64,000 nt of DNA, from assembly GCA_020845495.1 (NCBI GenBank), contig JADLFM010000166.1, forward strand, positions 1 to 64,000, given 5' to 3'. Within the stretch, counting starts at the first letter, position 1. Each line of letters opens with the position of its first letter. Below, piece by piece: positions 1-64,000 of the stretch. The translations under genes and the position numbers were made by a program. The stretch is from Chloroflexota bacterium (GTDB lineage Bacteria > Chloroflexota > UBA6077 > JACCZL01). The notes under the pieces are model-generated. The model saw only the letters and a program-made list of their open reading frames with translations, had not been told where the DNA came from and searched no databases.

Positions 1-2278
1 CTCCCCAGGTGCCCCAGGTCCAGCGGCCAGCGGACGGCGGGCTACCGAAGTAGTCCTCCAACGCTGCCGCCAACCGCACTTCCCCACCTGCTACGTCGGC
101 CGCGGTCAGCCCGCTCGGTACTCCACACGCCGCGAAGTCCGCAACTGTTGTGTCCGTCTGCTCGCCGTTGACCACGGCGGGCACGGGAGTGGCGGCTGGC
201 AGTGTGGCCGTCGCTGTGGCGGCTGGCGTGTGGGACAGGACGGCCGTCGCGGTGCTGGTTGGGGTGCTCGTGGCCGCGATCGTGGCCGTCGGGGTCGGGT
301 CAGGCTCGTGCACGGCACAAACCGGCTGCACCACGCTGCCCGCCTGATACGCGACCGTCACCGGGCGCGTACCGCTGGCCACCGTGAACGCTGTGTACCC
401 GAACCCTTTCAGATTCAGGCCGACCGGCGCAACTGTTTGACCGCCGACGACGATCGACGCCACACCTTGCCCGCCGTACGCAGCCGGGACGAGTAGCGTG
501 AGGGACGGTTGATCTCCGGAAGCGGAGACGCAGAAACGTAGCACGCGCGTGTTCGCGTCCCAGGACAACTGGTCGACAATCGCGGACTGGCGCGCGGTGG
601 TGAAATCCAGCCACCGTTCCGCGGTCCAGATCGGCAGGCCCTTGCTCTGGGCGTATGCCAGGGTGCCATCGAGCCAGTCTAAGGCGCCGTAATCTGCATG
701 CGCTTGCATTGTCACGGCCGCATGGTCTTGACTGATAGCTCGATCGATCACCTGCTTCGATTCATCGATTGCTCGCGTTTCCGAGAAGTTGCAGTACCCG
801 GCACCAGCGCTCTGGATCATGTGCTCGTCGACCAGAGTGGTCGGCTGTTGGAAGACGTTCAAGACGACGCCATTCTGATCGACGAACTTCATTGGCTGCC
901 CGGTGCCCTGACTGTACCCGGAGCAGATCCACTGACCGCCTGGCTTTTGGAGCCAGGGGCCCCAGTGGTAGAAGTCCAGGCTCATGCCTTCGCCATACTG
1001 CTGCGCGACATTGGCAGCCGCGACCCAGCCTTGCCATTCGACCTGATGATTGCGATAGGTCCGAGAGGGTGGGGGATATCCGCCCTCAGCGAGCCAGTTG
1101 AAGACAAATGCAAAGCCCTCGTCCAGGGTATGTCCGTCTCCTGCCCCGTACGCGTGCACGCCGAATTCATGCCCGCGATTCCGAAGGTCATTCATCTTTA
1201 TGGCCGAAAGCTGGCCCCAGCGCGCCTTATAGAAGCTCATATGGCCGCTGTATCGTTCGACAATGGTTGCCATCGATTCGAAGACCGAGTCTGCCTGACC
1301 GTGCTCGTCGCCGGTGACGACCAGCAGAGACTTGTTCTCCGGGTGCGGGAAGTACCAGAACTGCGGGATCGGAGTGCTCTGAGTGCTGAAGTAGGTAATC
1401 AGATTTCGGAACAGCCGTTGCTGCTCGTCGGCCTGGAGAACCTGCGCCCGGTCCAGGTCGACCCAGCCACTGAACGCGTCGATGGTGCGCACAACTCCGT
1501 CGCCGTCGTGATCGGTGCCGGCCCAGGCCGGGTTGCCCTGGCGAAGGTAGGCGACGGCTCTGGCAAGGTCGTACGTGAATGCCGCGCTTCGACCGCCCCC
1601 CAGCGTGCTGACTGTGACGGCTGGGTACGGCGTCGCGGCCGATGGCCCGCTGTAGAGCGTCGCCAGTTTCGTCGCACCGGCCAGGGTGTATTGGTCGGCC
1701 GGACCGTGCGTCTGGAGCGATTGATGCACGATCTGTTCGCTCACGGGATGGCCCCGCTCGGGCATGACGTACGCATCCTGGACGATTGCGCCAACCGCTG
1801 ATAACCCGAGTGTCGGCGCGAGTTTCGTATCTGGACGCATCGCAATCAGCGAGCCGCCACTACTGACGTAACTCGACAGCATGGTTGCCTGCACTTGCGT
1901 CAGCGGTGTTTCGGCAAGAATGACGATCGGATGGGCGGCCAGGGTTTGCTGCGAGAGCGTGTTGAGTTGGACAACCTCGAACGAGGTTACCCCCTCGGTA
2001 CGCAGGATCTCTCCAAGGTAGGGGCCAAATGAATTCGGCGAGACGCTGTTGACGACGAGCAAGATCGGTGCTACCGGCGCCTGAGCTACCGTGACAGGCG
2101 TCCCGCTTCTACCGGCCAGCACGGACACAGCGATCAGGATGGCCAGACCTGCAAGACGACTGACCGTCGCTCGACAACTCATCCTGGCACGAAACTCCGC
2201 TCGCATGCCCAACCACACGGCGACGAGGATGCGCCGTGACACGTCGAGACCATCTGCGACCATGGAGATCTTCTTCAT
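1..2278 (-). CDS. Secreted polysaccharide-deacetylase-like multidomain protein, 3' end beyond window
   Basis: An uninterrupted minus-strand frame of about 759 codons runs off the left edge. The ATG at 2278 has AAGG about 9 nt upstream and an in-frame stop lies just before it. The N terminus holds a hydrophobic signal or anchor segment (LAGLAILIAVSVLAG). An alpha/beta domain resembling ThuA/GATase1-like domains follows (ILLVVNSVSPNSFGPYLGE), with a Ca-loop-like TDHDGDGVV. A deacetylase-like barrel comes next, with TGDEHG in place of TFDDG and HEFGVHAYG. After it come a beta-rich region, a Thr/Pro/Ala-rich linker (TPTATIAATSTPTSTATA) and the start of a probable concanavalin-like lectin domain (RWTWGTWG). 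The position beside a glycan cluster suggests modification or binding of surface polysaccharide. The domain reading is by eye; the changed metal motif makes catalysis uncertain. Confidence 0.75.
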   Translation of the reverse strand, partial: MKKISMVADGLDVSRRILVAVWLGMRAEFRARMSCRATVSRLAGLAILIAVSVLAGRSGTPVTVAQAPVAPILLVVNSVSPNSFGPYLGEILRTEGVTSFEVVQLNTLSQQTLAAHPIVILAETPLTQVQATMLSSYVSSGGSLIAMRPDTKLAPTLGLSAVGAIVQDAYVMPERGHPVSEQIVHQSLQTHGPADQYTLAGATKLATLYSGPSAATPYPAVTVSTLGGGRSAAFTYDLARAVAYLRQGNPAWAGTDHDGDGVVRTIDAFSGWVDLDRAQVLQADEQQRLFRNLITYFSTQSTPIPQFWYFPHPENKSLLVVTGDEHGQADSVFESMATIVERYSGHMSFYKARWGQLSAIKMNDLRNRGHEFGVHAYGAGDGHTLDEGFAFVFNWLAEGGYPPPSRTYRNHQVEWQGWVAAANVAQQYGEGMSLDFYHWGPWLQKPGGQWICSGYSQGTGQPMKFVDQNGVVLNVFQQPTTLVDEHMIQSAGAGYCNFSETRAIDESKQVIDRAISQDHAAVTMQAHADYGALDWLDGTLAYAQSKGLPIWTAERWLDFTTARQSAIVDQLSWDANTRVLRFCVSASGDQPSLTLLVPAAYGGQGVASIVVGGQTVAPVGLNLKGFGYTAFTVASGTRPVTVAYQAGSVVQPVCAVHEPDPTPTATIAATSTPTSTATAVLSHTPAATATATLPAATPVPAVVNGEQTDTTVADFAACGVPSGLTAADVAGGEVRLAAALEDYFGSPPSAGRWTWGTWG

Positions 2279-2447
2279 CGGCGCACACCTTCACTACCGC
2301 TGAACTGCCCGCCTGTCCCGACCCGCGCCGTGGATCAGGACGATCCACTCGACGAATCCACTTGACACTCAGCGGCGCTCGTCGCTTTGTCTTGCGCGAT
2401 CCAGGACGACCGGTACCCAGGTGGGGGTTCCTCTGCTGCCGCCGGCG

Positions 2448-3545
2448 TCAATGAACGACGACCCTCGCTCGCGCCCGAGCGGCGCGGGGCACGCTCGCTC
2501 CCAGGATGTCGACGATTCGTTCGGCGGCATGCCCATCGCCGAAGACGGGCGGACGTGGACCGCCAGGAAGAAAGTGCTCGACGGCCTCGACGATGCGAAG
2601 GGGGTCCGCTCCCACGAGCCGGTTCCAGCCGTATGTGACCGTCTCAATGTGTTCCGTCTCGTCACGAAGCGTGATGCAGGGCACGCCCAGGAGGTACGCC
2701 TCGCGTGTGACGCCGCCAGAGTCGGTCACAATCGCACGGGCGCCGGACTCGAGCGTCAGCATGTCCCGGTAGCCGACCGGTTCAATCGGTAGAACGCGTG
2801 CTCGGAACAACAGCCCCTCCCGGTCGAGGGCAGCACGCGTGCGTGGGTGGATCGGGAAGACAACCGGTTCCGCGATCGAGTTCAGGGCGGCCACGATCCG
2901 CCGAAGCCGATCGCCGTCGTCCGTGTTCGCCGCGCGGTGAACGGTAGCCAGCACGTACCTCTTCTGGCCGAGCCCCAGGCGCTGGACGATGCCGGAGGAG
3001 CGCCGCGCAACTGGTAGATGTGCGAGCAGCGCGTCGCACATGACATCGCCAACGTGGTGCACCTGTTCGGTGATACCCTCTGCTGCCAGATTGGACACGC
3101 CGTTCGGGGCAATGCAGAAGTTCACATCAGCGAGGTGGTCAGTGACGATCCGATTGACTTCCTCAGGCATCTGGCGGTCGAAACTTCGCGCCCCGGCTTC
3201 AATATGGGCCAGTGGCAGCCGAAGTTTGGCCGCGGCCAGCGCGCCGGCAAGCGTCGAGTTGGTATCCCCGCGCACGATGACCCAATCGGGCCGCTCGCGC
3301 TCCATCACCGCTTCGAGCCGTTCAAGCAGCAGCCCGGTTTGACGCGCCTGAGAGCCGGAGCCGACTTCGAGGTTCACGTCAGGCTCGGGGATGTCGAGCT
3401 CTTGCAGGAAGACGCGGGACATCAAGTAGTCATAATGTTGACCGGTATGTACCAGCACTTCGTGGTGCACGTGCCGCAGGGCTGCCGAGACTGGCGCTGC
3501 CTGGATGAATTCCGGACGTGCTCCGAGTATTGAAAGGACCTTCAC
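2448..3545 (-). CDS. wecB: UDP-N-acetylglucosamine 2-epimerase (non-hydrolysing)
   Basis: A 365-aa protein of normal family length. It interconverts UDP-GlcNAc and UDP-ManNAc in the cytoplasm, supplying ManNAc-type precursors. GARPEFIQAAP at residues 8-18 is the family's N-terminal nucleotide-sugar motif. RGDTNST near 92-98, HIEAG at 114-118 and MPEEVNR near 126-132 carry the conserved Asp and Glu residues; TDSGGVTREA lies in the UDP-binding half. The start is GTG at 3545, with GAGGAG 7 nt upstream. The Gfo/Idh dehydrogenase gene ends only 11 nt upstream, so the two are probably one transcript. They may act in sequence on a UDP-amino sugar, as WbpB/WbpI-like pairs do, but the exact sugar cannot be read from sequence. 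Confidence 0.93.
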   Translation of the reverse strand: MKVLSILGARPEFIQAAPVSAALRHVHHEVLVHTGQHYDYLMSRVFLQELDIPEPDVNLEVGSGSQARQTGLLLERLEAVMERERPDWVIVRGDTNSTLAGALAAAKLRLPLAHIEAGARSFDRQMPEEVNRIVTDHLADVNFCIAPNGVSNLAAEGITEQVHHVGDVMCDALLAHLPVARRSSGIVQRLGLGQKRYVLATVHRAANTDDGDRLRRIVAALNSIAEPVVFPIHPRTRAALDREGLLFRARVLPIEPVGYRDMLTLESGARAIVTDSGGVTREAYLLGVPCITLRDETEHIETVTYGWNRLVGADPLRIVEAVEHFLPGGPRPPVFGDGHAAERIVDILGASVPRAARARARVVVH

Positions 3546-3556
3546 GGACCTGCTCC

Positions 3557-4600
3557 TCAGACCGCGGCAAGCTGGGCGCTAGCCGTGACCGCGGCGTTAG
3601 GCTCGCGGCGTCGGGTTGGCGAATCACATGCAGGTGCGTAGATCTGGTCGACGATGGCTGAGGCGAGCGTCAGGGCTCGCAACCCTTCAGTCGCCGCGAC
3701 TTTCGGTCGGTCTCCGTCGCGAATGCAGCGGACGAAGTCTTGCAACTCGAGCATCAGTGGCTCGGCCGTGGGGATGTGAATCCACTCGACGAGGTTTTCT
3801 TGCCGGTAGCGCAGTGGGCGCTCCTGGCCAGACATGAACTCGGGAATTGCCCGCCGATAGACGCGAATGCTCTTGTTCAGCAGATCGGCGGTCACGTAGG
3901 CCCCAAGCGTGGTCACCTCGAGCAGGCGCACCTTTTGTTCCGTGATGCGTGACGCCGTGAGCGTCGCGATTGGGCCATCGTCCATCGAGAGCGTTGCGAC
4001 TGCATAGTCCAGCCCAGTTGTCCGAGCAGCTCGCCCGGTTGCCTGGACGTTACCGACCTCTCGCGGGAGCAGCGTGAGTGCCAGATCGATGTCATGGATC
4101 ATCAAGTCGTACACGACGTCGGCATCAGTGCCACTTGTATCGAACGGACTCAGCCGGTGAGCCGCCAAGCCAACGACATCAAGGTCCTGCACGATCGCCT
4201 GGAACTCGAGAAAGGCCGGATTGAAGCGCTCGATGTGCCCGACCTGTACGAGGGTCGTGGAATGCTCAGCCAGGGTGGCGAGTTTCCGTGCCTCGGCCAG
4301 TGTCCGGGCAAGTGGCTTTTCGATCAAGACATGAACACCGCGGTGCACGCACTCCGCACCGATCGCGAAGTGGGTGTCAGTCGGCGTTACTACGCTGACA
4401 GCCTCGACGCGATCGAGCAGGTCGCCGTGGTCGGGGTAGAAGTCGACGCCATATGTCGCCGCTACTGCGCGTCCACGTTCGGCGAAGCGGTCGCTGATGC
4501 CGACGAGATCGACGAACGGCATATTGGCGTACACCCGACAATGGCGCTCACCCATGCGGCCCACGCCAATGACGCCAACGCGGAGTTTGCTGACGGCCAT
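3557..4600 (-). CDS. Gfo/Idh/MocA-family NAD(P)-dependent sugar dehydrogenase
   Basis: 347 aa. The Rossmann fingerprint GVGRMG is at residues 12-17 and the family EKP motif, with its catalytic-site Lys, is near 94-96. HDIDLAL near 169-175 provides the active-site acid/His region. GGAGG lies about 9 nt before the ATG at 4600. The family oxidises sugars or nucleotide-sugars. Its place directly upstream of the UDP-GlcNAc 2-epimerase and beside an acyltransferase suggests a UDP-N-acetylhexosamine(uronate) 3-dehydrogenase step such as WlbA/WbpB, but no aminotransferase is visible in the window to complete that route. Substrate is inference; family assignment is firm. Confidence 0.88.
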   Translation of the reverse strand: MAVSKLRVGVIGVGRMGERHCRVYANMPFVDLVGISDRFAERGRAVAATYGVDFYPDHGDLLDRVEAVSVVTPTDTHFAIGAECVHRGVHVLIEKPLARTLAEARKLATLAEHSTTLVQVGHIERFNPAFLEFQAIVQDLDVVGLAAHRLSPFDTSGTDADVVYDLMIHDIDLALTLLPREVGNVQATGRAARTTGLDYAVATLSMDDGPIATLTASRITEQKVRLLEVTTLGAYVTADLLNKSIRVYRRAIPEFMSGQERPLRYRQENLVEWIHIPTAEPLMLELQDFVRCIRDGDRPKVAATEGLRALTLASAIVDQIYAPACDSPTRRREPNAAVTASAQLAAV

Positions 4601-4718
4601 GGGGAACCCCTCCGAGCCTTCGAGATCGGCGACGCCGGAGCGTCGTGCAGGCCTCGCGTCTTAGCCATGCCAAACAGGGCGTTCAGACTCGAACTATCCA
4701 GGTCGCCCGCGCTCGCGC

Positions 4719-5516
4719 TTAGAGCCGTCCGACGCGCGCCGGGGCGGTGCGGTCAACGTGCGGCAAGCGCGGACCGCTTCCAATCCGCTGGAGCGACGAC
4801 GCCCGCCGCGCCCTGTCGGCTTCAGCTGGACCGGCGATCCGGGCAGGAACACCGACGGCGACGCTGTTGGCAGGGACATCCTTCGTCACCACAGCGCCGG
4901 CCCCGATCACAGCATTTCTGCCCACCTGGACACCGTCGAGCACGATCGCGCCCGCGCCGATCCAGGCACCGTCCTCGATGACGATGCCACTACCGGCGAT
5001 ACCCTGATCGAGGATCGGTAGGGATGAATCACCGTGGTTATGGTTGATTGCCAGGATTTGCGCTCCCGGCCCGATCAGGACGGCCTTGCCGATATCGACC
5101 CCGCCCTGGCCGCGGATGATGACCGACTCGCCGACGAAGGTTCGCTCACCGATCCGGATGTGCGCGTGCGGCAAGTCACGGAAGTTGAAGACGTGCAGTT
5201 CAGCATTGTGCATGATGAACGCGCCCGCGCCGATCTCGATCCCATCCGGGCAAGCATGCAGGTAGACGCCCTGGTCGAGATACGCCTTGTTGCCGAGCCG
5301 TATGTTCTCGGCGTACACCAGGCGTACTCCTTGCTCGATCGCCGCAAACCCATCAACCCGCGCGATGAGCCGATAGGCGACAGCACGCAGCCCGACGCCA
5401 ACCAGGCTCGGCACCCACCCGCACAAGCCTATGACGAGCTCCTGGAGGGCGTACCGGCGAAGGCTCGATGCCTGGCCCTGAATGTAGTAGCGCAGCTCGT
5501 CGAACATTCGTATCAC
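4719..5516 (-). CDS. Left-handed beta-helix (hexapeptide) acyltransferase
   Basis: 265 aa. Many [LIV]-G-x4 hexapeptides form a left-handed beta-helix (GVDIGKAVLIGPGAQI, GAWIGAGAIVLDGVQVG, GAVVTKDVPANSVAVGVPAR). The C-terminal GVPAR signature is typical of WbbJ/NodL/LacA-type O- or N-acetyltransferases, and HNHGDSS is the expected catalytic-His region. An N-terminal helical stretch of about 50 residues precedes the helix. The protein probably acetylates a sugar or lipid-linked glycan in this cluster, using acetyl-CoA. The start could be GTG 5516 or ATG 5507; neither has a strong Shine-Dalgarno sequence. The final 30 residues are Arg/Pro-rich and outside the domain. Confidence 0.85.
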   Translation of the reverse strand: MIRMFDELRYYIQGQASSLRRYALQELVIGLCGWVPSLVGVGLRAVAYRLIARVDGFAAIEQGVRLVYAENIRLGNKAYLDQGVYLHACPDGIEIGAGAFIMHNAELHVFNFRDLPHAHIRIGERTFVGESVIIRGQGGVDIGKAVLIGPGAQILAINHNHGDSSLPILDQGIAGSGIVIEDGAWIGAGAIVLDGVQVGRNAVIGAGAVVTKDVPANSVAVGVPARIAGPAEADRARRASSLQRIGSGPRLPHVDRTAPARVGRL

Positions 5517-5563
5517 CCATCAACCATGCGCGCCCACCAGTATCGAACGGGCTCACCACGCGC

Positions 5564-7036
5564 TCAATACGCGCCCCGTCCTCCGAGGACGGCGGGGATG
5601 GTCTGGAGCAAGATCTGCAAATCCAGCCAGATGCTGTAGTTGCGGATGTATTCCGTGCTCAGCCGCACCCGCTCCTCGTAGGCGATATCCGAGCGGCCAC
5701 GCACCTGCCACGGCCCGGTAATGCCGGGTTTCACCGTCAGGAGGTTCATCTGCCACTTGCCGTAGCGCCCAATCTCCTCCGGGCTGACCATGCGTGGGCC
5801 GATCAGACTCATCTCTCCGCGCAGCACGTTCACCAACTGAGGGAGCTCATCCAGGCTCGCTCGGCGCAGGAGCCGCCCCAGGCGCGTGATGCGTGGATCG
5901 TGCGGCGACTTATCAGTCTGGCGGCGGTCGGGGAATGGCGTCGGTATCTGACTTAGGCGCCGATCCGAGATCATCGTCCGAAACTTGAAGGCGTCGAACG
6001 TCCGCCCGGACCGTCCGACGACGCGGCGGCGATAGATGGCCGGCTCGTTCATGTCGAACCTGATGAGTACCACGAGCAGGGCCAGGATCGGGGCCGACAG
6101 AACCAGGCCGCCGGCCGCGACGATATAGTCGAGGAGCGCCTTGAGTACCGCGTCGACACCGGTGATGCGGACGCGCTCGAGGGCGAGTAGAGGCAGCGTG
6201 CCGATGTGCTGAATCCGCACCCCGGTCGTCAGAACCTCGAATAATCCCGACGACATCCGTAGCTCGAGGTCCTCGCGGTACCCGAAGCGGCCGTAGAGAT
6301 CGAGCATGTCTTCGCGGGTCAGGGCTCCGGTCGCGATGACTACCTGCTCGACGTGACACTCGCGGATGATATCGCCCAGGTCTCGAATGCCGCCGAGCAC
6401 CGGGGCGACCGTCGGCTGGACCGAGCTCGTGACTGCCGAGCCCTGCACAAACCCGACGACGCGGCCGCCGGCACGCGGGTCGCCACTGATCTGTTCGGCG
6501 AGCGCGATACCCTCACCGTCCGTCCCGACGATCAGCGTTGAGGTGAGGAGATATCCCCGGCCCCGAAGCCAGCGCACCGCTCGTCGCGCGGCGAACCGTC
6601 CCATCCACACGAGCATGATGGATAGCGCCCAGACGAGCAGCAGCCAGGCCCGTGCGATACTGGGGGTATCGTAAAAGAAGCTGATCAAGACAACGGCCAG
6701 CGCGCTCGCCGTGCATGCGCTCCCTACCCGCGCATATTCACCGTAGCCCGTGAAGAGCACTCGGCGATCGTACAGGCGCCAGAGAGCGAAGGTGCCGAGC
6801 CAGAGCGGCAGTGCCCACACCGTGACCGATGCGTAAAAGCTCACATCGTCAGTGCCCTCTCGAAAGAGGGGCAGCGCCGATCTGAAACGGACAAGATAGG
6901 CGAGTATGAGCGCGCCGAGCACGGCCACGCCATCAACGGTTGTCACCGCAATGAGTGTGACCGGCCAAGCAAGGCTCCTGTGCGCCAGCCCCAGGCGTTC
7001 GTGTGGATAGGGCAGGGAAAGGGTGCGGACGTGCAT
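5564..7036 (-). CDS. Exopolysaccharide polyprenyl-phosphate sugar-1-phosphate transferase (WbaP/WcaJ type)
   Basis: 490 aa. Four or so N-terminal membrane helices are followed by a CoA-binding-like Rossmann domain (LIVGTDGEG) and one more helix (VAAGGLVLSAPILALLVVLI). The C-terminal bacterial sugar-transferase domain has KFRTM, RLLRRASLDELPQL, GEMSLIGPRM and KPGITGPWQVRGR. These are the hallmarks of polyisoprenylphosphate hexose-1-phosphate transferases that start repeat-unit assembly at the inner membrane. GGGAG lies 6 nt before ATG 7036. This is the initiating enzyme of the cluster; the sugar, often Glc, Gal or a diamino sugar, cannot be inferred. Confidence 0.93.
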   Translation of the reverse strand: MHVRTLSLPYPHERLGLAHRSLAWPVTLIAVTTVDGVAVLGALILAYLVRFRSALPLFREGTDDVSFYASVTVWALPLWLGTFALWRLYDRRVLFTGYGEYARVGSACTASALAVVLISFFYDTPSIARAWLLLVWALSIMLVWMGRFAARRAVRWLRGRGYLLTSTLIVGTDGEGIALAEQISGDPRAGGRVVGFVQGSAVTSSVQPTVAPVLGGIRDLGDIIRECHVEQVVIATGALTREDMLDLYGRFGYREDLELRMSSGLFEVLTTGVRIQHIGTLPLLALERVRITGVDAVLKALLDYIVAAGGLVLSAPILALLVVLIRFDMNEPAIYRRRVVGRSGRTFDAFKFRTMISDRRLSQIPTPFPDRRQTDKSPHDPRITRLGRLLRRASLDELPQLVNVLRGEMSLIGPRMVSPEEIGRYGKWQMNLLTVKPGITGPWQVRGRSDIAYEERVRLSTEYIRNYSIWLDLQILLQTIPAVLGGRGAY

Positions 7037-7122
7037 CGCACGCTCCCAAGGACGTCACGTTGAAGGGCCGCCGTCGGGGCGGCTCGACCTCTCGCAGACA
7101 GCCCGCGTGATTTCACCTTGAC

Positions 7123-8718
7123 CTACGATCTAGCCCACACCAGGTGGCGAGCGCCTACCTCAATCGCGGACCGCAGCGCTCCGGGCGTGGCCAGCATCTT
7201 CAGGTAGGTCATCGCCGGGCCGGGCCGGAACGCCCACTCCCGCCACGCCCGTTTCTGCCAGCGCTCCAGGTCTTCCGCCTTGAGAGTGCCGTAGTCGAGC
7301 ACCGTGGAGCGGTCCATATCGACTTCTTCCCAGCGCGTGCCGGGCCGGAACCAGCCGTTTTCCATGACCTGGAAGAAGAACGGCGTGCCCGGATACGGTG
7401 CGGCAACGTGGAAGAGCGCGAGATCGAGCGGGAGTTTCTTGGAGAAGTCGATCGTCTCGCGAATCGTCTCCTCGGTCTCGCCGGGCAGGCCGATGATGAA
7501 GTACCCCCAGTTCTTGATGCCGGCTGCCTTCGCCCAACGCAACGCCCGCTCGGTCTTGCGAGGGTCAGCGCCCTTCCGTGCGTTCTTGAGAATCGCCTCG
7601 TTACCGGATTCGATACCCCAGGAGATCATCCAGCACCCGGCTTTCCCCATCAGCGCGAGCATCTCGGCATCGACGTAATCAACTCGGCTGTTGCAGGTCC
7701 AGCGAACCTTCAGTCGCCGCTCGAGGATCAGGCGGCAGATGCTGACCACTTGCTCGCGGCTCACGGTGAACAGGTCGGCGTACATATGGACGTTGTGAAT
7801 GCCTACCCGAGCCAGGAGTTCCAGTTCCTCGACGATCTTGTCGGGCGAGCGCAGCCGGACCGACCATTGGTAGCTCACGTGCTTGATGCAGTACACGCAG
7901 CCCGCGGTGCAGCCTCGGCCGGTGACGATGAACGTGTACGGCCCCTTGATGAGCGGGATACGATACTTTTCGAGCGGTAGCAGATGATGGAGTGGCATCG
8001 GGAGGTCGTCCAGGTCCGATACGAACGGACGATCCGAATTGACGACAATCTCGCCGCCACGTCGCCAGCCAAGCCCCTGAATCTGTGACAACTCGGGCTG
8101 ACGGTCGTCTGCCTCGTCGCGCTCTCCGAGCGCCTCGACGAGTTCCTTGAACGTGTACTCAGGCTCACCGCGCAGCACGAAGTCGAGCGCCGGGAACGGC
8201 TCGAGCGTTTCGCGGACCATCGGCGTCACGTGAGTGCCGAATGCCATCGTCCAGGCGCCGAAGCTCTTGGCCAGAAACGCACCGTACATATCGTTGGTGA
8301 GCGTCGGGGCCGTCACCTGGGTGATATAGAAGCGCGGCCGGCGGTCCCGTAGCAGCGACTCAAACTCAGGCCAGGTCATCCGATCGGCGATCGCATCGAC
8401 GATTTCAACGGAGAAGCGTGGGTGAACCATCGCCGCGAGTTGCGCGAGTGACACCTGCGGCCAGAGCATGTTCTCCCTGGATCGGCGCCCAACGCGGTGT
8501 TGGCTCCGAATCCAGATCGCCCCGTCGGGGGAGGGTGGATTGACGAGGAGCACGTCGACCTTGCTCAGGTTGCGCTGACGGGCAGCGCGGATTGCCGGCC
8601 CGGCGTCGGGGTAGCGGGCTGGACGCGCGCCCACGACGCGACGAGTTCCCAGGTTCGGGTGGGCGCCGTCCATCGCCGATGGCGAGTTGAGCACGTTCAA
8701 TTCGAACGTTCCGGTCAC
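7123..8718 (-). CDS. B12-binding-domain radical SAM protein
   Basis: 531 aa. A cobalamin-binding-like Rossmann domain spans about residues 53-200 (VDVLLVNPPSP) and lacks the DxHxxG lower-ligand motif. A radical SAM barrel follows with CTAGCVYC (Cys 270, 274, 277) for the 4Fe-4S cluster and GIESGNE for SAM/substrate contacts. The layout matches the BchE/HpnJ-like class B group, which does methylations, cyclisations and C-C rearrangements. The start is GTG 8718 behind GAAGGAG. It sits inside the glycan cluster between the sugar transferase and a mutase-like flavoprotein, so it may modify a sugar or lipid carrier; that is inference. Up to 50 N-terminal residues precede the recognisable domain. 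Confidence 0.88.
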   Translation of the reverse strand: MTGTFELNVLNSPSAMDGAHPNLGTRRVVGARPARYPDAGPAIRAARQRNLSKVDVLLVNPPSPDGAIWIRSQHRVGRRSRENMLWPQVSLAQLAAMVHPRFSVEIVDAIADRMTWPEFESLLRDRRPRFYITQVTAPTLTNDMYGAFLAKSFGAWTMAFGTHVTPMVRETLEPFPALDFVLRGEPEYTFKELVEALGERDEADDRQPELSQIQGLGWRRGGEIVVNSDRPFVSDLDDLPMPLHHLLPLEKYRIPLIKGPYTFIVTGRGCTAGCVYCIKHVSYQWSVRLRSPDKIVEELELLARVGIHNVHMYADLFTVSREQVVSICRLILERRLKVRWTCNSRVDYVDAEMLALMGKAGCWMISWGIESGNEAILKNARKGADPRKTERALRWAKAAGIKNWGYFIIGLPGETEETIRETIDFSKKLPLDLALFHVAAPYPGTPFFFQVMENGWFRPGTRWEEVDMDRSTVLDYGTLKAEDLERWQKRAWREWAFRPGPAMTYLKMLATPGALRSAIEVGARHLVWARS

Positions 8719-8743
8719 GGGCGTGCTCCTTCGTACAGGGCCG

Positions 8744-8779
8744 TGGAGCGATCGAGTGGAGCGATCGAGTGGAGCGATC
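8744..8779. repeat. Short tandem repeat, 13-bp unit, about 2.8 copies
   Basis: The unit TGGAGCGATCGAG occurs perfectly at 8744-8756 and 8757-8769, with a 10-bp third copy from 8770. It lies between the stop of the mutase-like gene and the start of the radical SAM gene on the minus strand. The third copy abuts the stop codon. Each unit contains the palindrome CGATCG. It could be a slippage product or a binding-site array. Confidence 0.8.
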
Positions 8780-10191
8780 TAGCCGAAGTACACTGGCTCA
8801 CTACCGACTCGACCGACGCGGCTGCCGATTTGCTGGGTAGCAATCTCTTCGGCAGCGCAGAACCCCATCTCGATCGCGTGATCCTGGTTGATGTAGCGGA
8901 ACAGTCCCTGCCGGCCACAGACAATCAGATTGGGCCAGGACGCCAGGTGATAGGCGAGCTTACCGAGGTTGGCCTCAAACTTCAGGTCGTACGTCGGGTA
9001 GGCGTTCCGTGTTCGGCTGAAGAAGTGCCCGCTGACGTCCGACGCGCGAATCAGTCCCGCGTCGACGAGCGCTCGCACCGACCTCTGATAGAGCTCCGAT
9101 TCGGGCGCGTTCCAGACGTCGTCGCCCACGTCACAACTAATTTCCACCGTCAGCGAGGTCTTGCCAGGCGGTGCGGCCTCAGACGAGAAGTTCTTCATCT
9201 CTGAAATGCGGTTAAAGACGGTGCGGGTGTCCGGGAAGTAGATCCAGTGATCCTCGGTAACCGACGGGCGATCGAGCATCAAGAACAGGAAGATCATGGC
9301 TCGGAACTGGATCTGCGACGCGGCATCCAACACGTCAGATGGAGCCGATGGCCGCAACGAGCGAACGAGCGGCGAGATCGGGACCGTCGAAATGAAGAAG
9401 TCGCCGCGGACCTCGTCGAGCACGCCTTCCCGTTCGACAAGCACGGACTCGACCCGCTCGTCTCCACAGGTCACTCCGGTGACCCGCGAGTTGAGCGAGA
9501 TCCGACCGCCGCGCCTTTCGACTTCCTCGGCCATCCGCTCGTAGATCCGGCCAACCCCCTGATCGGGATACAGGAATTCGGCCTTGAAGGGTGAGTGGTG
9601 GAAGTCGTTGTCCTCTCGCCTGAGCTTCAGCACGCGGAGCATCAAGTCCCACAGGTCAATCACAGCCACCCGTTGCGCGGCCCAACTGGCTGCCAGCCGG
9701 CTCGGGTCGCGCCCCCACACCTTGGCGGTGTACGGGCCAAAGTAGACATCGTACAGCCGGCGTCCGAAGCGGTTGACGACCCAGGCCTCGAACGAGTCGT
9801 CCGTAGCCGGGCGTAGCTTGCTGCGGACCCGCGTCAGGAGGAAGTCGGCGAAGCATGCAGCGCCGAGCGCCGGCGAGAGGCTCGTCAGCAGGTTTCCCGC
9901 CGACAGCGGGTAGGTGTAGAAGTTATCGCGAAAGTAGACCTGGGTCTTGCAGATGCGGGTAGGCAGGTCGCCCATCAGTCGACGGATCTCCGCGACGATC
10001 GCCGGATTCGCCGAGTGAAACCGATGGGGGCCGAAGTCGAACAGGTACCCGTCACGGCGGATGGTGTGGGCGAGTCCGCCGACGTACCCGTGTGCTTCGA
10101 GCACTTCGACATCCCAACCACGCTCGCTCAGCTTCCACGCCGCACCCAGCCCGGCCGGCCCGGCGCCCAGGATGACAACTTTGCCCGTCAC
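8779..10191 (-). CDS. FAD-dependent oxidoreductase, UDP-galactopyranose mutase/protoporphyrinogen-oxidase-like
   Basis: 470 aa from GTG 10191, chosen because GGAGG sits about 7 nt upstream and the Rossmann motif then begins at once (VVILGAGPAGLGAAWKL). The ADP-binding GxGxxG is followed by a conserved Glu (EVLEAHGYVGG). The middle has a UGM-like pattern (YFRDNFYTYPLSAG, YDVYFGPYTAKVWG), and the C-terminal FAD-contact region is YINQDHAIEMG. Relatives in glycan clusters are annotated as amine-oxidase-fold flavoproteins or mutase homologues. An NDP-sugar epimerase gene lies directly upstream, which favours a nucleotide-sugar role, but redox chemistry on a lipid is also possible. A longer form from 10284 would add an Arg-rich tail with no domain support. 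Confidence 0.82.
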   Translation of the reverse strand: MTGKVVILGAGPAGLGAAWKLSERGWDVEVLEAHGYVGGLAHTIRRDGYLFDFGPHRFHSANPAIVAEIRRLMGDLPTRICKTQVYFRDNFYTYPLSAGNLLTSLSPALGAACFADFLLTRVRSKLRPATDDSFEAWVVNRFGRRLYDVYFGPYTAKVWGRDPSRLAASWAAQRVAVIDLWDLMLRVLKLRREDNDFHHSPFKAEFLYPDQGVGRIYERMAEEVERRGGRISLNSRVTGVTCGDERVESVLVEREGVLDEVRGDFFISTVPISPLVRSLRPSAPSDVLDAASQIQFRAMIFLFLMLDRPSVTEDHWIYFPDTRTVFNRISEMKNFSSEAAPPGKTSLTVEISCDVGDDVWNAPESELYQRSVRALVDAGLIRASDVSGHFFSRTRNAYPTYDLKFEANLGKLAYHLASWPNLIVCGRQGLFRYINQDHAIEMGFCAAEEIATQQIGSRVGRVGSEPVYFG

Positions 10192-10295
10192 CGTCCCCCT
10201 CCGTCTTGGGCGGATGGCCGCCCGAGCTCTCTCACGTGGCGCTCTCGCCTGTCGAGGCTCGTCCTGTCGATGGTTCGTCCGCACACACTGGCGAG

Positions 10296-11231
10296 CTATG
10301 GTGCGCCGATTCCTACAGGATCCCCTCGAAAGGCCGCGACGGTCCTGACCAGCCCCACGGCGAGCGGCACGCTCGCCTTCCAGCCCAGTTCAACCTGGGC
10401 GCGGGCACAGTCGAAGTACGCTGAGCGAAGGTCTCCAGGCCGCCTTGGAGCGTGGGCAGGCTCGACGATCCGTCCGATTGCCCGGCACAACAGGCTGTAG
10501 ATCTCGTTGACTGTCGTGCCACGGCCGGTCCCGATGCAGAATCGCTGGCCATCGCCGCGGGTTGCCGCCAGCAGGTTCGCCCGCGCCACGTCCTCAACGT
10601 AGACGTAATCGCGCGTCTGCTCGCCATCCCAGTGAATTGTCGGGACGCCGCCATCCAGTAGTTGTCGGGTAAAGATGGCGACGACGCCGGCCTCGCCGTA
10701 CGGATCCTGGCGCGGTCCATAGACGTTGCCGTACCGGAGCGCCGTAAAGGTAACGCCTCGGTCGAGCGCGTAATAGCGCAGATAGTGTTCGGACACGAGT
10801 TTCGAGATCCCGTACGGCGACTCCGGCCATTGTGGATGCTCTTCGTCCAGGGGGAGATAGCGCGGGTTCCCGTAGGTCGCGCCCGACGAGGCGAATACCA
10901 CCTTACGGACGCCGCATCTCGAGCACGCTTCGAGCAGGTTGACGAGACCGACAACATTGACGCTCGCATCGTGGATCGGCCGGTCCGTCGAAACCTTGAC
11001 CGAGCTTTGCGCGGCCAGATGAAAGACAACCTCTGGTCGGACATCGTCCAGAACGGGGCCGATCTCGGGTGCCACCACGTCGGTTGCAAAGAAGCGCGCC
11101 CTGGGGTGAACGTTCCTCACGTTACCGGTCGCGAGGTTATCCACGACCGCCACGTCGTGCCCCCCGGCGACGAGCATGTCGACGAGATGAGAACCGATGA
11201 AGCCAGCCCCGCCCGTTACCAGCGCTCGCAC
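10296..11231 (-). CDS. NAD-dependent nucleotide-sugar epimerase/dehydratase (extended SDR)
   Basis: 311 aa. GGAGFIG at residues 7-13 binds NAD, SSGATYG near 115-121 carries the catalytic Ser/Thr region, and Y140-x3-K144 (YGISK) is the SDR catalytic pair. LRYGNVYGPRQ is typical of UDP-glucose/galactose 4-epimerases and related NDP-sugar epimerases. GTG 11231 has GGAGG 5 nt upstream. It is the first gene of the minus-strand glycan cluster visible here and probably supplies UDP-Gal or a similar precursor, which would suit the mutase-like gene downstream. Exact specificity is not decidable. Confidence 0.9.
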   Translation of the reverse strand: MRALVTGGAGFIGSHLVDMLVAGGHDVAVVDNLATGNVRNVHPRARFFATDVVAPEIGPVLDDVRPEVVFHLAAQSSVKVSTDRPIHDASVNVVGLVNLLEACSRCGVRKVVFASSGATYGNPRYLPLDEEHPQWPESPYGISKLVSEHYLRYYALDRGVTFTALRYGNVYGPRQDPYGEAGVVAIFTRQLLDGGVPTIHWDGEQTRDYVYVEDVARANLLAATRGDGQRFCIGTGRGTTVNEIYSLLCRAIGRIVEPAHAPRRPGDLRSAYFDCARAQVELGWKASVPLAVGLVRTVAAFRGDPVGIGAP

Positions 11232-11972
11232 ACTTGCCTCCGTTCACGTTCAGGCGAGTCACATCGGCCGGCTGAGGATTCAGTCGACGACATCGCACCC
11301 GTTCCGGCCGATCATCACACCCGTCACGCCAGAGACCACCAACGCCGGAGGGTGCATCTCTGGCTGCGTTCAGTCAGAATCGGCCCCGTTCACCACCCAA
11401 CAGCGTGTCCTGGCCGCGAGCTGATCGGGACACCGCCACCAGGTGCCAGCCCCTGGGGATCTGGCCGGGACTGCACACGCCTGGCGCGGGCCTACAGAGA
11501 GTCCGCAGGCGTGGGTGAGGAAGGCGGCTTCCGCTCCGAGACCCCCCACGAGCCGCGGCACAGCGGCGCGTTTTCTCACCTGGGCGTTACCGAGACGCTG
11601 GCTAGGGCCGGGCGATGACAGGTGTCGTGAGAACGACCTGATTGCGGCTCAGTCAGCCGCCCAGCCTCCGTCCACCCCAAGATCGGACACACAATGTCCA
11701 GGCCCGGTCACGTGGTCCTCGGCATGCGCCGCAGGAGGTTGGATGTTCGCCCACGGGCTGCCGTAAGGCAAGCTCCGCCATTACGTGCTGTCGTTGCCAC
11801 CTGTGAGGTAGACCGACCAGCCAGCGATGCTCGTGGTGCACAGATTTGCTGCGTGTTACCAGCCCACCCGAGCCGCGTGACTCCACAGCGTGTCGCCAGT
11901 ATGCACCACGCTCTAGCCCGTGTCAAGGGCGCCATGCAAGGCAATCACCCGGCAGATCGAAGACGACTTCAA
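11232..11972. other. Intergenic region without a recognisable gene
   Basis: This 741-bp gap lies between the epimerase gene start and the stop of the HlyD-type gene. No reading frame here has coding character. It presumably holds the promoter of the glycan operon (minus strand). A small hairpin GCGGCT-CAGTC-AGCCGC lies near 11645. On the plus strand around 11490-11530 there is a segment loosely like the distal part of a T-box Stem I (see findings), with no antiterminator found. Confidence 0.6.
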
Positions 11973-14117
11973 TCACGGTCCGACCAGAACGCTCGCGCCA
12001 GGCTCGATCCCGCTCACGATTTCTGCTTGGCCGTCACCGACGAGCCCGGCCACGATATCGACCATCGTACGCCGGCCGTCGCCTGTGAGTACGGTGAGTT
12101 GCTGTCTCCGATCCGTGCCGTGCAGCGCATCTCGCGGGACGACGACGACATCCCGCCGCTCGCCCGTGACCACGACCAGGCTGGCCGCTGTCCCGAAAGC
12201 TGGGGTGACCGCGGGCCAGGGTGGAGCCACCGTGAGTGTCAGACTGTCGCCCCCGGTGTCCACCAGATCGGCAACTGTCGTAACTAGTTCCACACTCGCC
12301 GCGCCACTATAGCGGACCGTGGCCGTCTGGCCGGTCGAGAGCCGCGCTGCGTCTGCCCGTGGGACGTCCGATCTCACGACCGGATCCCCTGACCGAGCGA
12401 GCATCGCCACCGGTTTCCCTGCATCGACGCCGTCCTGCGGCCGCACCAGGACGCTCACGGCCACGCCGTCGAACGGGGCGAACACCCGTATGTTTGAGAG
12501 GTCGACTTCCAGCGCCTGAACCTGGGCCTGCTCCTGGTCGAGCATCTGCCGCAGCAGAGTGATAGTGTTGCTGTCTTGCGGCTCGGTCGTGTCAGGTGGC
12601 ACGCCGGCGTCCGCCTGCACCTGCGTGAGCGCAGCCTGAGCCGCACTGAGACGTTCGGACGCGTCAGTCAACTCGGCTTGCGTCGGACGAGCGTTGACCT
12701 CGGCCAGTTGCGCCTCGGCCGACTGCTGCGCGAGCCGGGCGCTTTCGAAGGTGGCCATCGCGGCGGTGAGCGTTTCGTCGGACGGCCCGGAGCGTGCGGC
12801 GGCGGCTCGGGCAACCGCGGTTTCGTAATTCATTCGGGCTGTATCGACAGCCGTCTGGGCCTGAACGACCTCAGTTGGGGCGGGGCCCTGACGGACCTCT
12901 TCCAACCGAGCACGGGCTGCCTCTAGTTGCGATTGAGCCACGCCGAGACTTCGCCGCAGGATGGCCACCTCGCCGGGAGGCGGGCCTGCCCGTACGGCCT
13001 CGAGCTTGTCCAGCGCCGCTTGAAGGGCAAGCTGCGCGTCCAGCACGGCCGCCCGCTTCTGGAGTTCGGCCAGGCGGTCTGCGCTGGCATTCCGCGACGT
13101 CTTGCCACCATCCGAGGTTGTTGACGACGTCCGCGTCCGCGCGTTGAGCTCGGCGAGCCGGAGGGTGGCCTGGGCGCGCTGTACGTCCCGCTCCGCTGCC
13201 GCAAGCGCGATCGGGTCCGGCTGGGATGCCCGCTGAAGGTCGAGTTGGATCCGCGTCAGGGCATTTTGTGCGCTGATGTACTCGCGTTCCGCCGCCCGCA
13301 CGACGGTCTGATCTGGCCCGTTGTTGAGTCGCGCGAACTCTTGCTCGGCTCGTTGGAGGGACACCTGCGCGGTCAGCACCTGCTGATCCACCTGGCGGAG
13401 GGTCAGTTCGTCTGGCCCCTGGCGCGCCTGCACCAGATCCGCCTCGGCTCTCGCCGCCGCCGCACGCGCCGACGCGACAGCGGTCTCGGCTGCCCGTCGT
13501 TCAGATGGTGAGGCGCCGGCGCGGACTCGATGATAGTCGGCGTCAGCGCGCCGCACAGCCGCTTCGGCATCGGCGATGGTCTTGTCCTGGCGCGCCTGCT
13601 CCGCATGCTGCTTACGTTCCGCGAGGCGTTGCTGGCGCGCGGCGGCTGCCTCAGCCTGCTCGAATTTGGTCCTGGCCGCGTCGAGACGCGCCCTCGCTGC
13701 TGCCAGACTCCGAGCCAGTTCCCGCTCATCTGCCTCCACGAGCACTTGCCCGGCGGTGACGGTGTCGCCCGGTTTGACCAGGACAGTGGCGATCCGCTGA
13801 GGCCCAGGAAAGCCGACCGGGACTTCCTCCCGCCCGGTGATGCGGGCTGCGAGTGTCATCGTCTCCATCACCGTCCCACGACGTGCCACCACGACCCGGT
13901 CGGATGCCGCTTGCGCAGGCGCGGATGGCGAGGCACCGACCGCCGCTTCAGCGCCCGGTCCACGGCGTGGCTCCGCAGTCGACGGTGACGCGATCTGTTC
14001 TGGCGGCGTGGTAGTCACGACCCCTGGGGTGGGCGTCAGATGAACGTACACCGCCGTTCCCACCAGCAGAACCATCCCGCCGACGGGCGCCATCTGGCGC
14101 AGAGGCAACTCGATCAC
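11973..14117 (-). CDS. HlyD/RND-type membrane fusion protein with very long coiled-coil hairpin
   Basis: 714 aa from GTG 14117, chosen for GAGGAG 8 nt upstream and the anchor helix near residues 9-27 (APVGGMVLLVGTAVYVHL). A lipoyl/barrel half follows (ITGREEVPVG...VLVKPGDTVTAGQVLVEAD). About 400 residues of Ala/Arg/Gln-rich coiled coil come next (repeats such as RAEADLVQARQGPDELTLRQV), then the closing lipoyl half (VFAPFDGVAVSVLVRPQDGV), a beta-barrel and a membrane-proximal domain (VDIVAGLVGDGQAEIVSGIEPG). The domain order is that of MacA/HlyD adaptors, usually 350-480 aa, so the coiled coil is greatly extended. No ABC or RND pump lies next to it. It may span a thick envelope for export; the partner is unknown. 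Confidence 0.88.
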   Translation of the reverse strand: MIELPLRQMAPVGGMVLLVGTAVYVHLTPTPGVVTTTPPEQIASPSTAEPRRGPGAEAAVGASPSAPAQAASDRVVVARRGTVMETMTLAARITGREEVPVGFPGPQRIATVLVKPGDTVTAGQVLVEADERELARSLAAARARLDAARTKFEQAEAAAARQQRLAERKQHAEQARQDKTIADAEAAVRRADADYHRVRAGASPSERRAAETAVASARAAAARAEADLVQARQGPDELTLRQVDQQVLTAQVSLQRAEQEFARLNNGPDQTVVRAAEREYISAQNALTRIQLDLQRASQPDPIALAAAERDVQRAQATLRLAELNARTRTSSTTSDGGKTSRNASADRLAELQKRAAVLDAQLALQAALDKLEAVRAGPPPGEVAILRRSLGVAQSQLEAARARLEEVRQGPAPTEVVQAQTAVDTARMNYETAVARAAAARSGPSDETLTAAMATFESARLAQQSAEAQLAEVNARPTQAELTDASERLSAAQAALTQVQADAGVPPDTTEPQDSNTITLLRQMLDQEQAQVQALEVDLSNIRVFAPFDGVAVSVLVRPQDGVDAGKPVAMLARSGDPVVRSDVPRADAARLSTGQTATVRYSGAASVELVTTVADLVDTGGDSLTLTVAPPWPAVTPAFGTAASLVVVTGERRDVVVVPRDALHGTDRRQQLTVLTGDGRRTMVDIVAGLVGDGQAEIVSGIEPGASVLVGP

Positions 14118-14800
14118 TCTTGACTCCTCTCGTCGACGTTCGGCCGAGGACAGCAGCACCAGGACGACCGCCGGGAGTCCTCGCGCAGTCTGAGGGTTCG
14201 ATCGGAACGGCCTGGACTACACGCTGTGCACGTACGCGGGCACGGCAGACCGATCGTTCACACCTCCGGGGTCAGCACCCGGAAGCAGTTCAGAGCCGCG
14301 GTGACTCGAGCGTGCCATCCGTCGTGATTCGCGACGCGTACTCGCCTCGGCTACCGACGAGAGGGCAGCGAAGGGTTCTTCGCGGTCGCCCACGACGGGT
14401 CAGCAGCGGTATCGTCAGCCCCTTCGGGGCGGACGTGTGCCCTGGCGGGGTGCACGCGGGCACGCTCCGCCGATGTAGCGGTCATACGAGACGCTACCCG
14501 CTCGCTACGACTCCCGCGTGACTCGGCCCTTCAAACCACGACAAACTGCGCACGTCCCCGAATTGGGACGACCTACCGTGACGCAGCAGCCTGACGCGGC
14601 ATCGAGCACGTGACGCCATCGTACTACGATCTTCCCCAGGGCGCAACGGGTGTGACGAGAACCTGGCATGACCTTCGGATGGATGTTTCTGTCCAGACGG
14701 TCATCTTTCGAAGGTTGAGACGGCCGTGTTGGCGTCTTCGGCCTTCTGCTCGAAGCACGTCCCACCGACCAGCGCCGGGTGCGCGCACCTGTCGCGGAGA
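14118..14800. other. Intergenic region without a recognisable gene
   Basis: 683 bp upstream of the HlyD-type gene and downstream of the MFS gene. No frame has coding character or homology I recognise. A UUCG-tetraloop hairpin (GCCCC-TTCG-GGGC) is present near 14427. The promoter for the minus-strand HlyD-type gene should be within the first 200 bp, but I cannot point to a clear -35/-10 pair. Confidence 0.55.
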
Positions 14801-16135
14801 TCAGGCGTGGTCGTAGCTGCCGGGCGACGGCTCGCGCAAACGCACGAGGAGCAGCAGTGGCGGCGCTAGCACGAGAATGGCGACCACTGCCAACGATGGC
14901 AGGCCGACCAGCGCCACCAGCGGTCCAGCCAGAAGCGGCAGTAGAATCGCCGCCGCCTGACTGAACATGTCGTTCGTGCCAATGGCCCGGCCTCGCTCGC
15001 GCGGCCCGACCACGTCCGCGATCAGCGCCGAAGACGCCACGTTGATGCAGGACCAGCCGACGCCGACCAGGAAGATCCCACTGGTGACGGTGACGTAATC
15101 TGGAGACGTCGGCACGAGTATCGAGCCGAGAGCGACGACGCCGATCCCGAGGAGCATGACGATGCGCCGCCCGACCCGGTCGCTGAGCCGGCCGAACGGA
15201 ACAGACAATCCGAACATGCCGATCACGTGGATCGAGACGGCCAGCGAGATGAACGGAAGGGTGTGGCCGTGATGAGCGAGCGCGAGCGGCGTCATCGCCA
15301 TCATCATCGTCATGACGCCCTGGGCCGAGCAGTTGCTGACAAACGCCGTGAGCAGCGGAACGTTGCGCATCCAGGCTCGAACGCCGGCCACGGGAACTGT
15401 GCCTACGACGGCACTCGGGACCGGGACGTAGCCCGGGTAGTACCGCTCGAGGTGCTGGGCGATGGCGCGCGGATCTGGACGAACCAGCGCCACCAGCACC
15501 ATGCTTGGCACCAGCACCACCGGCACTACCAACCAGACCACGCCCAGTGGATCGCGCTGGATGCGCTCGGCCCAGGTCTGACCGACTTCGATCACCAACG
15601 GCGCGGCCATCGCACCAATCAGAGAGCCGGTCAGCACGTAGCCCAGCCCCTCGCCACGGCGCTTCGGCAGGTACATGTCGGCCGCTGCCAGCCGCAGTTG
15701 TTGCGCGGCACCCACGCCGAGACCGAAAACGAGCATCCCGCTCGCCATCATCAGCAGCGACCCCTGAAACATCGAGAGCGCGATGGTGAACGACCCGAGC
15801 AGGCTAAAGACCAGTCCGAGCATCAGACCGGCCCGCCGGCCGAAGCGATCGGTCACGTAGCCGATGGGATAGGCGACGATCAGGCGACTCACCGCCATCA
15901 GGCTCGATCCGAGCCCGGCCAATGCCGCCGAACTGGTCAACTGCTGAACCATGATCGCGCCGAGCGTCGGCACCATCTGGCTGCCCAGGCCGACGAACGC
16001 TTGCGCCAGCGCCAGCAGCACCGTATTCCGCTTGATCAACCACGGAATCGGGATGGACGCCTCGTCGGCGACCGCCGCGGCGCGTACGTTGACGGGCATC
16101 ATTGCCTCTGGCCCCGGCTCGGCAGTCGCGCTCAT
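14801..16135 (-). CDS. MFS transporter
   Basis: 444 aa with about 12 hydrophobic helices. Two copies of the MFS loop 2-3/8-9 motif A are visible: GYVTDRFGRRAG in the first half and PFGRLSDRVGRRI in the second. These mark drug/proton-antiporter-like exporters. The ATG at 16135 overlaps the stop of the upstream gene as ATGA, so the two are translationally coupled; a longer reading upstream would only overlap that gene in another frame. The substrate is unknown. Coupling to a deazaflavin-type enzyme suggests export of, or protection from, a small redox-active compound. Confidence 0.88.
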   Translation of the reverse strand: MSATAEPGPEAMMPVNVRAAAVADEASIPIPWLIKRNTVLLALAQAFVGLGSQMVPTLGAIMVQQLTSSAALAGLGSSLMAVSRLIVAYPIGYVTDRFGRRAGLMLGLVFSLLGSFTIALSMFQGSLLMMASGMLVFGLGVGAAQQLRLAAADMYLPKRRGEGLGYVLTGSLIGAMAAPLVIEVGQTWAERIQRDPLGVVWLVVPVVLVPSMVLVALVRPDPRAIAQHLERYYPGYVPVPSAVVGTVPVAGVRAWMRNVPLLTAFVSNCSAQGVMTMMMAMTPLALAHHGHTLPFISLAVSIHVIGMFGLSVPFGRLSDRVGRRIVMLLGIGVVALGSILVPTSPDYVTVTSGIFLVGVGWSCINVASSALIADVVGPRERGRAIGTNDMFSQAAAILLPLLAGPLVALVGLPSLAVVAILVLAPPLLLLVRLREPSPGSYDHA

Positions 16136-16530
16136 CGGCGGCTCGGACCTCCAGCGTGCTCCAGATAGAGTACTTCGTTGCAGCCGAGGGCGCGTAGGAT
16201 CGGTCGTACGATAGCTGGCAGCACCTCGAGGCCTGCGCCGCCCTGCACCACACGCGGCTGAACGAGCCGGTACGCCCGCCCCGCCCGCCTGAGCGTGCAA
16301 CCGCCGGCGGCCAGCACGTTCTGGACCCACTCGGCGCCGCTGCCGTAGGTAAGCGCGATGGCCATGCCGCCGGGGACTCGGAAGGCGTCAATGGGCGTCG
16401 TGTAGCGGCGGCCAGAACGCCGCCCGACGTGATCGACGATCGCGAGCGGGGGAAAATGGCCCGCAACGGTCAGGAAGATCGGGTTCGTGATCCGCCGGTT
16501 TACGCGGGCGATGGTTCTGGACAGCGGCAT
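16132..16530 (-). CDS. Nitroreductase-family deazaflavin (F420)-dependent oxidoreductase-like protein
   Basis: 132 aa from ATG 16530, with GGAG about 5 nt upstream. A longer ATG at 16596 lacks a ribosome site. The split-barrel sequence has the Ddn-family core DHVGRRSGRRYTTPI and a later GCTLRRAGRAYRL stretch. Members bind F420H2 and reduce quinones or xenobiotics, although many small ones are uncharacterised and can bind other flavins or haem. It is followed by the MFS transporter with a 4-nt overlap. F420 use in this organism is inferred from the family only. Confidence 0.82.
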   Translation of the reverse strand: MPLSRTIARVNRRITNPIFLTVAGHFPPLAIVDHVGRRSGRRYTTPIDAFRVPGGMAIALTYGSGAEWVQNVLAAGGCTLRRAGRAYRLVQPRVVQGGAGLEVLPAIVRPILRALGCNEVLYLEHAGGPSRR

Positions 16531-16795
16531 TGGGCTCCGATGACTCCGTTTCTCAGCATCCGCAGGCAGCGGGTGCCAGATTCGCCCGCCCAACACACGC
16601 CACGATTCTGGCTCGCGCTGCTTCTTCGCACCGTCTCTCTAGTCTACTCATTTCAGGTTACTCGAGAGCGCAGTCTACGGCGCTACCGACGATGCATCTC
16701 ACGATGGAAGGTGTGTGCGTCATGGCGGGCCGTGAACGGGCCGTGCCGGCGACCCGAGGCACGAGGCGCGTCCCCCGCGCTGGCGTACAGAGCGG

Positions 16796-19700
16796 TTAGC
16801 GGCGGACGTCGAGCGCGATCAGGGCACGCAATTCGGCGTCCGCGACGTAGAGTGTCCCGTCGGGACCAACAGCAACCCCGACCGGGGCGCGCACGATGCG
16901 GCCCTGGCGCGTGGTAGACACAACGCCGGCAGGCGCACCCTCGGGCGTGAAGCGGCGGATGCGCCGGGCCGCCGGCTCCGTGACCCAGACCGAGCCGTCG
17001 GGTCCGATCGCCAGGTGTGCGCCGCGCTCGGTATCCGACGACAGCACGCTCCAGGTTCCAAGGACATGGCCGCCGGTATCGAGGCGAAACACCGTGCCGC
17101 CCTCGCCATTGACGACGTAGATCTGGCCGTCAGCCCCGACCGCGACGTCGGTCGGCTGGCGCAGGCGCTCGGCTCCGCCCACATCTGGCCCGATGATGCT
17201 GCCGATCGTCCCGTCCGCGCGCAGCCGCACGATGCGGTTGCCGCCGGTGTCGGCGATGTAGAGTGACCCATCCGGCCCGACTCCGACCCCACGCGGCCGG
17301 TATAGTCCGAGCGCCGGCCCGGCGAAGACACGGTCAGCCGTGCCGTCAAGACGTAACCCGACGAGCCAGCCCTCCTCGCTGTCGATGACCCAGACGGTGC
17401 CATCAGGGCCGGCCGCGACGTCCGATGGCTCGTGTACGTTCGGGGGAGAGGCGAGCGAGGTGGACGTGTCGTCGTGTACCGTCAGCAACGACGCCGGCTG
17501 TACTGCCGTGACCAGTGGCGTTCCATCGGCCGCGACCGCCACACCGCGCGGCTCGGCCTCAAGGGACGTCAGGCGATGCACGCTCGCTTCGTCGAGGGCT
17601 TCAAGCGTGGTCGATACGACGGCTGGCGGGGATATGATGCGTGGCACCGGCCCGTCAGGCGGTTGGAGCCGCTGGGTCGGGATCGGGGTCAGGTCGTCGC
17701 CGGGCGGCGCCCACAGCACGTTGAACCGAGATGGCCCGGCCTCGTCGAGGAATCGTACGCGGATCGGGTGCCAGCCCTCCCCCAGTAGTACGGTCGTCGG
17801 CGGAGCATCAGACCCTTCGACTCGAAGGACCGGCTGCTCGTCGATCCAGAGCGCGGCCGGGCCAGTGCTGTCGAGGCGGAGCCGATAGGCTCCGGAATCC
17901 GGCGCATCGACCTCGCCGAGCCACTCGACGGAATATGGACGGGGCAGCGGCGGCTCGGCAACGTGGCGGGCGATGTAGCGGTCGATGTGCGCGAGGGTGG
18001 CCGGGCCGTCCCAGGTTGTGCCGGCGCGATAGATGCCGAGGAGGCCGCTTGCGTCGCGTTGTTCGCGAAAGAGGAGACCGGGCGGAATCGGCGTGAGGCC
18101 GCTCGCACCCGGCGGTTGCCAGCGGACGGCGAGCGTCGTCCCAGGTACGACCTCTGCCGTGATCCGAAGGCGCTGGTTGCCCGCTGCCAGATGCGCCCAC
18201 GCTTCCTGGCCAGCCCCGAGCAGAGGTACGTCGTTGAGATCCAGGCGTGCCCCGGGCGGACCATCGAGCCGGAATCGGTACTCGCCGAAGTGCGGTACCG
18301 CGAGCGCCGTAAAGATGTCCAGCGTTCCCTGCGCGGCGTCAAGATTCGGCAACGGCCAGGACAGGTCGAGCGAGTCGACCGTCTCGCGGAAGATCCGGCC
18401 CCGGCTCGGCGGAGCGAAGCGCACCGTCACGCCGCGTGCCGCCCGAATTTCTGAGGCTGGAACGTCGATCGAGCGGACTGCAACCTGACTGTCGAGGGGG
18501 GAGCGAGTGCGATCGGTACGCGTGTCCGAGTAGAGCCGGTCGACGTCTTCGACGGCGGCTTCGAGGTCGCCCGGCAGCACGGCGGCGACCGGCCCATCCT
18601 CGCGAAAGGGCAGCGATTGAGATGGATCGAGGCGGCGTAGCTCCTCTCGCGTACGCGCCAACAGGAGGACCGTTGGGTCGCGTTGCCAGTCATCGCTGAC
18701 GTAGATCGTTCGACGATCCGCGAACCGCGAGATTTCCCGACCAGCGGCCGTTTGCGGAAACGACCACGCCGCCCAGACCGATGCGTCAGCCGGAAACGTG
18801 ATGAACAGCGCATGGAGGTTGGCGGCGACGGTCGCCAGGACGAGCAAGCTGGCCAACTCGGGGCTCCAGAGCAGGCGGGATGATCGGCCCGTCTGGCGTC
18901 CAGCCTCGACCACGGCTGCCAGCGCTCCGCCGGCCAGGAGCAGCGCTGGCGGCAGTGCGTGAAGCGCCAGGGCCGCGTCCGGACCAGCAGTTGGAGAGGC
19001 GCGGAGAGCGGAGGCTAACCCGAGCGCCAGCCAGATGACGAGCGGCGTCCAGGCACGTTCGCGCACCCGCACGAGCGCGAGCCCCAGGCCAAGGACGAAC
19101 AAGGTACCGGTCACCGGGTCGAGCATCGGTCGACCGGGCACGTTCTGGCGTGGGCTGGCGTCGCCCCTGACGTTCAACAAGCCGGTCACGGCAAGCAGCC
19201 GGCCATACAGGTCCGGCTCGGTGGTGACCAGGAGGGTCGTGCCCTCCCAAGACGCGGCGACAGACGCGCGCGAAGCGCCCGAACGAAGATCGGCGCCTAC
19301 CCCGGCCGTCTCGAGCGGTACGCCAGGTTGAACGACGCCGCAGAGGACCGGCACGAGCGCGACCAGCAGGCCGGCGGATCCGCCGTGTACGACGAGGGGC
19401 CAACGCCTGGGATTGGCATTCGCGCAGAGCCAGATGTGACAACCGCGCCGTGCAAGGCGTCCTGACGGCGTCGGCTGGCCCGGACGGGGACCGCCCGTTG
19501 AGTGACCCTGACGACGAATCCAGGGCAGTCCACCTGCGCCAAGCTGCCACGCCAGCATCGGCCCCGCCACGACGAGGCTGGTCCATGACACCTGGAGCGC
19601 TAACCCGAGCGTGACCCCGGACACCGCTGCCAACGCCGGGCTGCGTCGATGAAGCGCGTGACAGAACGACGCGAACGCAAGGGTTTCCGCCGTCACGCCC

Positions 19701-20602
19701 CAGACCTGATAGCCCCAGCCACCTCGACTCAGCAGCACGTGCCACAACAAGGTCGCGCCAAGCCCGGCCGCGCCGAGGCCGGCCCCAGTCCCGAGCAAGG
19801 TACGGCCGAGCAGGAAGATCGCGGGGATGAACGCGACGCCGCCCAACGCCTCTGTCAAGCGGAGGGCGGCCGGGGATGGGCCGAGCAGGCCGACCGCGGC
19901 GACGGTGAGCGCCTGGAATGCCGGCAGGCCGTGGACCGGTACTCCCTCGGCGCCCGTGGCGCTAGCCCGGCCAAGCGTGTCCAGAGCCGTGAGACCAAGC
20001 CGCGCCTCGCCCTCCCAGACGCCGGGCGGGAGGTCGTCGAGCGCGTAGAGTCGTGCTCCGCCAGCGGCGACGATCGCAGCAAGCAGGAGCAGCAGTGGAC
20101 CCAGCCCGTCACGACGGAGGGTGACGTTTGGGCGCATCCACCCGAAGGCCGTGAGCAGCGCGACGAGCGCCGCTGCCCACACGCCCCAGGCAAGCAGCGA
20201 TGCGCGCTCGGTCAAAAACAGGAGCGCCGCGATGATGCCAAGTGTGCCCGGGACGACGATGGCGCGTGGCCCGGTGCCTGCCAGTGATGGCTTGATGGTG
20301 GACGAGGTCGTCAGGCAGGGAGTGGCGTCGGCGCCCGCTGGCAGGGACACGGCGTCGGTGACCGAGGGCGGCTCGACGAGAGCCTCTCGCCACCGAGCGT
20401 CACACCCAGGAGCGAATGCGACGCGCGAGACGCCGATGACGAAGACGACGGCACCGAGTACCAGCAGCGGCAGACCGACGACGCGTCCATCGCCCGCGAC
20501 CAGGAGTTGGCCAATCAAGGCCAGCCCCAGCCCCAGGACGACCCCAGTTTGACCGACGAGCCGGGCGCGCCGCGGGTGCCGGCGCCAGGAGAATCTCGGC
20601 AC
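16796..20602 (-). CDS. Giant membrane protein: PMT-type glycosyltransferase, PA14-like modules and NHL propeller (copy A)
   Basis: 1268 aa from GTG 20602 (GAGGAG about 11 nt upstream); the frame is open to 20821 but that extension is Arg/Pro-rich. The N-terminal half has about 12 membrane helices and PMT/ArnT (GT-C) features: the first external loop reads PPGVWEGEARLG and a later loop RPMLDPVTG. Two beta-rich extracellular regions follow, the second PA14-like (DSGAYRLRLDSTGPAALWIDEQ). The last 250 residues are repeated GVAVGPDGTLYVAD units of an NHL beta-propeller. The paralogue at 28569-32564 has the same order. In copy B the loop reads WFDEAQRG; here the Asp of that DE pair is Gly (codon 20009-20011), so transfer activity is doubtful. 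A membrane glycosyltransferase with a surface lectin or sensor part is inferred. Confidence 0.85.
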   Translation of the reverse strand: MPRFSWRRHPRRARLVGQTGVVLGLGLALIGQLLVAGDGRVVGLPLLVLGAVVFVIGVSRVAFAPGCDARWREALVEPPSVTDAVSLPAGADATPCLTTSSTIKPSLAGTGPRAIVVPGTLGIIAALLFLTERASLLAWGVWAAALVALLTAFGWMRPNVTLRRDGLGPLLLLLAAIVAAGGARLYALDDLPPGVWEGEARLGLTALDTLGRASATGAEGVPVHGLPAFQALTVAAVGLLGPSPAALRLTEALGGVAFIPAIFLLGRTLLGTGAGLGAAGLGATLLWHVLLSRGGWGYQVWGVTAETLAFASFCHALHRRSPALAAVSGVTLGLALQVSWTSLVVAGPMLAWQLGAGGLPWIRRQGHSTGGPRPGQPTPSGRLARRGCHIWLCANANPRRWPLVVHGGSAGLLVALVPVLCGVVQPGVPLETAGVGADLRSGASRASVAASWEGTTLLVTTEPDLYGRLLAVTGLLNVRGDASPRQNVPGRPMLDPVTGTLFVLGLGLALVRVRERAWTPLVIWLALGLASALRASPTAGPDAALALHALPPALLLAGGALAAVVEAGRQTGRSSRLLWSPELASLLVLATVAANLHALFITFPADASVWAAWSFPQTAAGREISRFADRRTIYVSDDWQRDPTVLLLARTREELRRLDPSQSLPFREDGPVAAVLPGDLEAAVEDVDRLYSDTRTDRTRSPLDSQVAVRSIDVPASEIRAARGVTVRFAPPSRGRIFRETVDSLDLSWPLPNLDAAQGTLDIFTALAVPHFGEYRFRLDGPPGARLDLNDVPLLGAGQEAWAHLAAGNQRLRITAEVVPGTTLAVRWQPPGASGLTPIPPGLLFREQRDASGLLGIYRAGTTWDGPATLAHIDRYIARHVAEPPLPRPYSVEWLGEVDAPDSGAYRLRLDSTGPAALWIDEQPVLRVEGSDAPPTTVLLGEGWHPIRVRFLDEAGPSRFNVLWAPPGDDLTPIPTQRLQPPDGPVPRIISPPAVVSTTLEALDEASVHRLTSLEAEPRGVAVAADGTPLVTAVQPASLLTVHDDTSTSLASPPNVHEPSDVAAGPDGTVWVIDSEEGWLVGLRLDGTADRVFAGPALGLYRPRGVGVGPDGSLYIADTGGNRIVRLRADGTIGSIIGPDVGGAERLRQPTDVAVGADGQIYVVNGEGGTVFRLDTGGHVLGTWSVLSSDTERGAHLAIGPDGSVWVTEPAARRIRRFTPEGAPAGVVSTTRQGRIVRAPVGVAVGPDGTLYVADAELRALIALDVRR

Positions 20603-20932
20603 GGGTGACGGCGCTCCTCTCAACGGCCCTAGATTATGGACCGCCGACCGCCCGGGCGGCTCGGGCGACACTCGTTCCCGAAGTCCGCGGGCCGGGTTCG
20701 AGGGTCGCCAGGGCCGGGCTCGAGGGGCGGTGAGGCGCTCGAGCGAGAGAACAGGTGGCGATGCTGGGCTCAGCTTCTCCCCTGCTCGAGCGTTGCCGAA
20801 TGTGCGGCCCGGTGGATACACTCCAGGAGCGCAAGGGCAGGCTCGTCAGGTCACCTACCCGATACATGTCTCACGACGATCGACCCCCCGCCCGTGCCTC
20901 TGCTCCGTTGCCCGACTACCCGGAGGTACGGG
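20603..20932. other. Divergent intergenic region
   Basis: 330 bp between the divergent copy A glycosyltransferase gene and the HEAAH protein gene. A CATAAT box on the minus strand (20633-20638) is a possible -10 for the former, without a good -35. On the plus strand TTGCCG (20793-20798), an 18-nt spacer and TACACT (20817-20822) form a modest sigma70-like pair about 110 nt before the next start. No gene is evident. Confidence 0.4.
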
Positions 20933-21448
20933 ATGCCACCCGAACTGGTCGCCTGGCTCGTCATCGGGTTCGTGGCGCTGGTGGTGCTGCACGAAGCGGC
21001 GCACGTACTCGTCGCACGCTGGCACGGTCATCCGTGCGTCTGCGTCGCCATCAACCCGGTCGGGGTAGCCGTCGTGTTCGAAGACACGCCGAGGCTCCGC
21101 TACTGGAGCCTACAGGTGATCGTACCGGCCGCCATCAGTTGGGGGGTCTGCTACGTCTGGCTGTACGGGCTGTTCACCTACCCGGCGCCGATCCAGAGCC
21201 GAGCTCAGGAGCTTGAACTACTCGAGAACCTGCCGCTACTAGTGACGCTGCTGACGCTGTTGACGAGCGGCGGCGACATCCTGAGCGGTTTCATGGAAGT
21301 GCGGAGGCCGATCCACGGCGACGAGCGCATCCGTCGCGACTTCGCCATCCTCCGCAAGATGCCGACCCTGGTGCTGTTTACCACCCACGGCCGCCAGCGC
21401 TGGCAAGCCGTCTGGCACGCGATCCGCGCGGGCACTACGAGCGCCTGA
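20933..21448 (+). CDS. Putative zincin-like membrane protein (DUF3267/M50-like)
   Basis: 171 aa. ATG 20933 follows GGAGG by 6 nt, which settles the start. The first helix contains HEAAH at residues 20-24 (HExxH), the zinc motif of M50-like intramembrane proteases and DUF3267 proteins. Two further helices follow (LQVIVPAAISWGVCYVWLYGLF and NLPLLVTLLTLLTSGGDILSG), the last with an Asp that could be the third ligand. Length is within the DUF3267 range, but the Arg-rich C-terminal tail is not diagnostic. It begins a plus-strand run with trehalose-phosphatase, PfpI and phosphofructokinase. Proteolytic activity is only suggested by the motif. Confidence 0.78.
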   Translation: MPPELVAWLVIGFVALVVLHEAAHVLVARWHGHPCVCVAINPVGVAVVFEDTPRLRYWSLQVIVPAAISWGVCYVWLYGLFTYPAPIQSRAQELELLENLPLLVTLLTLLTSGGDILSGFMEVRRPIHGDERIRRDFAILRKMPTLVLFTTHGRQRWQAVWHAIRAGTTSA

Positions 21449-21455
21449 TTCGGTC

Positions 21456-22298
21456 GTGGCGGTGGTAGAGCGAGGGAGTGGCCAGCTTGCCAGGATACGG
21501 CGGGCGGCCCATGACGCCCGCCGCATCCTGGCGCATCGCCCGGCCGGACTCCTTGCCGACATCGACGGAACGCTCAGCGCGATGGTCGCCTTGCCGGAGA
21601 CGGCTGTCGTCACGCCTGGCGTTCGGCGTGCCCTCCGGACGTTATCCAGGCGACTCGATCTCGTCGTCGCGGTGACGGGCCGGCAAGTCGTCGATGCGCG
21701 GCGGCTGGTTGGTGTGAACGAGATCGGCTACGTCGGCAATCACGGGATCGAGCGCTGGGTCGACGGCGCCGTCACACTCCATCCGCTGGCGACACCATGG
21801 ATTCCGGACATCGCGGCCGGGCTGAAAGCGGCACGCGCGGCCGTTGATGGCTCAGGCATGCGCTTCGAAGACAAGGGCGTGAGTGCCTCCGTGCACTATC
21901 GGCTGGCCGACGACCCGCTCGACGCCGAGCGGCGTCTGCTCGCGGCGCTCAGGCCATTTGTTGCGGCCGGCCGGCTACGCTTGACCGAGGGCAAGATGGT
22001 TGTGAATCTGTTGCCGCCGGTCGCTATCGACAAGGGCCGCGCCGTCGAAGACCTGGCGGCCGAGCATGGGCTGCGCGGCGTCGTCTTCCTGGGCGACGAT
22101 GTGACCGACCTCGATGCCCTGCGCGCGCTCCGTCGCCTGCGGGGACGCGGCATTGCGACGCTCGGGATCGGGGTGCTGAGCGCCGAGGGGCCGGTGGAGC
22201 TACGCGAGGTTGCGGACGTCTGCCTCGCCGGGGTCGACGAGGTCGAGCGGCTGCTGCTGGCTCTCGCCCGTCGTCCGACCTCGCCCACGACAGGTTGA
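21456..22298 (+). CDS. otsB: Trehalose-6-phosphate phosphatase
   Basis: 280 aa HAD-superfamily protein. The motif LLADIDGTLS at residues 32-41 gives the nucleophile Asp35 and general acid Asp37. GNHGIE and FEDKGVSASVHYR are typical of OtsB cap/core elements, as is the late FLGDDVTDLDA metal site. It dephosphorylates trehalose-6-phosphate. The gene starts with GTG only 7 nt after the HEAAH gene, without an obvious Shine-Dalgarno site, so translational coupling is likely. No trehalose-phosphate synthase is in the window; it may be elsewhere, or this phosphatase could act on a related sugar phosphate such as glucosylglycerol- or mannosyl-type substrates. Confidence 0.88.
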   Translation: MAVVERGSGQLARIRRAAHDARRILAHRPAGLLADIDGTLSAMVALPETAVVTPGVRRALRTLSRRLDLVVAVTGRQVVDARRLVGVNEIGYVGNHGIERWVDGAVTLHPLATPWIPDIAAGLKAARAAVDGSGMRFEDKGVSASVHYRLADDPLDAERRLLAALRPFVAAGRLRLTEGKMVVNLLPPVAIDKGRAVEDLAAEHGLRGVVFLGDDVTDLDALRALRRLRGRGIATLGIGVLSAEGPVELREVADVCLAGVDEVERLLLALARRPTSPTTG

Positions 22299-22476
22299 CT
22301 GCACCCCTACCTGCCGGCGGCGAAATGGTGTAGGAACCGCTTCGGACGGCTCTATACTGGCCCGATACGGGCGCCTCTCAGCGACCGCACGCCGTGCCGG
22401 CCGCGCCCGAACGGTGTCGCGATCAATGCGTCTCAGCATCACCAGACGTCATGATGGCGTCCCAAGGAGCAGAGCC

Positions 22477-23034
22477 ATGGAGTTAGACTGCAAACGCGTC
22501 GCCATCCTGGCTGAGAACAACTACGAGGATCAGGAGCTCTGGTATCCCTTCTATCGACTTCGGGAGGCAGGCGCTGATGTCTTCGTCGTCGGGACCGGAA
22601 CGGCAACAACGTACCTCAGCAAGCACGGCTATCCGGTCAAAGTCGATGCCGAGGCAGACACCGTCGATGCAAGTCAATTCGACCTGATCGTCATCCCTGG
22701 GGGCTGGGCGCCTGACCTGATGCGTCGCAGTTCCGCGATGGTCGGACTGGTGCGTCAGGCGAACGAACAGGGCCGGCTGATTGCCGCGATCTGTCACGCC
22801 GGCTGGATGCTCTGTTCGGCGAACATCGTGCGCGGCCGGACCGTGACCAGCGCGCGTTCGATCAAAGACGACCTGGTCAACGCGGGCGCGCTCTTCATCG
22901 ACGACGAAGTTGTGTGCGACGGGAACCTGATTACCTCACGCAGCCCGGCCGATCTACCGGCCTTTATGCGTGCCATCGTCCAGGCGTTGGCGGCAGTTCG
23001 GACACCGGCCGACCCTGCCACGACGGCTGCCTGA
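22477..23034 (+). CDS. DJ-1/PfpI-family protein (glutamine-amidotransferase fold)
   Basis: 185 aa; ATG 22477 with AAGGAG 7 nt upstream fixes the start. The nucleophile elbow is AAICHAGWML (Cys106-His107), and the N-terminal NNYEDQELWYP carries the conserved Glu of the PfpI group. VIPGGWAPD forms the oxyanion loop. Members are chaperones, deglycases or glyoxalases of general stress protection, and some are reported as proteases. The stop is 3 nt before the phosphofructokinase start, so they are co-transcribed. The link to a sugar kinase fits a role against reactive sugar aldehydes, but this is inference. Confidence 0.9.
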   Translation: MELDCKRVAILAENNYEDQELWYPFYRLREAGADVFVVGTGTATTYLSKHGYPVKVDAEADTVDASQFDLIVIPGGWAPDLMRRSSAMVGLVRQANEQGRLIAAICHAGWMLCSANIVRGRTVTSARSIKDDLVNAGALFIDDEVVCDGNLITSRSPADLPAFMRAIVQALAAVRTPADPATTAA

Positions 23035-23037
23035 CGG

Positions 23038-24228
23038 ATGGCAGCGGCTGGATCGCTGGTCGTCGGTCAATCAGGAGGCCCGACAGCCGTCATTAATCGG
23101 TCACTGGCCGGCATCCTCGAGGCGGCACACGAGGCCGGCGGCAGGGTCGTTAGAGTCGTTGGACTGCGTCACGGCGTCGAAGGGTTGCTCGCAGGAGAGC
23201 ACGTCGACCTCGGGCGGCAGGGGGCGTCGTTTGTCGCAGACCTGAAGGAGACACCGTCGAGCATCCTCGGATCGTGCCGCTATCGGCTGCGCGACGACGA
23301 CCTGGAGCGCGCCTTGGACCGGCTCCGTGCGCTCGACGCACGCGCCTTTCTCTATATCGGCGGCAATGACTCGGCGGATACCACCCACCGGCTGTCGCTC
23401 GCGGCGCGAGCGTCTAGCTACGACCTGACCTGTGTGGCGGTCCCGAAGACGGTCGACAACGATCTCGCAAGCACCGATCACTGTCCCGGCTACGGGAGCG
23501 CCGCTCGTTTCCTGGCGCTTGCTGCCATGGACGTCTCACGCGACACTGAGGCGATGCGGCGCACCGACCCGGTCAAGATCCTCGAAGTTGCCGGCCGAGA
23601 CGCCGGCTGGCTGGCGGCAGCAGCAGCGCTCGGACGGCGAGAACCCGACGAAGGGCCGCACCTCGTGTACGTCCCCGAACGGCCAGTAGAAGCCGACGCG
23701 ATCCTCTCCGATGTCGAGGCCGCCGTTGCGGCATTTGGTCACGTCGTCATGGTGCTGTCGGAGAATCAGCCGGGCAGAGACGGCAGGGTGCTCGGTTCGA
23801 ACGGCGCACCGGTCCACCAGGATGCTTTCGGACACGCGTACTTCGCCAGTCCAGCCGAGTTCCTGGTGCGGGAGATCCGCGAGCGCCTGCGGCTGCGCGC
23901 CCGCTGGGAGAAGTACGGCACCCTCCAGCGCATGTCGATCGCCTGCCGCTCGCAGACCGATGCCGACGAGGCCCTGGCGGTCGGTGCGGAGGCCGTGCGC
24001 CTGGCGCTTGCCGGACAGAGCGACGTCATGGTCGCGCTGGAGCGGGCCTCCGACGAGCCATACCGCTGCCAGCTGGCAGCCGCGCCTCTCGAGCGCGTCG
24101 CCAACGAGCAGCGGCTGTTGCCCCCAGATATGGTGCCTGAACCGCGCGGCGGCCCGACGCCGGCCTTCCGTCGCTACGCCGAGCCGTTGCTTGGCGCACC
24201 ACTACCGCGTCACGCGCGTCTGCGTTGA
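23038..24228 (+). CDS. 6-phosphofructokinase, pyrophosphate-dependent type
   Basis: 396 aa. VVGQSGGPTAVIN at residues 8-20 binds the phosphate donor. GGNDSADT (108-115) corresponds to the GGDGT/GGDDS region and PKTVDND (136-142) is the catalytic loop. The Asp at the second variable position (111) and the Lys of PKTVDND are the two determinants of PPi rather than ATP use; residue 110 is Asn instead of the usual Asp. The length matches the PPi-PFK clade, larger than the 320-aa ATP enzymes. It phosphorylates fructose-6-phosphate, reversibly in this class. Donor specificity is a motif-based inference and should be tested. Confidence 0.88.
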   Translation: MAAAGSLVVGQSGGPTAVINRSLAGILEAAHEAGGRVVRVVGLRHGVEGLLAGEHVDLGRQGASFVADLKETPSSILGSCRYRLRDDDLERALDRLRALDARAFLYIGGNDSADTTHRLSLAARASSYDLTCVAVPKTVDNDLASTDHCPGYGSAARFLALAAMDVSRDTEAMRRTDPVKILEVAGRDAGWLAAAAALGRREPDEGPHLVYVPERPVEADAILSDVEAAVAAFGHVVMVLSENQPGRDGRVLGSNGAPVHQDAFGHAYFASPAEFLVREIRERLRLRARWEKYGTLQRMSIACRSQTDADEALAVGAEAVRLALAGQSDVMVALERASDEPYRCQLAAAPLERVANEQRLLPPDMVPEPRGGPTPAFRRYAEPLLGAPLPRHARLR

Positions 24229-24230
24229 CA

Positions 24231-24267
24231 GCCGTGCCGGACGGCGTAAGGACACTCCCGGCACGGC
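24231..24267. terminator. Inverted repeat, probable transcription terminator
   Basis: GCCGTGCCGG (24231-24240) pairs perfectly with CCGGCACGGC (24258-24267) across a 17-nt loop, starting 2 nt after the phosphofructokinase stop. There is no T-run. It lies between convergent genes and may serve both strands. Confidence 0.55.
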
Positions 24268-24341
24268 CATCAGGGCAGCGGCGACCGCCGCTCCCCGCGC
24301 GAGGGCTGGTCGTTGGGGCCGAGCCGACGAGGCGCCGGCGC

Positions 24342-25025
24342 TCAGCGGGGTTGTTGACCGGCTCGCTCGAGGAGGGCACGGGTTGCGTCGAGACATCCGT
24401 CTCCGTGACAGGGCAGCGGCATCACGCCGACCACGCAGTCGCCGTCCATGCGGGGGAAGGCGATAGGGTGCCGTAGTTTGGTGCCGTCGCCGAGCATGAC
24501 GGTCGGCGTGCCTCGTACCCGGTAGCGCTCCTGCCCAAGCTTCGCTTCGGCCAGCAGCTCCGCTCTGGCAGTGCCGCGCCCGAGATCGCGAGTCAGTCGG
24601 TCCACGTCGAGCCCAGCCTCCTGCGCGACCTCGAGCAACACCCTGGGGTTCCCGATGTCACGGCTCTCCGCGAAGAACGCGCGTCTGATCCGTAGGTCGT
24701 AGTCGAGGAAGCGGGTCTCGTCCTGGAGCGCCGCACAGCGGGCCGCCTCGAAGGCCGGCAGAGTCGTGGTCGGCCAGGATGCACCGTTCCAGGGTTTGAA
24801 CTCGGCTCGTGGCTCCTGGATCGCCGCGAGCCACCACTCCTGCTCGAGAACGCCCCGCGGCGCAGCTTCACCGCCCATCGCTTCAAGCGGGTACGGGCGC
24901 ACGCGCAGGCGGACGCGGTCCTGGTAGTCGGGATAGATGTGGTGCAGGCGCACGGCCGCGATGTAGCACCACGGTCAATAGTACTCCGCCCACTCCCAGA
25001 GCTCTGGCCGGTCAGATTCGATCAT
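24342..25025 (-). CDS. DsbA-family oxidoreductase, probable selenoprotein (TGA read as Sec, UPWC motif)
   Basis: 227 aa if the in-frame TGA at 24975-24977 is read as selenocysteine. The ATG at 25025 follows GGAG by 8 nt. Upstream of the TGA the frame gives PELWEWAEYY; downstream it continues PWCYIAAVRLHHIYPDY, exactly the strand, active site and helix of FrnE/DsbA-like thioredoxin folds, with U17-P-W-C20 in place of CPWC. An all-helical insert and the cis-Pro loop GTPTVML near the C terminus complete the fold. There is no other stop or frameshift. A hairpin just after the TGA fits a bacterial SECIS. If translation instead began at GTG 24953, the product would lack the active site. Alternatives are a recent nonsense mutation or a sequencing error. 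The role is probably a thiol-disulfide or 2-hydroxychromene-isomerase-like redox function. Confidence 0.8.
24939..24972 (-). promoter_or_regulatory. Candidate bacterial SECIS element
   Basis: On the mRNA, GUGGUGC starting 3 nt after the TGA pairs perfectly with GCACCAC ending 36 nt after it (7 bp). Inside, CGC pairs with GCG around the 6-nt loop GGCCGU. The apical loop begins about 17 nt after the UGA and has G in its first two positions, as expected for SelB-dependent bacterial elements. Pairing was found by eye, with no energy calculation. Confidence 0.55.
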
Positions 25026-25391
25026 CTGGTCCACTCCGCGGCCGCGCGATTCGCCAATCGCGCCCCGAGTTACGTCGGCGGTGCGACGAGACAGTGCCCG
25101 ATCCAGATCGGACGCACTGGGCAGCACCATCGCCACACCAGGTCGTTGGGTTCGCAGGATGTGTTCCCACACCTCGGCCCAGGCATCATCCATGCCGATC
25201 GAGCGCCGGCCACACGCTACGCGTGGAGCCGAGCCGGGATCGAGATACCGGCGCAGGTCCGTGCGCCGGTGGAGGTTCTCCATAAGAGCGGCCCCGGATT
25301 CAAGCTCCGGGGCCGCTCTCGTTGCCCATGCGCTCCGCACGTGGTGACCAGGTCCGGCCGGGTGACTCCGGCCGGCTGACGCACCGGGTGG
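25026..25391. other. Intergenic region between pspA and the selenoprotein gene
   Basis: 366 bp. It holds the strong hairpin at 25285-25319 and a second palindrome, CCGGCGCA/TGCGCCGG, near 25250-25271. The minus-strand frame of the DsbA-like gene stays open back to 25340, but that extension crosses the terminator hairpin and has no domain, so I do not include it. Confidence 0.55.
25285..25319 (-). terminator. Strong hairpin terminator downstream of pspA
   Basis: AGAGCGGCCCCGGA (25285-25298) pairs without mismatch with TCCGGGGCCGCTCT (25306-25319) around a 7-nt loop. It follows the PspA stop on the minus strand by about 70 nt and precedes the DsbA-like gene, separating the two transcripts. The T-tract is weak. 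Confidence 0.7.
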
Positions 25392-26075
25392 TCAGTTGTT
25401 GCCGGGCGGCAGTTCGGCCTGCTGTCGCTTCGCCTTCATCTCGCGAAGTTGGCGGTCGACCTCACTCTCGGACTCGAGGGCCGCGAACTTCTGGTCGAGC
25501 GTGTCAGTGCTCAAGTCGGTGTACGCCATCGCGCGGGCTTCTTGCTCCTCGACGCGCGCCTCCAGCCGGTCGAACTCGCTCAGTGCCCCGACGCCCCGAA
25601 TCGAACCGAGCGTTCGATGCATCTGCTCCTGGGCCTTGGCGCTCCGGCTACGGGCAATCAGCAGTTCCTTCTTGGCGTCGGCCTCTTCAATCTTGCTCTG
25701 AAGCTGGCGTAGGCCGTCCTTGAGCGCCTGGACTTGCGCGCTCTGGGCCTGGTACTGCTCCTGGAGCCCACTCGCCGTCTGGGCATAGGTATTACGCCGC
25801 TGGAGCGCCTGCTTCGCGAGGTCGTCATCGCCCTTGTCGATGGCGAGCTCAGCCTTCCGCTGCCAGTCGTCCGCCTGCTGCTGGGCGTCCTGGGCGCGCG
25901 ACTGCAAACGCTTCTCGTCGGCGATAGCGGCCGCGACTTGCGTCTTGACCTGGATCATCTGATTGTTCATGTCGATGAGGAGCTGTTTGATGACCTTCTC
26001 CGGGTCTTCCGCCCGGTCGAGCAGATCATTGATGTTCGCCCTCACCAGCGTGGAAACTCGGTCGAGCAATCCCAC
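25392..26075 (-). CDS. pspA: PspA/IM30 (ESCRT-III-like) membrane-stress protein
   Basis: 227 aa from GTG 26075, where GAGGAGG lies 7 nt upstream and the product starts with the family-typical GLLDRVSTLVRANINDLLDRAEDPEKVI. Almost the whole protein is charged helix (long coiled coil QVKTQVAAAIADEKRLQSRAQD), with no membrane helix. PspA/Vipp1 proteins polymerise on damaged inner membrane and preserve the proton gradient. It lies 163 nt downstream of the flotillin gene on the same strand. The NfeD-flotillin-PspA set is a known membrane-maintenance grouping, so co-regulation is likely. A start at 26105 would only add an unsupported tail. Confidence 0.93.
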   Translation of the reverse strand: MGLLDRVSTLVRANINDLLDRAEDPEKVIKQLLIDMNNQMIQVKTQVAAAIADEKRLQSRAQDAQQQADDWQRKAELAIDKGDDDLAKQALQRRNTYAQTASGLQEQYQAQSAQVQALKDGLRQLQSKIEEADAKKELLIARSRSAKAQEQMHRTLGSIRGVGALSEFDRLEARVEEQEARAMAYTDLSTDTLDQKFAALESESEVDRQLREMKAKRQQAELPPGNN

Positions 26076-26238
26076 CGGTTCGCCTCCTCGTGTCAAAGCG
26101 CGCACGCGACGGTGCGCGCGCGTGGGTCACTTATCGCTTTCACGTACGCCAGGGCGCAAGCATTGATCGGCTGCACGAACAGAGCGGTCGATGGTGACCG
26201 CCCTGCACGTACACGTTGCTGCCAGCCGTCCAGGTCAC

Positions 26239-27762
26239 TCAGGCAGGCGAGTCAGGGGTCGAGCGGTCTCCGTGGGTGGTCGTGCTTCCGTTCGTGACGG
26301 CAGGATGCGCCGCGCCGTTGGTGACCAGGCCATCGCCGAGGCCGGGGAGTCGGGTCAACAGGTCGGAGACCTTCTGGCCTGTCAATGCTTCGAAGAGAGC
26401 CGGTGCCTGGGCGATCATGCGAGTAAGGTCTTCGGTGATCTGATTGGCGCCAAAGCCGCGGCCGTCTCCGCCCTGCGACACGATCGTGATCTTGTCGACG
26501 CGGCCAAGCGGCTCGGCGTACGCCCGCGCGATATCGGGCAGCGCCACCACCATCTTGTCGAGCAAGGCGGCCTGGTTGTAGTGCTGGAATGCCTCGGCCC
26601 GCACCTGGAGCGCCGCCGCTTCAGCCTCCCCTTTGGCCCGGATGACCTCGGCCTCGGCCTGGCCTTCGAGACGGGTGACGTCGGCACGTGCGCTACCTTC
26701 GCTGCGGTTCGCCTCGGCGAGGCCCTGCGCTTCGAGCACGCGACGCTGACGCTCGGCCTCAGCGAGCACTTCGACACGGCGCTTCTCGGCCTCCGCTTGC
26801 TTCAGCACAGTCGCTTCGAGTTCGCGCTCGCGCCGCAAGATCTCCGCTTCTTGCACCTTGATCTGCTCTTCGCGCTGGACCCGCTCGACGCGAACCTGCT
26901 CAGCCACAATCTGCTGCTGCATCACGTTCGCCTGGATGTCGTACGCCTTATCGGCCTGCGCCTGAGCCGACTTGGTCGCGCGCTCGAACTCGGCACGCTT
27001 GAGGGATAGATCGCGTTCGGCCTCGGCCTGACGGGTCTGGGAGGCCATTTCAGCGATGACGCGCTCCTGATCGGCCGCGGCGCGCGCAATCGCGGCCTCG
27101 CGCATCGTCTCGGCCTGCCGGATCGCGGTATCGCGGGCTGCTTCGGCTGCCGCGATGTCGGCATCCCGACGCACCCTGGCGATGTCCGGGCGCCCCATGT
27201 TCGCGATGTATTCGTTGGCGTCCTTGACGTCCTTGATCGTGAACGAGATGACCTCCAGGCCCATCTTGTTCATGTCGTTGGCGACGTTTTCGCGCATCCG
27301 CCCGGCCACCATCTCGGGCTCTTTGACGATCTGCTCGACGCTCAACTGACCTACGATGCCCCGCAGGTGGCCTTCCATCGACAGCCGAATCAGGTTCTCG
27401 CGCTCAGCCGGCGTCTTCCGCAGGAACTGCTCGGCCGCGGTCAGGATGCTCTCGAGGTCCGACTTAACCTTGATCTGCGCGACCGCCTCGACCTTCACGG
27501 CGACGCCCTGTTGCGTGTACAGATCCTGGGGCGGCGCCACGTCGAAGGACATCAACTCGAGCGACAGTTCGTCGGCGTTCTGGACCATCGGCCAGACGAT
27601 GGCGCCGCCGCCCTTGACCACTCTTGGATGTCCCATGCCGTAGACGATGAGCGCCTGGTTTGGCCCAACCTTCCGGTAGAGGCCCGCCAGTAGCCGCAAG
27701 ATGATGAGCAGCACGATAGCCAGAACGATCGCGACGATCGCCACTGGCAGGACTGAATCCAT
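26239..27762 (-). CDS. Flotillin-like SPFH-domain protein (FloT/YqiK family)
   Basis: 507 aa. ATG 27762 lies just after GGGAGG; GTG 27774 is an alternative. One N-terminal helix (VAIVAIVLAIVLLIILRLLAGLY) anchors it. An SPFH/band-7 domain follows (PNQALIVYGMGHPRVVKGGGAIVWP...FDVAPPQDLYTQQGVAVKVEAVAQIKV). Next is a long Ala/Glu/Arg coiled coil (EAEILRRERELEATVLKQAEAEKRRVEVLAEAERQ) and a conserved flotillin C-terminal part (ALLDKMVVALPDIARAYAEPLGRVDKITIVSQGG). Flotillins organise functional membrane microdomains. The NfeD-type partner is encoded 14 nt upstream on the same strand, as in yuaF-floT of Bacillus. Confidence 0.93.
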   Translation of the reverse strand: MDSVLPVAIVAIVLAIVLLIILRLLAGLYRKVGPNQALIVYGMGHPRVVKGGGAIVWPMVQNADELSLELMSFDVAPPQDLYTQQGVAVKVEAVAQIKVKSDLESILTAAEQFLRKTPAERENLIRLSMEGHLRGIVGQLSVEQIVKEPEMVAGRMRENVANDMNKMGLEVISFTIKDVKDANEYIANMGRPDIARVRRDADIAAAEAARDTAIRQAETMREAAIARAAADQERVIAEMASQTRQAEAERDLSLKRAEFERATKSAQAQADKAYDIQANVMQQQIVAEQVRVERVQREEQIKVQEAEILRRERELEATVLKQAEAEKRRVEVLAEAERQRRVLEAQGLAEANRSEGSARADVTRLEGQAEAEVIRAKGEAEAAALQVRAEAFQHYNQAALLDKMVVALPDIARAYAEPLGRVDKITIVSQGGDGRGFGANQITEDLTRMIAQAPALFEALTGQKVSDLLTRLPGLGDGLVTNGAAHPAVTNGSTTTHGDRSTPDSPA

Positions 27763-27776
27763 GACTCCTCCCACCG

Positions 27777-28436
27777 CTACTCCCCCGCGTACGTCGTCCA
27801 GGGTTCGACGTAGGCAAGCCCTGCTTCGTACCGTACGATGACGACCTCCGTGCCCGCCGCGATCTCCTTCCCAGTCGCGCTCCGTGCTCCCTCACTACGA
27901 CGAGTGCCCTCGTGGGTAAAGACGATCTCTCCGGTCACCCCTGGCCGGATGGCTCGGCTGACACGGCCCACGGTACCCTCAATGCGGGACGCGTTCGGGT
28001 CCATGAACTGTTGCCCGGCGAGGAGCACCCGCGCCAGAAAGAGGAACGCGGCGCCGCCGCCGATCGTGCCGGCCACCACCGCGACGATCAGCGCGAGGGC
28101 CGGCCCGATTCCGAGCGAACCGTGGGTAACCCACCCGGCGCCGCCGAAGAACGCCAGGAAGGTCGTAATCGTCGGCAAGTTGAGCGGCGAGACGCCCGTG
28201 CCCCGCTCGCTGGCCTCGCCGTCCATCACGTGTGCAGCATGCCCGCCGTTCCCACTGGCTCCATCACCGCCGACGTGCGCAGCGCTATGACCGCCGAGAT
28301 GTCCGACGTCGTGGTGTCCCTCGGCCAGCGCATGACCGCCGTCGCCGGTGTGGAACGCGCCGAGCAGGAGCGAGAGCAGGCTCATCGCCAGGCCGAAGAC
28401 GAAGCAGAAGACGAAGACGGTCTCGAGTGGATCCAT
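27777..28436 (-). CDS. NfeD/YuaF/YqiJ-like membrane protein
   Basis: 219 aa. ATG 28436 has GGAGG 9 nt upstream. It has an N-terminal helix (VFVFCFVFGLAMSLLSLLLGAF), then a His/Gly-rich low-complexity loop of about 50 residues (HHDVGHLGGHSAAHVGGDG), then two more helices. A C-terminal OB-fold follows, with a stretch (EGTVGRVSRAIRPGVTGEIVF...GTEVVIVRYEAGLAYVEPW) typical of NfeD soluble domains. It partners the flotillin gene directly downstream. The His-rich loop could bind metal and is not usual for the family. It is the first gene of the operon behind a good sigma70 promoter. Confidence 0.87.
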   Translation of the reverse strand: MDPLETVFVFCFVFGLAMSLLSLLLGAFHTGDGGHALAEGHHDVGHLGGHSAAHVGGDGASGNGGHAAHVMDGEASERGTGVSPLNLPTITTFLAFFGGAGWVTHGSLGIGPALALIVAVVAGTIGGGAAFLFLARVLLAGQQFMDPNASRIEGTVGRVSRAIRPGVTGEIVFTHEGTRRSEGARSATGKEIAAGTEVVIVRYEAGLAYVEPWTTYAGE

Positions 28437-28461
28437 GCTTCTACGCCTCCGTTCTGCACCA

Positions 28462-28490
28462 GGAATAACACGCTACTGAGTTAACGTCAA
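28462..28490 (-). promoter_or_regulatory. Sigma70-like promoter of the nfeD-flotillin(-pspA) operon
   Basis: On the minus strand TTGACG (28485-28490) and TATTCC (28462-28467) are separated by exactly 17 nt, about 26 nt ahead of the NfeD-type start. The region is locally AT-rich compared with its surroundings. Confidence 0.6.
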
Positions 28491-28568
28491 TCACCCCGGT
28501 AACAGTTCCATCGCGCGCCGGTTGCGCGACTGGCCGTCTGGCGCCTACGTCGACACGTGCGGGCCTGC

Positions 28569-31500
28569 TCAGGGCAGGTTGAAGCCGACGAGCGACCCGC
28601 CATCGGCGTCCCCTACGACGAGTCGGTTGTCGACCACGGCGACGCCGACCGGCCTGCGAACGTCGGGGCCAAGCGGCCACTGCTCCACTCGCGTCGAGTC
28701 TGGAGCGTGAACGATGAGCGCCCGCTCTTCGGGGGCGGTAACGACCCAGCCGCTCCTGCCGAAGGCCGCCACTTGTGGCCCGAGCACCGTCGTCGAGTGA
28801 GGCATGCTCCAACTCGCGAGCCGCCTGCCGTCCCGCTGCACCTTGACAATTCGGTCCGCGCCGGCCTCGGCGACGACGAAGGTGCCGTCGTCAAGCACAA
28901 TCGCCGAGGTCGGTTGACTCAACCCCCGAATCACGTCGACCGTGCCGTCCGGCCGGCGCACGAGCAGGCGATCGTTTCCGGTGTCCGCAAGCACGAGCGA
29001 AGCCTCCGGGCCGAGCGATATGCCGCGCGGGCCGTAGAGCGGGTAGTCAGCGAACAGCGACTCCCCAACGGTCCCATCGCTCTCCAGCCGGTATGCCTTT
29101 CCGGTCGCGGCATCGACGACGGCAAACGCGCCGTCCGGAAGCGGCGCGACAGCCGATGGCTCCTCGAAGGCACCTTGCCCGATGCTGCGCACGACGCCGC
29201 TCGGCGAAACGAGGGCCACGCCCCGCCGCCGCGCGTCCGTCGCGACTAGCGAACCGTCAGGCGTCGCCGCCAGGCCGCGGGGCTGGCCGAGCGCTCCGCT
29301 CCCGCCAACCGTCTCGGGCGAGCGGAGCGGCGGCCCTGGCAGCGGCATCTCCGGCGGGGCAATCGGGGTGAGGCGCGGACCGCTCCCTCCGCCTGCCACA
29401 GGTCCTGACGGAGTCGGTAGGGCTGCATCGGCCGGTAGCGCCGCTCCGACCAGGTAGGCCGGCCAGGGGCGAAGCGCGCTGGTCGGAATGACCTCGCGAT
29501 TGTGGTCTGGCGGCTGCCAGAATGCGGTCACGTTCGAGAAGTTGAGGTCGTCGACGAAGTGGACCGTGATGTCGTGCCAGCCCGCTTCGAGCTCGGCCGT
29601 GCCATCACTGTATACATTCGGCACCGTTGCGGTGGCGAGCGTGACGCCATCGACGGCAATTGAGCTGGTGCCAACGCTGCTCACCCCGAAATGGTAGACG
29701 CCACTCCGTTCGGCACGCAGCGCGCCGGACCACTCGATGGTGTACGGTCGAGGAGCCGGTAGCAGGTGGACGCGTAGCTCGACGTTGGGGTCCACCTGCT
29801 CCACGACCGGCTCGCCCGTCGGCACCCGGCCGGGGTAGACGCGGCCCAGCAGGCCGGTCGGCCGAACTGGCGGAACGGTGAGCAGGTTCGCGGTCACTGC
29901 CGCGACCTGTCCCGTCTCCCCTCCCCAGCGGACGGCGATCGGCTGCTGCCCCATGTCGACGCCGTGCAAGCGCAGGGCATGGTTCCCGCGCGCGAGCCGG
30001 ACTAGGCCCTCGCTCCCGCCGTGGAGAAGTTCGACGCCATCGAGGGTCAGGCTGAGCTGGGGCGGGCCGTCGAGTGCGATCCGATAGGCGCCGTAGGCCG
30101 GAACGGTCCAGGTGGTCGTCGCCGTCGCCTCGAAGGGTGCCGGAATCGGCGCGGCGCCCGGCCAGCCCAGTTCCAGCGATGACGCTCGCCGAAGTACAGC
30201 GCGCTCGCCCGACCGGTACTCGATGTCCACCCCTCGATTCGCCTGGAGAACGTCTGGAGACAGTCGAAAGCCGTACACCGCTACCGATCCCGACTCAGGC
30301 GGCCGCACCTCCGTCCGAGCCGCACCCGGATACAGTTCGGTGATGCGGCCGGCAACGTCTGGGCGGTCGGCGATGAAGATGGCTGCCTCGTGGTCCGTGA
30401 CTGGCAGGTCGCTGGCCGGGTCGAACGGCGCGTACGGGCGCGGCTCGGGAACAATGAACCCGATGCTCGGCTGATTCAACCAGGACGGCTCCAGGTACAC
30501 CTTCGTCGTCGGCGGAAGTTGAGCGATCTGGCGAGCCGCCTCGGTCTGGGGCGCGGAGAACTCGAGCCAGGTCCGTGAGTCCCGCTCCTGCCTGGTGAAG
30601 AAGCGGTCGACGTTCATGATGCCCGTGCCGACGAGCAGCATACACACGGCGACCAGCGATGGCAGCGACGACCCGAGGACGCTCCGAGGAGGTTGCCACC
30701 GTATCGACCCAGGGTCGGCTGCCATAGTCAACACCCCGCCCACACTCGACGCTCGGGCAGGCCAGAGCTGGGCCGACGATGCTCCCCTGAACCACGACCC
30801 GGTGTGAGGCGTGACCTGCGCCAGCAGTCGATCCGCCGCCAGCCAGAGAGTGCCGACCGGGAGTGCGGCCAGCAGCAGCGCGGGTACGATGGCGCCGATG
30901 GCGCGGTGGCTCTGGGGTGCTTCCCAGGTCAGGGAGAAAATGCCACCGGCGAGCGCGGCCGGCAGCCACACCAGCACGATCCAGCGTTCGACCCGCCAGA
31001 AGCGCGTCAGGGCGAGGGCGAGCCCCGCCACGGCCAGTGCGCCGGTGACCGGATCGAGCATCGGGCGGCCGGTCCAGTTGTGGCGGCCGTTCGAGTCGCC
31101 CCGGACGTTGAACATCAGCAGGTGCGCCCGGACGTTCCGCACGAGCGGCTCCCAGCTTCCCGCCTGCTCCACCTCTTTGAAGACCGTCACGGTGCCGGCC
31201 CGCGCGGCGAACTGACCGGGGTTCGTGATCGCGAACTGCGCGAACGGACCGGCCGTCAGCAGGAACGCCAGCGCACAGACGACGAGGCCGAACGTCTGGG
31301 TCCGAAGAAACGCCATCCGTCCGGCGGCGAGTTGGTGAAGCCCGACCACCGCGAGGATCAGCGGCGTCAACTGGCTCGTATAGTAGAAGTACAGCCCGGC
31401 GCCGGCCGCGACGCCGGCGCTGCCAAGCAGAAATGGGCTGCGGCGGCGCAGTCCGAGCACAAACAGCGCGGCGGCGAGGATATCCCAACTGACCGAGATG

Positions 31501-32564
31501 ATGGCCGGGAGCGCGATCCGGCTGAAGTTCAGGTGCCAGGTCAACCCGATGGCGAGACCCGCCGTGACGACCGCGACGCGCTGTCCGAACAACACCCGCC
31601 CAAGCAGGTAGAGCGCCCCAACGCCGAGCGTGCCGCCGATTGCGACCGGTAGCCGCAGCGCGAACGGATCGCGGCCATACACGGCTACGAGCGGAGCGAT
31701 TGCGTACCAGAGCCCTGTCGGCTCCTGAAGAATGCCGGCCGCGAAGATCGGGCGGTAACCTGGATCGGCGAGCATGCGCAGCGCCTCGAGGCCCCGCTGG
31801 GCCTCGTCGAACCAGATCCCCTGGGGGATCGTGCGGATCGCCCAGACGCGCGGGAGGAGTGCGAGGAACGTCAGCAGTCCGAGCCAGATCGAGTCTGTGC
31901 GCGACCACGAGCCCGTGAGGACCCGTACGCGTGCCCTTGTCACCAGCCACAGCCCGGCCAGCAGCCCGACCACCGCCAGCACGTGGAGCACCCAGGCCAG
32001 CGTGAGTAGACGATTGGCGCGAAAGAGCGCCAGCGCAACCGCTTCAACCGCGACCGCGGCACAGAGCACGGGAACGCCGCGTCCTGCGATTGGCCAGACA
32101 TGTGCCGCGTCGGAGGACGATCGCTCCTCGCCGGGGGCGTCACTCTTCGGCAGACCCAGGCGCACGACGACGGCGAACAGCATCCCGACGCCGAGGAGCG
32201 GCCAGAAGGCGCCGAGCGTGTCAGGCTGTGCCAAGAGCCGCCCTTCGAGCACGACACCAGTCGCCAGCAGGCCCGCACAGATGGTCCAGGCAGCCACGGC
32301 AAGCCAGGGCCGCACGAGCGCGGGCACCCGACCGCTCAACCGGCTGGTTGGCCGGCCGGTGCAGCGTGCGGTGGTAATTGTGTGACCGGGTGCGGCGAGA
32401 GCGGCGCGCTCGACCGGCCGCTCCGGCGTGGCCGGCCGTCGAAGACTGCCGAGCCAGCACGCCAGCGCGGCCGGCCACCCGGCGCGAGATATGGTCGCCA
32501 GCCCGAGCGTGAGTGCGCCCGCGACGATGGCCAGGTACCCGAGAACGGTTGCCAGTTCGTTCAT
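28569..32564 (-). CDS. Giant membrane protein: PMT-type glycosyltransferase, PA14 and NHL propeller (copy B)
   Basis: 1331 aa. The N-terminal 700 residues have about 13 membrane helices in the GT-C/PMT pattern. The first large external loop has IPQGIWFDEAQRGLEAL, with the conserved Asp253-Glu254 pair of dolichyl/undecaprenyl-phosphate-sugar-dependent transferases. RPMLDPVTG follows a later loop. A PA14-like beta domain (SGVYHFGVSSVGTSSIAVDG...WHDITVHFVDD) sits around residues 950-1050. The last 220 residues form an NHL-type propeller (SLGPEASLVLADTGNDRLLV, GTFVVAEAGADRIVKV). It is paralogous to copy A. It is probably a lipid-linked-sugar transferase with a large surface-exposed sensing or binding part. 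No clear Shine-Dalgarno precedes the ATG; an N-terminal helix starts at once. Confidence 0.87.
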   Translation of the reverse strand: MNELATVLGYLAIVAGALTLGLATISRAGWPAALACWLGSLRRPATPERPVERAALAAPGHTITTARCTGRPTSRLSGRVPALVRPWLAVAAWTICAGLLATGVVLEGRLLAQPDTLGAFWPLLGVGMLFAVVVRLGLPKSDAPGEERSSSDAAHVWPIAGRGVPVLCAAVAVEAVALALFRANRLLTLAWVLHVLAVVGLLAGLWLVTRARVRVLTGSWSRTDSIWLGLLTFLALLPRVWAIRTIPQGIWFDEAQRGLEALRMLADPGYRPIFAAGILQEPTGLWYAIAPLVAVYGRDPFALRLPVAIGGTLGVGALYLLGRVLFGQRVAVVTAGLAIGLTWHLNFSRIALPAIISVSWDILAAALFVLGLRRRSPFLLGSAGVAAGAGLYFYYTSQLTPLILAVVGLHQLAAGRMAFLRTQTFGLVVCALAFLLTAGPFAQFAITNPGQFAARAGTVTVFKEVEQAGSWEPLVRNVRAHLLMFNVRGDSNGRHNWTGRPMLDPVTGALAVAGLALALTRFWRVERWIVLVWLPAALAGGIFSLTWEAPQSHRAIGAIVPALLLAALPVGTLWLAADRLLAQVTPHTGSWFRGASSAQLWPARASSVGGVLTMAADPGSIRWQPPRSVLGSSLPSLVAVCMLLVGTGIMNVDRFFTRQERDSRTWLEFSAPQTEAARQIAQLPPTTKVYLEPSWLNQPSIGFIVPEPRPYAPFDPASDLPVTDHEAAIFIADRPDVAGRITELYPGAARTEVRPPESGSVAVYGFRLSPDVLQANRGVDIEYRSGERAVLRRASSLELGWPGAAPIPAPFEATATTTWTVPAYGAYRIALDGPPQLSLTLDGVELLHGGSEGLVRLARGNHALRLHGVDMGQQPIAVRWGGETGQVAAVTANLLTVPPVRPTGLLGRVYPGRVPTGEPVVEQVDPNVELRVHLLPAPRPYTIEWSGALRAERSGVYHFGVSSVGTSSIAVDGVTLATATVPNVYSDGTAELEAGWHDITVHFVDDLNFSNVTAFWQPPDHNREVIPTSALRPWPAYLVGAALPADAALPTPSGPVAGGGSGPRLTPIAPPEMPLPGPPLRSPETVGGSGALGQPRGLAATPDGSLVATDARRRGVALVSPSGVVRSIGQGAFEEPSAVAPLPDGAFAVVDAATGKAYRLESDGTVGESLFADYPLYGPRGISLGPEASLVLADTGNDRLLVRRPDGTVDVIRGLSQPTSAIVLDDGTFVVAEAGADRIVKVQRDGRRLASWSMPHSTTVLGPQVAAFGRSGWVVTAPEERALIVHAPDSTRVEQWPLGPDVRRPVGVAVVDNRLVVGDADGGSLVGFNLP

Positions 32565-32803
32565 CTGAGGTGGGTGACGGGCCTGCTGACGGATGCGTCA
32601 GGCCCACAGTCACACTGTATGCGGGAGCGAGCGTCGGACGGCCCGGCGAGCCCAGGGAGCCGCGGTGCGCGATTTTGACAGGGTCGGCGGTGGGCGATAG
32701 CCTTGTGACGTGGCGGGCGGGCCGGCAAGCAGTACGCTGGCGCGGCTGAGGCTCGGGCACCCCGACGAGGAGAGAGGGTGCGGGCGAGCGAGGAGTGCAT
32801 GTC

Positions 32804-33592
32804 GTGATCCACGGTAAGCGAGTCGTCGTCGTCCTGCCGGCCTACAATGCCGGCCGGACGCTCGAGCGGACCGTCCGCGACGTGCCGATGGACGTCGTCG
32901 ACGACGTGCTGCTTGTCGACGACGCCAGCCGTGATGACACCGTCGCCGTGGCACGGTCGCTTGGGCTGCGGACGTTCGTGCATCCCGAGAACTCCGGCTA
33001 CGGCGGGAATCAGAAGACCTGCTACGCGCAGGCCCTCGCGCTGGGCGCCGACATCGTGGTGATGGTCCACCCGGACTACCAGTATGACCCGCGTCTCGTC
33101 ACGCCGATGGCGTCGATGATCGCCTCGGGCGTGTACGACGTCGTGCTCGGCAGCCGGATTATCGGGAACGGTGCGCTCCGAGGCGGCATGCCGCTCTACA
33201 AGTACGTCTCGAATCGCGTGCTGTCCGCCGTCCAGAACCTGCTCCTCGGCGAAAAACTGTCTGAGTATCACACCGGCTACCGTGCGTACGCTCGCCACGT
33301 GCTCGAAGCGCTTCCGCTCGACCAGAACTCGAACGATTTTCTCTTCGACAACCAGATGCTTGCCCAGATTTTCTACTTCGGCTTCCGGGTCGGCGAGATT
33401 TCCTGCCCGACCCGCTACGATGCGGAGTCGTCTTCGATAAACTTTGGCCGGTCCTGTCGCTATGGGCTGGGTGTGCTCGGCACTAGCGTCGGGTATCGGC
33501 TCGCCCGGCTCGGCGTCGCGCGGCCCAGCATCTATCGCCCGACGCATCGGCACCGCACTGCCGAGTCTGTGAATCGATCGGGCAGGTCGTGA
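32804..33592 (+). CDS. Family 2 glycosyltransferase (DPMS/polyprenyl-sugar synthase-like)
   Basis: 262 aa from GTG 32804, with GAGGAG 8 nt upstream; GTG 32795 overlaps that site and is less likely. GT-A features are VVVLPAYNAGRTLERTV, VLLVDDASRDDT, ENSGYGGNQKTCYAQAL and the metal-site equivalent VMVHPDYQYDP. GSRIIGNGALRGGMP resembles enzymes that transfer sugars from NDP-sugar to polyprenyl phosphate. It is divergent from the copy B gene, whose GT-C enzyme would need a lipid-linked donor; a donor/acceptor pairing of the two is a reasonable inference. There is no C-terminal membrane helix, so it would act at the cytoplasmic face. Confidence 0.88.
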   Translation: MIHGKRVVVVLPAYNAGRTLERTVRDVPMDVVDDVLLVDDASRDDTVAVARSLGLRTFVHPENSGYGGNQKTCYAQALALGADIVVMVHPDYQYDPRLVTPMASMIASGVYDVVLGSRIIGNGALRGGMPLYKYVSNRVLSAVQNLLLGEKLSEYHTGYRAYARHVLEALPLDQNSNDFLFDNQMLAQIFYFGFRVGEISCPTRYDAESSSINFGRSCRYGLGVLGTSVGYRLARLGVARPSIYRPTHRHRTAESVNRSGRS

Positions 33593-33768
33593 TCCACGTA
33601 CCGTCGGCTCGATGGGCGGTGCCCCATTCCAGCGGACCGGTGCGGAGTGGACGCGCATCACGTGCCCTGGCCGGACCACGGGTCGAGTGCGGGTTGGCAG
33701 GCCCGGTGCTTGCGCCAGGCGGCCGTGAGGCGCGCGGCTGGCGGGGTGAACGATCGGGTCAACCGCGG

Positions 33769-33797
33769 TGGACGCCAGTCTGAGCGTTTGCTATGAT
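33769..33797 (+). promoter_or_regulatory. Promoter of the tRNA-Asn gene
   Basis: TGGACG (33769-33774) and TATGAT (33792-33797) are spaced by 17 nt and end 11 nt before the mature tRNA 5' end. This is the arrangement expected of a stable-RNA promoter. Confidence 0.6.
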
Positions 33798-33808
33798 TTC
33801 GGGGCCAT

Positions 33809-33883
33809 TCCCCGATAGCTCAACGGTAGAGCGGCCGGCTGTTAACCGGTAGGTTCCAGGTTCGAATCCTGGTCGGGGAGCCA
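33809..33883 (+). tRNA. tRNA-Asn (GTT)
   Basis: Acceptor arm TCCCCGA/TCGGGGA pairs over 7 bp. The D-loop is AGCTCAACGGTAGAGC, the anticodon loop is CTGTTAA with anticodon GTT, and the T-arm is CCAGGTTCGAATCCTGG. Discriminator G at 33880 is followed by an encoded CCA (33881-33883). No intron is present. Confidence 0.97.
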
Positions 33884-34638
33884 GATCGAGTGAGCGCTCC
33901 GCACGCGTCGAAGCCAGGGAGCGCGCCGTTGCTGCTTCTGCTGACCCTCCGGCGTCCAGAGGCGCGGCCGGACACGGCGCCACAAGCCGGGCGCGGGGTG
34001 TGCCCCGCCCGAGGTCTCCCGGCTTCGCGGTCGCGTGGCGGACGAGAACGGGGATGCCGATGAGGACGGCCGGGGCAGCGACGACCCTGCGCCATCGTCG
34101 CACAGTCCCCGCCCGAGCCGTAACCCGAGTACCGTTCGGGGCTGGCTGCCACCGTGATAGGCACAGCAGGCAGGCGACGACAGCTATGATGAGTGTGGCG
34201 GCAACGACGACCCCGCAAGGGTAGGTTGAACTCGGTGGCTGGGGCGATCTGCCCAGTGACGCCAGCCGTTAGAGTGCGCCGACGACCGTGCGAGCGTTCG
34301 CGCCGATAGCTTCACTCCGTGTCCCTCTTTGCATCACGAGCGCTCTGTCGACAACCATGCGCCCTGTGCATCCACGGCGTGTGTGCGGCCTGTGGCGATG
34401 ACCGTACACCAGCAGGAGAGTGTATCGAGGGTCACCAGTGCCCAAACCGACGATGTGTGCGAGCCGACCGAGCGGCTCCCGACCGAGCGGCTCCCGCTGG
34501 TGGTCCCGGCCGGCGCGATGGAGCGCACGGCCCGCTCGTACGACGATGCCATAGGTTGGTGAGCGGCTGGCTCGTGCACAGGAGCTGCAACTTCCGGCCT
34601 GCCGGTAACGTCCTAGTGTCAAGAGGAGGATGCTCTCG
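33884..34638. other. Intergenic region downstream of tRNA-Asn
   Basis: 755 bp with no convincing gene. A perfect 15-bp tandem duplication (unit CGACCGAGCGGCTCC) lies at 34465-34494. A minus-strand frame near 34000-34200 has a hydrophobic run but no start with a ribosome site, and ends in antisense tRNA. There is no sign of an integrated element at the tRNA 3' end. Confidence 0.5.
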
Positions 34639-35877
34639 ATGACAGCACACATGCCTGGGGCGGAACCGGCCGGCGGCGAGTTAGTCCTGGAGCCGCCCGC
34701 ACCGGTGCCCCAGATCACCCAACAGCAGGCGGCTGCCACCGTGCGCGTCGACGACGCTACTGCCGAGCGAATCCGTGCCGCCGTGGACGCCTACGTCGAT
34801 TCGTTGACGTCGCTCGAAGCGCAGTCGCCCGAGTTCGAGCAAAAAGTCGCGTCCATCGGTCGGATGGGCAGCGAGGAGATTCGGCGTTCGGCCGAGGCGT
34901 CGAGCCGGTTTCTCGAACGTCCGACGAGTGCACTCAAACAGGGGCCGCTGACCCAGGGCTCGCAAGTGTCCGGCGCGCTGCTCTCGTTGCGTCAGCAGAT
35001 CGAAGCACTTGACCCATCCCGTCACCTCAAACGGCGGCACGGCCTCTTCCGGCGGGCGCCCTTCGGCACGCAGGTCGGCGACTACTTCCGCAAGTATCAA
35101 TCTGCCCAATCGCACATCGAAGCGATCGTGGCTGGCCTCTATCGGGGACAAGACGAGCTCTTGCGGGACAATGCCGCACTCGAGCAGGAGAAGGCCCACC
35201 TGTGGGAGATGAAGCGCCGCCTCGAGCAGTACACCTATATGGCGGCCCAGCTCGACGATACGCTCACCAGGAAGATCGCCGACGTGGAGGCCCGCGACCC
35301 GGACAAGGCGCGGGCGCTCAAAGAAGACGCGCTGTTCTACGTGCGCCAGAAGCGACAGGATCTGCTGACCCAACTGTCCGTGACGGTGCAGGGGTACCTG
35401 GCGCTCGACCTGATCCGTAAGAACAACGTCGAACTGGTCAAGGGAGTCGAACGGGCCACGACCACCACCGTCTCGGCGCTCCGTACCGCCGTCATCGCCG
35501 CGCTCGCGCTTGGTAATCAGCGGCTCGTGCTGGACCAGATCAGCGCGCTCAATACGACGACCGGCAACATCATCGAGTCGACGTCGCAGATGCTGCGCCA
35601 GCAGACGGCCGAGATCCAGCAGCAGGCGGCCAGCGCAACCGTCGACGTGGAGAAGCTCCAGGCGGCTTTCAACAACATCTATGCGACAATTGAAGCGATC
35701 GACACGTTCAAGCTGGCCGCGCTCGACAGCATGAAGACGACGATCGATAATCTGTCGAAGGAGATCACGCAGGCGCAGACGTATGTGGAGCGGGCTCGTG
35801 CGGCGGAGCTCGCGCAAGCCAGGGCGAACGGGCTGGTGAGCGAGTTATCCTTGCCGCCGAGCCAGGGAGGAGCCTGA
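34639..35877 (+). CDS. TelA/KlaA-family toxic-anion-resistance protein
   Basis: 412 aa; ATG 34639 has AGGAGG 9 nt upstream (the ATG at 34630 abuts the site). It is almost entirely helical. TelA hallmarks are YFRKYQSAQSHIEAIVAGLYRGQDELLRDNAALEQEK, the YVRQKRQDLLTQL region, and QGYLALDLIRKNNVELVKGVERATTTTVSALRTAV. The family is linked to tellurite, colicin and phage resistance in Ter-type clusters, but most chromosomal members, as here, sit with an XpaC-like gene and probably support envelope stress tolerance. The partner starts 3 nt after this stop, so they form an operon. No terBCDEF genes are in the window. Confidence 0.92.
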   Translation: MTAHMPGAEPAGGELVLEPPAPVPQITQQQAAATVRVDDATAERIRAAVDAYVDSLTSLEAQSPEFEQKVASIGRMGSEEIRRSAEASSRFLERPTSALKQGPLTQGSQVSGALLSLRQQIEALDPSRHLKRRHGLFRRAPFGTQVGDYFRKYQSAQSHIEAIVAGLYRGQDELLRDNAALEQEKAHLWEMKRRLEQYTYMAAQLDDTLTRKIADVEARDPDKARALKEDALFYVRQKRQDLLTQLSVTVQGYLALDLIRKNNVELVKGVERATTTTVSALRTAVIAALALGNQRLVLDQISALNTTTGNIIESTSQMLRQQTAEIQQQAASATVDVEKLQAAFNNIYATIEAIDTFKLAALDSMKTTIDNLSKEITQAQTYVERARAAELAQARANGLVSELSLPPSQGGA

Positions 35878-35880
35878 GCG

Positions 35881-36648
35881 ATGTGGGTGCTAGCGCTGTT
35901 CTTGCTTGTGGCGGCGCTCGGAGTACTGGCGATGCTCGCCGTGGGCGCCCTGGCTGTGTTCGCGCTCGCCCACGCCCTGCCGTGGCTCCTGATCCTGTTC
36001 GGAATCTGGCTGCTGCTGCGGGCGACGCGTCGTGCGAACTGCTCGCATCGGGCCGAGGTCTGGGGCGGTCATCGGTCGCATCGAGGGCAGCGTGTCGGCC
36101 CTGGACCGCCGACGCGGGCGGCGCCATGGACCTACCCGAGTGCGCCTCAGGCGTCCGCTCGCGCAAAAGACGTCCGTCGCGAGGTGGGGAATCGGGAGGA
36201 CGTCCGCGCGGGCGCGCGTCCGTCGACACCGCAACCGGAGGCTCGGCCGCGGCGCGAACTGCCCATCGACGTTCAGGTGAAGGTGGAGCAGATTCGGCAC
36301 AAGGCGGATGTGCTGCTCGCGCACGCCGACCGTTTCCCACCGTTCTCGCACGACCTTCACCTGGTGCGGCAGACTGTCGCAGACTATTTGCCGCGCACCG
36401 TCGAGGCGTACCTGGCATTGCCGGGCGACGACGATCCGGTCATTCCGAGTGCAGGCAAGACCGCTCTCGAAGAGTTACGTGGTCAGCTTCAGCTCCTCGA
36501 TACGAAACTGGACGACATCACCCAGAACCTCCAGCGAGGTGACCTCGACCGTCTGCTCGCGAACCGGCGTTTCCTGGAGGAACGCTTCGAGCAGCCGGCG
36601 CCAGACGTGCCAGTTGAGGGAACGAAGAAGCACTCTGAAGCAGCGTAA
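35881..36648 (+). CDS. XpaC-like membrane-anchored helical partner of TelA
   Basis: 255 aa. Two adjacent N-terminal membrane helices (WVLALFLLVAALGVLAMLAVGALAVF, LPWLLILFGIWLLL) precede an Arg/Pro-rich linker of roughly 70 residues. A soluble helical domain follows (VKVEQIRHKADVLLAHADRFPPFSHDLHLVRQTVADYLPRTVEAYLAL...QLLDTKLDDITQNLQRGDLDRLLANRRFLEERF), which resembles the C-terminal half of XpaC (5-bromo-4-chloroindolyl phosphate hydrolysis protein family). The gene directly follows telA with a 3-nt gap. Biochemical function is unknown; XpaC names a phenotype, not an enzyme. A strong terminator follows. Confidence 0.8.
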   Translation: MWVLALFLLVAALGVLAMLAVGALAVFALAHALPWLLILFGIWLLLRATRRANCSHRAEVWGGHRSHRGQRVGPGPPTRAAPWTYPSAPQASARAKDVRREVGNREDVRAGARPSTPQPEARPRRELPIDVQVKVEQIRHKADVLLAHADRFPPFSHDLHLVRQTVADYLPRTVEAYLALPGDDDPVIPSAGKTALEELRGQLQLLDTKLDDITQNLQRGDLDRLLANRRFLEERFEQPAPDVPVEGTKKHSEAA

Positions 36649-36654
36649 TCCTGT

Positions 36655-36684
36655 GGCCCCCGCTCCCGTGTGGGAGCGGGGGCC
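36655..36684. terminator. Bidirectional intrinsic terminator
   Basis: GGCCCCCGCTCCC and GGGAGCGGGGGCC form a perfect 13-bp stem with the loop GTGT, between the convergent XpaC-like and SRPBCC genes. T-tracts are weak on both sides. Confidence 0.75.
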
Positions 36685-36700
36685 GTGCGTGAGGGAGCCG

Positions 36701-37186
36701 CTACGACGCCGGCGTGCGGTGGCGTCGGGCGATCTCAGCGCGCAGGCTTCTCACGCCTTGCGCCATCGCCCAGCGATGATTGGCGGCGAAGATCGGCTTG
36801 AGGAGTGGGGAGCCATAGCGCAACAGCGGCTTATCAGCGCGGATCTTCCAGTCGTACGTCACGAGCGTGTCGGGGCCGCGTTGCACGAGCCGCCAGACTC
36901 CCCGTCCCACGAAGTCCCCCCAGGCTTCGAGTGCGAAACCGTGGGGCGGGTTCGCCTCCACCACCCGGAAGCACCAGCGCAGCGTGTACGGCAGCCAGCC
37001 GCGGGTATGTAGACTGACGACCTTGCCGACGCCATGCTCGTCGCCGGGCCTCAGTACCTGCGTTGAGAGGTAGACAGACGGCCACCAGCGGGGCAGCGCC
37101 TCGGCCTCGCCCAGGATGTCGGAGACCTCCTGAATCGAGGCCCGAACCCGCCAACGGGTGACGAAATGGTACTCGTTGCTGGGCAC
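36701..37186 (-). CDS. SRPBCC (START/polyketide-cyclase fold) protein
   Basis: 161 aa from GTG 37186, 7 nt after the glmS stop; a start further upstream would run inside glmS. The first strand is YHFVTRWRVRASIQEVSDILGEAEALPRWWPSV, the classic SRPBCC opening with the W-P-x-V region. Later strands are HTRGWLPYTLRWCFRVVEANPPHGFALEAWGDFVGRGVWRL and TLVTYDWKIRADKP. Members bind hydrophobic ligands in a helix-grip cavity; no catalytic residues are assigned. Coupling to glmS is probably only positional. The C-terminal helix (HRWAMAQGVRSLRAEIARR) is typical. Confidence 0.85.
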   Translation of the reverse strand: MPSNEYHFVTRWRVRASIQEVSDILGEAEALPRWWPSVYLSTQVLRPGDEHGVGKVVSLHTRGWLPYTLRWCFRVVEANPPHGFALEAWGDFVGRGVWRLVQRGPDTLVTYDWKIRADKPLLRYGSPLLKPIFAANHRWAMAQGVRSLRAEIARRHRTPAS

Positions 37187-37193
37187 GCCGCGC

Positions 37194-38972
37194 TCACTTG
37201 ACGGTGACGCTCTTGGCGAGGTTGCGGGGCTTGTCGGGGTCATGGCCGCGCAGCAGCGCCAGGTAGTAGCCAAGGAGTTGCGCGGGGACCGCCTGAACCA
37301 GGCCGGACGCCTCGCCAAGATCGGCGACGGGGATGTGCAGGTCGAAGGCGTCGTCGTTCTCGGGGCCGATCCCGACGATCAGGCCGCCGCGCGCCTTCAC
37401 CTCCATCGCGCCCGAGAGGATGTCGGCGCGCGTCTCGTCGTTCGGGGCCAGGACGAGGCAAGGGGTACCCTGCTCGATCAGCGCGATCACGCCATGCTTC
37501 AACTCGCCGCCGGCGAACCCTTCCGCATGGACGTAGCTGACCTCCTTCACCTTGAGCGCCGCCTCCAGTGCGAGCGGGTAGCTCGGGCCGCGCCCGATGA
37601 CGTACAGATGCTCCTGCCGGTAGATCCGCTCGGCGATCTGACGGATGAAGTCGCGCCGCCAGTCCGAGAGCAGCGCCTCGATCTCGGTCGCCGCGCGCTC
37701 GATCAGCGCGGCGGCCTCGGCGGTCCGGCCAGTGAGGGCGTGTGCCGTCAGGAGCATCACCGCCAGCTTGGCCGTGAAGCTCTTGGTCGCCAGTACGCAG
37801 CGCTCCGGCCCGGCTCCGAGCAGGATGGCATGGTCCGCGAGGCGGTAGAGGGTGGAACCCTCGACGTTGACCAGCGCCGCGATCCGGGTGCCGCGCCGTT
37901 TCGCCGCCCGCACTGAGTCGATCACGTCGATCGTCTCGCCGCTCTGCGAGAGCGCGACGGCCAGCGCGCCCGGCCCGAGGAACTTTTCGAGGTAGGCGAA
38001 CTCGGAGCCGTTGGCGAAGAAGGCTCGGCGGCCGGCGACGCGCGCCAGCAGGTACTGGCCGGCCAGCGCGGCGTGAGCGGCCGTACCGCACCCCACCAGG
38101 TGCGTCTCCTGGGCCTCGCGGATCATCTGGGCCAACTGGGCGGCTTCGTGCTGACGCTCGCGGGCGATGCGGCGCAACACGTGCGGCTGCTCCTGGATCT
38201 CCTTGCTCATGAAATCTGGGAAGCCCTGCAGTTCGGCCTGCTCGGCCGCCCACTCGACCTGAGTGACGACCGGCTCGATCTCCGCACCAGTGGTGACGTC
38301 GTAGAGGACGATGCCGTCAGGGGAGAGCTGGGCGGCCTGGTTTTCGTCGAGGAACGTCATCTGGCGGGTATGTTCGAGCAGCGCCGAGTAGTCCGAGGCG
38401 AGCAGCGCGCCGTCGGCGGCCCAGCCGAGGGTGAGGGGCGAGCCACTCTTGGCGGCAGCCAGACTCGCACTCGCGATGTCGAGAGCGGCGATAGCGTTGA
38501 GTCCTTCAAGTCGACGGAAGGTGGCCATCAGGGCCGAAACGAGCCGTACGCCACTCGCAGGGGTGGCGGCAAGCTCGTCTTCGAGGAGGTGGGCGATCAC
38601 CTCGGTGTCGGTCTCGGAGCGGAAGGTGTGACCGCGATCGCGCAGTTCGCGACGCAGGTCGCGGTGGTTCTGGACGATACCGTTATGGATGATGGCGAGA
38701 CGGCCCGAGCAGTCCAGGTGGGGGTGGGCGTTGGTGTCGGTGACGCCGCCGTGGGTGGCCCAGCGGGTATGCCCGAGCCCGATGGTGCTCGTCGGCAGAC
38801 TCGTCTCGGCCTGCCCGATCTTGCCGGTTCGCTTCTCGACCAGGACGCGCTCGCCGTTGGGCACGGCGATGCCCCAGGAGTCGTAGCCTCGGTACTCGAG
38901 CTGCTTCAGCCCGTGAAGGACGATCTGCGACGCGTCGTGGCGCGCGCCTACGTAGCCAAAGATGCCACACAT
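37194..38972 (-). CDS. glmS: Glutamine-fructose-6-phosphate aminotransferase (isomerizing)
   Basis: 592 aa. It starts MCGIFGYVG, so Cys2 is the N-terminal nucleophile after Met removal. The glutaminase domain has GLGHTRWATHGGVTD and HNGIVQNH. Two SIS domains follow, with SQSGETIDV and RGPSYPLALEAALKVKEVSYVHAEGFAGGELKHG. It ends DKPRNLAKSVTVK, the conserved C-terminal tail. It makes glucosamine-6-phosphate, the precursor of UDP-GlcNAc for peptidoglycan and the glycan cluster at the window start. About 10 expected residues are replaced in the first SIS region, but all catalytic motifs are there. I saw no glmS ribozyme upstream. Confidence 0.96.
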   Translation of the reverse strand: MCGIFGYVGARHDASQIVLHGLKQLEYRGYDSWGIAVPNGERVLVEKRTGKIGQAETSLPTSTIGLGHTRWATHGGVTDTNAHPHLDCSGRLAIIHNGIVQNHRDLRRELRDRGHTFRSETDTEVIAHLLEDELAATPASGVRLVSALMATFRRLEGLNAIAALDIASASLAAAKSGSPLTLGWAADGALLASDYSALLEHTRQMTFLDENQAAQLSPDGIVLYDVTTGAEIEPVVTQVEWAAEQAELQGFPDFMSKEIQEQPHVLRRIARERQHEAAQLAQMIREAQETHLVGCGTAAHAALAGQYLLARVAGRRAFFANGSEFAYLEKFLGPGALAVALSQSGETIDVIDSVRAAKRRGTRIAALVNVEGSTLYRLADHAILLGAGPERCVLATKSFTAKLAVMLLTAHALTGRTAEAAALIERAATEIEALLSDWRRDFIRQIAERIYRQEHLYVIGRGPSYPLALEAALKVKEVSYVHAEGFAGGELKHGVIALIEQGTPCLVLAPNDETRADILSGAMEVKARGGLIVGIGPENDDAFDLHIPVADLGEASGLVQAVPAQLLGYYLALLRGHDPDKPRNLAKSVTVK

Positions 38973-39594
38973 CGGCTGGCCCCTTCCGGCACGACCGGCT
39001 CAACGCGCCGTCTCAGCGGCCTGCGCCCGGCCGCCCACATCTGGGCGACGGGGAGGGACTGCCGAATGGGGCAACAGGCGGGTACGTGAGACCCGTCGCA
39101 CGTCGAGCGGCCTTTGTCAGGGCGTCGCCGCCCTGGTTTGCTCCGCTCGTGACGACCGTGCCGGCCGGGGGGCCATCCGCCGAGTCTTTCGATCGACCCC
39201 CGCCTCGTCACCCGGCTGATGCCGGGCCTGGCGCTCGCGTTGCTCGTGATTCTCGCTGCTGCCCGTGTCGGTGCTGACCTGGAGCGTCTGCCTCCGTCGT
39301 ACTCTCGAAGCGCATGCTACCAGCCGCCGCGTCGCGACCGCTAGCGTTCTGGGGCAGAGATCTGGTTGAGTGCGCCCGTTCTCGCCTCGTCGAGCGCGTC
39401 TACAGTCGTCAGTCCACGCCGGTCTGGCGGCCAGGTTTGACAGGCGTTCATTCGGAGGGCCAGCATTACCGCGCGTCCCTGCCATACTAGCAGGGTGACC
39501 GGACTGAGCGGCAGACGGCCGGGCGGCCCGGCGTCCCAAGACCCGAGCGGCGAGTGCCATGACACGGCCGCCGCTCCTCGACTGGAGCGCAGCG
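38973..39594. other. Intergenic region between glmS and the FAH-family gene
   Basis: 622 bp between divergent genes. No frame has coding character. A TTGACA at about 39436 has no matching -10 at normal spacing. Promoters for both flanking genes should be here but are not clear by eye. Confidence 0.5.
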
Positions 39595-40491
39595 ATGCGA
39601 TTGGTGACGTTCGACGACGGTGCGGGGCAGCGAATCGGCGCCGTGCTCGGCGAACAGATTCTGGATCTGTCGGCCGCTGCCGATGTCCCGTCAGACACGA
39701 TCGACTTCCTTGCGGCGGGTGAGCCGGCCTGGGCGCGGGCTCGGGCGGCCGTCGAGCGCGCCGAGGTCGAGGCCGGCGGGCTGCTCGAGCGGCGCAGGGT
39801 GCGGCTGCTCGCGCCGATCCCGCGCCCGCGCAAGAACGTCTTCGCGCTCGGGCTCAACTACAGCGAGCACGTCGCCGAGGGAGCGCGGGCGCGCGGCGTC
39901 GAGGTCAAACTGCCCAGGTACCCGGTCTTCTTCACCAAGACGGTGACGGCCGTCATCGGGCCGGAGGACGCGATCCCGTTCGACGGCCGTCTCTCGGACG
40001 CGTGGGACTGGGAGGCCGAGCTTGCGGTCGTGATCGGGAAGGGTGGCAAGGATATCCCCAGGGCGCGGGCGCTCGAGCATGTCTTCGGCTACACCTGCCT
40101 GAACGACGTGTCGGTCCGCGACGTGCAGCGCCAGCATGGTGGGCAGTTCCTGAAGGGTAAGAGCATCGACGGAAGTTGCCCGCTCGGACCGTGGATTGTG
40201 ACCCGGGACGAGGTGCCAGACGTCCAGAACCTTCGGATCCTGACCCGGGTCAACGGCGAGACCAAGCAGGATTCGAACACTCGTCACATGATCTTTGATG
40301 TTGCGACCACCATCGAGTCGCTCTCGGCAGGCATGACGCTGGAGCCGGGCGACATCATCGCGACCGGTACGCCAGACGGGGTCGGGTTCGCCCGCACGCC
40401 CCCCGAGGCGCTGAAGCCGGGCGACGTGGTTGAGGTTGAAGTCGAGGGAGTCGGAGTGCTGCGCAACGCGGTCGTGGACCGGTGGGCATAG
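39595..40491 (+). CDS. Fumarylacetoacetate hydrolase family protein
   Basis: 298 aa from ATG 39595 (GGAG 7 nt upstream). A short FAH N-terminal domain is followed by the catalytic fold: KNVFALGLNYSEHVAE, PVFFTKTVTAVIGPEDAI, WDWEAELAVVIGKGGKDIP with the metal-binding Glu residues, NDVSVRDVQRQHG, KSIDGSCPLGPWIVTRDEV and MTLEPGDIIATGTPDGVG. Members are Mg-dependent beta-diketone hydrolases, acylpyruvases, 2-hydroxyhepta-2,4-dienedioate isomerases or oxaloacetate decarboxylases. Nothing in the context fixes the substrate. A MEMO-like gene follows 20 nt downstream. Confidence 0.93.
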   Translation: MRLVTFDDGAGQRIGAVLGEQILDLSAAADVPSDTIDFLAAGEPAWARARAAVERAEVEAGGLLERRRVRLLAPIPRPRKNVFALGLNYSEHVAEGARARGVEVKLPRYPVFFTKTVTAVIGPEDAIPFDGRLSDAWDWEAELAVVIGKGGKDIPRARALEHVFGYTCLNDVSVRDVQRQHGGQFLKGKSIDGSCPLGPWIVTRDEVPDVQNLRILTRVNGETKQDSNTRHMIFDVATTIESLSAGMTLEPGDIIATGTPDGVGFARTPPEALKPGDVVEVEVEGVGVLRNAVVDRWA

Positions 40492-40511
40492 GGGACGACG
40501 CGGACACCGGG

Positions 40512-41795
40512 ATGAAGGCCTCGGCGGGCGAGCCGTGCCCCCGGCTCCGCCCGGCCGTCGATGCCGCGCGTCTCGACGGCGAGGAGGTCTTCTGCCTCTA
40601 CGACCGTGACGATCCGGCCGCCAATCAAGTGGTGCTGTCGGCGGCCGGCGTCGTCCTGGCGAGCCTGCTCGATGGCTCCCGCACGCCGGCCGCCGTTCGA
40701 GCGGCATTTGCGCGTCAGACCGGCGCACGAATCGCGGCGAGCGAGTTTGACCAGTTCGTCGCCCAACTGGACGCCGCCAACCTGCTCGACAGCCCCCGCT
40801 ACCACACCCGTCTCGAACGGCAGCGAGACGAGTTTCGGGCTCGTCCGACTCGCGCTGCTGTGCACGCTGGCGGCGCCTATCCTGGCGATCCGGACGCGCT
40901 ACGTCAGTTCCTTGACGCTCGCTACACCATGGCGGGCGGCCCAGGGCGGCGCCCCGGGCCGGTCACTCGTCCCTGTTTGCGGGGCCTGATCGCGCCGCAC
41001 ATCGACTTGCATCGGGGCGGACACTCCTACGCCTGGGGCTACGCTGCCCTCGCCGAGTGCGAGCCGGCCGACCTGTACGTGCTGCTCGGAACGTGCCACC
41101 AGCCGATGAGCTACCCGTTCGCGGCGACTGCTCGCCCGTACGACACGCCGTTCGGACCGGTCGGTGCGGACTCGGCCTTCCTCGAACGTCTTGCGCGGCG
41201 TGCCCCGTTCGATATCTTTGGGGCGGAGTTGTCCCATCGGCAGGAGCACTCGCTCGAGTTCCAGGCAGTCTACCTCCGCTATCTGGAGCATTCCGGCGGG
41301 GCGGGGTCCGCGGCGGTGGTGCCGATTCTGGCCGTGCCGCCCTACCGGCTGCCCGACGATGCGACCCCCCGCGACGACCCGGCGACTGAGGAGTTCCTCG
41401 CTGCGCTGGCCGAGACCATCGACGAGGATGGCCGCCGGGTCTGCTTCATCGCCGGGGCCGACTTCGCGCACGTCGGGCCGCAGTTCGGCGATACAGCCCG
41501 CGTCGACCGGCGCTTTGCGGAGCGTGTCCGCGCCGGCGACCTGGCCATGCTCGAACGGATCGCGGCCGGCGACGCCGATGGCTACTACCACCAGGTCGTC
41601 GACGAGCAGCCGGGTCCGGGCATGGCTGGTGAGAGCCACGCGGTGGGCGGCCCGCGCCGCATCTGCGGGCTCGCGCCGATGTATGCGCTGCTACGCCTGC
41701 TCGGGCCGTCGACAGGCGAGGTACTCCACTACGATCAATGGATCGACCGCGACGGGGCCGGGTCGGTGACCTTCGGCTGCGTGGCGTTTCGGTAG
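40512..41795 (+). CDS. MEMO1-family protein (AmmeMemoRadiSam system protein B-like) with N-terminal extension
   Basis: 427 aa from ATG 40512; GTG 40482, overlapping the FAH gene, is possible. The C-terminal 280 residues are MEMO: GLIAPHIDLHRGGHSYAWGY, GTCHQPMSYPFA, HRQEHSLEFQAVYL, AGADFAHVGPQFGD and the closing GSVTFGCVAF. These include the His/Cys/Asp residues shared with class III extradiol dioxygenases. The N-terminal 110 residues look like a PqqD-like winged-helix region (VFCLYDRDDPAANQVVLSAAGVVLASLLDGSRTPAAVRAAF). The usual partners AmmeA and the radical SAM protein are absent here. Function is unsettled; a C-C lyase or redox role has been proposed for MEMO. Confidence 0.87.
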   Translation: MKASAGEPCPRLRPAVDAARLDGEEVFCLYDRDDPAANQVVLSAAGVVLASLLDGSRTPAAVRAAFARQTGARIAASEFDQFVAQLDAANLLDSPRYHTRLERQRDEFRARPTRAAVHAGGAYPGDPDALRQFLDARYTMAGGPGRRPGPVTRPCLRGLIAPHIDLHRGGHSYAWGYAALAECEPADLYVLLGTCHQPMSYPFAATARPYDTPFGPVGADSAFLERLARRAPFDIFGAELSHRQEHSLEFQAVYLRYLEHSGGAGSAAVVPILAVPPYRLPDDATPRDDPATEEFLAALAETIDEDGRRVCFIAGADFAHVGPQFGDTARVDRRFAERVRAGDLAMLERIAAGDADGYYHQVVDEQPGPGMAGESHAVGGPRRICGLAPMYALLRLLGPSTGEVLHYDQWIDRDGAGSVTFGCVAFR

Positions 41796-41817
41796 GCTAC
41801 CGGTAGGACTGACGATC

Positions 41818-42279
41818 GTGCCGAGATCCCGAGATCCGGAGCCACTGTCGGACGAGGAGCGAGCGCGGCTCGAGGTGCAGACCCGCCGCAACCTCGACGG
41901 CATGACGCTGGAGCACGAAGGCCGCACCGACGAGGCGCTCGCCCTCTACGAGCAGAACATCGCTGAGGGTTTCGAGGGTGACTGGCCCTACGGCCGCCTC
42001 GTCTCCGCCTACGAGCGCCAGGGCCGCTTCGAGGACGCGGAACGGGTTCTGCGGCGAGCGATGGAGGTCACCCGCGCGAACCGCCGCCAGCCAGCCGCCG
42101 ACCGGCGCATGGTGGTCGATGGGCTGCGGGGCCGGTTGCGCGTACTGAAGAAGGCTGCCCAGGCGGCACGGAGAGGTGCTGGGCACACTGCGCAAAAGGG
42201 GCGGTCGATCGTGTCGCTGCCGATGGCCGATCCGAATGCGGGAACTGAAGGAGAGCAGGATGTTCGTCGCGATCAATAA
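41818..42279 (+). CDS. Small tetratricopeptide-repeat protein
   Basis: 153 aa, GTG start with a weak AGGA upstream. A core of about two TPR-like helix pairs is visible (LDGMTLEHEGRTDEALALYEQNIAEGFEGDWPYGRLVSAYERQGRFEDAERVLRRAM). The Arg/Lys-rich C-terminal part has no domain. It overlaps the next gene's start by 20 nt, so the two are coupled. It may be a scaffold; there is no further clue. Confidence 0.68.
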   Translation: MPRSRDPEPLSDEERARLEVQTRRNLDGMTLEHEGRTDEALALYEQNIAEGFEGDWPYGRLVSAYERQGRFEDAERVLRRAMEVTRANRRQPAADRRMVVDGLRGRLRVLKKAAQAARRGAGHTAQKGRSIVSLPMADPNAGTEGEQDVRRDQ

Positions 42280-42553
42280 GCTCCAGGTGCCGAGTGAGTA
42301 CGCCGCCCGACTGGAAGAGGGCTTCAGCCGCCAGGCCGGCGGCATGCAGGGGGTCGATGGGTTCGTCTCGTTCGATCTGCTGCGTGCCGAAGCAGGCGGT
42401 GAGTACCTGGTAGTCACGCACTGGCGGGACAAGGCCGCGTTCGAGACGTGGCGAGAGGGGGACGCCTTCCAGCGAGCGCACGCCAGCACCAACCCGAACA
42501 GCCCGGTGACGTCGTCGCTCGGCGCATACGACGTCGTGCTCAGCCGCCCGTAG
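42260..42553 (+). CDS. Antibiotic-biosynthesis-monooxygenase-domain protein (IsdG/HmoB-like)
   Basis: 97 aa; ATG 42260 follows GGAG by about 9 nt and lies within the end of the TPR gene. The dimeric alpha/beta ABM fold shows as FVAINKLQVPSEYAARLEEGF, MQGVDGFVSFDLLRAEAGGEYLVVTHWRDKAAFETWREGDAFQRAH. The W-x-D-K/F-x-x-W pattern and a late His match IsdG/HmoB haem monooxygenases, which open haem to release iron. An Asn/Trp/His triad cannot be confirmed by eye, so a non-haem ABM enzyme remains possible. Confidence 0.8.
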   Translation: MFVAINKLQVPSEYAARLEEGFSRQAGGMQGVDGFVSFDLLRAEAGGEYLVVTHWRDKAAFETWREGDAFQRAHASTNPNSPVTSSLGAYDVVLSRP

Positions 42554-42594
42554 TGCGCAGCCTGGTGGTCAGGGTGAGGGGCATTACGCTACCC

Positions 42595-42631
42595 GCGGCG
42601 CTCACCGGGGCAGCAATCGCCCCGGCGCCGC
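42595..42631. terminator. GC-rich hairpin, possible terminator
   Basis: GCGGCGC (42595-42601) pairs with GCGCCGC (42625-42631), and inside GGGGC (42607-42611) pairs with GCCCC (42619-42623) around AGCAATC. It lies between the ABM gene and the NAD(P)HX repair gene and lacks a T-run. Confidence 0.45.
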
Positions 42632-42679
42632 CCGCCTCGCGCCTGCCTCTGGCGCGTGTAGCTTCGAAGGTCGGCCGAT

Positions 42680-44260
42680 ATGCCTGAGCCGTTCGCCATC
42701 GTCTCGGTCGAAGAGATGCGGGCACTGGAGCAGGCTGCCGTCGAGGCTGGCACTCCCGAGCACGTCCTCCAGGAGCGGGCAGGCCTCGCTGTGGCCGACG
42801 CCGTCGCGGCGCGGCTCAGGCCCGGTGAGCGGGCGCGCATCGTGGCGCTCGTCGGGGCTGGCAACAACGGCCGTGATGCTGTGGTGGCCGGGCGGCGGCT
42901 CGGCGCGCTCGGCCATACCGTCGCGCTCTGGTTCGGGCCGCGCCATGCCCTCACAGACCAGGAGCTGCGCGACCTCGCCGCTGAGGGGATTGCCTGTCAG
43001 ACTGCCGACGCCGAGGCGGGGTTTCGGGCGCTCTCGGCTGCACTGGCAGGCTGCCGCGTCGTCCTCGATGGCCTGCTTGGCGTGGGCAGTCACGGTCCGA
43101 TGCGGCCGGGGGTGGCCGAGATCGCGACCACGCTCAGCGCGGCTCGCGCGGCCTGCCCCGACCTCCTGGTCGTCGCTGTCGACGTGCCGAGCGGCATCGA
43201 TGCCGACACCGGCGCGGTGCCGGGGGCAGCCGTACGGGCTGACGTGACGGTGACGTTCGGCGCGGTCAAGGCAGGGCTGCTCCGCTTTCCTGCCGCGTCG
43301 CTGGTCGGAGAACTGGAGCCGCGCCCGATTGGCTTGCCGAGCGGCGCGAACGGCCACTATCGCGTCCACGTGCTCGATGAAGCCGTCGCCGCGTCGCTGG
43401 TGCCTGACCGGCCGATCGACGCCCACAAGTACCGCCTGGGACGGACCCTCGTGGTGGCCGGCTCGGACCAGTTCATCGGGGCCGCCTGCCTCACGGCATC
43501 AGCAGCCGCACGGGCAGGGTGCGGGCTTGTGGCAGTGGCGGCCTCACGCGTCGTCCAGCGCGTGCTGGCAGGCATGCTGCCCGAAGCCACCTACCCTCTG
43601 ATCCGTGATACAGACGGCGATCCTGAGCCGATGGCCGATCGTCTTGCAGACCTGTTACCAGCCCATCAATCACTCGTCGTCGGGCCGGGGCTCGGCCGCG
43701 CCGATACGACCGGCCGCTTCTTGCAGCGGCTGCTCACACGGAACATGGCCGCTCAGCGACCGGTCCCGTGTGCGATTGATGCCGATGCGCTGAACCTCCT
43801 GACCGGCTGGGAGCACTGGTGGCGGGAGATCGGGCCCGGCCACGTCCTCACCCCGCATGCCGGCGAGATGGCCGCGCTGCTCGGCGTGGATCGCCTGCCG
43901 GACGATGCCGCACCCTGGGACGTAGCGCGCGAGGCGGCCAGCGTGTGGCGACAGGTGGTCGTCCTCAAGGGACCGTTCACGACCGTCGCCACGCCATTCG
44001 GTGGCGCCTGGGTCTATCCGCACGCGAACCCGGCGCTGGCGACAGCGGGGACTGGCGACGTCCTGGCCGGGCTGCTAGGTGGGCTCATCGCGCAGCAGAT
44101 GGCGCCAGACGACGCGGCTCGACTCGCGGTCGTGGTGCACGCGATTGCAGCACGGCGCGTTCTCGCGCGGCGGGGAGGGCGCACGCTGCTGGCCTCGGAT
44201 CTGCTGCCGGAGATTCCGGCGGCGTTATCGGACCTTGCCGGCAGTTCGCCGTCCGTCTGA
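42680..44260 (+). CDS. nnr: Bifunctional NAD(P)H-hydrate epimerase / ADP-dependent dehydratase
   Basis: 526 aa, the normal length of the fused enzyme. The N-terminal YjeF_N half (about 1-210) has the NADPX-binding GAGNNGRDAVVAGRRL and DGLLGVGSHGPMRP. The C-terminal YjeF_C carbohydrate-kinase fold (about 230-526) has GCGLVAVAA, VVGPGLGR, DADALNLL, LTPHAGEMAALL and the catalytic GTGDVLAGLLGG. Together they repair damaged hydrated NAD(P)H. The canonical fusion order is epimerase first, as here. Both active sites look intact. The upstream spacing of 127 nt suggests its own promoter. Confidence 0.95.
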   Translation: MPEPFAIVSVEEMRALEQAAVEAGTPEHVLQERAGLAVADAVAARLRPGERARIVALVGAGNNGRDAVVAGRRLGALGHTVALWFGPRHALTDQELRDLAAEGIACQTADAEAGFRALSAALAGCRVVLDGLLGVGSHGPMRPGVAEIATTLSAARAACPDLLVVAVDVPSGIDADTGAVPGAAVRADVTVTFGAVKAGLLRFPAASLVGELEPRPIGLPSGANGHYRVHVLDEAVAASLVPDRPIDAHKYRLGRTLVVAGSDQFIGAACLTASAAARAGCGLVAVAASRVVQRVLAGMLPEATYPLIRDTDGDPEPMADRLADLLPAHQSLVVGPGLGRADTTGRFLQRLLTRNMAAQRPVPCAIDADALNLLTGWEHWWREIGPGHVLTPHAGEMAALLGVDRLPDDAAPWDVAREAASVWRQVVVLKGPFTTVATPFGGAWVYPHANPALATAGTGDVLAGLLGGLIAQQMAPDDAARLAVVVHAIAARRVLARRGGRTLLASDLLPEIPAALSDLAGSSPSV

Positions 44261-44360
44261 TTCAGCGTGGCCCAAGCGAGGGTCTTTTGACACCGTCACG
44301 CGAAATGCGTATACACCAGCACGCGCCGGTCGGGTGGGCCGCGCGCGGCTGGAGGCCGTG

Positions 44361-45254
44361 ATGAGGGTCAAGTTCTGGGGGACGCGCGGGTCGATCCCGT
44401 CACCTGGGCCGCGCACGATTCGCTACGGCGGTAACTGTGCGTGTGTCGAGATCCGCACCTCGGATGACGACCTGTTCATCATCGACGCCGGCACCGGCAT
44501 CCGCGAGCTTGGCCTATCCCTGGTTGCGCAGCAGCCCATCGACGCGCACATCCTGCTCAGCCATACCCACTGGGACCACATCTCGGGGTTTCCGTTCTTC
44601 CCGCCGGCCTTTGTCCCGGACAATCGTCTGACCATCTACGCGGCCCGCAACATCGACAAGCGCCTGGAAGACGTGATGGCCGGTCAGATGGAATACACCT
44701 ACTTCCCAGTCACCCTGAACGACCTCCCCGCCGACATCCGCTACCGCGAGCTACTGGAAGAGTCGTTCGCGGTCGCAGGCGCTCGGATCAGCACCCACTA
44801 CCTCAACCATACGTCGATCTGCATGGGCTATCGGATCGAGGCCGATGGGCGCAGCCTCGCCTACGTGAGCGATCACGAGCCGTATGGGCTCGCCCTCTTT
44901 GGAACCGATCCGCCGCCCGAGCGGATCGGCCGAGGGCTGCGCGATGGGGTCGTGCACGTGGGGGACCGCCGGCTCATCGAGTGGATCGCGGGCGCCGATC
45001 TGGTCATCCAGGATACCCAGTACATGCCCAACGAGTATCCCAAGAAGATCGGGTGGGGGCACGGCAGCGCCGACTACGTCACCGACGTCGCGTTGCTTGC
45101 AGGTGCGAAGCAGTTAGCGCTCTTCCACCACGATCCGCTGCACGACGACACGATGATCGACGAGATCGTCGCCTATTGTCAGAACCGGGTGACTGAGGCC
45201 GGCGGCACGCTAGAGGTGTTCGGCGCGGCCGAGGGCCAGGAGCTCGAGCTCTAG
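44361..45254 (+). CDS. MBL-fold metallohydrolase
   Basis: 297 aa; ATG 44361 behind GGAGG, and the sequence begins with MRVKFWGTRGSIPSPGP, a common opening of this RNase-Z/PqqB-like clade. HTHWDHISGF is the HxHxDH metal motif, GTGIRELG follows the first strand, and SDHEPYG and FHHDPLHDD give the later ligands. Relatives include phosphodiesterases cleaving cyclic or phosphonate substrates and CheY-linked MBL proteins. Its position about 190 nt before a stand-alone response regulator is worth noting because receiver/MBL pairs occur, but the two are not fused. Substrate unknown. Confidence 0.9.
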   Translation: MRVKFWGTRGSIPSPGPRTIRYGGNCACVEIRTSDDDLFIIDAGTGIRELGLSLVAQQPIDAHILLSHTHWDHISGFPFFPPAFVPDNRLTIYAARNIDKRLEDVMAGQMEYTYFPVTLNDLPADIRYRELLEESFAVAGARISTHYLNHTSICMGYRIEADGRSLAYVSDHEPYGLALFGTDPPPERIGRGLRDGVVHVGDRRLIEWIAGADLVIQDTQYMPNEYPKKIGWGHGSADYVTDVALLAGAKQLALFHHDPLHDDTMIDEIVAYCQNRVTEAGGTLEVFGAAEGQELEL

Positions 45255-45446
45255 GGCGCCGATTCTGCCGGCGCTTTCGAGTGACGGGCGATCTGGCACG
45301 GGCTGTGCCTTAGCGAGACCACGAGTAGACGAATCGACGAGGCGTCCCCGAACGAGGTGCCACAACGTTCCCCACGATGAGGTGCTGAGTGACGACGCAT
45401 CGGCGGCCCTACCCGTGACAGTGCCATCCGACTGTGACAGGAACCA

Positions 45447-45857
45447 GTGAGGATAGAGTTGGTGCGACGCCGACCTCGCATCCTGATTGCCGAGGACGAT
45501 CGAGCGCTCGTGGGTGCCTTGCGCGAAGCGTTCCAGGATGATTTCCGGGTCGAGATTGCGACGGATGGCCGTGAGGCCGTGCTGAAAGCGCGCCAACAGC
45601 GCCCTGACGCCGTCATCATGGATGCGCGGATGCCGGTCGTCGACGGCTACGCGGCCTGCCGTGAGCTTCGGCGAGACCCAAAGACCGCTGCTGTCCCGAT
45701 CATCCTGGTGACCGTAGACGGGGAGCCAGCCACCGCCAGCGCGGCATTCGATGCCGGAGCGACCGATTTTCTGCCGAAACCGTTCAGCGTTTCGCAGTTG
45801 CGTGCCCGTGCGGAGACCTGCCTGATGCGCCAGGCGTCGTCGGCGCTCGCCAACTAA
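45447..45857 (+). CDS. Stand-alone response regulator receiver domain
   Basis: 136 aa, consisting of one CheY-like domain. Asp17-Asp18 (IAEDDRA) form the Mg site, Asp59 (VIMDARMP) is the phospho-acceptor, Thr89 (ILVTVDGEP) the switch Thr and Lys111 (FLPKPFS) the conserved Lys. There is no output domain, so it should act through protein contacts. The start is GTG 45447 with AGGA 5 nt upstream; GTG 45462 is an alternative. No histidine kinase is nearby. Confidence 0.9.
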   Translation: MRIELVRRRPRILIAEDDRALVGALREAFQDDFRVEIATDGREAVLKARQQRPDAVIMDARMPVVDGYAACRELRRDPKTAAVPIILVTVDGEPATASAAFDAGATDFLPKPFSVSQLRARAETCLMRQASSALAN

Positions 45858-46139
45858 GACTCGTTCGCCGGCGGCCCGGGTGGTGGTTGCCACCTTCTCC
45901 AGACGAATCGGCCGCGCCCCCCCGCGAGTCGATGCGGTGTCGCGCCTCCCCGACATCATCTGGTTGATGTGTGGGTGCACGCGGGGCATGGACGGGTGAA
46001 ACGCAACTGCCGCGCCGCCGCACACCCACTCTTGCCAGGTGGGGCCAGGGTGAGGGCTCTCCCCCAGATCCTTACACCTCAGACTCGCCGCTTGACGCGG
46101 CGGGGTCGGTCTGCCAGCATTGCCAGCGGGAGGCAAGCG

Positions 46140-46928
46140 ATGCGCTTCGCGGCCAATCTCTCGTTGATGTTTCCGGAAGTCGATCAGCTCGCGCGGTTCA
46201 AGGCGGCCGCCGAGGCTGGCTTCACCCACGTCGAGATGCTGTTCCCGTTCCACTTCGATCTCGACGCGATCGAGCGGGAATTAAAGTCGAACGGGCAGAC
46301 GATGATCCTGTTCGACACCGACGCCGGCGATTTCGCCGGTGGCGAGCGCGGCTATCTGTGCGATCCCGCACAGAAAGAGCGGTTCCACCAGAGCGTCAAG
46401 GACGCCCTCGCGATCGCGCCACGGCTCGGGACGACGCTCCTGAATGCGCTGGCCGGCAAGATTCCACAGGGCGTCAGCGTCGACGAAGCTCGCAAGACGG
46501 TCGTCGAGAACCTGAAGCGAGCCGCCCCCCTCTGCGAAGACGCAGGCGTCACCCTGATGTCCGAGGGGCTGAACACGGTGCAGACCCCCGGCTACTTCCT
46601 CGACACCTCGAAGCTTGGGTTCGCAATCGTCGACGAGGTCGGTAGTCCGGCGGTCAAGTTCCAGTACGACATCTACCACATGCAGATCATGGAAGGGAAC
46701 CTGATCGACACGATCCGGAACAACGTCGACAAGATCGGGCATTTCCAGGTCGCCGATAACCCCGGTCGCCACGAGCCGGGCAGCGGGGAAATCAACTACG
46801 CGAATGTGCTGAAGGCCATCGACGAGTCCGGCTATAAGGGCTACGTCGCGCTGGAGTACGTACCGGCGGGCGAGACCGTGGCTGGATTGGACGCCTGGTT
46901 GCCGCGCGAGCGGCGCGGCAACCGCTGA
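46140..46928 (+). CDS. Hydroxypyruvate isomerase-like sugar isomerase (xylose-isomerase-like TIM barrel)
   Basis: 262 aa; ATG 46140 has GGGAGG 6 nt upstream. The opening MRFAANLSLMFPEVDQLARFKAAAEAGFTHVEMLFPF is the Hyi/OtnI signature. GERGYLCDPAQKERFHQSVKDALAIAPRLG, MSEGLN, FQYDIYHMQIMEGNLIDTI and FQVADNPGRHEPGSGEINY carry the metal-binding Glu, Asp, His and Glu. Members interconvert hydroxypyruvate and tartronate semialdehyde or 2-oxo-tetronates. Neighbours do not form a glyoxylate or tetronate operon here, so the true substrate is open. Confidence 0.92.
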   Translation: MRFAANLSLMFPEVDQLARFKAAAEAGFTHVEMLFPFHFDLDAIERELKSNGQTMILFDTDAGDFAGGERGYLCDPAQKERFHQSVKDALAIAPRLGTTLLNALAGKIPQGVSVDEARKTVVENLKRAAPLCEDAGVTLMSEGLNTVQTPGYFLDTSKLGFAIVDEVGSPAVKFQYDIYHMQIMEGNLIDTIRNNVDKIGHFQVADNPGRHEPGSGEINYANVLKAIDESGYKGYVALEYVPAGETVAGLDAWLPRERRGNR

Positions 46929-47170
46929 CCCTCGTCAACGCGCAGGCGGCGGGTGCCTGGACCCGCCGCCCGTCCCGCCACGCGTCCCTGCCCGAGGACG
47001 ACGAAAAACGGCGGTGACGTGGCGTTCAGTGGCCGCGAGCGCCTGGGATCGGTCCGCTCGGATTTCGTCCGACGGTGGAGTCGATGCGCTCGTCCTGTCT
47101 GGCCCGCTCCTTGCGGCCACTCGATGACGTTCCCTGGCACGAGTGCCGTTGGGCGAGGAGACGTGACGCG

Positions 47171-47476
47171 ATGCACCGCATGCTGGTGCTCTACCGCTGG
47201 CCCGCCGACCCCGAGCAGTTCAAGGACTACTTCGAAGCGATTCACGTCCCCCTCACCCAGAAATTGCCGGGCCTGCGCCGCTTCGTCTGGAGTTTCGACG
47301 TGCGAGCGCCGATCAGACCGGACTCGCCCTATTTCTGTGTCGCCGAACTCGAGTTCGTGGACGAAGCGGCGACGCTCGCGGCACTCGAGTCGCCACAGGG
47401 TGCAGCAGTTGCCGCGGATATCCAGAACTACGCCACCGCCGGCGTGACGCTCCTGCACTACTCGCTGCCTGGTTGA
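47171..47476 (+). CDS. EthD-family small dimeric alpha/beta-barrel protein
   Basis: 101 aa; GAGGAG lies 10 nt before ATG 47171. The fold is recognisable from MLVLYRWPADPEQFKDYFEAIHVPLTQKLPGLRRFVWSF, with the family HxPL-x-x-K motif, then CVAELEFVDEAATLAALESPQGAAVAADIQNYA. EthD proteins accompany ether-degrading P450s or act as small decarboxylases or isomerases in polyketide pathways, but lone copies are uncharacterised. No P450 is near. Confidence 0.87.
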   Translation: MHRMLVLYRWPADPEQFKDYFEAIHVPLTQKLPGLRRFVWSFDVRAPIRPDSPYFCVAELEFVDEAATLAALESPQGAAVAADIQNYATAGVTLLHYSLPG

Positions 47477-47555
47477 CCGGCCGAAAGCCCGATAGGGCGT
47501 GGCCGAGGGGCGGAGCGTAGGAGCGCTGCCCGAAGCCCCTGCCCGTACCCGCACG

Positions 47556-48929
47556 CTATCCGCGGTGTGCCAGGATCTCTCTGGCCGCGCGCAGACCGCT
47601 TTCGAGCGCACCGTTCATCGTCGCCTGCCAGCGGCTCGTGTGCTCGCCCGCGACGTGGAGTCGACCGATCGGCCGGGCCAGCAGATCGCCTGCCTGAGTG
47701 ACGCCACCGGGCGGGAAGTACGAGTACGCTCCAAGTGAGCCGGTCTCGGTGTCCCAGGAGGTCGAGACCGCGCGCTCGACCTCCTGGCGGCAGCCCGGGA
47801 ACAAGCATTCGAGCCAGACCAGGCAGCGTTCGGCGCGGCGCTCGTCTGACTCCTGAGCGAGTTCACGGGCGAGCCGCCCGGCCGTGTACACGGCCAGGAT
47901 ACCGCGTTCGCCCGGCTGGTTGGCCGTGGCATCGTAGGCGGTGAAGGGCGGGTCGTCGCAGAAGACACCGCCGACGCCCGTATCGCGCCAGAAGCGACGG
48001 CGGCACTGGAGTAGCACCTTGAGCACGCTGCCATAGTGCACGGCGTCCCAGGCGGCACGCTGCTCGACAGAAAGCTCGGGCACGATCCGTAGGTGCCGCG
48101 CTGCGGACAGAGGCAAGCAGAGCACCACGCGCTCGGCGCACATCTCGTGCTCGGCGCCATCGTGAGTATAGGTGACCGACACGTCGTCAGCGGCGTGGGC
48201 GATCCCGCTGACCGGGGCGCTCAGATGGATGCGCGGTCCAAGCTGGGCACTCATCGCACGAGGTAGGCGGTCCATCCCGCCGACTGCCCGCTCGCCCGGG
48301 CCATCGGGCGAACGCTCGATGATGCGCTCGTCGCGGGCAAGCTGGAGCAGCGAGAACTGCTCCGGTTCGATCCCGTAGTCCACGAGCCGCCAGACTCGCT
48401 CGTGCGCCCGCGCGACTGGCCCCAGGGGGAGGCCGTCGAGCCAGTTGCCCACCGATTCCGCGTCCAGGTCGGCCGCGTCGGGTCCACTCCAGGGCTGTCC
48501 GGGATCTGGGACGCGCCGGCCAAGCTCGCGGTTCATGCGTTCGATGCGCGCCGCGTCGGCTGCTTCGAGCGAACCAAACGCCCCCAACCCGTCGCCGCGT
48601 GCACGCCTGCCGGCCAGGTCGAAGAGGCGCCCGCTCCAGGGAATCGGGCTACGCTGAACCCTGAACCGATCCATGAACGCCTGGAGGATGGCGTGCCCCG
48701 GCGAAATGAACTCCCCGCCAGCCTCAGCAAAGAGATGGCCGTCGAATGGGTCGCGGAGGGTCTGGACCCGTCCGCCGGCGCGTGGCCTGGCCTCCAGCAC
48801 CTGAACGTCGATCCCAGCATCGGCCAGCGTCACGGCCGCTGCCAGCCCGGCCAACCCGGCGCCGATCACCACGACCTCAGCGTGCCTCGGGATCCTCGTA
48901 CTCGTGTTCTCAGACCGCGTGTCGGTCAT
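47556..48929 (-). CDS. FAD-dependent amine-oxidase-family flavoprotein
   Basis: 457 aa from ATG 48929 (a TTG at 48944 has no ribosome site). EVVVIGAGLAGLAAAVTLADAGIDVQVLEARPRAGGRVQT is the ADP-binding fold with the GG motif of the flavin monoamine oxidase clade. The C terminus GRLHVAGEHTSRWQATMNGALESGLRAAREI is the matching FAD-contact motif (normally AGEHT...G.M.GA..SG). In MAO-type enzymes a Lys near the C-terminal active site and an aromatic cage act on amines; substrate here is unknown. It is convergent with the EthD gene. No membrane anchor is seen. Confidence 0.88.
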   Translation of the reverse strand: MTDTRSENTSTRIPRHAEVVVIGAGLAGLAAAVTLADAGIDVQVLEARPRAGGRVQTLRDPFDGHLFAEAGGEFISPGHAILQAFMDRFRVQRSPIPWSGRLFDLAGRRARGDGLGAFGSLEAADAARIERMNRELGRRVPDPGQPWSGPDAADLDAESVGNWLDGLPLGPVARAHERVWRLVDYGIEPEQFSLLQLARDERIIERSPDGPGERAVGGMDRLPRAMSAQLGPRIHLSAPVSGIAHAADDVSVTYTHDGAEHEMCAERVVLCLPLSAARHLRIVPELSVEQRAAWDAVHYGSVLKVLLQCRRRFWRDTGVGGVFCDDPPFTAYDATANQPGERGILAVYTAGRLARELAQESDERRAERCLVWLECLFPGCRQEVERAVSTSWDTETGSLGAYSYFPPGGVTQAGDLLARPIGRLHVAGEHTSRWQATMNGALESGLRAAREILAHRG

Positions 48930-49078
48930 CGCTGATACGTCCAACCAGGGCAGCGGCCTGTTGGCCTGCGCTGCCCCGAGATGACCCGAGGTGACCCGAA
49001 AGCGGCCCAGTCATGCGCCCGGCGCAACCACTGGAGGCGACGTGCTGGCGCGCAGCGGACTGCTCGGCTCCGTGGCGA

Positions 49079-50356
49079 TCAGCGGGCAACGTAGGGAATG
49101 GTCTGCGGACCCTGGGGGAGTACCGCCAGACGAGCCGATGGGCCGGCACGGTCGAGGAGGCGCTCGGCGGCGCTGGCGATGTCCTCGCAGCGCTCCAGAT
49201 GCGCCCGCGCGATCTGCTCGTCGGTCAATCCATCGGTATGGAGGAGGATTGCCGCGCGGCGCTGGATCTGAGCCTGCACCTGCACCTGCCACTGGTCGTG
49301 CATCTGGAAGCCGTCGCTCGCGATCAGGTCGAGCAGCGCATCTGGAGTCCGGCCAAGCTCGAGGATGTCCTTGTAACTCCCGAATTCAGGCAGCCCGTCC
49401 GAGCACTCGGCAGCCGCTACAATCGTGCCGCCGTCGGCAACGATCTGGTTCGCTGCCGACATCCCCTTGACCGCTTGATACAGGTTGAGGTCGAGTGGAT
49501 AGCCGCTATTGGTGGTGATGACGACCTCGTAGGGCAGGTCGACGGCTTGCATCGCCGTGTCCTTCACAAAGGCGCAGCCGGCCCGATGCGCCGTGAACAG
49601 GTCGCCAGCAAAGACGGCGGTGATGCCGTGATCCTTGTTCAGCGTCACGTCAAGGGTGAAATCCGGCTTCACGACCGAGGCGATCTCGCGGATGGCGTCG
49701 TGCATCGGGTTGCCAACCGTGATACCCCAGATGGCGCGCGGATCGGCGATCATCTTCGGGCCGTGAAGATGGTGAACCGTCTCGATGGCGGCCAGCCCCG
49801 GCGCGATCATCTTGGGGCCGCCGGAGAAGCCGGCGAACAGATGCGGTTCGATGAAGCCGGTCAGAATCTTGACGTCTCGATCGAGAAAGTCGCGGTCGAT
49901 CCAGATCGGACCACCCGACGACGTGTCGCCAAGGCGGCGGTGCCGCGACAGGTCGAAGGCGTCGTGATTGACGACCCGGTAGCCGCGGGCAATCTCCGGC
50001 CCGAGCATCCGCTCCAGTTCGGCCGGGGTATTGGCACGGTGGGTGCCGGTGGCAATGAAGATGGTCACGTTGGCCGGATCGACGTGGTCGATCTCGGACA
50101 GGATGACGGGCAGGATGCGGCTTGTCGGGGTGGCGCGAGTCACGTCGCAGACCACGATGCCCACGGTCGCTCCAGCCGGCACCCGCTGGCGCAGCGACGC
50201 CGAGGCGTACGGCTCGCGCATGGCCTGACGGAGCGCGGCGGCCTCGTCGGGTACGGTCGGCAGGAAGCGCGGCTCGATCACCGTCGTCCGATCGGCCGGC
50301 AGATCGACCTTCAGGCCGGTCCGACCGTAGGCCAGCGTCACGCGCGTCGTCGTCAT
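49079..50356 (-). CDS. larA: LarA-family nickel-pincer lactate/2-hydroxyacid racemase
   Basis: 425 aa from ATG 50356, with GGAGG 8 nt upstream; the longer frame to 50575 overlaps the divergent ribokinase gene. Family motifs are CDVTRATPTSRI, IATGTHRANTPAE, NHDAFD, ILTGFIEPHLFAGFSGGPKMIAPGLA and TTNSGYPLDLNLYQAVKG. These include the His residues and the Lys that holds the nickel-pincer nucleotide. LarA enzymes racemise or epimerise 2-hydroxyacids. The cofactor genes larB, larC and larE are not in the window. Many homologues act on substrates other than lactate, so the gene name marks family only. Confidence 0.9.
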   Translation of the reverse strand: MTTTRVTLAYGRTGLKVDLPADRTTVIEPRFLPTVPDEAAALRQAMREPYASASLRQRVPAGATVGIVVCDVTRATPTSRILPVILSEIDHVDPANVTIFIATGTHRANTPAELERMLGPEIARGYRVVNHDAFDLSRHRRLGDTSSGGPIWIDRDFLDRDVKILTGFIEPHLFAGFSGGPKMIAPGLAAIETVHHLHGPKMIADPRAIWGITVGNPMHDAIREIASVVKPDFTLDVTLNKDHGITAVFAGDLFTAHRAGCAFVKDTAMQAVDLPYEVVITTNSGYPLDLNLYQAVKGMSAANQIVADGGTIVAAAECSDGLPEFGSYKDILELGRTPDALLDLIASDGFQMHDQWQVQVQAQIQRRAAILLHTDGLTDEQIARAHLERCEDIASAAERLLDRAGPSARLAVLPQGPQTIPYVAR

Positions 50357-50480
50357 CGAGTCATCCTCCATCATTCGCCCAGGAATTGTACCCCCGCCCC
50401 AATGGATTCCACCGGTGGCCTCCAAGGCGCCGGCTATAATCGCCGCCACACCAGATCGAGCCCCGATAGGAGGCGTTCGG

Positions 50481-51392
50481 ATGGCCGCACGGGTGACCGT
50501 GGTAGGAAGCATCAACCTGGACCTCGTCGTCACCGCCGAGCGTCTGCCCGAGCGCGGCGAAACGGTCCTTGGCACGGACCTTCAGCGGTTTGGGGGCGGC
50601 AAGGGCGCCAATCAAGCGCTCGCGGCGGCGCGGATGGGCGCGAGCGTCGCGCTGGTCGCTAAAGTCGGGACTGACGAGGCCGGCCGAATGCTGGTGGGCG
50701 AGTTGCTGCGTTCGGGTGTGGAGATCGGCCACATCGGCCGGGCCGAGGGACCGACCGGCACGGCGATCATCACCGTCGACCCGAGCGGCACCAACACGAT
50801 CGTGGTGGTGGCCGCCGCGAACATGCGGCTGACGCCGGACGACGTGCTGGCGGCGCGCGACGTCATCACAGGCAGCGACGCCGTCTTGCTCCAACTCGAA
50901 GTGCCAATGGAGACGGTCGTCATGACGGCACAGATCGCTCGCGAAGCGGGAGTGTCCGTGTTCCTGAACCCGAGCCCTGTCCGCGCCCTTCCGCACGAAG
51001 TGCTGGACGGGTTAGCGTACCTCGTGGTCAACGAGAGCGAGATCGAGGTGCTGACTCACGGCTCGGGACACCACACCGAACTCTTCGATAGGGGAGTTCG
51101 GGCCATCGTCCTGACGCTCGGGGAGCGGGGCGCCCGCTTCATCACGCCGGAGCAGGACGTGGACGTCGCTCCATTCCGAGTTCCAAGCGTCGATTCGACG
51201 GCGGCCGGTGACGCGTTCCTCGGCGCACTGGCCGCTACGCTGCCCGACCTCGGTATCAACGGTGCGCTGCAAGCGGCCTCGGCAGCCGGCGCGCTCGCCA
51301 CCACGCGTTGGGGCGCCCAGCCATCGCTCCCGACCCGCGACGAGGTACACGCTCTGCTCCTCACCCGCAACGTGCATCGCCGGCGCCGTTGA
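50481..51392 (+). CDS. PfkB-family sugar kinase, ribokinase-like
   Basis: 303 aa; ATG 50481 preceded by AGGAGG. VVGSINLDLVVTAERLPERGETVLGTDLQRFGGGKGANQALAAARMG is the ribokinase N-terminal signature with the sugar-binding NxD and GGKGANQ motifs. NPSPVRALP and VNESEIE follow, and the catalytic SVDSTAAGDAFLGAL contains the general base Asp after the AAG anion hole (usually GAG/AAG). Ribose is the most likely substrate; other nucleoside-sugars are possible. It is divergent from larA with only about 125 bp between starts, so they may share a control region. Confidence 0.92.
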   Translation: MAARVTVVGSINLDLVVTAERLPERGETVLGTDLQRFGGGKGANQALAAARMGASVALVAKVGTDEAGRMLVGELLRSGVEIGHIGRAEGPTGTAIITVDPSGTNTIVVVAAANMRLTPDDVLAARDVITGSDAVLLQLEVPMETVVMTAQIAREAGVSVFLNPSPVRALPHEVLDGLAYLVVNESEIEVLTHGSGHHTELFDRGVRAIVLTLGERGARFITPEQDVDVAPFRVPSVDSTAAGDAFLGALAATLPDLGINGALQAASAAGALATTRWGAQPSLPTRDEVHALLLTRNVHRRRR

Positions 51393-51524
51393 ATCTCTCG
51401 CGCCCGCAACGGCGACGGTGTTGCCCCCCATCCAACCTTCGTGCTGAAAGAGGGCCGCGTGCAGCGCGGGGGAGGTTACCTCGCAGGACCCTCACCCCGG
51501 CCGGCTGACAGGAGGTGGGGCAGG

Positions 51525-51932
51525 TTACGAGCGGTCGAGGGGGTACAGGCGGTCGACGGTAATAGCAAGCACGACCCGCCCATCGCGGACCATCGCCGCG
51601 TCGAACTCCTGCCAGTTGGGGTGCGGCCCGCCACGGATGCGCTCGTAGATGTGACGTAACTCTGGCAGCACATCCGTCTCGCGGACCGCGCAGGTACCCT
51701 CCACCACCAGGTAGTCGCTCCAGGTGTCGGCGACGATCGAGAGCGACGCTCGCGGATCGCGCAGCACATTGCGGGTCTTCGCGCGATCCCGGGTGACTGA
51801 GATCTTGATCAACCCGTCGTCGTCAAGGGTATAGACGACGTTCGACAACTGGGGTCGGCCGTCCCGCTTGATGGTGGCCAGGACAGCGCGGCTGTTTCGG
51901 CGAACAAACTCGAGCGCTTGCTCGTGGGTCAA
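51525..51932 (-). CDS. PNPOx-like split-barrel flavoprotein (F420- or FMN-type)
   Basis: 135 aa from TTG 51932, because GGGAGG is 8 nt upstream; GTG 51968 would add a tail unlike the family. LTHEQALEFVRRNSRAVLATIKRDGRPQLSNVVYTLDDDGLIKISVTRDRAKTRNVLRDPRASLSIV is the usual start of TIGR03618-type proteins that bind F420 or FMN. WSDYLVVEGTCAVRETDVL and the closing VVLAITVDRLYPLDRS complete the barrel. With the Ddn-like gene at 16.1 kb it hints at F420 use; substrate unknown. Confidence 0.87.
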   Translation of the reverse strand: MTHEQALEFVRRNSRAVLATIKRDGRPQLSNVVYTLDDDGLIKISVTRDRAKTRNVLRDPRASLSIVADTWSDYLVVEGTCAVRETDVLPELRHIYERIRGGPHPNWQEFDAAMVRDGRVVLAITVDRLYPLDRS

Positions 51933-52274
51933 GGCGATGCCCTCCCAACATTCGGGGTGACCGGGCACGGAGCGGTCACCCGCTGAAAGTGTGGTTCCTC
52001 TCCCGACAACACCGATCCGCTGCCCGGACTTCCCGAGAGCCCCAGGCTTACGGCGACGGCGGCCGATTTCGTGCGCCCAAGTGCCGGCGGCGTGCAGCCG
52101 CCTCGGCGCAACATCAGGGTGCGATCTACGCGGTCGTAGTCAGAGCGCCGGTGAGATTTATCCTGGAATCGGTGCAGGCTCGGCCAGCGGCGCGCAGGAG
52201 CATTCCGCGAACATCTGCCATGAGGACGTTCTCTGCACGGCTCGACCCTTGCGCGCGGGCCAGGCGCGGAGTAA

Positions 52275-52320
52275 GATTGGAGCGTCTCTCTTAGCCAATA
52301 CTAATACTCCCACATAGCAG
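52275..52320 (+). promoter_or_regulatory. Possible promoter/operator of the Fbp-type ABC operon
   Basis: An AT-rich island in GC-rich surroundings. TTGGAG (52277-52282) could be a -35, and AATACTAATACT, a tandem 6-mer just downstream, offers -10-like hexamers at 16-19 nt. A TTAGCC half-site recalls DtxR/IdeR boxes, but no full palindrome exists. Confidence 0.3.
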
Positions 52321-52341
52321 CGACTAACATCGAGGTTGACG

Positions 52342-53604
52342 ATGCGCCCTCATCGACTGGCTCTACCCCGGGCCGCGATCCTTCTGACCGCCCTCACCGT
52401 GATGGGCCTGCTCGCTGCGTGCACCGGTGGCGGCACGACCCCACCGAAGCCGACGACCGGCGCTGCCGCCGCGACGAGCGCGCCGTCGTCACCCGCGGCG
52501 GCGGCCGCTGCGTCTCCAGCGGCCGCATCCCCGGCAGCGGTCTCGCCCGCCGCATCGCCGGCCGCGGCGGCATCGCCCTCCGCATCGGTCTCACCGGCAG
52601 CGGCGTCGCCCGCCCCGGCGGCCTCCCCGGTGTCGGCTGCCTCGCCGGTAGCGGCGGCGCCTGTACCCGCGTCCGACGTGACCCTGACCCTCTACAACGC
52701 CCAGCATGTCCCGCTCGCCGAAGCCTGGGTGGCCGACTTCACGAAGCTCACCGGCATCAAGGTGAACGTCCGCTCGGGGAAGGACTTCGAGCTGGCGAAT
52801 CAGATCGTTCAAGAAGGTGCGGGCTCGCCGGCCGACGTGTTCATCACCGAGAACTCGCCGGCGATGACCGTGGTGGCCAACAAGGGACTGTTCGCCCAGA
52901 TCGATCCGGCGACGCTGGCACAGGTTCCACCACGCTTCTCGTCGCCGTCAGGCGACTGGACCGGCATGGCTGCCCGCTCGACAGTACTGGTGTATAACCC
53001 GTCGCTGTTGCCTGCGAACTCACTCCCGGCGTCGATCATGGAGCTCCAGCAGCCTGAGTGGAAGGACCGGGTCGGGATCGCGCCGGCTGGCGCCGACTTC
53101 CAGGCGATCGTGAGCGCAGTCTTGCAGCTCAAGGGCACGGACGCCACACGTGACTGGCTGAATGGACTCAAGACGAACGCGCGCCTCTACCAGGGCAACG
53201 GTGCGATCCTACGCGCCGTCAACGCCGGCGAGATCCCGGCCGGGATCATCTACCACTACTACTGGTACGCCGACCGAGCGGAGTCCGGGGCAAACAGCTC
53301 CAACGCGGAGCTACACTATTTTGGACACCAGGATCCCGGGGCGTTCGTGAGCGTATCAGGGGCCGGTGTGCTCAAGTCGAGCAAGCACCCGCGCGAAGCT
53401 CAGCAGTTCGTCGCATACTTGAATGGGATCCAGGGGCAGACGCTCCTGGCGAACAGCAAGGCCATGGAGTATCCAATCGGCATCAACGCACCGGCCAACC
53501 CCAGGCTCAAGCCGCTCGACGAGCTGGATGCGCCAAGCGTCGACGTGTCGAAGCTCAACGGCCCTGAAGTCATCGAGTTGATGCAGGACGCCGGTCTGAT
53601 CTGA
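52342..53604 (+). CDS. ABC transporter substrate-binding lipoprotein, iron(III)/thiamine-like (FbpA type)
   Basis: 420 aa; ATG 52342 with GAGG 6 nt upstream. The lipobox LLAAC (Cys27) marks a lipoprotein. Residues 30-110 are a low-complexity Ala/Ser/Pro/Val linker, and the mature domain begins VTLTLYNAQHVPLAEAWVADFTKLTGIKVNVRSGKDFELANQIVQEGAGSPADVFITENSPAM, typical of FbpA/AfuA-like receptors. Later IIYHYYWYADRAES provides the paired Tyr residues that bind Fe(III). It is the first gene of a three-gene importer operon. Thiamine or molybdate is less likely because of the tyrosines. Confidence 0.92.
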   Translation: MRPHRLALPRAAILLTALTVMGLLAACTGGGTTPPKPTTGAAAATSAPSSPAAAAAASPAAASPAAVSPAASPAAAASPSASVSPAAASPAPAASPVSAASPVAAAPVPASDVTLTLYNAQHVPLAEAWVADFTKLTGIKVNVRSGKDFELANQIVQEGAGSPADVFITENSPAMTVVANKGLFAQIDPATLAQVPPRFSSPSGDWTGMAARSTVLVYNPSLLPANSLPASIMELQQPEWKDRVGIAPAGADFQAIVSAVLQLKGTDATRDWLNGLKTNARLYQGNGAILRAVNAGEIPAGIIYHYYWYADRAESGANSSNAELHYFGHQDPGAFVSVSGAGVLKSSKHPREAQQFVAYLNGIQGQTLLANSKAMEYPIGINAPANPRLKPLDELDAPSVDVSKLNGPEVIELMQDAGLI

Positions 53605-53634
53605 GTATGGCTCGTTAGACATGGTCCACTAGGC

Positions 53635-55245
53635 ATGGCTCACGCTCGCGCCGGGCATCCGCCGCTGGCACACCCGGCGGATGCTCGTCGTTCGGCTCCC
53701 ACGGTCGGGCTGGGGACGCGACAGATCGCGTCCCCGCTTCTGCGTCTCCGCGCCGTTGCGCTGCTTGTGACCCTGGTGATGCTGATCCCGCTGTTCTTCG
53801 TGGTGTCCTACACGGTGGCGACGGGATGGAGCGAGGCGTACCGGCTCCTGGTCCGGCCGCGCGTCGGCGAGCTGTTCTTCAACACGACCCGTCTGGCGGC
53901 GGCCACGGTCCTCGCGTGTGCGGCCATCGGCGTGGGGACGGCCTGGCTCACCGAGCGCACCGATCTTCCGTTCCGGCGTTTCTGGAGCGTCCTGCTGGTC
54001 GCGCCGCTGGCGGTGCCATCGTTCGTCAATAGCTACGTCTGGGTGTCGCTGACCCCGCACGTCGAGGGGTACGCGGGAGCGGTGTTGATCGTGACACTCT
54101 CCTACTTCCCCTATGTGTACCTGCCCGTCGCGGCTGTCTTCCGGGGACTGGACCCGGCCTTTGAGGAGTCGTCGCGCGCACTCGGGCACGGGCCCTGGCG
54201 TACCTTTGCGTTCGTCGTGATCCCGCTGCTCCGGCCGGCACTGCTGGGTGGCATGCTCCTGGTCGCGCTGCACCTGCTGGCTGAGTTCGGCGCGCTCCAG
54301 ATGCTCCGCTTCCCGACCTTCACCACGGCGATCTACGATCAGTATCAGTCGACGTTCAACGGTCCGGCCGCGAACATGCTGGCAGGCGTGCTCGTGGCCT
54401 GCTGCTTGATCGCGCTGTTTGGAGAGCTAGTGCTTCGTGGACGCGGCCGGTTCGCACGGATCGGCGCAGGGTCGGCGCGCCCGGCCCCACGCGTTCGGCT
54501 TGGTGCGGCGAAGTTCGTGGTACTGGTGCTGCTCGGGCTACTGATTGCGCTGGCTCTGGGAGTCCCGCTTGGTGGGCTCGTCTACTGGCTACGAGTGAGC
54601 AGCGCGGCGACGCTCGATCCAGACCTGCTGGTGTCGACAGGGCTCACGTCGATTGGGCTCGGACTCGCGGGCGCGGCCGTGACGACCCTGCTTGCCCTCC
54701 CGGTGGCCTGGCTCGCGGTGCGCCACCCCGATCCAGTCAGCACCCTTGCCGAACGTGCGAGCTACGTCGGTCACGCGTTGCCGGGCATCGTCGTGGCTCT
54801 GGCGCTGGTGACGGTCTCGGTGAGCTTTGCTCGACCGATCTACCAGACGACCGCGCTGCTGCTGGTGGCGTACGCGATCCTCTTCGTGCCGTTGGCGCTG
54901 GTGAGCATCCGCGCGGCCCTCGCGCAGGCGCCTGCCGCCTATGACGATGTCGGGCGGTCGCTCGGAGTGTCGCCGCTGGCCGTGTTCGTCCGGATCACGC
55001 TGCCAAACATCGCACGTGGGCTTGGCGCGGGTGCGGCGCTCGTGTTCATCGGGGTCGTCACGGAATTGACCGCGACGCTCCTACTTGCACCGATTGGAAC
55101 TGATACCCTGGCGACACGGTTCTGGGGGAATGCCGACAGTATCGCGTACGGCGCCGCTGCACCGTATGCCGCGCTGATGGTCGCGATCTCGGCGCCGATG
55201 ATTTATCTTCTGACACGACAGACTGTGAGAGGCGCCCACGAGTGA
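53635..55245 (+). CDS. ABC transporter permease, FbpB-type fused double permease
   Basis: 536 aa with about 12 membrane helices in two homologous halves, as in iron(III) FbpB/AfuB permeases. Each half has an EAA-type loop: AFEESSRALGHGPWRTFAFVVIPLLRPALLGG and AYDDVGRSLGVSPLAVFVRITLPNIARGLGAG. ATG 53635 is used; there are 30 nt after the receptor stop. The last 4 nt overlap the ATPase start. It forms the membrane channel of the importer. Confidence 0.93.
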   Translation: MAHARAGHPPLAHPADARRSAPTVGLGTRQIASPLLRLRAVALLVTLVMLIPLFFVVSYTVATGWSEAYRLLVRPRVGELFFNTTRLAAATVLACAAIGVGTAWLTERTDLPFRRFWSVLLVAPLAVPSFVNSYVWVSLTPHVEGYAGAVLIVTLSYFPYVYLPVAAVFRGLDPAFEESSRALGHGPWRTFAFVVIPLLRPALLGGMLLVALHLLAEFGALQMLRFPTFTTAIYDQYQSTFNGPAANMLAGVLVACCLIALFGELVLRGRGRFARIGAGSARPAPRVRLGAAKFVVLVLLGLLIALALGVPLGGLVYWLRVSSAATLDPDLLVSTGLTSIGLGLAGAAVTTLLALPVAWLAVRHPDPVSTLAERASYVGHALPGIVVALALVTVSVSFARPIYQTTALLLVAYAILFVPLALVSIRAALAQAPAAYDDVGRSLGVSPLAVFVRITLPNIARGLGAGAALVFIGVVTELTATLLLAPIGTDTLATRFWGNADSIAYGAAAPYAALMVAISAPMIYLLTRQTVRGAHE

Positions 55246-56348
55246 CCGACCTGACAGTTTCCGGCCTCACCAAGTCCTACGGCTCGGTCCGTGTCCTCGA
55301 CGGCGTCGATCTGCACGTGCCGGCCGGCTCGTTTACCGCCATTCTCGGCCCGTCCGGGTGCGGCAAGACGACCCTGCTCCGGCTCATCGCCGGCTTCGAC
55401 CGACCCGACGATGGCCGGATCGTACTCGGCGATCGCATCGTCTACGAGAACGGCCGATCGATGCCGCCCGAGAAGCGCCACATCGGCTATGTGGTACAGG
55501 AGGGCGCGCTCTTCCCGCACCTGACCGTCGCGGACAACATCACGTTCGGGTTGGGATTCGGCAAGGAGCGAAATCGTAAGCGAGCGGCCGAGATGCTCGA
55601 GATGGTCGGGCTCGACCCACGTTTCACGACCCGTTACCCACACCAGTTGTCGGGGGGTCAGCAGCAGCGAGTGGCGCTCGCTCGGGCACTCGCGCCCGAG
55701 CCGACGTTGATCCTGCTCGACGAACCGTTCGCGTCGTTGGACGCGGCGCTGCGGGAGGGCACCCGCCGCGCCGTCGCTGAGTCGCTGGCGGCTGCCGGCG
55801 CGACCACGATCCTCGTGACCCACGACCAGGCCGAAGCGCTGTCGCTGGCAGACCAGGTGGCCGTGATGCGGCGCGGGCGGCTCACCCAGGTAGCGGCGCC
55901 GCTCGACCTGTATCGTCAGCCCGTCGACGTCGAGACGGCGATCTTTCTCGGCGAGGCGGTCGTACTGCCGGCGACGATCTGCGGCGGTCAGGCCGAATGC
56001 GCCCTCGGGCGGCTCCCCGTCAAGCGCGGCGCCCCAGACGGACAGGCAACCGTCATGGTACGGCCGGAGCAGATCGTGCTGAACCCGGTGACCGCTCCGG
56101 GCGGCACGTCGGCAACGGTGGAGAACGTCATCTTCTACGGCCATGACGCAACCGTCCATCTGGCGCTCAGCGACGGCTGTCAGATCCTGGCGCGGGCGCC
56201 GGGCTTCGCGACGCCGGGCGTCGGCGAGCGGCTGTCGCTCGCGGTGCAGGGGACGGTCCACGTCTTCGAGGCGGCAGTCGGCTCCAACGGTACGAATGGG
56301 GCGAACGGCTCCACTGGGGCGAACGGCACGCTCGGATCGTCGCGCTGA
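55242..56348 (+). CDS. ABC transporter ATPase, FbpC-type
   Basis: 368 aa; GTG 55242 overlaps the permease stop (GTGA). GPSGCGKTT is Walker A, LSGGQQQRVALARAL the signature, LILLDEPFASLD Walker B and LVTHDQAEAL the switch His. The C-terminal 110 residues form a TOBE-like regulatory domain (TVMVRPEQIVL), as in FbpC/PotA ATPases. A Gly/Asn/Thr-rich tail (NGTNGANGSTGANG) ends it. It powers uptake with the two genes upstream. Confidence 0.95.
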   Translation: MTDLTVSGLTKSYGSVRVLDGVDLHVPAGSFTAILGPSGCGKTTLLRLIAGFDRPDDGRIVLGDRIVYENGRSMPPEKRHIGYVVQEGALFPHLTVADNITFGLGFGKERNRKRAAEMLEMVGLDPRFTTRYPHQLSGGQQQRVALARALAPEPTLILLDEPFASLDAALREGTRRAVAESLAAAGATTILVTHDQAEALSLADQVAVMRRGRLTQVAAPLDLYRQPVDVETAIFLGEAVVLPATICGGQAECALGRLPVKRGAPDGQATVMVRPEQIVLNPVTAPGGTSATVENVIFYGHDATVHLALSDGCQILARAPGFATPGVGERLSLAVQGTVHVFEAAVGSNGTNGANGSTGANGTLGSSR

Positions 56349-56729
56349 GTCGCACATCTGGTCTGCCGAATCAGCGCACGGCAGGCACGAGCGGCCTACC
56401 ACCGCGTCCCCTCGTTCCGCGAGCCGCCACTTAGCGCACGCCTATCGCCTCGTTAGTCACCACCTCGGTGAACGGCTCCCGCCCGGATCGCTCGAGGAGT
56501 TGGCAGAGGAACGGCAATCGCACCTTGCGCTGAGCGCGGGCACGACCCGCTCGGTCCCGCGGGCGCTCGGACTCTGGTGTCGTCCGTGCAGAAGCGTTCG
56601 CGCCGCTGGTGGGTCACGCCACCCGTGATTGAGTAGCAGCGCTTTCGGATCAGCCGCCCCCTCTCCCGCGCACGCGGGAAGGATAGGGGTGGGGGCCCTC
56701 AGCCAGAAGCGTTCGCGCCGCCAGGACGG
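56349..56729. other. Intergenic region with GC-rich palindrome between convergent genes
   Basis: 381 bp without a gene. An imperfect palindrome at 56656-56697 (CCCCCTCTCCCGCG...CGCGGG...GGGGTGGGGG) could terminate both flanking transcripts. Two copies of an 18-bp direct repeat lie at 56589-56606 and 56704-56721. Confidence 0.5.
56589..56721. repeat. 18-bp direct repeat pair
   Basis: CAGAAGCGTTCGCGCCGC occurs exactly at 56589-56606 and 56704-56721, 97 bp apart. The second copy lies 8 nt short of the oxidoreductase stop codon. No element between them has coding features. Confidence 0.75.
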
Positions 56730-57893
56730 TCAGTCCACGCCGGACACAACCGACCCGTGCACCCGGGTGTCGCGGCCCTCGAAGCGAGCGAAGCTGAGCG
56801 GCGACAGGTCGAGCGACGGCTTGCCATCGAGGAGCCATTCGGCGACATATTTGCCGGTGGCCGGTGAGTGCTGGAAGCCGTGTCCACAGAAGCCGACTGC
56901 GCAGAACACGCCGTCCGCGCCCGGAAGCCAGTCCACGATCGCGTGCTCGTCGGGCGTGAGCGGTCGGAGGCCGGCCCAGCCGCTCCGAACGGTCGCCTGC
57001 TCCAGCACCGGGAACCGCTTGACGCCTAGCTCGACGGTCCTTTCCAAGGCGGTCCAGTCGACGGGCACGTTCAGGTAGTCGGTCACGTCGCCGACGTCGC
57101 CAGGGCTGAGCAGCAGGGTGCGCTGCTCGCTGCGGACGTAGAAGCCCGTGGCGGTGTCGATGACGAGCGGGAGCGGGTGCTTCACCCCCTCGAACTCGTC
57201 GGTCACGAAGATGTGGCGGCGCTTCGGGACGACCGGGACGTCGACGCCGAGCATGCGGGCGACGGGAGCGGCGTTCGGACCGGCCGCGATGATGACAAGC
57301 GGAGTCTCGATCTGGCCGCCGGTCGTCTCAACGACCGTGCGGCCGCCACCGAGCGGCGACATGCCGGTGACGGTGGTCTCCTCGAGGATGCGGGCGCCGT
57401 TCTCGCGCGCCCGCGCCGCGAAGGCCATGCAGACGTCGTTCGGGGTAGCGTGCCCGGCGGTCGGGCACCAGACGCCCGCGATCACACCGTCGAGCGCGAT
57501 CCCGGGTGCGATCTCACGAACGTCCTCCGGCGACAGGATCTGGGAAGCCACGCCAAGGCGCTCTTGCAGGGCGATCCCACGCTCGTACTTTGCCAGCATG
57601 GCCGGATCGGAGACGACGAAGAGGTAGCCATCCTGTGAGTAGCCGATGTCGGCGCCAAGCTCGTCCTTGAACCGAGTGAACAGGTCGATCCCTTCGAGCG
57701 AGAAGCGGATCTCCAGCTCGGTCCCGAACTGTGCGCGGATACCGCCAGCCGCCTTGCTGGTCGAGCCGGCGCCGATGGTCTCGCGCTCGATCACGACCAC
57801 GTCCTTCTGTCCACGCTTCGTCAGGTGATAGGCGATCGAGCAGCCGATGGCGCCCGCCCCTACGATGACCACGTCCGCTGTCGCTGGCACCAT
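56730..57893 (-). CDS. FAD-dependent oxidoreductase, DadA/sarcosine-oxidase-beta-like
   Basis: 387 aa from ATG 57893 (GGGAGG 6 nt upstream). ADVVIVGAGAIGCSIAYHLTKRGQKDVVVIERETIGAGSTSKAAGGIRAQF is the DAO-family start, with the flavin-contact motif after the Rossmann fold. GAGVWCPTAGHATP-like residues (VWCPTAGHATPNDVCMAF) and the C-terminal LPGADGVFCAVGFCGHGFQHSPATGKYVAEWLLDGKPSLDLSPLSFARF are typical of dimethylglycine/sarcosine oxidase beta or glycine oxidases. Substrate is probably a secondary amino acid, but no folate-linked or amino-acid operon is nearby. It is the last gene on this minus segment. Confidence 0.92.
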   Translation of the reverse strand: MVPATADVVIVGAGAIGCSIAYHLTKRGQKDVVVIERETIGAGSTSKAAGGIRAQFGTELEIRFSLEGIDLFTRFKDELGADIGYSQDGYLFVVSDPAMLAKYERGIALQERLGVASQILSPEDVREIAPGIALDGVIAGVWCPTAGHATPNDVCMAFAARARENGARILEETTVTGMSPLGGGRTVVETTGGQIETPLVIIAAGPNAAPVARMLGVDVPVVPKRRHIFVTDEFEGVKHPLPLVIDTATGFYVRSEQRTLLLSPGDVGDVTDYLNVPVDWTALERTVELGVKRFPVLEQATVRSGWAGLRPLTPDEHAIVDWLPGADGVFCAVGFCGHGFQHSPATGKYVAEWLLDGKPSLDLSPLSFARFEGRDTRVHGSVVSGVD

Positions 57894-58178
57894 GCCCGCC
57901 TCCCAAGATCGACGACTGGATGATACCGAGCGGGGCCGTGCAGCCGCCGACGCGGCCTCAGCTCGACGACACACGCGACCTTCGGGGTAGGGATCGCGTG
58001 GCCGCCCGAATCGTAGGATAATGACCGGGGCCCGTGGTCACGGCGTCGTGACGCGAGGATGCCGTGCCGCGGGATGCCGTGCCGTGGAGCATAGAAGGCT
58101 CGCCGAACGCTCGATGCCTGATGGCGGTGCGATCCTGGTTGGCCGCCAGTCGTGTTGGATGACCGGGAGGGAGTCGCG

Positions 58179-59417
58179 ATGGCTGAGCGAGGAATCACCT
58201 GTCTCGTCACGATTCATGGGATGGGCTTCCAGGTCGCGCCGGACACCGACAACCCTGATCCCAGGCGGCGCATTCTGTATGGCTACGCCGATCCCCTCCA
58301 CGAGCGACTACACCACCATCTTGGGTCGCTGCTGAGTGACGATCCGGAGCGGGCCGCGCATCGGACTCGGCCCGGGGAGGCCGGGGCAATCTACGTGCAC
58401 AGCCACTGGCCGGTGGAGAGCTACGACGTCGAGACCGGCCTGGCGCGGCTTGGGGTCTGGCGCACCGCTCAGCGCGACGGAGAAGGCGCGGTCGTTCCGC
58501 CAGTGGATCACCCGTACCTGGTGGATGGCAACGGGCAGATTGCCCACATCGCGCTCGTGTTCGCCCACGATCAGAACCGGCCGCTCCAGCACCTGGGCAG
58601 CCTGGCTGACACGACGGTCCGAGCCCTCCTCTCGCACCTGCGCTACGGGTCGCCCATCGACATCGGCCGGATGCTCGTCCGCGACACTCGCGCCATCGTG
58701 AACCAGACGGATGTCCCGTGCCCCGGTCCAGCAGACCTGCGCGTGCGTGGGCGATCCGACCAGGCTGGCCCGCCGGGCGTGTGGGGGGTGCTGCGAGCCA
58801 TCGAGGAGGACGTCTCGACCTACGTGGTGCACAACGACATCCGTGAGGAGGTCCGAGGCTTCGTGCGTGAAGCGCTGCTTCGGCTGGCTGGCCGTGCCGA
58901 TGTTGCGAGTATCGTGGTCAATGCGCATAGCCAGGGGACCGTCGTAGCTTTCGACGCGGTTCGCTCGCTGCCACCGCTCGCTGCTGCGAAGGTCCGAATC
59001 TTGATCACGTCTGGAAGCCCGCTTCGCAAGTATCTGGACCTGTTCTACTGGGGAAACGACGTCGGAAGTATCGGGCGAGTCGATGACTGGACGAACTTCT
59101 GGGATCCGAAGGATCCGGTGGCAGACCCACTCGGACCGAAGCGCTGGAAGCCTGGTGATGACGAGGTGCGCGCGAACGGAGCCACCCTGTTCCAGAGCTT
59201 CGACCCTGACACGGCGACCGGTCTGCCGTACCAGGTAGAAGACCGTGAGGTCCACAATCTCACCCACAGTTGTGGCGGCGGCGTACGCGCTCACAATTAC
59301 TGGGGCAATGATAGGCAGGTGGTGGGACCGATTGCGCTGCTGCTACGCGGCGTCGTGGGCCAGCCGACGCCGCCGGTTCCGGCGCCGACCCGTACATCGT
59401 CGCTGCTGGCACCGTGA
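58179..59417 (+). CDS. Putative alpha/beta-hydrolase, uncharacterised
   Basis: 412 aa from ATG 58179 (GGGAGG about 8 nt upstream). TCLVTIHGMGF near residues 6-16 is an HG oxyanion loop, and VVNAHSQGTVVAFDAV is the nucleophile elbow (AHSQG, Ser). A late HNLTHSCGGGVRAHNYW could supply the His. No signal peptide or membrane helix is seen. Similar large lipase-like proteins of unknown substrate occur in actinobacteria and Chloroflexota. It precedes the sigma/anti-sigma genes by 84 nt but has no evident link. An esterase or lipase is the best guess. Confidence 0.78.
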   Translation: MAERGITCLVTIHGMGFQVAPDTDNPDPRRRILYGYADPLHERLHHHLGSLLSDDPERAAHRTRPGEAGAIYVHSHWPVESYDVETGLARLGVWRTAQRDGEGAVVPPVDHPYLVDGNGQIAHIALVFAHDQNRPLQHLGSLADTTVRALLSHLRYGSPIDIGRMLVRDTRAIVNQTDVPCPGPADLRVRGRSDQAGPPGVWGVLRAIEEDVSTYVVHNDIREEVRGFVREALLRLAGRADVASIVVNAHSQGTVVAFDAVRSLPPLAAAKVRILITSGSPLRKYLDLFYWGNDVGSIGRVDDWTNFWDPKDPVADPLGPKRWKPGDDEVRANGATLFQSFDPDTATGLPYQVEDREVHNLTHSCGGGVRAHNYWGNDRQVVGPIALLLRGVVGQPTPPVPAPTRTSSLLAP

Positions 59418-59501
59418 GCGATGGACGAGGACCTGCCCCTCTCACGTTTGACTCGAAGGGCGTGAATCCGTCGCGCCCGGCTCATCGTATGTCAATGTGC
59501 A

Positions 59502-60170
59502 ATGGCCGCGATGCATCTCGCAACGCACGGTACGGCCCCTGACGGCTATACTCGCGCTTATGATTTCGCCAGGCGCTCGTGGACGCCTGTGACGTCTCTC
59601 TCCGCGGACGACGCGCTCCTCACCGACGAGGCTCTCGCCGAGGGCTTCGCCGACCGTAACGTGCGCGCGTTGGAGATTGCCTATGACCGTCACGCACGCG
59701 CCGTGTTCGCTCTGGCTGTCAAACTGCTCGGCGACCCCGAGGCGGCCGAAGAGATCGTGCAGGAGACGTTTCTCAAGCTCTGGCATCGCCCAGAGACGTA
59801 CGTGCCGATGCGCGGACGGCTGGTCACCTGGCTCCTCGGCGTCGCGCATCATCGTTCCGTGGATCGGCTGCGCCGACGCCGGCTCGAACAGCGTCATGGC
59901 ACGGACGCTCGGCTGGTCGAGACCGGCGTGGATCATCACGACCCGCTCGACGACGTGCTCTCGACGTTGCGGGGCGAAGCGGTCGCACGCGCGCTGGCGA
60001 CGCTACCAACCGCCCAGCGGCTTGCGGTCGAGTTGGCCTACCTCAAAGGAATGACCCAGGTCGAGATTGCCGAGCACCTCGGGGAGCCGCTCGGGACCAT
60101 CAAGACCCGGCTGCGGCTGGCGATGCAGAAGCTTCGCGGTTCACTCGAGCTGGCGGAGATTCGGCCATGA
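59502..60170 (+). CDS. ECF-type RNA polymerase sigma factor
   Basis: 222 aa from ATG 59502; GTG 59589 is a plausible shorter start and neither has a clear ribosome site. Region 2 is recognisable as YDRHARAVFALAVKLLGDPEAAEEIVQETFLKLWHRPETY, with the core LGDP...VQETF. LVTWLLGVAHHRSVDRLRRRRLE is the end of region 2. Region 4 is LPTAQRLAVELAYLKGMTQVEIAEHLGEPLGTIKTRLRLAMQKLR. It is followed by its anti-sigma gene with an ATGA overlap, the usual SigK-RskA type arrangement. Controlled genes are not visible. A weak GAATC/CGTAT pair precedes it. Confidence 0.93.
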   Translation: MAAMHLATHGTAPDGYTRAYDFARRSWTPVTSLSADDALLTDEALAEGFADRNVRALEIAYDRHARAVFALAVKLLGDPEAAEEIVQETFLKLWHRPETYVPMRGRLVTWLLGVAHHRSVDRLRRRRLEQRHGTDARLVETGVDHHDPLDDVLSTLRGEAVARALATLPTAQRLAVELAYLKGMTQVEIAEHLGEPLGTIKTRLRLAMQKLRGSLELAEIRP

Positions 60171-60934
60171 ACGGTCTGACCTGTGAGGAAGTGCGCGAGT
60201 CTCTGCCGGCGCTGAGCCTGAACGCTCTCGAGGTCGACGAACGAGACGTCATTGACGACCATCTAGCGGCCTGCGCCGCGTGTCAGAGCGAGCTTGCTGG
60301 CTACCAGGAGGTCGCGGCCGCGCTCAGCGCTCTGGCGTCGACGCACGAGCCGCCAGCCTCGCTCAAGCTGCGCGTCCTGACGGCTGCCACCTCGCCGGCC
60401 CGCCCACGCGCACCACGGCTCCGAGGTTGGCGGATCCAACCGAGCGTCGTTGCGGCGGCCGTGGCGCTCGCGATCGCGGGAGGCGCCGCGCTGTGGGGTC
60501 TCCGGCTGGAGTCCGAGCTTGCGGAGCAACGCACCCTCGTCGCGAGCTTGACCGGCCGTACCGAGCAGTACCAGCAGGTTGTCGCAGTTCTGAGGTCATC
60601 GGACTTTGAAGTCCGGCGCCTCCAGGGCACCGCCGATGCGCCGAATGCGATCGGACGGGTCTATATCGACGCCCAGAGCGGCGCCGGCATGATCATGGTC
60701 CGCTCGATGCCGCCATTGCCGGACGGACGATCCTACCAGCTCTGGGTACTAGGCGCGGACGGTCAGCGCCGCAGCGCCGGCCTGCTCAAGTGGACCGACC
60801 GGGAGGGGAACGGCTACGCCCTGATCCAGTGCCCGGAGACCCTGGCCCGCTGGCAGTCATTCGGTGTCACCCAGGAGCCGGAGGGTGGTAGCTCCGGGCC
60901 AACCGGGCCGCGCCTGCTCGGCGGCTCGATCTAG
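60167..60934 (+). CDS. Anti-sigma factor with zinc-binding ASD and RskA-like domain
   Basis: 255 aa. The N-terminal anti-sigma domain has the zinc motif HLAACAACQSEL (His-x3-Cys-x2-Cys). One membrane helix (SVVAAAVALAIAGGAALWGLRL) follows near residues 90-110. The extracytoplasmic part is an RskA-like domain with GRVYIDAQSGAGMIMVRSMPPLPDGRSYQLWVLGADGQRRSAGLLKW. It sequesters the ECF factor encoded just upstream, with which it overlaps by 4 nt. Signal and protease are not known. Confidence 0.93.
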   Translation: MNGLTCEEVRESLPALSLNALEVDERDVIDDHLAACAACQSELAGYQEVAAALSALASTHEPPASLKLRVLTAATSPARPRAPRLRGWRIQPSVVAAAVALAIAGGAALWGLRLESELAEQRTLVASLTGRTEQYQQVVAVLRSSDFEVRRLQGTADAPNAIGRVYIDAQSGAGMIMVRSMPPLPDGRSYQLWVLGADGQRRSAGLLKWTDREGNGYALIQCPETLARWQSFGVTQEPEGGSSGPTGPRLLGGSI

Positions 60935-61026
60935 GGCGATACCTGCCGTGGCCGCCGCCGGGGAGGAGCGCGGCGATCCGTGCGACCAGCCAGAGCCTGG
61001 CAGGTGCTCGCCGGGTACTCCTACAT

Positions 61027-61046
61027 GGGCGCGCCGTGGCGCGCCC
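61027..61046. terminator. Perfect palindrome terminator
   Basis: GGGCGCGCC and GGCGCGCCC form a stem (loop of 2-4 nt) between the convergent anti-sigma and erpA genes. It has no strong T-tract but is well placed for both strands. Confidence 0.6.
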
Positions 61047-61079
61047 GGTCTTCCGGTCTATTCAACCTCGACCCGCGCG

Positions 61080-61436
61080 TCAGCCGCAGGGCTTCGCGGT
61101 GCCACCGCCACCAGCTGTGTCGAACGACTGTCCGCACGAGCAACTCTTGACGGCATTCGGATTCTGGACCGAGAACCCGCCGCCCATGAGCGAGTTGGTG
61201 TAGTCGATCTGCGCGCCGTCGATGTACTGCAAGCTGAACGCATCCACCACGACGGGGACACCCTCGACGACGAACGTCTTGTCGTCTTCGGCCCGCTCGT
61301 CGTCGAACGACATGCCATAAGAGAAGCCAGAACAGCCACCGGGCGTCACGTAGACTCGCAGCGCCTTCTCTGACCCGCTGTCCTGTCCGAGCAGTCGCCG
61401 CAACTGGCTAACTGCGCTGTCCGTCATGGTTAGCAT
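61080..61436 (-). CDS. erpA: A-type iron-sulfur carrier ErpA/IscA (HesB family)
   Basis: 118 aa from ATG 61436 (GAGG 7 nt upstream). The three conserved cysteines are in place: GGCSGFSYGMSF and the C-terminal pair in NPNAVKSCSCGQSF. ALRVYVTPGG is the family beta strand. The protein carries Fe-S clusters to apo-targets in the cytoplasm. It is divergent from the nicotinate phosphoribosyltransferase gene. A 15-residue Gly/Thr-rich tail ends in Cys-Gly, an extra cysteine not usual for the family. Confidence 0.94.
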   Translation of the reverse strand: MLTMTDSAVSQLRRLLGQDSGSEKALRVYVTPGGCSGFSYGMSFDDERAEDDKTFVVEGVPVVVDAFSLQYIDGAQIDYTNSLMGGGFSVQNPNAVKSCSCGQSFDTAGGGGTAKPCG

Positions 61437-61719
61437 ATGGCCGCCTCGAGAGTTGATATTCCGACGTATTCTATCAGGAATTGGCCCTCGCGCGATGTCG
61501 GCGGTCCGCCGACGGCGGTGCACGCGCACCACGACAGCGAGCGTTCGGTGGCTCGGCTGCAGGCATCAGCCCGTGAGCGCAGCTCGGCGAGGTCACTCGC
61601 ACTGGCGGGCGACGGCCACGTCCGGCTACCGTGGATCGGAGACGCGAGCGGGCGGGCTGACCGCCAGGTCGTTCGCGTGGATTCACCAGGCAGCCCATTC
61701 TCCCAGGGAGTGCGCCGGC

Positions 61720-63111
61720 ATGTGGCGTGGTCGTGCCGACTATCGACCCGGTCTCGTGACCGATATGTACCATCCCGACTCGGCGTACGTCAGTTGGCGC
61801 GCGGGGCATAACGGCCTGACGACGTTCGATCTGCTCGTGCGGCGCGCCCCGTTCGGCGGCACCTACCTGCTGGTGGCCGGGCTCGAAGCCGCATTGCAGT
61901 TCGTTCGTGACTTTCACTATTCCGACGACGACCTGGACTTCCTGGCCCAGATTCGGGACTACGACCTGGGCTTCCTCGATGAGCTTCGGGCGCTCCGCTT
62001 CAGTGGCGAGATCCTGGCGATGGCCGAGGGCTCAGTCGCGTTCCCGCACGAACCGCTGCTGCGAGTGACCGCGCCGTTCCGGGAGGCGATCCTGCTCGAA
62101 TCGGGCTTGCTCCAGGCGATCAACCTGGCGACGTTGATTGCGACCAAGGCGTCACGGATCGTCTGGGCAGCGCAGGGCCGCCCTGTCTCCGAGTTCTCGC
62201 TGCGGCGGGCGCAGGATCCGTACGTCGTGTCCCGCTCGGCACGGATCGGCGGGTGTTGGAGCACGTCGTTTCTGGCCGCCGCCGTCCAGTTCCGGCTCCT
62301 CGCGAGCGGCACGATCCCGCACGCGCTCGTCCAGTTGTTTGACGACGAGCGAGCCGCGTTCTCGGCTGTCGCGGAGACGTTCAACCGCTACACCTTGCTG
62401 CTCGACACCTACGACGTAAGGCGGGCGATCCAGACGGCGGTGGACGTCGCTCGCGAGTACCGCGAGAGCCACGGCCATGTCCTGGCTGGCGTACGCCTGG
62501 ATAGCGGCGACCTGGTGGACGATAGCCGCTTCGTGCGCCGGGTCCTGGATGAGGCCGGCCTCGCCGACTGCCGCATTCTGGCCAGCGGCGATCTCGACGA
62601 GTACAGCATCGCCGACCTCCTGGCCCACGCCGCGCCGATCGACGCATTCGGGGTCGGGACCCGGCTCGGGGTCGGGGCGGGGTCGCTCGATCACCACGCC
62701 GAGGGCGGGGCGCTCGGCGGGGTGTACAAGCATGTGGCCTACGTCGACGAGAGCGGGGCGGTCGTACCGAAGGTGAAAGTCGCAGGGGACAAGACCACCT
62801 GGCCGGGCCGTAAGGAGGTCTACCGGCTCGGCACGTACGAGGGGGACGTCGTTCAGCTTGCCAACGAGCCGCGTCCGTCAGACGAGGCCGCGCGCTTGCT
62901 GAAGCCAGTCGTGCGCGATGGCGTGATCTTGCCGGGTAGCCTGCCTCCGCTGTCGGAGATCTGGGAGTTCGCGCGTCAGAACCTGGAACGTCTCCCCGAG
63001 CAGTACCGCCGCATCGAAAATCCCACGCCGTACCCGGTCCGCTACAGTCCGGCGCTCACCGCGTTGCGGAATCGGATGGTGCACGCACACGACGGCTCGC
63101 CGCAAGCGTAG
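61720..63111 (+). CDS. pncB: Nicotinate phosphoribosyltransferase
   Basis: 463 aa from ATG 61720 (GGGAG 9 nt upstream); the frame is open further 5' without domain support. The N-terminal LVTDMYHPDSAYVSW, FDLLVRRAPFGGTYLLVAGLEAAL and YSDDDLDFLAQI are characteristic, as are EFSLRRAQDPYVVSRSA, GVRLDSGDLVDD, ILASGDLDEYSIADLL and FGVGTRLGVGAGS. These surround the PRPP and nicotinate sites, including the His/Asp region of the type II enzymes. It converts nicotinate to NaMN in NAD salvage. Together with the NAD(P)HX-repair gene it shows active NAD upkeep. Confidence 0.93.
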   Translation: MWRGRADYRPGLVTDMYHPDSAYVSWRAGHNGLTTFDLLVRRAPFGGTYLLVAGLEAALQFVRDFHYSDDDLDFLAQIRDYDLGFLDELRALRFSGEILAMAEGSVAFPHEPLLRVTAPFREAILLESGLLQAINLATLIATKASRIVWAAQGRPVSEFSLRRAQDPYVVSRSARIGGCWSTSFLAAAVQFRLLASGTIPHALVQLFDDERAAFSAVAETFNRYTLLLDTYDVRRAIQTAVDVAREYRESHGHVLAGVRLDSGDLVDDSRFVRRVLDEAGLADCRILASGDLDEYSIADLLAHAAPIDAFGVGTRLGVGAGSLDHHAEGGALGGVYKHVAYVDESGAVVPKVKVAGDKTTWPGRKEVYRLGTYEGDVVQLANEPRPSDEAARLLKPVVRDGVILPGSLPPLSEIWEFARQNLERLPEQYRRIENPTPYPVRYSPALTALRNRMVHAHDGSPQA

Positions 63112-63468
63112 CGGATCGCAACGTCGCAGACCGCACCAGACGGAGCGTGCGTCGACGTCGAAGTTACCGTCCACCGTGGCCCAGGGCTCAGGAACGCGTC
63201 CCCAGGGGCAACGTGGGCGCACCTAATCCCAACGGCGTACCCGGTCGCCGCGGGGTGAGGCGACAATGCAGGGGTGCGGCGAGCGTGGGAGCTGGAAGAA
63301 CTGATCGCCTCCTGAACGCTGGTCGAGGATGACTGGCGCCCGGCCGGCAACACATGGGTCACGTCGCATCTGGCTGAGAGCCCCCACCCCCCCCGCGCGC
63401 GGGTTCAGGGGCGGTTGATCTGACAGCGTCGATGCTCAATCACTGGTGGCGTGGCCCACTAGCCGGGC
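63112..63468. other. Intergenic region before the transposase remnant
   Basis: 357 bp. It contains a G/C-run element near 63378-63415 resembling other CCC(T/C)-rich intergenic stretches in the window, and no gene. No Tn3-type terminal inverted repeat could be recognised. Confidence 0.45.
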
Positions 63469-64000
63469 GTGACCCGGCTCGGCCTCGCCCCTCGCGTGAA
63501 GTGCCTCGAGATCGACGCGCGCTTTCCACGGCACGCTGCCGACGTACCGTTGGCAGCCGTGGCCTACGTCGCTAACCAGGTCCGCGTGCCGGTCGAGGCG
63601 TTCACCGCCTACGACTTGTACGCGCTGCGGGAGGCAATCTGTCGGCGCGAGACCTGGATTGTCAGGGCCAGCCGTTGGCTCAACCCTGAGCAGGATTTAC
63701 CAGCCGACTTCCAGGATCTGCCGGCCGACTTCGACGAGTACCGCGACGGCCACCGCGACGGCCACTCCGAGGCGCTGCGCCAACCACGAGAGCCGACCGC
63801 GTTCATCGCCACGTTACGGGACCAGCTCCGCCAGGTCCTCAGCACGCTGGAGGTAGCTTTGGCCTCAGGCCAGACGGGTGACCTCGCCATCACTCGCCGC
63901 CGTGGCGAGCCTGGGCTGGCCGTGCGCCACCTGGACAAGCTGCCCGACCTGACCAACCTCGGTGCGCTCGCGGACGAGGTCGAGCGACGCTGGGGGACGC
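63469..64000 (+). pseudogene. Decayed Tn3-family transposase (DUF4158 remnant fused to middle region), continues past window
   Basis: An open frame of 177 codons runs to the edge; a stop (63460-63462) sits just upstream inside what aligns with the transposase N-terminal part. TRLGLAPRVKCLEIDARFP...DVPLAAVAYVANQV matches the DUF4158 pattern of Tn3 TnpA (RLGFAVQL...VP..VVAYVA.QL). It passes directly to YALREAICRRETWIVRASRWLNPEQDLPADF, the middle of TnpA (LRDRLRCKEIWV...RNPDEDLPADF). About 200-300 residues between them appear deleted. In-frame short duplications DLPADFQ/DLPADFD and RDGHRDGH also mark decay. The catalytic DDE part would lie beyond the window. Confidence 0.8.

Follow-up and report, generated by a model that had tools for sequence, protein, structure and literature searches.

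The minus-strand gene at positions 25025-24342 of the window (the whole 64-kb stretch of DNA that was analysed) very probably encodes a selenoprotein, namely a FrnE-like protein of the DsbA family with the active site U17-P-W-C20, in which selenocysteine (Sec) would be the nucleophilic residue. The frame is intact around a single internal TGA, the aligned codon exchanges between TGA and Cys over 46 genomes, Sec machinery is present in most of the tested relatives with TGA, and the RNA past the TGA is under constraint. The preliminary description, made from the sequence alone, had proposed a probable selenoprotein, and these lines of evidence support it.

Gene structure and protein fold

The gene extends from the ATG at 25025 to a terminal TGA at 24344-24342, giving 227 residues with codon 17 as Sec, and the sole internal stop of this 227-codon frame is the TGA at 24977-24975 (codon 17), the predicted Sec codon at the first position of the active site, which is aligned with Cys or TGA in relatives. 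The frame reads MIESDRPELWEWAEYY-TGA-PWCYIAAVRL...GTPTVML...LPCHGDGC..., and the second Cys of the UPWC motif, Cys20, is encoded by TGC at 24968-24966. A likely ribosome-binding site, GGAG (25037-25034), is located 8 nt 5′ of the ATG. The conventional gene call starts from GTG at 24953-24951, inside the constrained element treated below, and comprises 203 amino acids without the active site. Pro174 (24506-24504) is at the cis-Pro position of the GTPT loop, and the C-terminal CX4C (Cys206 and Cys211; 24410-24393), a feature of the FrnE subfamily, is found in 90% or more of the rows in the alignments.

Translated through the TGA, the protein matched the Pfam family DSBA (PF01323) at 63.6 bits (gathering score 25.6, E-value 2.7e-17) over residues 11-181, a range that spans the TGA codon. 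The preliminary description was thus exact in placing a single TGA at the first Cys of CPWC, and its remaining observations on the gene (homology on both sides of the codon, an intact cis-Pro loop GTPTVML, a ribosome site before the ATG, and loss of the catalytic motif from the GTG start) were all borne out.

The predicted structure (pLDDT 94.9) has a thioredoxin-type fold with a helical insert, in which strand 8-13 is followed by helix 18-33; UPWC (residues 17-20) is at the start of this helix in the model and the alignment, and the GTPT loop is at 172-175. DsbA-family structures were matched, and the closest folds to the model include FrnE, DsbM and a Nitrosomonas PDI-like protein; the PDB profile match to FrnE had an E-value of 1.5e-12. 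The product is regarded as a FrnE-like member of the DsbA family, probably cytosolic. Three clade members were scanned with NCBIfam, and no model exceeded its cut-off with any of them.

A rough scan for further frames joined by a TGA in the window returned two ordinary gene junctions only. The scan says little, because the DsbA-type gene itself, masked by an antisense ORF, was not recovered either.

The active-site codon in relatives

A protein search produced 1198 hits at E≤1e-3, and the best 120 of these were examined, which left 119 after removal of the window's own shortened form (P0002). Among these best 119 of 1198 homologues, 81 were of full length and had Cys at the site (38 CPWC, 26 CPWS, 14 CPWT, 2 CPFC and 1 CPYT), and 38 started after it. 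All but two of the 38 late-starting entries (36/38) begin with [VM]RL, the residues expected from initiation at the aligned GTG. The simplest reading of these entries, drawn from their sequences, is that their genes may have TGA at the same codon and that the gene caller took the GTG five codons past the second motif Cys.

Genome searches, in partly overlapping sets, gave matches in 18 of 400 genomes of Chloroflexota (the phylum of G001, a Chloroflexota bacterium), 11 of 395 of Gemmatimonadota (the phylum of G003, a Gemmatimonadales bacterium), 13 of 396 in the class of G056, 9 of 158 in that of G008, and all 10 genomes reached through loci. No further copy was found in the classes of G324 (47 genomes) and G035 (3 genomes) at the thresholds used. 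Overall, 47 distinct genomes were matched, with thresholds that varied by search from 1e-3 to 1e-50. The active-site codon was TGA in 22 of these, TGC or TGT in 24, and uncovered in one (L088); an extra partial Cys copy (L011) was excluded from the count. The comparison with relatives for Cys or a conserved TGA, suggested in the preliminary description, therefore returned both, and the scattered stops named there as a sign of decay were not seen, the homologues having Cys or TGA at the codon and a single relative (L098) having a later TGA.

The close TGA copies carry UPWC (L022-L025, L027, L028, L080, L082-L084 and L086), as do those from Gemmatimonadota (L092-L096); UPWS was found in L089 and L090, and UPWA in L091 and in the distant copies L032, L034 and L037. 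With the window included, 17 TGA genes thus encode UPWC, two UPWS and four UPWA. CPWC, CPWS and CPWT are all found in the Cys proteins, with the CX4C retained in 90% or more of the rows; the distant TGA member L034 (UPWA) is also without the CX4C.

Some further matches were of a different kind. The frame of L098, with Cys at the active site, ends early, 136 codons past the site, and this gene is possibly broken or misassembled. Distant DsbA-like second matches of 26-27% identity, with one internal TGA each, were located at G004:C12:311548-312057 and G007:C13:2162-2677. The TGA pattern scan of viral contigs gave no hits, and plasmid records contained relatives of 24-29% identity only.

Exchange between TGA and Cys

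A tree was constructed of 39 rows with DNA (22 TGA, window included, and 17 Cys); the distant TGA genes were included, and L091, L098, L030, L031, L033, L035, L036 and L038 were omitted. The fewest TGA/Cys changes on this tree were 10 (9-11 in bootstrap), of which the strong branches alone force 4. Shuffling gave a mean of 12.9 changes, and 38 of 500 shuffles were as low as observed. A quick tree of 147 rows, database proteins included, required 8 changes between rows with the TGA seen and Cys rows, or 17 if the shortened entries are taken as TGA. This pattern is that of Sec and Cys replacing each other repeatedly and not that of a single lost gene.

RNA downstream of the TGA

Constraint was expressed as z for four-codon windows against redraws from each gene's own codons. 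In 11 TGA genes (the window and 10 others), codons +7 to +10 after the TGA, which are GCC GTG CGC CTG in the window (24956-24945), formed the most synonymously constrained of 100 overlapping windows (z -8.66), and other stretches reached z -5.2 at the strongest (codons 149-155). Within the set, +7 GCC, +8 GTG and +10 CTG were invariant, and +9 was CGC (9 genes) or CGT (2 genes); synonymous codons 5′ of the TGA vary as usual in the same genes. In 14 Cys genes, the corresponding stretch had z -2.90 and ranked fifth of 47 windows, the top window being elsewhere (z -4.12). Six close TGA genes found later, of which L093-L095 are mutually near-copies, had GTG, CGC and CTG throughout and GCC in five. 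At the same four codons L091 reads GCC GTG CGC CTG, and L089 and L090, near-copies of each other with about 42% identity to the window, read GCC GTG CGC TTG.

The constrained codons are probably the loop and stem of a SECIS element. When nucleotides 13-34 past the TGA were folded, a five-base loop, counted by eye, appeared at the same position in 16 of the 19 TGA genes, always with CGUGC, and in 4 of 17 Cys genes, one of them with CGUGC. Local hairpin energy was at most slightly better than that of synonymous redraws (Fisher p 0.07 in TGA and 0.53 in Cys genes). The RNA sets omit the distant TGA genes L032, L034 and L037, together with L091, the cut L098 and the distant Cys genes L030, L031, L033, L035, L036 and L038.

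In the window, a hairpin GUGGUGC...GCACCAC is predicted at 24972-24939 (-15.1 kcal/mol, loop 18 nt past the TGA), a weak candidate for a bacterial SECIS, since the generic model accepts most Cys genes as well. The window satisfies the published bSECIS constraints, as given in PMC13188914. They are passed by 14 of 14 TGA genes, but 12 of the 14 Cys genes and 75% of synonymous redraws pass them too, so the bSECIS model does not discriminate. For the 11 closest sequences, RNAalifold gave an unconvincing helix with no compensatory pairs. The RNA past the TGA is constrained in TGA genes in a manner that the protein does not explain; the constraint does not by itself establish the exact structure.

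The invariant GTG at +8 would also be expected if the functional product were the 203-amino-acid protein started from GTG 24953, with the upstream peptide not joined, and 38 of the best 119 database proteins do start past the site. This short form would, according to the model, lack the entire CxxC as well as the fold's first strand (residues 8-13, ahead of helix 18-33), and the Cys relatives are open through this point. Upstream of the TGA, moreover, PELWEWAEYY is conserved with ordinary synonymous variation, and the invariant GTG fits an RNA element equally well, since +7, +9 and +10 are constrained along with it. A restart at the GTG is consequently considered highly improbable.

A TGA by itself cannot tell a Sec codon from a true stop, due to a nonsense mutation, a sequencing error or a decaying gene. 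Twenty-two other genomes have TGA at this codon, which already speaks against a true stop for the family; in the window the frame has no other stop, the protein is conserved on both sides of the codon, and the RNA past it is under constraint. Termination at codon 17 is accordingly scarcely credible, and a selenoprotein is the preferred reading.

Selenocysteine machinery

Genes for Sec machinery (selA, TIGR00474; selB, TIGR00475; tRNA-Sec, RF01852) were searched for in 13 of the 22 TGA genomes. Scores over the cut-off were obtained for selA and selB in 12 of the 13 each, and tRNA-Sec was over its gathering score in 10; G227 was without all three, and G035 and G432 were without tRNA-Sec over the gathering score. 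Among the Cys genomes, selB was over the cut-off in 16 of 20, tRNA-Sec in 14 of 20 and selA in 3 of 5. The exceptions here comprised G515, without all three, G497, without selA, and G006, G009 and G010, with neither selB nor tRNA-Sec over the cut-off. Of 14 control genomes, two had selB and one had selA over the cut-off, and five had tRNA-Sec, or three at a stricter E-value. The anticodon was TCA in all 20 tRNA-Sec loci read, seven of which were from TGA genomes.

Presence of the machinery does not serve to distinguish TGA genomes from Cys genomes, and it is to be taken as a prerequisite that is present and not as proof of decoding, because many Cys genomes possess it too. Within the 64-kb window tRNA-Sec was not found, and 40 of the 48 window ORFs, six of them without any match, gave no Pfam match (1e-5) to the sel families. 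The source organism itself would be expected to possess the machinery elsewhere in its genome.

That a suppressor tRNA reads the UGA as Cys or Trp rather than Sec is barely conceivable: bacteria with unusual UGA-recoding tRNAs exist, but the aligned residue is Cys and not Trp, the gene's own terminator is TGA, the constraint on the RNA is localised at the codon, and most of the TGA genomes searched possess SelA, SelB and a tRNA-Sec with anticodon TCA. PMC5424206, consulted for reading of UGA as Cys, contains neither the term 'UGA' nor 'opal'.

For the selenoprotein, the following mechanism may be proposed. The UGA would be decoded by tRNA-Sec and SelB, directed by an RNA element that lies within the coding sequence shortly past the codon (24972-24939, core 24956-24945), with Sec inserted at residue 17. 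The Sec17 selenolate would attack a substrate disulfide or peroxide, and Cys20 would resolve the intermediate. By analogy with the proposal for Deinococcus FrnE, the C-terminal CX4C (Cys206/Cys211) may then regenerate the centre.

Gene neighbourhood and other features of the window

In three TGA loci, the Sec-DsbA gene is followed by an AhpD-like protein with GCAYC...H (L024:2153-2668, L027:2282-2803 and L028:2308-2784), identified by Pfam CMD in L024 and L027 and by sequence likeness in L028. An HhH-GPD DNA-repair protein was observed after the AhpD-like protein in L024 and L027, and directly after the Sec-DsbA gene in L080. Other neighbours differ (10 neighbour ORFs of seven loci were scanned), and in the window the gene is adjoined by phosphofructokinase and PspA; no operon is therefore claimed.

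Elsewhere in the window, a glmS riboswitch/ribozyme was identified at 39094-39246 on the minus strand (75.9 bits), upstream of a protein with SIS and GATase domains (38972-37194) that is presumably GlmS. Two like-built proteins of 1341 and 1331 amino acids with PA14 and NHL, one of them also with PMT_2, are encoded at 16796-20821 and 28569-32564. A series of genes related to sugars and polysaccharides (UDP-GlcNAc 2-epimerase, Gfo/Idh, hexapeptide transferase, sugar transferase, radical SAM, amine oxidase and epimerase) lies at 2448-11231 on the minus strand.

Implications and comparison with known systems

The gene adds a well-supported selenoprotein to Chloroflexota, for which the table of a 2006 survey lists three (PMC1794560), and to Gemmatimonadota. 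Named relatives of the protein, such as P0018, suggest Chloroflexota as the phylum of the window as well. The selenoprotein reading accounts for the apparent absence of an active site from many of the family's database entries, and an annotation model for the clade would correct the shortened entries. The clade also provides, on a single scaffold, a natural set of exchanges between Sec and Cys, together with an RNA constraint that accompanies the TGA, in which the cost and benefit of Sec could be examined. Among the papers listed in literature searches on the clade, none was on it by title and start of abstract.

Among characterised proteins, FrnE of Deinococcus radiodurans (5cnw, 5co3, 5cp1 and 5xwh; 18-22% identity) has Cys where the window protein would have Sec. 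In FrnE a C-terminal tail carries the CX4C (239-244), as against Cys206/Cys211 in the window protein; many members of the FrnE subfamily, though not all, have a CX4C besides the CxxC, and the window protein is one that does. The top fold score (Z 20.8, tied with 2in3) was obtained with DsbM of Pseudomonas aeruginosa (5hfg/5hfi), a cytosolic disulfide reductase, at 2.2 Å over 188 residues and 21-23% identity. The only NCBIfam hit, NF041057 (Rcas_1661 family thioredoxin-like (seleno)lipoprotein), scored 14 bits against a cut-off of 190, and the window protein is not a member of it.

DsbA-like selenoproteins were, as the preliminary description stated, already known from surveys. UxxC forms have been in print since 2005, when nine sequences (COG2761) were reported from the Sargasso Sea (PMC1088965); a table of the bacterial-genome survey includes four DsbA-like selenoproteins (PMC1794560), the GOS data contain DsbA 1 and 2 with UxxC and DsbA 3 with UxxV (PMC2398784), and a 2026 review has 'DsbA-like protein form 1', PF01323 (PMC13188914). 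As described in these sources, the known proteins are, like that predicted for the window, of PF01323 type, with Sec first in UxxC and with Cys homologues. Three bacterial hosts are named there (Anaeromyxobacter, Desulfovibrio and Desulfotomaculum), besides marine metagenomes and Asgard archaea, whereas the clade of the window is found in Chloroflexota and Gemmatimonadota.

It is possible, though on balance doubtful, that the clade constitutes a separate, so far uncatalogued 'seleno-FrnE' family over these two phyla, with repeated Sec/Cys swaps and with the CX4C, not the neighbouring Cys, as redox partner; distant members without the CX4C (L034) would then be one-selenol enzymes. For this reading the published Sec-DsbA proteins were compared with the PELWEWAEYY/CX4C clade by their descriptions. 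Since DsbA-like UxxC selenoproteins are known, the window gene adds a strong member to an existing type.
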